Source: a virus
Length of the DNA stretch: 28,074 nucleotides
Virus record (IMG/VR): IMGVR_UViG_3300033143_004799
Coordinates: 576 to 28,649 of that record
Direction: 5' to 3' (one strand)
The notes below the pieces were generated by a model that was not told where the DNA came from, made no database searches, and saw only the letters and a program-made list of their open reading frames with translations. The position numbers and the translations under genes were made by a program. Positions 1-28,074 of the stretch are shown piece after piece. Numbering within the stretch: position 1 is the first letter of the stretch; the number at the start of each line of letters is the position of its first letter.

Positions 1-777
1 TTCCATTTCCCAACGTCCACTAATTCCACCAGATGATGCCAAAAAGTCCCAAGTTGTTTCATAGCTAGTGCCTTGTCCATCTACTGTTGTTTCAATAGCT
101 GTAATAAGTTCACGATCAATTTCAGCTGTTATTTCATAAGAAAGAATGTCCATCATTTCTTCTTCAAGTTCAAGACCGTGCATAGCTTTCAAGTCTTGTG
201 CAACTTCAAGAGACCAACGGCTTCTTAACTTACGAGTTGTTGCTTCAATTTGTGCTTTTTCTACTGTCATGTTGACTTCTCTAATATGTGTTCCAGAACC
301 AAGTCCTAGACCAATATCTGATCCAACTGTACCATGTGTTCCAGCTATAGAACCAAGTACTTCACCAGCAGATGTTACATAAGAACCAGAGTATGCGCTG
401 TCAATAGTATTATATCCAAGTTCAACGTCAGTACTTGAATTATATTGAGCATCAGAATAACCTGCTTTAAATCTCAAAGCAAAGGCAAGTCCAACTGGGC
501 CTGTAAGTGGTTGTACACCTACTAATTGATGAGCAACTAATTCTGGAAAAGTTCTTCTAACCATAGGTACTGCTATTTTATGAAACATTCCAGAAGTGCT
601 ATAAGTATTAGCACCCAAACTATCTGCGCCTGTTGCATAACCAGTTGTTTCCAACATTATGTTATGCTGATTTTCAAGCATGATAGCTGTTGATTTCAAT
701 ATTTTAGCTGATGTAATCTTAGTACCTTCATCAAGAACACCCTCCCATTTCTTAATTAAGTCTTTAATATTGTCCAT
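1..777 (-). CDS. 23: Major capsid protein, T4 gp23-like (C-terminus beyond window)
   Basis: The frame is open from an ATG at 777 to the window edge, giving the first 259 residues. The sequence shows a conserved gp23-type core: VRRTFPELVAHQLVGVQP followed by TGPVGLAFALRF, and later LEVAQDLKAMHGLELEEE and YEITAEIDREL. These match the T4-like major capsid family, whose T4 member is 521 residues, so about half is present. The protein forms the capsid hexamers. In T4 the N-terminal segment is removed by gp21. Here MLE motifs at residues 33-35 and 41-43 resemble the LxE/IxE cleavage rule and could be the processing site (inference). A strong AGGAGG ribosome site lies about 10 bases before the start. 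It is the last gene of the 20-21-22-23 head order seen in this window. Confidence 0.93.
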   Translation of the reverse strand, partial: MDNIKDLIKKWEGVLDEGTKITSAKILKSTAIMLENQHNIMLETTGYATGADSLGANTYSTSGMFHKIAVPMVRRTFPELVAHQLVGVQPLTGPVGLAFALRFKAGYSDAQYNSSTDVELGYNTIDSAYSGSYVTSAGEVLGSIAGTHGTVGSDIGLGLGSGTHIREVNMTVEKAQIEATTRKLRSRWSLEVAQDLKAMHGLELEEEMMDILSYEITAEIDRELITAIETTVDGQGTSYETTWDFLASSGGISGRWEME

Positions 778-818
778 CGTTTTATTTTTCCTCCTATTTT
801 ATTTTAATAATTGTAAAG

Positions 819-827
819 GTATTTATA
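819..827 (-). promoter_or_regulatory. T4-late-type promoter box before the capsid gene
   Basis: The minus strand reads TATAAATAC, identical to the core of the T4 late promoter consensus. It lies at the very end of the scaffold gene, about 42 bases before the gp23 start. This placement suits strong separate expression of the capsid gene. The AT-rich background makes chance matches possible. Confidence 0.5.
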
Positions 828-1626
828 TTACCTTTCTGTCTTGTAGTACTTTAACGTACTCATTTACTGCTTGTTGAAAAGGATTTTTAGTTGATTCGTC
901 TTTCTTTTCATCATCATCGTCATCATCGTCATCAGAATCTACTTTTCCTTTACCGTCTTTATCATCTTTCTTTTCATCATCGTCATCATCTTTCTTTTCA
1001 TCATCGTCATCTTCGTCGTCTTGTTCGTTGACTTTCAAAGATTCAAGAATAATGTTAAATTTACGATCAATTTCAGATTGATTAAAAACGCCTTCAAGCA
1101 TTTCGATCATGTGTTTCTTTTGTGATTCTGTCAAACCATCACATTTCTGTCTTAAATAAAGTTCGGCTGCCAGTTCTTGAGCATCCTTTTTAACTTCAAG
1201 ATTTTCAGAAATTGAGGCATCAAGGTCATCACGAAGCTTTTGAATTTCATCCTTAGATTCTTTCAAAAGTGATTTAACTTCCTTATCAAGCAATCCTTCA
1301 TCAACACTTAAGCGAATTTTAAATTGTTCAATTAGGTCATGATATAACTCACCTTTTTTAGCAAACTCAAGAATTTTATCAGGAATAGTCATTTCTTCGT
1401 CTAATACTGAGTCAACAAAGTTTGAAAATTTAGATGTAATTTCTTCTTTGTATTCTTCAAATTTAGATTCATAAATATCAACTAACTTTTCTTTTTCTTC
1501 AGTTAGTTTAGCATTAAGAAGTTCTTTTGCTTTTGTTTCAATAATAATCTCAAGTTTTTCTTTGATTTTGCCTTGTGCTGATTCATCGAGTTTTTCAACA
1601 CCAAGCAACGCAAGAAGTTTGTCCAT
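823..1626 (-). CDS. 22: Prohead core scaffolding protein, T4 gp22-like
   Basis: 267 residues, close to T4 gp22 (269). It is highly charged and mostly helical or coiled-coil (about residues 15-185, rich in E, K, L and D). A striking acidic stretch of Asp runs alternating with EKK occupies about residues 205-245, before a short conserved-looking C-terminal helix. This is the expected design of the T4-type prohead core, which fills the prohead and is degraded by gp21 after assembly. Identification rests on composition, length and position between the protease and capsid genes; no catalytic motif is expected. A strong ribosome site (AGGAGGT) precedes the ATG. The GAT/GAA-rich DNA of the acidic tract is repetitive and could vary in length between relatives. 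Confidence 0.85.
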   Translation of the reverse strand: MDKLLALLGVEKLDESAQGKIKEKLEIIIETKAKELLNAKLTEEKEKLVDIYESKFEEYKEEITSKFSNFVDSVLDEEMTIPDKILEFAKKGELYHDLIEQFKIRLSVDEGLLDKEVKSLLKESKDEIQKLRDDLDASISENLEVKKDAQELAAELYLRQKCDGLTESQKKHMIEMLEGVFNQSEIDRKFNIILESLKVNEQDDEDDDDEKKDDDDDEKKDDKDGKGKVDSDDDDDDDDEKKDESTKNPFQQAVNEYVKVLQDRKVI

Positions 1627-1661
1627 TAAATATTTTACCTCCTATTTTATTTTATTGTATG

Positions 1662-1669
1662 TATTTATA
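1662..1669 (-). promoter_or_regulatory. T4-late-type promoter box before the scaffold gene
   Basis: The minus strand reads TATAAATA followed by CATACAAT in the 83-base gap between the protease and scaffold genes, 36 bases before the scaffold start. Exact match to the T4 late box and intergenic location support it. No experimental start site is available. Confidence 0.5.
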
Positions 1670-1709
1670 TTGTTATGTATAATTATATAAAAATTAATAA
1701 AAGCGTTTA

Positions 1710-2300
1710 TTAGATACTCTTTTCAATGTATTCTATTACTTGCCATATTTGTCTTTTGTGTGCTTCTTTAGCATCTTCAATTGTTAATTCTTTCTTAGGC
1801 ATATATTCAGCAAATTCTTTTCCTTCATAAACACCCTTAATCCAAGAAGGATTATTTGATGGGTCAGTAACAAGGTCCCAAGTGATTAAATTAAAATCTT
1901 CATTAACATATCCATCATCAGCAACAGTTCCTAAACCTCTTGAACTAATACCCATTTTACCTTCTTTAACTAAAACTTTAGCAATATTCCCCATAGGTGT
2001 ATCAAGTAATTTTGCAGAACCATAAAGGTCATCACCCTTCCATTCAAGAGTTTTTGTTAATATGGCAATTTTATCAGGATTGATTTCTGGATTAGGTGGA
2101 TGACCAAGTTCACCCCAAAGAGAACCACTTTTTACTTTTTCATTAACTTTAGTTACTTCCCTTTCAAGTATACTCTTTTTATATCTACGGTCATTATTAT
2201 TTTTAATTTCAGCAGAACTAAAAATACCAATAATATTTATGCCTTTACTTTTTGATTCAACTAATTCTAAATCATGTGACATTTCTGTTATAATTTTCAT
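1710..2300 (-). CDS. 21: Prohead core protease, T4 gp21-like
   Basis: 196 residues (T4 gp21 is 212). A serine protease of the herpesvirus-assemblin/T4 prohead protease fold that matures the prohead by cleaving core and capsid proteins. Visible signatures are the GELGHP segment with the probable catalytic His-67, and MGISSRGLGT with the catalytic Ser at 119 or 120. DLVTDPSNNPSW (about 142-153) is typical of the family C-terminal core. The start overlaps nothing; GGAG lies 10 bases upstream and the preceding small gene stops 14 bases before it. Position between the small core genes and gp22 is the T4 order. Its likely substrates in this window are gp22, gp23 and the two small proteins that share an N-terminal peptide ending in LE. 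Confidence 0.92.
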   Translation of the reverse strand: MKIITEMSHDLELVESKSKGINIIGIFSSAEIKNNNDRRYKKSILEREVTKVNEKVKSGSLWGELGHPPNPEINPDKIAILTKTLEWKGDDLYGSAKLLDTPMGNIAKVLVKEGKMGISSRGLGTVADDGYVNEDFNLITWDLVTDPSNNPSWIKGVYEGKEFAEYMPKKELTIEDAKEAHKRQIWQVIEYIEKSI

Positions 2301-2314
2301 GTGTTTTTCTCCAT

Positions 2315-2542
2315 TTATAATTTTCTTGTTAAAGCTACTATTTTATCCCAAAGCTTTTCCCAACCATCATCAATTTCTTTAAATTGCTTCCAAATTTTTT
2401 TATCACCTTTTTCTTCTGGCATGCTATCTTCTAATGCCATAAGAAAATCAGCCATTGCATTATTGGCTTTTCCCATGTGTTTTTGTGATAAGTTTGCTTC
2501 TAGAATTTTGTCGTAAGCTTCTTGTATTTTGTCTTGTTTCAT
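2315..2542 (-). CDS. Small prohead-core/internal protein with shared N-terminal peptide (gp67/gp68 position)
   Basis: 75 residues, charged and helical, with several Trp in the C-terminal half (WKQF, WEKLWDK). No family is recognised by sequence. The first residues (MKQDKIQEAYDKILE, then A) closely match the N-terminus of the gene just upstream (MDDKIQEAYNKMLE, then G). The segment ends in ILE followed by a small residue, which fits the gp21 cleavage rule (L/I-x-E). In T4, core and internal proteins share a short N-terminal capsid-targeting peptide that is cleaved off in this way. I infer a core or internal head protein. The start overlaps the upstream stop as TAATG, implying translational coupling. 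Confidence 0.7.
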   Translation of the reverse strand: MKQDKIQEAYDKILEANLSQKHMGKANNAMADFLMALEDSMPEEKGDKKIWKQFKEIDDGWEKLWDKIVALTRKL

Positions 2543-2784
2543 TATATGTATTTTCCTAAGTTCATTTTATTGAAAGAATATAAAACATCTTTAGAATACT
2601 TAAATTCTTCACTTAATTCATCAACTTCAGATAGTAATTGATTTAAATTACCAACATTATCAGCAATACTATAGTAAGCCCTTTTTAATTCTGTAGCTTT
2701 TTTTCGGTCCATACTTTTTATAGCTGCTTTAATATTAGTTCCTTCTAGCATTTTATTATAAGCTTCTTGTATTTTGTCATCCAT
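2542..2784 (-). CDS. Small prohead-core/internal protein with shared N-terminal peptide (gp67/gp68 position)
   Basis: 80 residues when started at the ATG at 2784. This start is preferred because GAGGAA lies immediately upstream and because the protein then begins MDDKIQEAYNKMLEG, aligned with the next gene. The longer in-frame reading from 2841 adds only an NQKLNQKLIQ-type repeat that has no ribosome site. The body is charged and helical (about residues 20-65) and ends with a Tyr/Phe-rich tail. No known family is recognised. Position between gp20 and gp21, size and the shared peptide suggest a prohead core component equivalent in role to T4 gp67/gp68. The MLE before Gly may be the gp21 cut site, with Met replacing the usual Leu/Ile. 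Confidence 0.7.
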   Translation of the reverse strand: MDDKIQEAYNKMLEGTNIKAAIKSMDRKKATELKRAYYSIADNVGNLNQLLSEVDELSEEFKYSKDVLYSFNKMNLGKYI

Positions 2785-2837
2785 ATTATTCCTCTTTTGT
2801 ATCAGTTTTTGTATCAGTTTTTGGTTCAGCTTTTGGT

Positions 2838-2963
2838 TCATTTTTTTTCTAAAAAATCATACTTAGCTGCTTTAATTTCTTTACTTAAAACATCTTTGGC
2901 ATCCATAAATTTATCATTTTCAAATGAGTCCAATGCTTTTTTAATTTGTTCTTTATCTATCAT
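2838..2963 (-). CDS. Very small prohead-core-type protein, possibly frameshifted before an acidic tail
   Basis: 41 residues from the ATG at 2963, with a strong AGGAGA ribosome site. It starts MIDKEQIKKALDSFENDKF and ends FLEKK at a TGA directly after a run of eight A. In another frame the next 50 bases encode an acidic, Pro/Lys-rich tail (EPKAEPKTDTKTDTKEE) that stops just before the next gene's start. A single A less in the run would join the two into a 58-residue protein ending at 2786. That design, a helix plus a charged tail in the slot after gp20, resembles T4 gp67. Whether the run is a sequencing error, a mutation or a slippage site is open. Confidence 0.6.
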   Translation of the reverse strand: MIDKEQIKKALDSFENDKFMDAKDVLSKEIKAAKYDFLEKK

Positions 2964-2984
2964 TTTCAATTCTCCTTTATAACA

Positions 2985-3001
2985 TATTTATATTATTTAT
3001 A
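2985..3001 (-). promoter_or_regulatory. Two tandem T4-late-type promoter boxes after gp20
   Basis: In the 42-base gap between the portal gene and the small core gene, TATAAATA occurs twice on the minus strand (2985-2992 and 2994-3001), 22 and 31 bases before the ATG at 2963. Exact matches in a short gap support a late promoter, although AT-richness raises the chance rate. Confidence 0.45.
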
Positions 3002-3005
3002 TTTT

Positions 3006-4568
3006 TTACCAACTACTACCGCCACTTTCATTATTGTCTTCTCTAAAACCATATTCAATATCCTTTTTCATACCATCACGATTAGCTTGAATTTCTTCAT
3101 CTGTCCATTTAAGATATTTCTTCATACAATAGTATTTACTCATTTCTTCTCTATCGGCTAGTGATGAATAATTATTATGTCTTGATTCTATAAAGTTTGC
3201 TTCCATTTGTTCTTTATATTTTGAAGGTGGGTTCATTAAAACTTGAATTTTTCTTTGATCCAATCCATATTGTTTTTTAAGACCTTTAAAATCTAAGTGA
3301 AGTAAAAATAAATCAGTAAGTTCATTACAAAACTTTTTTTGTTGTCTTTCAAGAAATTTACTCCACTTAACTTCATCTCTTGATATTTCACCTGTACTAC
3401 CACCACCAAATAAACTATCTGCTTCAGTTTTTTCTTGACTAGCCGCAACTCGTGAAGCAGGATATTTTAATGCTCTATATAATTTTCTTGCGAAGTAATA
3501 TACATCATCTAATTCTGTAAAACCAGCAGCGTTTCCACCAACAGTTTCAATTTGACTACCACGACCTTCAGCAGATTGAGGTAAATAATAATTTTCAAGT
3601 AAGCTTAAAATTTCAGGTTCTTGTGATAGCTGACCAGTTGTTGAATTATAAGATTGTTTTTTGGTCATTTTTTGTTTTATTTTTTCAACATATTTTAAAG
3701 CTTTATCACGAGGCATGTTTCCAGTATCAATTCTAAAAACCATTCTTTCAGGTGCTCGTATTATTCTGTAAATTATAACTGATGTTTCTAATAATTTTAA
3801 TTGATTATATGGTACTTTTGATTTTTCAAGGAAACCAAATATTTCATATTTTGATTTACCGAATATTCCATAATTTATAAATCCTATTTGATTTGTATTA
3901 AATAATACAATATCTTCTCTTGATTCTGCTTCTTGAAGATTTAATGGTCTTTTAGAATTAGGTTTTAAGTATTGGAAAAAAGAAGTTATTTTACCTGTTA
4001 ATGGATTATAAATATAGTCCATTGTTTCACTTGGTAAAACTTTAATATTTATAACACCTTGTTTAGGGTGTCTACTATCAATAACTCTTTCATAATAAAC
4101 TCTACCATCTATAAAATAATTTCTAAACATATTCCATAGATCATCTTCTGAGTCAATACTATTATTAAATAATCCATTAAATTCATCATTTAGATTTTTT
4201 ATAATATTTTCATTATTAGATAATGCTTTGTCTTTTATTTCAAGATGGAGTAATACACCGTCTTCATCAAGTTGTGTTGATTCATTTACAGCATCTTCAA
4301 TAACATCTGCTATTTCAGGCATATCAGCCATTTGTCTATAAAAAGCAATTTTATTAACTTCATCTTCATATTGTTTATTAATATATGTATTATAAAATAA
4401 ATTAAAAGATTGGACACCAACTTGACCGACACCATACATGTCTTCAGTGCTTTCCCAACCTTCACCTTTTCTAGCAAGAATGTCTGTCAATTTAGGTTTA
4501 GGTCTTTCCTCAAATGCTTTTATTTCCTCAGTTAATGTATCTTTTTTAAAGTAACTTATTATACCCAT
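3006..4568 (-). CDS. 20: Portal vertex protein, T4 gp20-like
   Basis: 520 residues, against 524 for T4 gp20. It forms the dodecameric portal ring through which DNA is packaged and to which the neck and tail attach. Family-typical stretches include ADVIEDAVNEST near the N-terminus (about residues 87-98), DSEDDLWNMFRNYFIDGRVYY and RIIRAPERMVFRIDTGNMPR in the middle, and a C-terminal region with TEADSLFGGG and a KFLERQQKKF segment. Length, conserved segments and the following 21-22-23 order make the call secure. The start has AGGAGA nine bases upstream. A TATAAATA box overlaps the end of the preceding gene, so gp20 may have its own late promoter. Confidence 0.95.
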   Translation of the reverse strand: MGIISYFKKDTLTEEIKAFEERPKPKLTDILARKGEGWESTEDMYGVGQVGVQSFNLFYNTYINKQYEDEVNKIAFYRQMADMPEIADVIEDAVNESTQLDEDGVLLHLEIKDKALSNNENIIKNLNDEFNGLFNNSIDSEDDLWNMFRNYFIDGRVYYERVIDSRHPKQGVINIKVLPSETMDYIYNPLTGKITSFFQYLKPNSKRPLNLQEAESREDIVLFNTNQIGFINYGIFGKSKYEIFGFLEKSKVPYNQLKLLETSVIIYRIIRAPERMVFRIDTGNMPRDKALKYVEKIKQKMTKKQSYNSTTGQLSQEPEILSLLENYYLPQSAEGRGSQIETVGGNAAGFTELDDVYYFARKLYRALKYPASRVAASQEKTEADSLFGGGSTGEISRDEVKWSKFLERQQKKFCNELTDLFLLHLDFKGLKKQYGLDQRKIQVLMNPPSKYKEQMEANFIESRHNNYSSLADREEMSKYYCMKKYLKWTDEEIQANRDGMKKDIEYGFREDNNESGGSSW

Positions 4569-4586
4569 TCTATTCTCCTATACAAA

Positions 4587-5237
4587 TTATTTATAACCTA
4601 TTTTTAAAATTTCTTCAGTAGTTATTATTTTAGTATTATTTAGATTTTCTGGTATAATTTCTTCTCTATTTTCATACCAATCTCTTAATTTATCTTGATT
4701 ATTTATTTCTAATGCGACTTTTTGTTTTAACTTTTTAGGCAATGAATTTAAAAATTCATATGTACTGTTTCTTAAAAATCCTGTTGTTACCCAATCAATT
4801 AGTGCCATTTCTTTTACTTTAAATATCCACATTTCTTGGTCGAGTTTATTTCGTTTTTCATCTGTTAAATCACCAATTTGTTCTTTAAAGAAACATGCTT
4901 GGTGGTAGAATCTTGTAAATTCTCGTTCAGTATCTTTTATAACTCGTTGAGATTCTTCCATTAACATAATTTTTTCTTTATAGTCTACTTTTGCTCTTTT
5001 CAATTCAAAACTAATTGCTGTTTCTATTTTTACTTCCAGTTCTTCAATATCAATAATAAGTCTTTCTTGGCTACAAGTTAATTCACGTAGTCCTCTAAAT
5101 CGTTTGTATAATTCTCTTAATGCTTGTTTATACTGTCCGTAAAGTGTTCCACCTGCTCTTGTTGTAACAAAGTAATCATCTTGAAATTGACTCATACCTG
5201 TTTGATGATCGTCTAACAAATTTTTTAATTCTGTCAT
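4587..5237 (-). CDS. Coiled-coil protein of unknown function upstream of the portal
   Basis: 216 residues, not recognised. It is rich in Glu, Lys, Leu and Arg, with long helices likely at about residues 35-130 (ELYKRFRGLREL, IDIEELEVKIE, EESQRVIKDTEREF). A more globular C-terminal part follows, with WVTTGFLRNSTYEFLNSLPKKL. There is no signal peptide or membrane segment. The ribosome site AGGAGA is strong, and 18 bases separate it from gp20. In T4 the genes before gp20 encode tail sheath and tail tube, but length, helical content and sequence do not fit gp18 or gp19. Its codon use resembles the head genes rather than the radical SAM block, so it probably belongs to the structural core, for example as a neck, completion or scaffold-related factor (inference only). 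Confidence 0.8.
   Translation of the reverse strand: MTELKNLLDDHQTGMSQFQDDYFVTTRAGGTLYGQYKQALRELYKRFRGLRELTCSQERLIIDIEELEVKIETAISFELKRAKVDYKEKIMLMEESQRVIKDTEREFTRFYHQACFFKEQIGDLTDEKRNKLDQEMWIFKVKEMALIDWVTTGFLRNSTYEFLNSLPKKLKQKVALEINNQDKLRDWYENREEIIPENLNNTKIITTEEILKIGYK
4588..4595 (-). promoter_or_regulatory. Possible T4-late-type promoter box before the portal gene
   Basis: TATAAATA on the minus strand at the end of the coiled-coil gene, 20 bases before the gp20 start. The expected leader would be very short, which is a weakness. Kept because the same box recurs before gp22 and gp23. Confidence 0.35.
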
Positions 5238-5257
5238 TTTAATTCTCCTATTAGTTT

Positions 5258-6085
5258 TTATTTTTCTTTGTTTATATTTAATATAAAATTATGATAACAT
5301 GTGGTGCAAATATTTTTTTTGACACAAGGAAATGAATTATGATTAAACATAATTTTTAAAACTTTTTCATTTAAAATACTAACATCAACTGCGTTAGTAT
5401 TACCAGCACAACATCTGTATATTTTTTTATTAACTAAATCAATTCTAGGAATATAAATCCTTTTTCTACAAATTTCTTGGGATTTTTTAACCTGATTTAT
5501 TTTTTTATAATCGCTAAATAATTTAATTTTTAATTTACTTTTATCAGTTATATTTATATCAAGAATATTATGTAAATATTTAATATCAGAAATATTAAGA
5601 ATATATTTTAAGTCATCGCCTATATAAAATTTTAAATCAAATATAAAATTTGGATTATTTAATAAAAATGGTAAAGCTTTTTTATAATTTAATTTATGAA
5701 TAACTAAAATATTATTACTTTCTATGTTATTAATTTTTATAATATTTACTTTTAAATTATCATCTATATCTTCTATTACATGATAAGAAATATTTTTTAT
5801 TTTATCTTTAAAAATTTTATGATAATTGTTTTTTAAAAACAAACCATTAGTAGCAACTTCAACTGGGTTATTAGAAGCATTAAAAATATCTGCTAAATAT
5901 TCTTTACTTAATAAACCAGGTTCTCCACCAGAAATTGAAATATTAATATCAGGGTTATATTTTTGTAATATATTAATATAGTAAATAACTTCATTTATTG
6001 GAACAATCATATTACTAGTATTATCACAATATTTACAATTCCAATTGCATTTTGATAGAATTTTTAAAACAACTGAATGTATCAT
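5258..6085 (-). CDS. Radical SAM protein 1 (paralogue of the next gene)
   Basis: 275 residues. The radical SAM [4Fe-4S] motif CNWNCKYC gives Cys-13, 17 and 20, and GGEPG at 53-57 is the SAM-binding glycine motif. The C-terminal third has CRKRIYIPRIDL, then YRCCAGN, then CTTC. This pattern suggests a twitch or reduced SPASM region that may hold an auxiliary cluster. Such enzymes cleave SAM to a deoxyadenosyl radical; substrates of the SPASM/twitch group are often peptides, but sugars and other small molecules occur too, so the substrate here is unknown. It is the last gene of the accessory operon. Its start overlaps the previous stop by four bases. It is a close paralogue of radical SAM 2, including 39 identical bases. 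Confidence 0.93.
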   Translation of the reverse strand: MIHSVVLKILSKCNWNCKYCDNTSNMIVPINEVIYYINILQKYNPDINISISGGEPGLLSKEYLADIFNASNNPVEVATNGLFLKNNYHKIFKDKIKNISYHVIEDIDDNLKVNIIKINNIESNNILVIHKLNYKKALPFLLNNPNFIFDLKFYIGDDLKYILNISDIKYLHNILDINITDKSKLKIKLFSDYKKINQVKKSQEICRKRIYIPRIDLVNKKIYRCCAGNTNAVDVSILNEKVLKIMFNHNSFPCVKKNICTTCYHNFILNINKEK

Positions 6086-6915
6086 ACATAGTCCTTACAA
6101 TTCCATGCTCCATTAAAACATGATTTACAAATTGTTTTATTTTTAGTTGAGCATAAAAATATATTATACTTTAATAACATCTTTAAAGTATTATCATTTA
6201 ACTCAATACTATCAATAATACTTGAATTTCCAGCACAGCATCTATAAATTGTATTGGTTATTAAATCAATTCTTGGTATGTAACATATTTTATAACATTC
6301 TGTTTGGGCTTTATTAATCTTATATTTATTACAAGAATTAAAGTATTCAATCCTATCTTTATAATTATTAGTTATATTTAATTTATTAATATCATTATTA
6401 TAAAGATATTTAATATCATCTAATGTTAATATTAACTCTTCATCGTCGCCTTTATAAAAACTAGGTCTAAATATAATTTCTTTATGTTTTTGTATAAAAG
6501 GAATTACTTCATGTAAGTTTTTTTTATGAATAACAAAAATATATTGAATTGGAATAGAGGTATCTATTTTATTGAATTCTATTTTATTATTAAGAATTTC
6601 TGGAGTAACATGGTACCAAAATTCTTTTATTTTATCTTTAAAAATTTTATGATAATTGTTTTTAAAAAAGGTTCCGTTTGTACAGACTTCAACTTGGTTA
6701 TTGACAACTGAAAATAATTGAGAAAAATAATTTTCAGATAATAATCCTGGTTCACCACCTGATAAAGATATATTAGTATTTTTATTATACAATTGTAATA
6801 ATTGAATAAAACTTATTAATTTATTTATATCAACGTCTTGATTACCTCTATTATCACAATATGAACATTTCCAATTACATTTACTAGTTATTTTTAATAC
6901 AATAGTTTTAATCAT
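6082..6915 (-). CDS. Radical SAM protein 2 (tandem duplicate of radical SAM 1)
   Basis: 277 residues, collinear with radical SAM 1. Cluster motif CNWKCSYC gives Cys-13, 17 and 20, and GGEPG is at 53-57. The shared middle segment YHKIFKDKIK and the C-terminal block CYIPRIDL, YRCCAGN and CKSC also match. The C-terminus adds a further Cys in NCKDYV. The two genes clearly arose by tandem duplication and then diverged, which suggests two related substrates or two positions on one substrate. Four-base overlaps on both sides place it in the operon. Function is unknown beyond radical SAM chemistry. Confidence 0.93.
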   Translation of the reverse strand: MIKTIVLKITSKCNWKCSYCDNRGNQDVDINKLISFIQLLQLYNKNTNISLSGGEPGLLSENYFSQLFSVVNNQVEVCTNGTFFKNNYHKIFKDKIKEFWYHVTPEILNNKIEFNKIDTSIPIQYIFVIHKKNLHEVIPFIQKHKEIIFRPSFYKGDDEELILTLDDIKYLYNNDINKLNITNNYKDRIEYFNSCNKYKINKAQTECYKICYIPRIDLITNTIYRCCAGNSSIIDSIELNDNTLKMLLKYNIFLCSTKNKTICKSCFNGAWNCKDYV

Positions 6916-7793
6916 ATTAATTTTCTCCTAATAGTGTTATACCAGTAACTATCAAAATATCTTAAACAATCATTACATCTTTGACAACTAATATCATTTT
7001 TAGCATTTTTAAATAAATTAAATGACATCATTTTAATTATATTAGATTTTGTTAATTCAACTTTATCAGAATATGTCCAACTAATAGGACATCTTAATAT
7101 TTTTTCATTTACAAAATCTATTGTAGGATGTATTTGTGAATTTCCACACGCAGTTCTATGTAACATCATAGTATTATAATTACTTGAAAACGATTTTTTT
7201 AACATGTCAAATGTATCAGGTAAAACATTATTTAAATTATATACAGAATTATATAATTCTTGAAATTGTTTTTGAGATAATATGTATTCTTGATCTCCAT
7301 CAAACTCTTGTTTTTGTAAGAATGGTATTAAATCAAATTTTAATAATGGATATTTTTGACATTTATTTAAAACATCTTTATAATTTTTAGAATGAACTGG
7401 TTGAAATATTTGTATTTTATCATCACATATGTAGTGTTTAATATCTTCTTTAACTTCAATATTAGGATGATACCCAACCCAATTAATTTTATCATACCAT
7501 CTATCAAAATATCCTTTGTCTATAAATAATCCATTTGTATTTACTCTTATTTTATGACAATCACAAACTTCATCAAAAATATATTCTAGTATATCAACAT
7601 CAACTAATCCTGGTTCTCCACCTGTTAAAGTAAACACAGGAAATATATCATCCCTTCCATTTACTATTGGAAAGTATTTTTCAATTAAATGTTTTTTTGG
7701 TTTTTTTGGATTTTTTAATTGTCCTATATCACAATAAAAACATTTTTTATCACATTCTTCTGTTAAAAATAAAACTAACCTATAAGCTTTCAT
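6912..7793 (-). CDS. Radical SAM protein 3
   Basis: 293 residues. Cluster motif CDKKCFYC (Cys-14, 18, 21) in the setting FLTEECDKKCFYCDIGQLK, and GGEPG at 58-62. The C-terminus has CGNSQIHPTIDFVNEKILRC and CQRCNDC, comparable with the other members of a four-protein subfamily here (radical SAM 1, 2, 3 and 4). The N-terminal motif is most like radical SAM 4, since both read LTE..C..KC.YCDIG and a Lys/Pro-rich stretch follows. The gene overlaps the sulfotransferase start region by 14 bases. It may act on a peptide or a sugar; the adjacent sulfotransferase makes a carbohydrate or tyrosine-type target worth considering, but nothing in the sequence decides it. Confidence 0.93.
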   Translation of the reverse strand: MKAYRLVLFLTEECDKKCFYCDIGQLKNPKKPKKHLIEKYFPIVNGRDDIFPVFTLTGGEPGLVDVDILEYIFDEVCDCHKIRVNTNGLFIDKGYFDRWYDKINWVGYHPNIEVKEDIKHYICDDKIQIFQPVHSKNYKDVLNKCQKYPLLKFDLIPFLQKQEFDGDQEYILSQKQFQELYNSVYNLNNVLPDTFDMLKKSFSSNYNTMMLHRTACGNSQIHPTIDFVNEKILRCPISWTYSDKVELTKSNIIKMMSFNLFKNAKNDISCQRCNDCLRYFDSYWYNTIRRKLI

Positions 7794-8622
7794 ACAATTT
7801 TTCCCTTATAAAATCAGGTAATTTATTTAATTGGTTTTTTATATATAAAATATCAGAATCAGACATAATATTTTTATATTCACCAACAATTGCTTTTCTT
7901 GTTTTTAATGATCTAATATCGTTTTTATTCAGAATTTCTTTACTACTGAACCCTTCAATACTATTTTCTAATTCAAGTTTTTGCATATTTTCAAATTTAC
8001 AATATTTAATAATTTCTTTTAAAATTTTATCATCAACATATTCGTTACTTAATTTATATAAAATTAATTTTAAAGATTTTAATGGACTGTCTAATAATTT
8101 TTCATATTTTAATTCTATTATATTATTATTTGAATATACTTGTTTATACCAATTAAGAATCCATTTTATACCAAGATTTTTATCTCTAATATATTCAGAT
8201 AAATTTCCTTTAAATAATTTATTTAAATTGGATTTATAATGTAATTCTCCTCTATATTTTGAATGAAAATAAGCAGATACTACTATATCATAAATGTTTC
8301 TGTTTAGTAAAAATATAGTAGAATTTATATCATTTAAAATATCATTTAAATAATTTTGTTTAAATGAAAACCCTCCATGAGTATATATAAATTCATTTAA
8401 ACCAAACTCTAAAGTATTTCTAGTATAATTTAATATACCATTTTCTGGTTTGCTATATTTTATAGAAATATATTTACCTATCATAAATCTAATCCAAGTT
8501 CTTCCACATTTGGGATAAGATAAAAGATAAACTCTATTAGGATTATCTTTAAATGTCATAATATGTCCATTTATTTTTTGACGTAATTTATATTTTCTAA
8601 CTTGCTCAGTTGTATCAATCAT
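7780..8622 (-). CDS. PAPS-dependent sulfotransferase
   Basis: 280 residues. The 5'-phosphosulfate-binding loop is visible as SYPKCGRTWIRFMIG (residues 35-49; the family form is YPKSGTTW). The 3'-phosphate-binding segment is visible as LLNRNIYDIVVSAYFH (about 105-120; family form RNPxDxxVSxYxH). These identify a cytosolic-type sulfotransferase fold that moves sulfate from PAPS to a hydroxyl or amine. Acceptors in the family include sugars, lipids and tyrosine. Phages rarely carry one. Within this operon it sits between two radical SAM genes, with 14-base and 4-base overlaps, suggesting that sulfation is one step of the same tailoring pathway. The phage would depend on host-made PAPS, as no PAPS synthase is visible in the window. 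Confidence 0.9.
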   Translation of the reverse strand: MIDTTEQVRKYKLRQKINGHIMTFKDNPNRVYLLSYPKCGRTWIRFMIGKYISIKYSKPENGILNYTRNTLEFGLNEFIYTHGGFSFKQNYLNDILNDINSTIFLLNRNIYDIVVSAYFHSKYRGELHYKSNLNKLFKGNLSEYIRDKNLGIKWILNWYKQVYSNNNIIELKYEKLLDSPLKSLKLILYKLSNEYVDDKILKEIIKYCKFENMQKLELENSIEGFSSKEILNKNDIRSLKTRKAIVGEYKNIMSDSDILYIKNQLNKLPDFIREKLYESL

Positions 8623-9443
8623 TTCAACCTTAATATATTTTCTAATTGTATTATATTAAAAACATGAAAACAATTATAACATGATTCAGCTTTATCAAAT
8701 TTTAAATTATTTAAATTATTTAAATTATTTGTACTTAAAAAAACCCAACTAGAATTAGTATGACTGCATATACATTTTTTTATTTTTCCATTAACAAAAT
8801 CAATAGAATGTTCTCTAAATTTAGATATACATAATTCTCTATAATTATCTTTAAGGTCCCATAACTTAATAATTCTATTAAATATAGTTTTTGAATAATT
8901 AGTTGCATTTCTATTTTTAATAATATTATATATAGTTATAAAATCATTTAATTTTAATTTAAGATCATTTTGTTCAATTTTTGAATCATATGGTGATACC
9001 TCAAATATAATATGTGGGTATCGGTCTAAAAAATTAGTAAGATATTTTATATTTTTTTTATGGACTGGAAAATGGTATTGTATATTATCAATATTAGGTT
9101 CGTATTTAATTTCTTCTGTTATTTCAGATACAGGATGATACATAACATTATCAATATAATTTTTATATTTATTATAATATCTTTTTAAAAATAATCCGTT
9201 AGTATTAACTTGAATATGTTTTTGTTTTATAGTTTCAAATATAAAATCTAATGTAACTTCATTTAACATTCCAGGCTCACCACCTGTTAAAACTATTTTA
9301 TCAATATTAGACATTTTTGATATTATAGGTAAATATTTTTTAATATAAGATAGACTAGGTTTACTTCTATATTTCATATTACCAATATCACAATATGTAC
9401 ATTTTCTAGAACATTGTTCTGTTAAAAATAATGTTAGTTTCAT
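8619..9443 (-). CDS. Radical SAM protein 4
   Basis: 274 residues. Cluster motif CSRKCTYC (Cys-11, 15, 18) within LFLTEQCSRKCTYCDIGN, and GGEPG at 54-58. The C-terminal region carries CISKFREHSIDFVNGKIKKC, then C-CSH and a final CYNC, matching the auxiliary-cysteine pattern of radical SAM 1-3. The AAT-rich NNLNNLNNLK stretch near residues 235-245 is encoded by a short tandem repeat and is probably a loop. Four-base overlaps join it to the sulfotransferase and to the next glycosyltransferase-like gene. Substrate unknown. Confidence 0.93.
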   Translation of the reverse strand: MKLTLFLTEQCSRKCTYCDIGNMKYRSKPSLSYIKKYLPIISKMSNIDKIVLTGGEPGMLNEVTLDFIFETIKQKHIQVNTNGLFLKRYYNKYKNYIDNVMYHPVSEITEEIKYEPNIDNIQYHFPVHKKNIKYLTNFLDRYPHIIFEVSPYDSKIEQNDLKLKLNDFITIYNIIKNRNATNYSKTIFNRIIKLWDLKDNYRELCISKFREHSIDFVNGKIKKCICSHTNSSWVFLSTNNLNNLNNLKFDKAESCYNCFHVFNIIQLENILRLK

Positions 9444-10366
9444 AGTAATTCCAAAATTTTATCATTATCATTAAATACTAATTTTTCTATAATTTCTTCT
9501 TTTGTTATATTTAAAATTTGATTTATATTATCATCTACATTAAATAATTTTAAATAATAATGTAACCCATCGTTAATAGTTTTATTTTTAATTGAATAAT
9601 ATACTGGTTTATTTAAGTAACAAAATTCAAATATAAGTTTACCTATGTTTTCTAAATAAGTTTTAGGAACTATTTGAATCCATCTTTGGTATTGATATGA
9701 CTTACAACCATGAGGTAATAAATTAGAATTCTTAATATTTAAATGATTTAAATCACAGTTATCAATAACTTTAGTATCTCCAAAATAACTTTTAAATGTA
9801 GCCATATGTGCATATTCATTTTCATTAATATTTCTTTTTGTAGTTAAATGTTTATCAATAAATTTAGCGTTTGATTTAATATATTCTAATCTATTAATGC
9901 TAAATTTATGATAATAATTAATAAATTTATCTACATACTTAGATGCTATTTTATTAGCAGGGTTACCTAATAAAATTATTTCGTTATATTGTAATTGATC
10001 ATCTTTAACAAAAAATTCATCAATTCTGTTATTATATATAGCTATTGATATTCCAGTAGTATCAAGTAATATTAATTTATCACAAATTATATTAAATTTA
10101 ATTTTATTATGTTTATGGGTTAATATCTCAGATGACATAATAACAATATCTGATTCAATTGTGTTTGAAAAATTTGAAATAATTTTTTCTGGTTTAATAT
10201 GAATACTTTTTTTAATATCAAAAAATATTCTTCTAAAATGTTTTGCATTAGTTAATTTATATTTAAGTTCAATATTATATCTTGATGATAAGTTGAAATA
10301 TAAATCTATTATAGAAGTATTTGTACCTGAAATTGCTCCATTATATATATCAAATAAAGTAATCAT
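9440..10366 (-). CDS. Probable glycosyltransferase (distant GT-B-like)
   Basis: 308 residues, no firm family match. The N-terminus MITLFDIYNGAISGTNTSI could be a Gly-containing acceptor-side loop. The C-terminal quarter has WIQIVPKTYLENIGKLIFEF followed by CYLNKPVYYSIKNKTINDGL. The same pattern (a polar residue, [19 protein letters not shown]) occurs in the 275-residue protein two genes downstream in sequence order (11753-10926). An E-containing helix followed by G/NKPV is what the nucleotide-sugar site of GT-B glycosyltransferases looks like. I therefore call it a probable glycosyltransferase, with moderate confidence. The neighbouring deacetylase, sulfotransferase and nucleotide-sugar enzyme support a glycan role. 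Confidence 0.5.
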   Translation of the reverse strand: MITLFDIYNGAISGTNTSIIDLYFNLSSRYNIELKYKLTNAKHFRRIFFDIKKSIHIKPEKIISNFSNTIESDIVIMSSEILTHKHNKIKFNIICDKLILLDTTGISIAIYNNRIDEFFVKDDQLQYNEIILLGNPANKIASKYVDKFINYYHKFSINRLEYIKSNAKFIDKHLTTKRNINENEYAHMATFKSYFGDTKVIDNCDLNHLNIKNSNLLPHGCKSYQYQRWIQIVPKTYLENIGKLIFEFCYLNKPVYYSIKNKTINDGLHYYLKLFNVDDNINQILNITKEEIIEKLVFNDNDKILELL

Positions 10367-10917
10367 AAAAGATCCTCTATTTCTATTCTTTCTTTTCCTA
10401 AGAATTTATTAATATTATAATTATTATTTAAAATATTTTTATAAAATCCTTTAAAATCATCATTAAAAGGAAAACAAAATACTTTAGGTTTATAATTTAA
10501 ATGTTTTTCAAATTTTTCAAACATTTGTTTACTATCTTCTTTAATATATTCTATTTTATCATATAATGTTTTAAATATATTTAAATTAGTATGTGAATGA
10601 CTATGTCCGGCTATTGTACAATTTGATTTGTTATGTATAAACTTAATCATTTCCCATGTCATATAGTTTTCAAAATTTCCATTTAATGCTTTTTTTCTAG
10701 CATCATAACATGATATAAATTTAAATGATGGATTTACATTACTTGGGCATACTACACCAGTTGAAATATTAAAAAATTTTGGAGTTTTAATTTTTAATAT
10801 TTCTGGTAAAAAAGTATATTGAGAAATTAATCCATCATCAAATGAAAGAATATAATTATCTAAATTAAGATTTAAAAACACTTCTTTAAATTCATGTATT
10901 AACAAAACAGGTTTCAT
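10363..10917 (-). CDS. Polysaccharide deacetylase (NodB homology, carbohydrate esterase 4 type)
   Basis: 184 residues. NodB motif 1 is SFDDG (residues 25-29), supplying the catalytic and metal-binding Asp pair. Motif 2 is GHSHSHTNL (104-112), supplying the metal-binding His pair. FCFPF (about 150-154) corresponds to motif 3 (RxPY/F-like). Family members remove N- or O-acetyl groups from chitin-like, peptidoglycan or exopolysaccharide sugars using a divalent metal. The protein is shorter than most members and lacks a signal peptide or membrane anchor, so it acts in the infected cell, probably on a nucleotide-linked or lipid-linked sugar or on a glycosylated virion protein (inference). An AAGGA site precedes the start. 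It overlaps the next gene by four bases. Confidence 0.85.
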   Translation of the reverse strand: MKPVLLIHEFKEVFLNLNLDNYILSFDDGLISQYTFLPEILKIKTPKFFNISTGVVCPSNVNPSFKFISCYDARKKALNGNFENYMTWEMIKFIHNKSNCTIAGHSHSHTNLNIFKTLYDKIEYIKEDSKQMFEKFEKHLNYKPKVFCFPFNDDFKGFYKNILNNNYNINKFLGKERIEIEDLL

Positions 10918-10925
10918 AATATTCC

Positions 10926-11753
10926 TTATATAAATTGTCTAATAACTTCATCATCCTTTGTTAAAAATCTATGTGATATTCCATTTTTAATTAAATCTTT
11001 ATATCTATAATAACTTCCGTCTTTAATATTATGTATGTTATAATATAAAACTTTCTTCCCATAAAAATAAGACTCTAACATTAATCTTGGTCTTGGGTCG
11101 AAATATTTATTAGCATGATAATAAACAAAGGTATCAAACAATTCAAATAGATTTTGTTTATGTTTTCCTGTTTTATAAATTATATTTTTATCTTTTGGTA
11201 AATCTAATAAATCAATAAAACTAAAATCATCATTATTAGGAGAATTTATAAATATATTAGGTTCAACTTTTGTTAATGGTTTTAATCTATCAAATAAAAA
11301 TTTACATGTATATTGATGATCTTTATAAACAAATGGCATTTCACCATAATATTCTACACATCCAGGTGGATAAAAAGATTTATCAATATAATATTTTAAA
11401 TCTTTTTTATGAGTTTCAGTTATAATAATAATTTTTGAATGTTTATTTTTAATATTGATTAGTCCCTTAACTTTGTAAATAGTTCCGTAATCAAAAATAA
11501 GCAATCTATCAAATTTATAATACATCAAATCTTTTCTTGATATTCCTATAATATTATCTTCTATATTTAAATCTGAAATTTCATATCTATCGTTAATTAA
11601 ATTAATAAGTTCTTTTTTAAATTCTTGATTATAATTTATAATAAGTAATTTAATATTTTTATTGTATTCGAACATGACAATATAATTGTCTAATACATCT
11701 ATAACTGACCCATTAATTTTGTTGATATAATTAGCGAATATTATTGCATTCAT
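10926..11753 (-). CDS. Probable glycosyltransferase (distant GT-B-like)
   Basis: 275 residues. It starts [20 protein letters not shown]. The middle has [21 protein letters not shown]. The C-terminal part has [20 protein letters not shown], which resembles the PR.xxEaxxxGkpvl donor-site helix of GT-B glycosyltransferases. The C-terminal [15 protein letters not shown] also parallels the 308-residue protein (10366-9440), so the two are likely distant paralogues. No DxD motif of the GT-A type is obvious. Its start overlaps the UDP-glucuronate decarboxylase stop (ATGA), so the enzyme that would supply UDP-xylose and this putative transferase are translated together. That pairing makes a pentosyl transferase a reasonable but untested guess. 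Confidence 0.55.
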
Positions 11754-12682
11754 ATTTTTTTTAAAAAATCAATTGTTTTTTTAAGTCCTTCTTCTAAATT
11801 ATAAGTGGGTTCCCAATTAAGTATTTCTTTAGCTTTTGTATTATCTGGTTTTCTTTTGGATGGGTCGTCTTCACTTTCTTTAATAAAATTAATTTTAGAT
11901 TTTGATTTTGTTAATTTAATAATTATTTCTGCTAATTCAATTATACTTATTTCTATTTGCGAACCTATATTAATTGGACCTGTTATTAAATTATCAGTTG
12001 CCATTAATTTAATAATACAATCTACTGTATCTTCTACATAACAAAACGACCTAGTTTTTGTTCCATCTCCATAAATGATGAGAGGTTTATTAATAATAGC
12101 ATTATTAATAAAATTAGAAACTACTCTTCCATCATTACTTCTCATTCCTATACCATATGTATTAAATATTCTTGCAATTTTTATATAAGTATTATACTGT
12201 CTATAATAATCAAAAAATAAAGTTTCTGCACAACGCTTTCCTTCATCATAACACGATCTAACTCCGATTGGATTTACATTACCCCAATAACTTTCTGGTT
12301 GAGGATGTATTAAAGGATTTCCATATATTTCTGACGTTGAAGCTTGAAATATTTTAATGTTTAATTTAGTAGCAAGGTCTAACATATTAATGGCGCCTTG
12401 AACACAAGTTTTTATTGTTTGTATTGGATATTTTTTATAATACGGAGGAGATGCTGGGCAAGCTAAATTATATATTTCATCAACTTCTAATAGTATTGGA
12501 ATAGTAATATCATGTCTAATAAATTCAAATTTTGGGTTAGATAATAAGTGATATATATTTTCTTTTTTACTAGAAAAACAATTATCAATACATATTACTT
12601 CATTATTTTCAGATAATAATTTTTTACACAAGTTAGACCCTATAAAACCAGACCCACCAGTTACTAAGATTCTTTTAAACAT
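11750..12682 (-). CDS. UDP-glucuronate decarboxylase (UDP-xylose synthase family, extended SDR)
   Basis: 310 residues. The NAD-binding GGSGFIGS (9-16) is at the N-terminus. The UXS-type signature is nearly complete: [36 protein letters not shown] and SCYDEGKR. Catalytic Tyr-145/Lys-149 of the YxxxK pair are present, with Glu-118 in the STSE segment. RIFNTYG and DGRVVSNF follow. UXS enzymes oxidise and decarboxylate UDP-glucuronate to UDP-xylose (or the 4-keto-pentose in relatives), the donor for pentose-containing glycans. Full length and all key residues are intact, so it is very likely active. AGAGGAAA lies upstream of the start. The host or another phage region must supply UDP-glucuronate. 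Confidence 0.93.
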
Positions 12683-12702
12683 ATTTCCTCTTTATATTAT
12701 TT

Positions 12703-13617
12703 TTATAAAACTTCTCCTTCAACCCAATCACTAAAATATTTATATTTTTGACGGTCTAATAAATGTTCAAAGTTATTATTAAATACTTTTAAATAGAACT
12801 TTTCAAATTGTTTTTTATTAAATATAGTATTTGAATTATCTAAGTTAATTTTTGAATTAAATATGGTATGATAATTAGATACTTCTATAATATCATCTAT
12901 ACCGTCTTTATGACTTCTGCCTGGAATTGTAGGCACTATAATTTGACAATTAGATTGTATTGCTTCAATTAGACTATGAGGCAATGGGTCTTGAAATATT
13001 TTTGATTTTGGATATATATAATGAGTAACATTTTTAAAAAATTTTTTATTATCAAACGTATGATTATAACTTTTAATAAACTTATTATTAATATTTAAAC
13101 TTCTTAAATCATCACCCATAGTATATATATTTACATCTTCATTAATTGATGAAAGCATATCAATTATATATCGAAAACTATCAGGAGTTAGCCAGTTACG
13201 TATATAAAATCCAATACACGGGATTGTGGGTATAACTTTATTACCTACATTAAAATCAGTTATAAATGGGATATAATGATTTATTTTTTTATTTAACATG
13301 TAATAAAATCCATTATTACATGTTTTATTTTCAAATGCTACTGAATGATTTCTAACATACAAAATATAGTTCAAATCTTTTAGAGTTACAATATTTAATG
13401 AAAATGAATAGTTAGATTTAACTTGAGTATTAAATATAATTCTAATATATTGCTCATTTAATTCTTGTAAATGAGCAATATCTCGAATTTGTTCACAGTC
13501 TATTGCATCAATATACTGACTATATTCATTGGCTAATCGCTGAGACGCAGTAAATGCTCCTCGTTTAAGGTTATTATATTTAACTGATATAATTAAGTAT
13601 TTATTTAATGAAGTCAT
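12703..13617 (-). CDS. Probable glycosyltransferase family 4-like protein
   Basis: 304 residues from the ATG at 13617, chosen because a GAGA-containing site lies upstream and it limits the overlap with the preceding gene to 17 bases. An in-frame ATG at 13662 would need a 62-base overlap and has no ribosome site. The C-terminal half contains DPLPHSLIEAIQSNCQIIVP (about residues 225-245), a form of the ExxxxG/NxPVI donor-binding helix of GT-B, family 4-type transferases. GDDLRSL and NHTFDNKKFF before it fit the inter-domain region. The N-terminal acceptor domain is divergent. It lies between a radical SAM gene and the UXS gene, supporting a role in making or attaching a glycan. Confidence 0.65.
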   Translation of the reverse strand: MTSLNKYLIISVKYNNLKRGAFTASQRLANEYSQYIDAIDCEQIRDIAHLQELNEQYIRIIFNTQVKSNYSFSLNIVTLKDLNYILYVRNHSVAFENKTCNNGFYYMLNKKINHYIPFITDFNVGNKVIPTIPCIGFYIRNWLTPDSFRYIIDMLSSINEDVNIYTMGDDLRSLNINNKFIKSYNHTFDNKKFFKNVTHYIYPKSKIFQDPLPHSLIEAIQSNCQIIVPTIPGRSHKDGIDDIIEVSNYHTIFNSKINLDNSNTIFNKKQFEKFYLKVFNNNFEHLLDRQKYKYFSDWVEGEVL

Positions 13618-14548
13618 TACGAAATTTCTCTGGTATTTCATGATATGGATCGTATATATCATTATTTAAAGCAGTTCTAAAAGGACATCCCCCAACATTC
13701 CAACTTTTAAATATATCATAATTTTTATATGGATTTATGTTTTCGCTTTCATTTATATTACCAAATGGTAAAATATCAGCACTAGCTAAAAAATTACAAT
13801 GATATAATTTTCCACTATTGTTAATAGATAAAAATTTTTCGTAACACATACTATTCATACAAACTCCATTCATACCATTTAAGTAATGTATAAGTGGTGT
13901 AATTCTTTCAAATTTATTATTAAATAATTTATAAAATTTTTTGTAAAAATTATAAACACTTTCACTAGATGGCATATCATTTAAATCTAATACACTACTT
14001 GGTTTAAATAATTCAAGATTAATATAATCATAATTTATTGGAATTATTTTATCATAAATTTGTTGAATTGGATTATTATTTAAAAAATCTTTGGTTATAG
14101 TTATAACAACCCCAAATTTTTTTAAATGTGTTCTTAAATATTGTAAATTTGAAACATTATATACTCTATTAACATTATAATCATATGATGTACTAACGGT
14201 CATAATAAATTTATTAAAAATCTTAATAAATTTATCATCAATTAAAGTAGAATTTGTTTGAATTGAAAGATATTTAAATTTTTTATTTTTAAAATAATTT
14301 AATATTTTATATGTGTTTTTATGTCCTAATAATAATGGTTCACCGCCATGTAAAAATAACTTATTAAATTTATCATTGCCAAAAGTTTCTTCAATTTTTT
14401 CATAATATTGTTTAACTTTTTCAAAATTCATTATTCCTTTTTTTAAATTTTTTCTTCCGTAACAATGACTGCAATTTAAATTACATTCATCAGTAACATG
14501 TAAATATAAAACACTATTTTTATTGTAAAAATTTTTCATTTTATTCAT
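13601..14548 (-). CDS. Radical SAM protein 5, SPASM-type
   Basis: 315 residues. Cluster motif CNLNCSHC (Cys-22, 26, 29) followed by Tyr, and HGGEPLLLG at about 67-75, as in anaerobic sulfatase-maturase and peptide-modifying SPASM enzymes. The C-terminal region has CMNSMC, then NNSGKLYHCNF and FGNINES, resembling the SPASM pattern C..C...G.xYxC..xxx..GNI, with a final GGC. SPASM enzymes of this group usually modify proteins or ribosomal peptides (Cys/Ser oxidation, thioether or carbon-carbon cross-links). The start overlaps the previous stop as TAATG. The enzyme is different in type from radical SAM 1-4, so the island mixes at least two lineages. Confidence 0.93.
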   Translation of the reverse strand: MNKMKNFYNKNSVLYLHVTDECNLNCSHCYGRKNLKKGIMNFEKVKQYYEKIEETFGNDKFNKLFLHGGEPLLLGHKNTYKILNYFKNKKFKYLSIQTNSTLIDDKFIKIFNKFIMTVSTSYDYNVNRVYNVSNLQYLRTHLKKFGVVITITKDFLNNNPIQQIYDKIIPINYDYINLELFKPSSVLDLNDMPSSESVYNFYKKFYKLFNNKFERITPLIHYLNGMNGVCMNSMCYEKFLSINNSGKLYHCNFLASADILPFGNINESENINPYKNYDIFKSWNVGGCPFRTALNNDIYDPYHEIPEKFRNDFIK

Positions 14549-15141
14549 TAGTTAAATAATTGTCTAAATGCTATTAATCCGTTTTCCATTTCTTCTACAG
14601 TTGTCATGTCTTTAAGAGCTAACCAAAAATCTCTGTATTGTTTATACATTGTATGATGTTCGTCTAACCTATCTCTTATTGTAAGATATATATCTAGTGC
14701 ATCAATCAAATCTTGGTCACCTGTATTAACAATTTCAAGATATTTTTGTTCTCTATTATCATTAGTAAAAACATAACCTCTATCAATTAAATTATTATTA
14801 ATTAATGAAAATCCATAAAAATCAAACATTGACAAACTTCCCGTTCTATTAGAAATAAACTGACGGGCCTGAATATTTATTCCAATTCTAGTTGCAACTA
14901 CTATATCAAGTGCTGGTTGAATAATTAAATCTGGTATTGTTAAAGGATTTAATAAATTTTTAGGAAATAATACTACTTTAAGATTTTCTAATGCAGTTTT
15001 AATTCTATTAAAACATAATACTGATGGTATTTCATAAAGGCGAACACCACCAAACTCAAAGATTAATGTTTCATCTCCTTCATATACTGATACTATTCTA
15101 AAATTTACTCCAGCGCTTGCAATACCTGCTATTAATTTCAT
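14548..15141 (-). CDS. Conserved-looking protein of unknown function inside the radical SAM operon
   Basis: 197 residues, not recognised. It begins MKLIAGIASAGVNFRIVSVY and looks like a compact alpha/beta or beta-rich protein, with LIFEFGGVRLYEIPSVL and a helical C-terminus (DEHHTMYKQYRDFWLALKD). Only one Cys is present, and there is no signal peptide or transmembrane segment. Base composition and codons are more balanced (more G and C, few Asn/Ile/Lys runs) than in the surrounding genes and resemble those of the head and fibre genes. It may therefore be a structural protein or a core phage gene around which the island grew. It overlaps its upstream neighbour by four bases (ATGA) and its downstream neighbour by one. 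Confidence 0.8.
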   Translation of the reverse strand: MKLIAGIASAGVNFRIVSVYEGDETLIFEFGGVRLYEIPSVLCFNRIKTALENLKVVLFPKNLLNPLTIPDLIIQPALDIVVATRIGINIQARQFISNRTGSLSMFDFYGFSLINNNLIDRGYVFTNDNREQKYLEIVNTGDQDLIDALDIYLTIRDRLDEHHTMYKQYRDFWLALKDMTTVEEMENGLIAFRQLFN

Positions 15142-16040
15142 AATTTTTCTCCATTTGTAATTAACTTATTTATTTTATATAAATTACTTTTTGTGCCTAC
15201 TCCTATACTAATAAAGATATTATCATTCATACTAATGTAATTTACATTTAATAAATAACGTATATCTATATTTATATCTAAATTAATAGCACATTGTTTA
15301 ATTGATTTTATAATAAAATCAAAATTTTCTAAAAATTCTTTATTTGGTATTGTATAAAAATATTCTAAAAATATTTTAACATTCTCATTTAATATATTAT
15401 TAAGTCCAGATGATACAGGATGATAAAAATCCATTCTCATAATTGGATTTATAATAATCATTTTATTTTTTAAATATTTTTCCATATAATGTTTTAAAGC
15501 ATAAACCCACGACCCATCTTTATTAGATTTTACATAGATAATATTATTTGTATTTCTATATGTTCTTACAATTAAATTAACTCTCAAAAGTTTAAATTCA
15601 TCATCTGGGATTTGTAAAATTTCTTTATAATTTTCATTTTTTATAATTTTATCTACTAATTTAATTATTTTATCATCAATTATATGTTTATAATCTTGTG
15701 AATTATAAAATAAATAATCAATCCCAAGAGATTTACAATATTCTTCTAATTTCACATCATCAATTATTTTATTTTTATAATCAAAATAACCTAACATTTT
15801 ATTAGAATTTTTTTCATGAGCGGCTTTAAAACAATTAATTGAATTTATACATTCTAACATTATATAATCAGCGCCATTTTCTTTTAATGTTTTTATACAT
15901 TTTAAATGACCCTCATGTAAATAAAATTTAGTAGATAATATTTTATTATAATTAATATCTAGTTTTCCTATCTTTTTACTTTCATGCTGATGAAATCTAA
16001 TACATTGTTTAAGGTGTTTAACATCTTTTATAATAATCAT
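15138..16040 (-). CDS. Pantothenate synthetase-like (PanC-type) HxGH ligase
   Basis: 300 residues. LHEGHLKCIKTLKENGADYI (41-60) matches the PanC signature (LHEGHLxLIxxAxxxxDxV), with the HxGH nucleotide-binding pair His-42/His-45. SLGIDYLF (about 103-110) and VKSNKDGSWVYALKHYMEKY match the following PanC blocks. PIMRMDFYHPVSSGLNN lies where PanC has RExDGLAMSSRN. In that last block the KxS-type/SSRN residues are altered. PanC adenylates pantoate and joins it to beta-alanine through an amide. Here the changed C-terminal motif suggests a different acid or amine, for example acylation of an amino sugar or a peptide (inference). It lies among tailoring enzymes and not coenzyme A genes. The stop abuts the next start with no gap. 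Confidence 0.7.
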   Translation of the reverse strand: MIIIKDVKHLKQCIRFHQHESKKIGKLDINYNKILSTKFYLHEGHLKCIKTLKENGADYIMLECINSINCFKAAHEKNSNKMLGYFDYKNKIIDDVKLEEYCKSLGIDYLFYNSQDYKHIIDDKIIKLVDKIIKNENYKEILQIPDDEFKLLRVNLIVRTYRNTNNIIYVKSNKDGSWVYALKHYMEKYLKNKMIIINPIMRMDFYHPVSSGLNNILNENVKIFLEYFYTIPNKEFLENFDFIIKSIKQCAINLDINIDIRYLLNVNYISMNDNIFISIGVGTKSNLYKINKLITNGEKL

Positions 16041-17015
16041 TTAAATCTTCCATTCTTCAAATTTTTCCATCATTTCATTATGACTTAATTTTAATAGAAA
16101 TTGATGGTCTTTATGAACTCGTGGTGTACTAAATCCACAAATACATTCTTTTTGTAAACAAACACATTGATCTGTTAATTTATCATTTATGTTTTTATCA
16201 AATACTGATAATTTTGGTAGATTATTTGCATTTGATACCATTGACGTCATACACCTGTATATAATACCATCAGCAGAAATCATCATATTATTTTTAAATG
16301 AATTACATATACACCATTTAAAATTTTTATTTTCAGGACGTTTTCCTTGTATATAGTAATATTTATTATTACTATATAATATACTAAGTTGATTTTGTAA
16401 TAAAAATTTAGATGGATAATTTATATCATCCTTAATTTTTAATCCATTTATAGGAGACATTATAAATGGAATACTAGGGTATTTTTTTATTGTTTCATAA
16501 AATAATTCTTTACATGATTCATTATGTAACATAAATGCAGGATTTGTTAAAAATTTTTTATAAGATGATAAATCTAAATATTTTTTACAAAATTCATCAA
16601 TATCAATAAATTCCTTATGAAAGCTTGGAAAAATTTCAACATTTATATTATTCATTATTTTATCTATTTTTTTATAAAAATCAACAGATTTACTAAAATT
16701 AGTAAAAATAGATAATATTTTTAGTTTATTATTTTCTTTATTTTTAGTATTAATGTATTCAATTATTTCAAAAAAATTTGGATGTATAGTTGGTTCTCCA
16801 CCAGATATAATTAGTTTTATATTATTTTTAGGTAAATTAAATATAAAATCTATTATTTTCTTAAGTTTTTTAATATTTGTTTTTTCTTTTTTAACACAAA
16901 CATTACAATATGGACATTTAAAATTACATAATTCAGTAATAGTAAAATAAATGCTCATACTAATTTTTTTATCAATATAATTTCCACTACCATGATATAC
17001 AATATTATTTTTCAT
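16041..17015 (-). CDS. Radical SAM protein 6
   Basis: 324 residues from the ATG at 17015. This start is preferred because GGAG lies seven bases upstream; in-frame ATGs at 17027 and 17057 are possible but add overlap with the preceding gene. Cluster motif CNFKCPYC (Cys-30, 34, 37) with an extra Cys at 40 (CNVC), and SGGEPTIHP. The C-terminal part has CICNSFKNNMMISADGIIYRC (SPASM-like G.IYRC) followed by CVCLQKECICGFS. This is therefore a cysteine-rich end able to bind auxiliary clusters. Substrate unknown. It overlaps radical SAM 7 by 11 bases and abuts the PanC-like gene. Confidence 0.92.
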   Translation of the reverse strand: MKNNIVYHGSGNYIDKKISMSIYFTITELCNFKCPYCNVCVKKEKTNIKKLKKIIDFIFNLPKNNIKLIISGGEPTIHPNFFEIIEYINTKNKENNKLKILSIFTNFSKSVDFYKKIDKIMNNINVEIFPSFHKEFIDIDEFCKKYLDLSSYKKFLTNPAFMLHNESCKELFYETIKKYPSIPFIMSPINGLKIKDDINYPSKFLLQNQLSILYSNNKYYYIQGKRPENKNFKWCICNSFKNNMMISADGIIYRCMTSMVSNANNLPKLSVFDKNINDKLTDQCVCLQKECICGFSTPRVHKDHQFLLKLSHNEMMEKFEEWKI

Positions 17016-18117
17016 TAAATACTCCATTAATTTTTCCCCATACAGGTTTAAGTCCATTATGAAATGCAGTTTTTGGGTGTTTCATTCTCCATTTATATAA
17101 TTGCCCACTAACACAATGTGTTTCAGTTGAGTTATTAAGATATTTTGTATTAACAACTAAACTTCCATATTTAATTGCTTCTTCTACAATCAAAGTTCTC
17201 CACATTGGTAGTATTGCAGTAACAATATTTCCAGTATTATGATTATCAGTTTTATTAAATTTTAAACTTGATAAACATTGTTGATGAAATTTTGCATTAT
17301 TCAAATAATAATCAAAATCTAAATTTCTTGATTTACAAATAAATTTAATTATTTGAGAAAGCATTGGAAAATATTTTCCTTTAAGTTGGTCTGATATTCC
17401 ACGGTATCTCATTTCTTGGGGTTGATACTCTCTACATATTTTATCAATTTTTAACATTTTTTGTGTCGTATTACAAGTTAATAAAACTCCATAAGAATAT
17501 TCTTGTCCACCACCAAATTTTTCTATATTTTCAGTAAATGTTCTAATGTAATTAGATTTGGTTTCATGGTCTATACTTAATGCCCAATTAATTTGATTAC
17601 TCTTTGGAAATTTTTTAATATATTCTGGGTTTTGTAACTTAATTCCATTAGTATAAATATGTACTTTATTATTAGTATTATTAACAATCCAATAAACTAA
17701 TTTATCAAGATTTTTAAACATTGTAGGTTCGCCTCCAACAAATCTAATCATTGGATGAACTCCATCATAATAATATTCTTTATAAGGTTTATATCCATAA
17801 CCTCTTGTGTCATCAGGAACAAATTCTTTTATATTACTAATAAAATCTTCAAGAGTATTATTACCTGGATGCTTTACTAATAAGTCTTTTTCATAACAAT
17901 AATTACAATTTTTATTACAATCATTAGTTAGATGAAAAAAAGCAGTAAAATAACCTTCTGCTGGTATTTTAGGTTGATATTGATGTTTCCAAACTTCTAA
18001 ATTTTTTTCTAGTAATATTTTATCAGTAGAAGAATTGAGCCAAACACCTTTATTATCATAAACTAACTTTTTCTCAATTATATTTCTAAATTTATCAAGT
18101 CCATGAACTTTATTCAT
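17005..18117 (-). CDS. Radical SAM protein 7, next to the Cys-rich appendage gene
   Basis: 370 residues, the longest radical SAM protein of the set. It has an N-terminal extension of about 55 residues (possibly a substrate-recognition segment) before FHLTNDCNKNCNYCYEKD (Cys-67, 71, 74) and RFVGGEPTMFKN. The C-terminal region lacks a full SPASM cysteine set; only isolated Cys in QQCLSSL and THCVSG are seen. It starts three bases after the stop of the S74 chaperone gene, making it the enzyme most closely coupled to the Cys-rich protein. That proximity is the basis for proposing it as a modifier of that protein; no sequence motif proves it. Confidence 0.93.
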   Translation of the reverse strand: MNKVHGLDKFRNIIEKKLVYDNKGVWLNSSTDKILLEKNLEVWKHQYQPKIPAEGYFTAFFHLTNDCNKNCNYCYEKDLLVKHPGNNTLEDFISNIKEFVPDDTRGYGYKPYKEYYYDGVHPMIRFVGGEPTMFKNLDKLVYWIVNNTNNKVHIYTNGIKLQNPEYIKKFPKSNQINWALSIDHETKSNYIRTFTENIEKFGGGQEYSYGVLLTCNTTQKMLKIDKICREYQPQEMRYRGISDQLKGKYFPMLSQIIKFICKSRNLDFDYYLNNAKFHQQCLSSLKFNKTDNHNTGNIVTAILPMWRTLIVEEAIKYGSLVVNTKYLNNSTETHCVSGQLYKWRMKHPKTAFHNGLKPVWGKINGVFNEK

Positions 18118-18120
18118 TAT

Positions 18121-18375
18121 TTATTTTTCCTCTAACAATTTAATTCTTTGCTCTAAATTTTGAACATGTTTTATTAATAAAGGTATAAGTTGAATATAAT
18201 TTACAGTATAATAACCATCATCTTCCATTGTTACAATAGAATATTCTTTAGGGTCAAATATTTCAGCTAATTCTTGTGCTATAACTCCAAAATTTTTTCT
18301 ATTATCTAATGTAACTTTATCACTATATCTAAATTTAATAATTTGTATTTTTTTAAAAATTTCACTTATTTTCAT
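18121..18375 (-). CDS. C-terminal part of an S74-type intramolecular chaperone domain
   Basis: 84 residues. NFGVIAQELAEIF (28-40), the downstream VNYIQLIPLLIKHV and the final coiled coil NLEQRIKLLEEK are the conserved second half of the peptidase S74 / phage tailspike chaperone domain. That domain helps fibres trimerise and then cuts itself off. The first half (SDIRLK...) is the C-terminus of the gene just upstream, in another frame. An AAGG site six bases before the ATG allows separate translation. Either the chaperone works as a split protein, or a two-base difference in a TATATATA run separates what used to be one gene (removing one TA restores a single frame). Confidence 0.85.
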   Translation of the reverse strand: MKISEIFKKIQIIKFRYSDKVTLDNRKNFGVIAQELAEIFDPKEYSIVTMEDDGYYTVNYIQLIPLLIKHVQNLEQRIKLLEEK

Positions 18376-18383
18376 AATACCTT

Positions 18384-18932
18384 TTATATATATTCTATAT
18401 CATATTTTAATCTAATATCACTTTTATCAGCGCCACAACTATAATCACAATTACATGTACAAGCATAATCACAATCACATGTACAAGCATAATCACAATC
18501 ACATGTACAAGCATAAGCACAATCACATGTACAAGCATAAGCACAATCACATGCACACATAGCTTCAATTGTATTAACTTGTGTTCTCATTGCATTATAT
18601 TGTTGTGCTTCTAATATGTCGTCTGTATCAGTTTCATTATCATTCAAATGCGCTGGCCAACTCCATGCAACAGCTGCATCAATTCCATCACGTAATTTTC
18701 GAACATGTGTAGAAAGAATTTTATTAGCACTAGTAACAGCACCTGGGTCAGCAGGCCAACTTTGTGACCATCTTGTTATTTCATTATCAATCGCTGTTCT
18801 TAATTCATTATGATGTGTATCTATCATTATTACACTAGTTGTTAGAGGGTCATTTGTCCATGTTGTTGGTGTTACTGGTCCAACATAATTACCATCATTA
18901 TCACCATCGCCATCGTGTCCTGTACAAGCCAT
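18384..18932 (-). CDS. Cys-rich tail-appendage-type protein ending in the start of an S74 domain
   Basis: 182 residues. The N-terminus has an Asp/Gly-rich stretch (HDGDGDNDG). Helical segments follow with HHNELRTAIDNEI and HVRKLRDGIDAAV, plus QQYNAMRTQVNTIEAM, a pattern seen in phage fibre proteins. Residues 126-166 contain 16 cysteines in a repeat of the form (A/D)YACTCDC. The last residues, SDIRLKYDIEYI, are the exact kind of sequence that begins an S74 self-cleaving chaperone (cleavage before Ser-171). The protein stops there, and the rest of the domain is in the next gene. I infer a trimeric appendage whose Cys repeats could be cross-linked, bind metal, or be modified by the neighbouring radical SAM enzymes. 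An AGGAGA site precedes the start. Confidence 0.88.
   Translation of the reverse strand: MACTGHDGDGDNDGNYVGPVTPTTWTNDPLTTSVIMIDTHHNELRTAIDNEITRWSQSWPADPGAVTSANKILSTHVRKLRDGIDAAVAWSWPAHLNDNETDTDDILEAQQYNAMRTQVNTIEAMCACDCAYACTCDCAYACTCDCDYACTCDCDYACTCNCDYSCGADKSDIRLKYDIEYI
18435..18557 (-). repeat. 24-base tandem repeat encoding the Cys-rich motif
   Basis: About five copies of a 24-base unit encode the eight-residue (A/D)YACTCDC motif within the appendage gene. Copies differ mainly by GCT/GAT-type changes (Ala versus Asp). In-frame unit length means copy number can change without breaking the protein. Confidence 0.9.
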
Positions 18933-18933
18933 T

Positions 18934-19038
18934 TTAAATTCTCCTTTTTATTCTTTTCATAGCTCTAACTATTTTTCCATTTAATTTATAAAATTTGCAC
19001 AATTCTGGTTGATCTGTATAATCTGTCCATCTTTTCAT
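18934..19038 (-). CDS. Possible small basic protein of unknown function
   Basis: 34 residues, MKRWTDYTDQ then PELCKFYKLN and a strongly basic end (MKRIKRRI). The frame is open without an ATG further upstream to the end of the radical SAM 8 remnant. It stops two bases before the appendage gene start, so it could serve mainly for translational coupling. No good ribosome site precedes it. It could also be the displaced C-terminal end of radical SAM 8. Low confidence. Confidence 0.3.
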   Translation of the reverse strand: MKRWTDYTDQPELCKFYKLNGKIVRAMKRIKRRI

Positions 19039-19060
19039 ATAATCACTTTTTTTACTATTT

Positions 19061-19384
19061 TTAAATTTCACATTTATAAGATTCTTCAATTTTTTTTATA
19101 AAGTTTTCGTCTTTTAAGTTACATAATAAATGTTTGTTTTTATCATCATCATATACGCTTCCATGACATTTAAAAATATTCCCATTCCAATTAATACAAA
19201 TCATATCCCTACCAGCAGTACATAATGCTTTTCCAGGATTAAACCAATTAAAGAAATATTTATTATTTATTCTATTATATTCTAATTCTTTTGGCACAAT
19301 TTTAATTAAAACTTTTTCTAATTCTTTTTCATATTGTTTAATTTCTTTTTCTGAGTACTGTTTTAAATGATAGTTGGAAAATAT
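19061..19384 (-). pseudogene. C-terminal SPASM-like part of radical SAM protein 8, out of frame
   Basis: An open frame without an ATG at its beginning, giving 107 residues. It runs from a region overlapping the end of radical SAM 8 through KQYSEKEIKQYEKELEKVL to CTAGRDMICINWNGNIFKCH. This last segment is a SPASM-like block with the G.IxxC pattern, and a Cys follows at LLCNL. It continues the upstream radical SAM protein after a one-base frame change located between about 19363 and 19384. The joined protein would be roughly 307 residues, a normal size for this set. The only late start in this frame is a GTG at 19297, which would leave a fragment without the catalytic domain. A mutation or an indel error are both possible. 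Confidence 0.7.
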
Positions 19385-19986
19385 TTATTACTTTTATAAA
19401 AATCGTTATTTGGAAATTCTTTAGATAAATTTAATATATCTTCTCTAGCTTGATCTATATATTTAAATGTATCTAGTGTTATTGTAGATTTAATAACACA
19501 AGGTATTTTATTCTTCCATAAATTTCTTATAACATTTCTAGTTTTTTCTCCAGTTATTCTATTAGATTTAGTTTTTCTATAAATATCATGTATAGGAAAA
19601 CCATCATAAGAAATTTGAATACAAATTTTAGGTCTACGCATTAATATATTTTTAGAACCTTCTTTTAAAATTTTCATAAAAGGGCCAACATTAGAACCAT
19701 TACTATAAATAAAAAATATTACTTTATCATTATTTTTATAATAATAATAAATTGTTTTAATAACTTTTTCATTTAATGTTGGTTCGCCACCCCAAAAATT
19801 AATTAATAATCCATCATAATTTAATTTAAAATGATTAGAATTTAATAATTCATCTATTCTTTGAAAAAATAAATTAGTATCTTTAAAATTTTTATTTTCA
19901 AAATGATTATGTTCAAAACAATAACTACAATTAAAGTTACAATTAGCAGTTACAGTTAAATCAATATTATACATTTTTATATTCAT
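19363..19986 (-). CDS. Radical SAM protein 8, catalytic part (frameshifted at the end)
   Basis: 207 residues. Cluster motif CNFNCSYC (Cys-16, 20, 23) followed by Phe, and NFWGGEPTLNEK. Later blocks ISYDGFPIHDIYR and IKSTITLDTF are typical of SPASM-family radical SAM barrels. The frame ends at FPTII, before the SPASM region, which lies in a different frame just downstream. Without its C-terminal cluster the protein would probably be inactive or altered. The start ATG is 11 bases after radical SAM 9. If the T4 run near the break were T5, the frames would join. Confidence 0.85.
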   Translation of the reverse strand: MNIKMYNIDLTVTANCNFNCSYCFEHNHFENKNFKDTNLFFQRIDELLNSNHFKLNYDGLLINFWGGEPTLNEKVIKTIYYYYKNNDKVIFFIYSNGSNVGPFMKILKEGSKNILMRRPKICIQISYDGFPIHDIYRKTKSNRITGEKTRNVIRNLWKNKIPCVIKSTITLDTFKYIDQAREDILNLSKEFPNNDFYKSNKYFPTII

Positions 19987-19997
19987 TTATTCACCTT

Positions 19998-20909
19998 TTA
20001 AAATTGTTTAAATTTATGTTCTGTTTGTTTTTTATCATATGTAATTCCAGTTGTAGGAGATAAATATGAGTTACCAATAAAATTATTATGATTACATATT
20101 TTACATAAATGACAAACATGTCCACAAATAGGTTTTCTATATTTTTTAAATATAGATTCCATATATGGAATTATTTTTGTTTTTATATTTTTACCAGCAT
20201 TTTGAATTTTTAAAACATCATCAAGTTCTTGATAAGCATATCCTATTGTAATTCTAAATAAATATTCTGATTTCCATTTTTCTAAAATATAAATAATATC
20301 TTTTACTACATTATTATAATTACTAGAATGTACTGTATAAATTATTTTGAACGGAATTTTTTTTCCAATCAAACTATTAATTGATTTTTCAACTAAAGTT
20401 TTACTATTACTTCCATCTGGAAATTTTCTTTTAAATTGTCCAGAACAATCATAACTTATTTCTATATTAACATTAACATTATTTTTTTTAACTTTTTCAA
20501 TAAGAGATTTTAATGAATTAAGTTTTTTATTATTAAATAAAGTTGCATTAGTTATCAAACTAATACCAAAACCTTTATGTTTATTAGGTCCAGATAATTG
20601 AAATGCTCTAGCTATTGTATATTGAATTAAATCAAATCTTAAAAATGGTTCTCCACCCATTATTACAATAGTTGAAATTACATTTTTTTCTCTTGTACAA
20701 ATTTCTGCTAAAAATTCATCTATCATTGCAGGAGTACAATCAATTTGGTCTGGTAATCCTTTTCTACTTGAACTTTCATAACAATAAGTACAACGAAGAT
20801 TACAATCAGTATTTAAATAAATAATATTAGTTCTTTGTTTAGATGTATTTTCTTTTTTATCTGATAAAATATATTTAATATCTTTAAAAAAGGATTCAAT
20901 ATTATTCAT
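19998..20909 (-). CDS. Radical SAM protein 9
   Basis: 303 residues. A 30-residue N-terminal helix is followed by IYLNTDCNLRCTYCYESS (Cys-36, 40, 43) and VIMGGEPFLRFD. The central barrel has ISYDCSGQFKRKFPDG. The C-terminus holds CGHVCHLCKIC, a tight four-cysteine cluster with the spacing C-x3-C-x2-C-x2-C suited to an auxiliary iron-sulfur cluster. After it come NNFIGNSYLSPTTG and a short tail. The enzyme is likely peptide-directed by family resemblance, but the substrate is unknown. It overlaps the preceding 93-residue gene by four bases, suggesting the two are made together. Confidence 0.93.
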   Translation of the reverse strand: MNNIESFFKDIKYILSDKKENTSKQRTNIIYLNTDCNLRCTYCYESSSRKGLPDQIDCTPAMIDEFLAEICTREKNVISTIVIMGGEPFLRFDLIQYTIARAFQLSGPNKHKGFGISLITNATLFNNKKLNSLKSLIEKVKKNNVNVNIEISYDCSGQFKRKFPDGSNSKTLVEKSINSLIGKKIPFKIIYTVHSSNYNNVVKDIIYILEKWKSEYLFRITIGYAYQELDDVLKIQNAGKNIKTKIIPYMESIFKKYRKPICGHVCHLCKICNHNNFIGNSYLSPTTGITYDKKQTEHKFKQF

Positions 20910-21187
20910 AATTTGCTTCTTATTTTTCGTACTAATGTTTCAATTTCATCATCAGTATTTTTATCTAATTTAACTTCATTTTTTGGGTTATTTGTGTGAC
21001 CATTACACATTGTCCAATCATTTCTTTGTAATTCTTGTTTTTCCAATAATGATAAAGTAACATCACTAAACTTTAACATTTTAAAACTTATATCGGTATT
21101 AATATTTTTCATTGCATAACACATTTTTAAAAGATTATTAGCACATTTATAAATAATTTCTTTTTCTTTTTCTGTATAAACACTCAT
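20906..21187 (-). CDS. Small protein of unknown function between radical SAM genes
   Basis: 93 residues, not recognised. It is mainly helical (YTEKEKEIIYKCANNLLKMC), with three Cys (15, 23, 61), a TMCNGHTNNP segment and a charged C-terminus (DDEIETLVRKIRSKL). It has a strong AGGAGA ribosome site and is translationally coupled (ATGA) to radical SAM 9. Small proteins coupled to radical SAM enzymes are sometimes substrate peptides or peptide-binding partners. The sequence shows no leader-core arrangement or repeated modifiable motif, so this role is only a suggestion. Confidence 0.75.
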   Translation of the reverse strand: MSVYTEKEKEIIYKCANNLLKMCYAMKNINTDISFKMLKFSDVTLSLLEKQELQRNDWTMCNGHTNNPKNEVKLDKNTDDEIETLVRKIRSKL

Positions 21188-21201
21188 TTTTTTCTCCTTT
21201 T

Positions 21202-22152
21202 TTATCCTATATTTTTTATCCTATATTTTTTATAAAATTCCATCATAGTACAGCTTTGATGTTTAGGAATATTATTTTCTACTATTATTTTATAACCTAT
21301 ATAACTTAATATTTTAAAAAAATTATGGTTATATAAATCATCATGTTTATAAATATCTTTTGAATGAACTCTATATTTTTTAAATGGTAATTCTGGAGGA
21401 AATACACAAACTGAAATATCATTATTAGTTCCATATATTAAAACACCTACATTATATGGTTTTAAATGTTTTACTTTATTCCAAGTTTTATATGTAGTTT
21501 CTACATCTATATCTCTTATATAAGTTCTAAGATTATGAATCATTTTGGATTTAAATTCATATTCAGAATCTAAAATAGGATCACCTATTAATTTAATAAT
21601 TGAAATTTTATAACCTAATTTTACAACTTGAATTAGATTTTTATAAACTTTATTTCTTTTTTCATCTGTATTATTATGAAATCTATCTATTGATATTAAT
21701 AAATGAGGTATATTTTTAGTTACACTAATTTCATTTATTGTTTTAAATAATAATAAATGTTCTTTTTTTATTTTTAATAAATTTGTTATAATATTAAAAT
21801 TTAATTTAATATTATATTTATTTGCTATTTTAATGCAATTATATATACACTCCAAAATTTCTGTTGGTTTTAATAATGTAATTTCACCACCAGTAAAAGT
21901 TATATCATAAATATCTACTTCATTTTGTATTGATTTTAAATACCTGTCAAAAAAATCATAAAATTTAATATAATTAAATTTATATTCTTTACGTTTTCTT
22001 ACAACACAACATGAACAATCATTATTACAAACTGTTGTTAATTGAACATCCATATGATTTTTTGGAACTATATCATATTTAATATTAAATTCTTTATAAT
22101 CTTTATAATCTTTAGTATTTAAAATATTGTTAAAAAAATCATACCAATTCAT
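21202..22152 (-). CDS. Radical SAM protein 10, with variant motifs
   Basis: 316 residues. Cluster motif VCNNDCSCCVV (Cys-42, 46, 49, with an additional Cys-48), so the usual aromatic residue before the last Cys is itself a Cys. The SAM glycine motif is FTGGEIT in place of GGEP. Later, LLISIDRFHNN and KISIIKLIGDP fit the barrel. The C-terminus has a single CVFPPELPF and a CTMMEFYKKY, not a full SPASM set. The strong AGGAG site is intact. The changed residues suggest a divergent but probably functional enzyme. Confidence 0.9.
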   Translation of the reverse strand: MNWYDFFNNILNTKDYKDYKEFNIKYDIVPKNHMDVQLTTVCNNDCSCCVVRKRKEYKFNYIKFYDFFDRYLKSIQNEVDIYDITFTGGEITLLKPTEILECIYNCIKIANKYNIKLNFNIITNLLKIKKEHLLLFKTINEISVTKNIPHLLISIDRFHNNTDEKRNKVYKNLIQVVKLGYKISIIKLIGDPILDSEYEFKSKMIHNLRTYIRDIDVETTYKTWNKVKHLKPYNVGVLIYGTNNDISVCVFPPELPFKKYRVHSKDIYKHDDLYNHNFFKILSYIGYKIIVENNIPKHQSCTMMEFYKKYRIKNIG

Positions 22153-22170
22153 TATATATTACTCCTTTTT

Positions 22171-23274
22171 TTATCCTACATTTTTTATTAAACTTTTTAA
22201 CTTAGTTTTATATAATTTATTATTTTTTAATTCATTTGTTATTCTTATTGTTTCTTTATATGTAATTTTTAAAAGTTTACATACATTATCTAATGGTTCT
22301 GCATTATATGAATTTTTAATTTGTTCATATGTACAACCAGCATTACAATACTTATATAGTTCACAAGATAAACATTTATTAAATGTTTTTGGGTTAGATA
22401 CTTTTGGTTTTAAAAAATAATTTAAAGATTTATTATAAAATTTCTTTTTAATTGAATTGCCTATTATTTTACTTTTATTTGTGCCAAATCTAGCACATGG
22501 ATATATATCTCCATTTGGCATAAACCCAGCACCGTGACAACCAGCAAAACAACCAAATGGTCTTTTCCCTTGAATTTTTCCAAAAATTAAATCTAAAGTA
22601 TATAAATGGAATAAACCCACGTTAGCATTTATTCCATTTTTATAATATTTAATTACTCTATTTGCTAATCTTTTACATTCATATTTATAAACTAAAACAT
22701 CTTTTTCTGTCCAAATATTATCTCTAACTAAACTAAAATCTGGATTATTTATTCCGTATTTGTCTACAAACCATTCAAAATTTTCAGTCATTGTAGATAT
22801 AGAAGAAGGCGCAACCATAACTTTACAACTACCATTAGATGTAATAAAAGACTTTAATGGTTCTTTTAAATAATCTTCAAATGATGATATTCCTTTATGT
22901 TTTGGTCTATTTTCTTTATTCCATAAACCATCAAATGAAATAGAAAGATTAATATTATTATCTTTTATAAATTGTCTTTTTTTATCATCTTTTAATAATA
23001 AAGCATTTGTTATTATAATAATTTGTGTGCATTTTGGGTCTTTTTTTAGTATAGGAATTATATATTTAATTAATTCCCAATTTAAGAGAGGTTCTCCTCC
23101 AAATAAACTAGCATGATAATTTTTTTTATTATATTTATCCATTAATTTTGGAAGAATTTTATAATGACTATTAAATATTTCAGTTGTCATTATGGCATGA
23201 TTTTGTTTAATATAACAATATTTACATGCTAAATTACATTTTTTAGTTAGTACTATTTGAAATTCAAAACTCAT
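22171..23274 (-). CDS. Radical SAM protein 11, SPASM-type maturase
   Basis: 367 residues. MSFEFQIVLTKKCNLACKYC gives Cys-13, 17 and 20, followed by Tyr, and SLFGGEPLLNWE. ISFDGLWNKENRPKH matches the barrel of the sulfatase-maturase and peptide-maturase group. A complete SPASM domain follows: GCFAGCHGAGFMPNGDIYPC and later CLSCELYKYCNAGC. SPASM enzymes with this set bind two auxiliary clusters and act on protein or peptide side chains. It is the most classical of the eleven. It is the first gene of the accessory operon, preceded by the largest clean gap (62 bases) after the fibre gene. Confidence 0.95.
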   Translation of the reverse strand: MSFEFQIVLTKKCNLACKYCYIKQNHAIMTTEIFNSHYKILPKLMDKYNKKNYHASLFGGEPLLNWELIKYIIPILKKDPKCTQIIIITNALLLKDDKKRQFIKDNNINLSISFDGLWNKENRPKHKGISSFEDYLKEPLKSFITSNGSCKVMVAPSSISTMTENFEWFVDKYGINNPDFSLVRDNIWTEKDVLVYKYECKRLANRVIKYYKNGINANVGLFHLYTLDLIFGKIQGKRPFGCFAGCHGAGFMPNGDIYPCARFGTNKSKIIGNSIKKKFYNKSLNYFLKPKVSNPKTFNKCLSCELYKYCNAGCTYEQIKNSYNAEPLDNVCKLLKITYKETIRITNELKNNKLYKTKLKSLIKNVG

Positions 23275-23341
23275 TTATTTTGCCTTTATCACATTTTTAT
23301 TTTGATTGTATCATTATATTAATAACTTGTAAATATTTATT
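23275..23341 (-). promoter_or_regulatory. Gap before the accessory operon with a weak late-type box
   Basis: The 62 bases between the fibre gene and radical SAM 11 contain, at the upstream end, AATAAATA (23341-23334), one mismatch from the T4 late box and about 60 bases before the start. No GC-rich terminator hairpin is visible. It may be a promoter for the island, but read-through from the fibre genes is equally possible. Confidence 0.25.
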
Positions 23342-25886
23342 TTATAGAACAGTAAATTAATTTTTCTTTTTGATTATTATTACCTTCTAGTGATGTACCA
23401 ATTTTATAAAGAAGTTCTATTTCGTTTTCTGTTTGTCTTGCACATCCATTACCAGCGGAAATAATTGGTTGTCCTTTTTTTATTGGTCCAATTATTCTAA
23501 CTAAAACTTTTCCGGTAAGACCAACAGTGATACTATTTTTAAGACCAACATTCATTATATGACCAGCTTTTTCTGATACAATACCAATTACACTAGAACA
23601 TTTTTCAACAAGACATTCTTGAACTTCATAATCACTTTCAGTGCAAGCACTTATAACTGTACCAACTATAAGATTTTCATTTTGGCATGTATGTTTTTCA
23701 GCAAGATCAGAATAGTAAGTACCAGTAGCATCACCATGAAATTGAGTAGCGTAAATATAGTTATTAGTATTATCAATATAAATTGCTGAATCTTCATAAA
23801 GTCTTTTATATCCAGCAGAAGTATGTGCTGTAAATACTATTGGACAATTTGTATCACCTGTATCATCATCAGAAATATAAGGTTCAACTACAATATTTCC
23901 AGTACCATCAAAACCTACACCATTAATTGTTCTTTCAGTTGCAAGTGCTGTTGCTGTTGCAGCATTACCAGTTATATCAGCATGAACATGTAATAATGTG
24001 GCACTTCCATCTGTTAATTGTTCAAGGTCTGCTTCTGTAATATTTACAGTTTGTCTTAATGCTTCACCAGCAGCGGTAGGTGCTTGTAAATTTACTACTT
24101 GATACGAACTATCCATATCAATATCAGCTGTCATCGTTCCAAGTGTTGTGTCTGTACCTTGTGTATGTATAACACCATCAACATATGCTTTTACTGCTTG
24201 CTCAGTAGGTACGGCATCATCTGAATCACCTGCTAATGTATCATCTGTTGAAAACTCGTTTATGCCTGTTCCACCAGATAACGAAACACTACCTTCTCCA
24301 TCAATAGTCATTCTTGTTTTGTCAGCTGTTTGAAATGCTATTGTACTATTAGCATCTCGCGTTATTAAATAAAGTGTTCCTGTTCCCCTATGATATAATA
24401 CAGAATTAGCATTTTCACCAGTATTAGTTCTTTGGATTCTTAATCCATAATCTGTATAAGTATCATCACCCACTAAATCTATGAACGCAGATCTATTTCC
24501 ACTTCCGTTTTTATTAAGTTGTAGGTTGGAACTTGAAATTTCAGAATCTTGTATATTGGTAACTCCATTTATTTCTATGGTTCCATCAGCAGCAATAGTA
24601 CCACTTGTTTGAAGTGATAAAAGTGCTCCATCTGATGTTCCAATATAAAGACCACCTGTTCCTCTTTGCTGTATTTGTGAAGTAGCGTTTTCACCAGAGT
24701 TATTTCTAATTATTCTTAAACCATAGTCAGTATAAGTATCATCACCTATTAAATCAATATAAGCGTATCTAGGTCCACTTCCATCTTGACCAAGTTCAAT
24801 TCTACATGAACCACTAGGAGTTGGATTTGTCATTACTAACCATGAACCACTAGGAGTTGGATTTGTCATTACTAACTTAGTACCATGTAATGTAGCATCT
24901 CCAGCAGAATTAATACTAAAAGCTGGGTCAGGGTCACCATCACTTGCAACAAGTTCACTATGTCTGTGTAGTGTATTTGCAATTGAATTGTCAACTAAAC
25001 TTGTATTTCCACGAGCATCAACATAAGCTTTTACTGCCTGTTCAGTTGGCACAGCATCATCACTATCACCAGCTAACGTATCATCTATTGAAAACTCGTT
25101 TATTCCAGTACCACTAGATAAGTGAAATGTTCTAGTATCAGCATCAAAAAAACCTATTTTATTTCCCTTACCATCTCCAATAGATAAATTTCTATACCTA
25201 GTATCTTCTCCTTGGTATCCCCTGTAATTTAACCATAAACTGCTATTATCTACATCATAACCATATCCTGTATTTATTGATAATCCTGTGATAAAAACAT
25301 TATCATAACTGTCTGAATCTCCAAATAATGCTGTAACTGTTGTTGAATCATACACATCACCAGTATCTTTTTCTACATGTAATTTAGCAACTGGGTCAGA
25401 TGTTCCTATTCCAACATTTCCAGCAGATGTTATACTTAATGCTGGGTCAGGTGTTCCTGTAGCACCAACAAGTTCACTATGTCTGTGTAATGCGTCTGCA
25501 ATAGAATTATCTGTTAATGTTTCTAACTCAGTACCTGTTGCGGTTGTATCACTATGACTTGCTATATCGTGAACGGCACCATCAACAACACCACCTGAAC
25601 CTTCATTACCGTTATGATTATGAACTGGAACACTACCAGAAGCGCCTTCACTAACAATTCCGTAATATACATCTGTTAAATTTGATGTTAAATCATCACT
25701 TGCAACAGTAAGAATTACAGTTGTAAGATCACCAGCACCAGAAACAGAACTTGTTATTGTTCCAAATTTATATCCATCTACACCACAATTAGCTTTTACA
25801 CGTCTATCAGCTATAAATTCATCAGTTCTATCTGTTACAACTGTGAATCCTGATGATGAAACATATGTTGCAGTTATACCTGCCAT
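23337..25886 (-). CDS. Large tail fibre protein with duplicated modules
   Basis: 849 residues. The N-terminus (MAGITATYVSSSGFTVVTDR) and the early VPVHNHNGNEGSGG resemble virion fibre baseplate-attached regions. Modules are repeated: GINEFS.DDTLAGDSDDAVP followed by TEQAVKAYVD occurs twice. DDTYTDYGLRI with a GTG.LY block also occurs twice. TNPTPSGS is doubled in tandem. The C-terminal about 130 residues (YYSDLAEKHT, then GIVSEKAGHIMNVG and VRIIGPIKKGQPI) form a domain widespread at the ends of phage fibres, where receptor binding or trimerisation occurs. No S74 domain is present on this protein. Two bases separate it from the repeat protein upstream. Confidence 0.85.
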   Translation of the reverse strand: MAGITATYVSSSGFTVVTDRTDEFIADRRVKANCGVDGYKFGTITSSVSGAGDLTTVILTVASDDLTSNLTDVYYGIVSEGASGSVPVHNHNGNEGSGGVVDGAVHDIASHSDTTATGTELETLTDNSIADALHRHSELVGATGTPDPALSITSAGNVGIGTSDPVAKLHVEKDTGDVYDSTTVTALFGDSDSYDNVFITGLSINTGYGYDVDNSSLWLNYRGYQGEDTRYRNLSIGDGKGNKIGFFDADTRTFHLSSGTGINEFSIDDTLAGDSDDAVPTEQAVKAYVDARGNTSLVDNSIANTLHRHSELVASDGDPDPAFSINSAGDATLHGTKLVMTNPTPSGSWLVMTNPTPSGSCRIELGQDGSGPRYAYIDLIGDDTYTDYGLRIIRNNSGENATSQIQQRGTGGLYIGTSDGALLSLQTSGTIAADGTIEINGVTNIQDSEISSSNLQLNKNGSGNRSAFIDLVGDDTYTDYGLRIQRTNTGENANSVLYHRGTGTLYLITRDANSTIAFQTADKTRMTIDGEGSVSLSGGTGINEFSTDDTLAGDSDDAVPTEQAVKAYVDGVIHTQGTDTTLGTMTADIDMDSSYQVVNLQAPTAAGEALRQTVNITEADLEQLTDGSATLLHVHADITGNAATATALATERTINGVGFDGTGNIVVEPYISDDDTGDTNCPIVFTAHTSAGYKRLYEDSAIYIDNTNNYIYATQFHGDATGTYYSDLAEKHTCQNENLIVGTVISACTESDYEVQECLVEKCSSVIGIVSEKAGHIMNVGLKNSITVGLTGKVLVRIIGPIKKGQPIISAGNGCARQTENEIELLYKIGTSLEGNNNQKEKLIYCSIK
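24805..24876 (-). repeat. Perfect 36-base tandem duplication in the fibre gene
   Basis: Two identical 36-base copies (24805-24840 and 24841-24876) encode a 12-residue unit containing TNPTPSGS twice. The in-frame, identical copies indicate a recent duplication or an assembly artefact. Confidence 0.9.
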
Positions 25887-25888
25887 TT

Positions 25889-27598
25889 TTAATCTCCTAT
25901 TATAGTATAAGAATTTATTCTAAAAAATAATTTATCTGATGTGTTATTTATTTTTATATTATCTAATGTATTATTTATTTTAATAATATCTGATGTGTTA
26001 TTTATTTTAATAATATCTGATGTGTTATCTATTTTTAATTCTATTTCTTCTTTTATATTTAATACATAAGAATTTATTTCAAAAGATAATTTATCTAATG
26101 TATTATTTATTTTTATATTATTACTATTTAGTTCAAATTTAATATTTGTATTTAATTTAGTTTTTAAATTTGGTGATGTTATTCCAAAATATAATATTGA
26201 TGCTACTTCGGCTTTTGTTAATAATTCTAAAACAATATCTGATAAGTTTAATGTATCAGTTGCTGATAATAAAGTTGAAACAATTCTTAATAATGAAATA
26301 TCAGATAATAATAAATTATCAGTAGCAGTATTTGAAGCAGTTACATTTATACTTGTTGTATCTACAAATTCAATATTATCAATAGCTAATAAATAAAAAC
26401 CAGTTGTTCCATCTTCACTAAAGTTTATATTATCATTACTATTTATATTTAATGTTAATGTTTTTATTGGTGTTTCTGAAAAATTTATATTATCAACAAC
26501 AGAAGATAATATTATTATATTTCTTGTTGTGATTTCAGAAAATTCTATATTATCAATTAAAACAGGTGATGCTGTTAATGACTCACTTATTGTTTCAGTA
26601 AAATCAATATTGTCGCTTAAAATAGGTGATGCTGTTAATGACTCACTTGTTGTTTCAGTAAACTCTATATTGTCAATTGGATAAGGTGTAGCAGTTAAAC
26701 TTTCACTTGTAGTTTCAGCAAATGTAATATCATCTGTTATTGCTGGTGTGGCAGTTAAACTTTCACTTGTAGTTTCGGCAAATGTAATATTGTCAGTTAA
26801 AGCAGGTGTGGCAGTTAAACTTTCACTTGTAGTTTCGGCAAATGTAATATTGTCAGTTAAAGCAGGTGTGGCAGTTAAACTTTCACTTGTAGTTTCAGCA
26901 AATGTAATATCATCTGTTATTGCTGGTGTAGCAGTTAAACTTTCACTTGTTGTTTCTGCAAAAGTAATATTATCAGTTAAAGCAGGTGCAGCAGTTAATG
27001 ACTCACTTGTAGTTTCGGCAAATGTAATATTGTCAGTTAAAGCAGGTGTGGCAGTTAAACTTTCACTTGTAGTTTCAGCAAGTGTAATATTGTCAGTTAA
27101 AGCAGGTGATGCTGTTAAACTTTCACTTATAGTTTCGGCAAATGTAATATCATCAACTGTAAATATAGATGCTGATAATAAGGCACTTAAAGTTTCAGAT
27201 AAATCTAATATATCAAATGCTTCATATGTTGCTGCTGATATATATATTGTTGTTACATCAGTAAATTCTATATTATCTATTACTGTTGGTGATGCTGATA
27301 ATATTACACTTGTTGTTTCACTAAAATCTATATTATCTGTTGTGATTAATCCAGCAGTTAATAAAACAGTTGTTGTGTCATTAAGTTCTACATTATCAAT
27401 TATACTTAACGTAAATGTTATTAAATTAGTTGTTGTATCACTAAATTCAATATTATCTGTTGGAGAAGGTGAAGCAGTTAACGATTCACTTATTGTTTCA
27501 GCAAATGTAATATCATCAGTTATTGTAGAAGAACCTGTCAATGACTCACTTGTAGTTTCATAATGACTCACTTGTTGTTTCAGCAAATGTAATATCAT
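25889..27598 (-). CDS. Repeat-rich fibre/adhesin-like protein, C-terminal part
   Basis: 569 residues if begun at 27598, but the first twelve residues are out-of-frame read-through of a repeat; homology to the repeats starts near 27562. The protein is a long series of ~20-residue units of the type TFAETTSESLTATPALTDNI. They degrade toward the C-terminus into variants (NIEFSDTTTN, NIDFSETTS). A short terminal region follows with four copies of an IKINNTSD unit and INSY motifs. There are no cysteines in the repeats and few charged basic residues. Thr/Ser/Asp/Glu-rich beta repeats of this type suggest an extended fibre or surface-binding stalk. It is the C-terminal portion of a larger gene that continues beyond the window, interrupted by frame breaks. 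Function inferred from composition and position. Confidence 0.65.
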   Translation of the reverse strand: MILHLLKQQVSHYETTSESLTGSSTITDDITFAETISESLTASPSPTDNIEFSDTTTNLITFTLSIIDNVELNDTTTVLLTAGLITTDNIDFSETTSVILSASPTVIDNIEFTDVTTIYISAATYEAFDILDLSETLSALLSASIFTVDDITFAETISESLTASPALTDNITLAETTSESLTATPALTDNITFAETTSESLTAAPALTDNITFAETTSESLTATPAITDDITFAETTSESLTATPALTDNITFAETTSESLTATPALTDNITFAETTSESLTATPAITDDITFAETTSESLTATPYPIDNIEFTETTSESLTASPILSDNIDFTETISESLTASPVLIDNIEFSEITTRNIIILSSVVDNINFSETPIKTLTLNINSNDNINFSEDGTTGFYLLAIDNIEFVDTTSINVTASNTATDNLLLSDISLLRIVSTLLSATDTLNLSDIVLELLTKAEVASILYFGITSPNLKTKLNTNIKFELNSNNIKINNTLDKLSFEINSYVLNIKEEIELKIDNTSDIIKINNTSDIIKINNTLDNIKINNTSDKLFFRINSYTIIGD

Positions 27599-27845
27599 CA
27601 GATATTATAGAAGAACCTGTTAATAAAATACTTGTTGTTTCAGCAAATTCTATATTGTCTGTTGGAGAAGGTGCAGCAGTTAATGACTCACTTGTTGTTT
27701 CGGCAAATGTTATATCATCAGTTATTGTAGAAGAACCTGTCAATGACTCACTTGTAGTTTCAGCAAAAGTAATATCATCTAATACAATTGGTATAGCTGT
27801 TAAACTTTCACTTATTGTTTCAGCAAATACTTGTAGTTTCAACAA
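27558..27845 (-). pseudogene. Repeat-protein segment in a second frame
   Basis: Encodes about 90 residues of the same 20-residue repeats but in a frame different from both neighbours. It begins to match the repeats at about 27827 and stops at a TGA at 27558. At the downstream junction, GAAAC(A/T)ACAAGTGAGTCATT occurs twice with a two-base AT between, which shifts the frame. Best read as part of one repeat gene broken by out-of-register recombination or misassembly. Confidence 0.6.
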
Positions 27846-28074
27846 ATTCTATATTGTCAGTTAAAGCAGGTGCGGCAGTTAAACTTTCACTTGTTGTTTC
27901 AGCAAATGTAATATTGTCAGTTAAAGCAGGTGATGCTGTTAAACTTTCACTTGTATTTTCAGCAAATGTAATATCATCAGCTATTGTAGAAGAACCTGTC
28001 AATGACTCACTTGTAGTTTCAGCAAATTCTATATTGTCTGTTGGAGAAGGTGAAGCAGTTAACAATTCACTTAA
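27820..28074 (-). pseudogene. Repeat-protein segment in a third frame, open at window edge
   Basis: The frame is open from base 28074 and encodes four repeat units (SPSPTDNIEFAETTSESLT and variants) before reading ETTSIC and stopping at a TGA at 27820. The stop results from joining ACAAGT directly to ATTTGCTGAAAC, so a normal unit is missing its middle and the frame is lost by one base. The true start lies outside the window; an apparent TTG at 28065 is only an internal Leu codon. Confidence 0.6.

Follow-up and report, generated by a model that had tools for sequence, protein, structure and literature searches.

Results

Gene content of the window

The window, a stretch of 28,074 nucleotides from a 28.6-kb virus record, contains 11 open reading frames with a radical SAM motif, and the record also codes for a phage portal protein. 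Among these genes lies that of a Cys-repeat protein, here called CYS (Table 1). A preliminary description had reported 16 cysteines within 41 residues in an eight-residue repeat at 18384-18932. An open reading frame has exactly these bounds on the minus strand, and the 41-residue stretch CACDCAYACTCDCAYACTCDCDYACTCDCDYACTCNCDYSC of its product carries the 16 cysteines in eight-residue units. The same description had placed the gene between two radical SAM genes and next to an S74 domain, which was borne out in part: a radical SAM gene lies directly upstream, but it is the frameshifted R2, and the adjoining S74 reading frame is incomplete. Upstream of CYS, the order is the interrupted R2, R1, a small gene, another radical SAM gene (21202-22152) and R0.

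Table 1. Features of the locus, with positions counted from the first letter of the window
Feature	Position	Strand	Remarks
Conserved cassette protein (cluster 3)	14548..15141	-	197 aa; in 23/33 loci; PHROG 25260
Neighbouring radical SAM gene, directly downstream of CYS	17005..18117	-	viperin/MoaA-like; outside the PapB-like triad
Stand-alone S74 remainder	18121..18375	-	84 aa, without first strand; PF13884 2.3e-6, profile positions 18-54 of 58
CYS, Cys-repeat protein	18384..18932	-	182 aa; N-terminal domain, 5 copies of CDC[A/D]YACT, C-terminal S74 stub SDIRLKYDIEYI
S74 stub on CYS C-terminus	18384..18420 (approximate)	-	SDxRLKxxIxY[MILF]-stop; 12 loci with stub
24-bp tandem repeat coding for the Cys units of CYS	18441..18557	-	4.9 copies, 96% match
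R2, radical SAM/SPASM-like enzyme	18940..19986	-	interrupted in this contig; intact in relatives
R1, radical SAM enzyme	19998..20909	-	303 aa; one C-terminal 4-Cys cluster; best NCBIfam match PapB
Small protein	20906..21187	-	93 aa; resembles the small gene between R0 and R1 in most loci
R0, radical SAM/SPASM enzyme	22171..23274	-	367 aa; top NCBIfam match is the PapB ranthipeptide maturase, top PDB match is CteB
Large fibre-like protein	23337..25886	-	849 aa; lies upstream of R0; matches the Peptidase_G2 autoproteolytic domain weakly

The R2 gene of the window is frameshifted, with 10 bp missing relative to contig L003 and 76 bp missing relative to contig L002, and these deletions remove auxiliary-cluster cysteines. 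The window matches L002 at 96% on one side of the 76-bp junction and at 100% on the other, the change falling precisely there, and the other break lies almost exactly where L002 starts. Accordingly, the alignments suggest that the break is likely a mis-assembled mixture of strains, although it may represent a true loss.

Two other regions of the minus strand were also noted. Positions 5258-12682 hold a further radical SAM block with a sulfotransferase gene (7780-8622, PF00685) and glycosyltransferase-like, deacetylase-like and NAD-dependent epimerase-like genes, and this region looks like a separate surface-sugar island. Positions 25889-28065 hold long fibre-like reading frames built from a repeated SESLTAxPALTDNITFAETT unit, which are apparently broken into three frames at 27558-28065.

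The Cys-repeat protein and its family

A Pfam profile search gave no match of any kind for the CYS of the window. In AlphaFold models the Cys repeats have low confidence (pLDDT about 30-50); in that of the window protein they are drawn, at this low confidence, as short strands, one per eight residues. Foldseek found no significant match in the PDB for either AlphaFold model. The repeat units of the window are coded by almost identical DNA, without a signal of synonymous selection.

Judged by its repeats, CYS is a member of a large phage family. The proteins of this family, about 125-534 aa long, have a large and divergent N-terminal domain, then C-T-C-[N/D]-C-N-Y repeats, then often an S74 domain or stub. 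Each tail has between 4 and about 30 units, which are 7 or 8 residues long, and one to four such genes lie in tandem. The N-terminal halves are mutually unrecognisable, and full-length relatives of the window protein were found by sequence in two contigs only, namely L002, with a near-identical CYS, and L003, a phage contig of 207 kb in which the gene is present twice in tandem. The back-translated pattern C-x-C-x-Y-x-C-T-C-x-C-x-Y matched 51 IMG/VR stretches and the reversed pattern matched 4, so the repeat occurs far above chance.

Between the repeat units of one relative, L066, the codon differences are 69 synonymous and 0 non-synonymous, where about 14% of random changes are expected to be synonymous. 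This excess of synonymous differences indicates that in the relatives all seven repeat residues, Cys and non-Cys, are held against drift; Thr, Asn and Tyr are conserved there alongside Cys. The variants CPCNCNF, CTCNCNF, CHSN/CHSD and CTCNVD also occur in the family. After Cys, the residue at +1 is Asn or Asp in 60% of cases, and that at +3 in 64%. We considered Asn/Asp at +3 as a rule for cross-linking, which CHSN and CTCNVD fit, and kept it as a hint because, within a periodic repeat, +1 and +3 can hardly be told apart.

In three other members (L069 18833-19570, L067 9452-10522 and L079 9898-10554), N-terminal Cys-His repeats (CxxH...) accompany the C-terminal ones. The tails of two tandem genes in L081 (record G034, 9403-10625) mix CNARCSC and CNGRC units with CTCNCNY.

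A divided S74 domain

The C-terminus of CYS, SDIRLKYDIEYI, corresponds to the first strand of an S74 domain. The SD motif is the self-cleavage site of S74 domains. Since the first strand ends CYS, this motif sits on the Cys protein, while the stand-alone gene holds the remainder; in the window, PF13884 is thus not complete in one chain with the SD motif, whereas it is fused and complete in 8 loci. A stand-alone remainder of 84-103 aa, usually the next gene, was found in 9 of the 12 loci with a stub versus one weak case among the 21 other loci (Fisher 5e-5). The split was seen in the window (18121-18420, minus strand) and in L066, L070, L073, L075, L076, L077, L087, L060 and L057, the last being a contig binned as a bacterium with the same stub and remainder (PF13884 1.5e-9). 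A sequencing error in a TA run was considered for the frame break between CYS and S74 and rejected, given the same stub end in L003 and the split in 9 loci. On this comparison, the predicted S74 chaperone is split over two genes, and the split is conserved across loci.

The PHROG matches of the S74 remainder are mostly C-termini of tail fibres, which supports, without proving, a role in an appendage. Taken with the gene context, the S74 domain makes it plausible that CYS is part of a tail fibre or of another appendage of the phage.

The radical SAM enzymes R0, R1 and R2

The best NCBIfam match of all three enzymes is PapB (R0 1.8e-43 over the full length, R2 7e-23, R1 1.4e-17). For R0, the next matches are a Nif11-type maturase and the SCIFF maturase (CteB), and its best PDB match is 5wgg/5why (3e-43), which we take to be CteB. 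R0 scored 149 bits against the PapB family NF047865, below the NCBI equivalog cut-off of 340; since R0, R1 and R2 all lie under equivalog cut-offs, we regard them as relatives of PapB and not as members. Weaker profile matches include the anaerobic sulfatase maturase and the cyclophane enzymes DynA and YhhB.

The radical SAM motif of R0 is conserved as CxxxCxYC in 31/31 sequences and GGEP in 30/31, and its SPASM-type cysteines (C243, C261, C301, C304, C310, C314 and C336) are present in 31/31. The R0 of L003 matches the SPASM domain TIGR04085 above cut-off. R2 keeps seven auxiliary cysteines in 27/27 sequences, and four auxiliary cysteines are found in R1 in 28/29. No peptide-recognition element was identified, which counts against a modification of the repeats by these enzymes.

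Co-occurrence of the repeat with radical SAM genes

Radical SAM genes (PF04055) are present in 42 of the 43 IMG/VR records with the repeat, at a median of 8 per record (mostly 4-11, up to 16), versus PF04055 matches in 2 of 28 randomly taken IMG/VR contigs longer than 25 kb. The resulting Fisher value of 6e-16 is overstated, because several of the 43 records are near-duplicates. The co-occurrence in other phages, which the preliminary description had named as a check, is therefore strongly borne out, and the Cys-repeat protein did not prove common in phages that lack radical SAM genes; the one repeat-bearing record without them is a 43.8-kb fragment (L011/G009).

In 33 neighbourhoods picked from the repeat-bearing records for reduced redundancy, orthologues of R0, R1 and R2 occur in 30, 30 and 28, usually close to CYS. 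Typical gene orders are R2-R0-small-R1-small-CYS and R0-small-R1-R2-CYS. The reverse search, starting from R0, gave 59 records with an orthologue, of which 53 have canonical repeats, 2 have variant Cys repeats (CHSN/CHSD and CTCNVD) and 4 have no repeat gene in the DNA seen (L211; L228, with the gene cut to 71 aa; L232, at a contig end; and L254). The pairing still holds where R0 identity drops to the thirties. R0-like enzymes at about 30% identity or below come without repeats; the exception is L266, with a short tail rich in Cys plus an S74 stub.

A search for relatives through the portal protein gave 10 loci only. One relative, with a portal 67% identical to that of the window, has neither a radical SAM match nor a Cys repeat in 120 kb; it is a single case with an incomplete genome and other genes beside its portal. 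From the random control set, the phage contig L165 (record G080, 88 kb) has nine matches to radical SAM but lacks the CxCxC repeat, and is a different radical-SAM-rich type of phage; many radical SAM genes alone thus do not imply the repeat.

Taken together, these genomic comparisons lead us to consider the association between a repetitive Cys protein and three enzymes of predicted thioether type to be real and widespread.

Cultured Campylobacter phages

Among 50,697 phage records, relatives of R0 at about 41% identity occur in 15 Campylobacter Firehammervirus records. Repeat proteins of the gp140 type also occur in 15 of the 50,697, all of them Campylobacter Firehammervirus and the same 15 that have R0 and R2, and R1 was seen in CP220. 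Phage IBB_35, for which 38 structural proteins have been listed, has a gp140 homologue (YP_009590717.1). Outside these 15, the enzymes gave only weak matches to faecal phages. The portal protein of the window is 27% identical to that of CP220.

In CP220 we found 11 radical SAM genes, in agreement with the publication. Its gp140 (YP_009169314.1, 534 aa) contains VACLCDCNYCTCDCNYCTCDCNYCTCNCNYCTCDCNYCTCDCNYCTC and was located by Cys density; the pattern C-x-C-x-C-x-C had no match there, the unit having three Cys. R0 of CP220 is gp023 at about 16 kb, R1 is gp099 at 84 kb, gp140 lies at 161 kb and R2 is gp136 at 165 kb. R0 and R1 are thus far from gp140, and gene linkage does not explain the pairing with these two. 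Two small proteins of CP220, gp032 and gp166 (L092 22839-23207; L095 20107-20529), have 27 Cys each in a CxxC ladder that is unrelated to the CTCNCNY repeat; they are possible further substrates.

The CP220/CPt10 paper (Timms et al. 2010, PMC2853527) notes 11-12 radical SAM genes, for which functions in metabolic fitness are suggested, and separately a 21-bp intragenic repeat in CPT_0180. The latter corresponds to the CTC[D/N]CNY repeat of gp140. In the passages on them, the two observations are left unconnected, whereas we connect them here. In our literature search, no paper connected radical SAM genes of phages with a Cys-repeat protein, and there was no report of any virus cross-linking its own protein by this route.

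Discussion

The preliminary description had proposed CYS as a substrate of the radical SAM enzymes encoded around it. Co-occurrence and homology to PapB support this proposal for the triad R0, R1 and R2; the viperin/MoaA-like enzyme at 17005-18117 is not a partner. We consider it likely that the Cys-repeat protein is the substrate of these three enzymes, and fairly likely, from the sequence comparisons, that its C-terminal repeats are what the PapB-like triad modifies. By analogy with characterised maturases, thioethers are a rather likely product. The nearest known relatives of R0-R2 stitch Cys to neighbouring residues, and on this basis the viruses probably cross-link a protein of their own in the same manner. 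Against this reading stand the repeat-bearing fragment without radical SAM genes, the four R0 records with no repeat gene in the DNA seen, the PapB scores under the cut-off and the interruption of R2 in the window.

In this mechanism, R0, R1 and R2 would act on the C-terminal repeats and would link the sulfur of Cys to carbons in the side chains of neighbouring Asn/Asp, possibly also of Thr or Tyr. An otherwise flexible tail would become a chain of small covalent rings, and the S74 domain, fused or split, would serve as a folding chaperone for this C-terminus. Cys-Xn-Asp spacings with n of 0-6 are tolerated by PapB, which forms both in-line and nested rings (PMC9413430), and a Cys-Asn beta-thioether is known from NxxcA (PMC8326336). 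Considering this tolerance, the Cys-Asn link and the frequency of Asn and Asp in the repeats, dense thioether rings are chemically plausible. The full picture, in which a three-enzyme, ranthipeptide-like machinery cross-links the tail of a virion appendage into thioether rings and is widespread in environmental and Campylobacter phages, seems to us about evenly poised between right and wrong.

The repeats could instead form a metallothionein-like metal-binding tail, with the radical SAM genes being part of a sugar or surface-modification island that has no relation to it and happens to travel with fibre genes. The CxC motifs and a Cys content of up to 40%, which resemble metallothioneins, would fit such a tail, as would the additional Cys-His repeats at the N-terminus of some members, and the islands do hold a sulfotransferase and glycosyltransferase-, deacetylase- and epimerase-like genes. 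However, the triad matches peptide thioether maturases and not sugar enzymes, in CP220 it accompanies the repeat protein despite the distance of R0 and R1, and Thr, Asn and Tyr are conserved with Cys in the relatives, so that we consider this combination improbable. A disulfide ladder in the mature virion, with the enzymes acting elsewhere, is a highly improbable alternative: dense Cys in an extracellular particle could in general oxidise, but neither the two-way pairing with R0-R2 nor the conserved non-Cys residues of the repeat would be explained.

The enzymes may instead act on the repeats by another chemistry, such as epimerisation, conversion of Cys to formylglycine, Tyr/Asn cyclophanes or methylation. 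Three enzymes do suggest more than one reaction, and the weaker matches to the anaerobic sulfatase maturase, DynA and YhhB point the same way; yet a thioether enzyme is the best match of all three, the top three matches of R0 are all ranthipeptide-type maturases and its top solved structure is CteB, which makes a reaction other than thioether formation unlikely. That the genes merely hitch-hike, co-inherited in one phage lineage with no functional link, would agree with the relatedness of many records and with cluster 3 and other genes being likewise shared. Against this, the pairing persists at R0 identities in the thirties and between CYS proteins with unrecognisable N-terminal halves, and a close portal relative lacks both partners; we regard hitch-hiking as rather improbable.

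Thioether formation on the repeats by the triad can be compared with several known systems. The ranthipeptide maturases (PapB/freyrasin, CteB, Nif11-type and NxxcB) combine a radical SAM core with SPASM cysteines, as R0 does, and their substrates are likewise rich in closely spaced Cys with Asn/Asp/Thr partners. As in those systems, a Cys-rich protein is encoded together with the enzymes. On the other hand, ranthipeptide precursors are short leader-core peptides, whereas CYS proteins are far longer and carry a large N-terminal domain; the enzymes here are encoded by phages, are three in number and score far under the equivalog cut-offs. In the case of QhpD, a radical SAM/SPASM enzyme links Cys to Asp/Glu in a functional protein, the gamma subunit of quinohemoprotein amine dehydrogenase, but R0 matches QhpD more weakly (1e-20) than PapB and the QhpD substrate has no such repeats. 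The CXXX-repeat and Cys-every-fifth systems (TIGR04115 and CefB; R0 matches of 3e-21 and 1e-16) also pair a radical SAM/SPASM enzyme with a periodic Cys-repeat substrate, though the repeat here is C-T-C-N-C-N-Y and the context is a phage. With the S74 chaperone of endosialidases (endosialidase CIMCD), the phage proteins share PF13884 and the SDxRLK junction motif, full-length and fused in 8 loci, but in 9 loci, window included, the domain is divided into a C-terminal stub and a stand-alone gene.

The role of the eight to sixteen radical SAM genes in some phages has been a question since 11 or 12 of them were noticed in Campylobacter phages in 2010. Three of those phage enzymes now gain a concrete, testable candidate substrate in cultured phages. 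With the split S74 domain, an intramolecular chaperone would have turned into a two-gene system. If the cross-links exist, they would represent a new viral way to build rigid, protease-resistant parts, and the enzymes would be a source for modifying repetitive proteins rather than short peptides.
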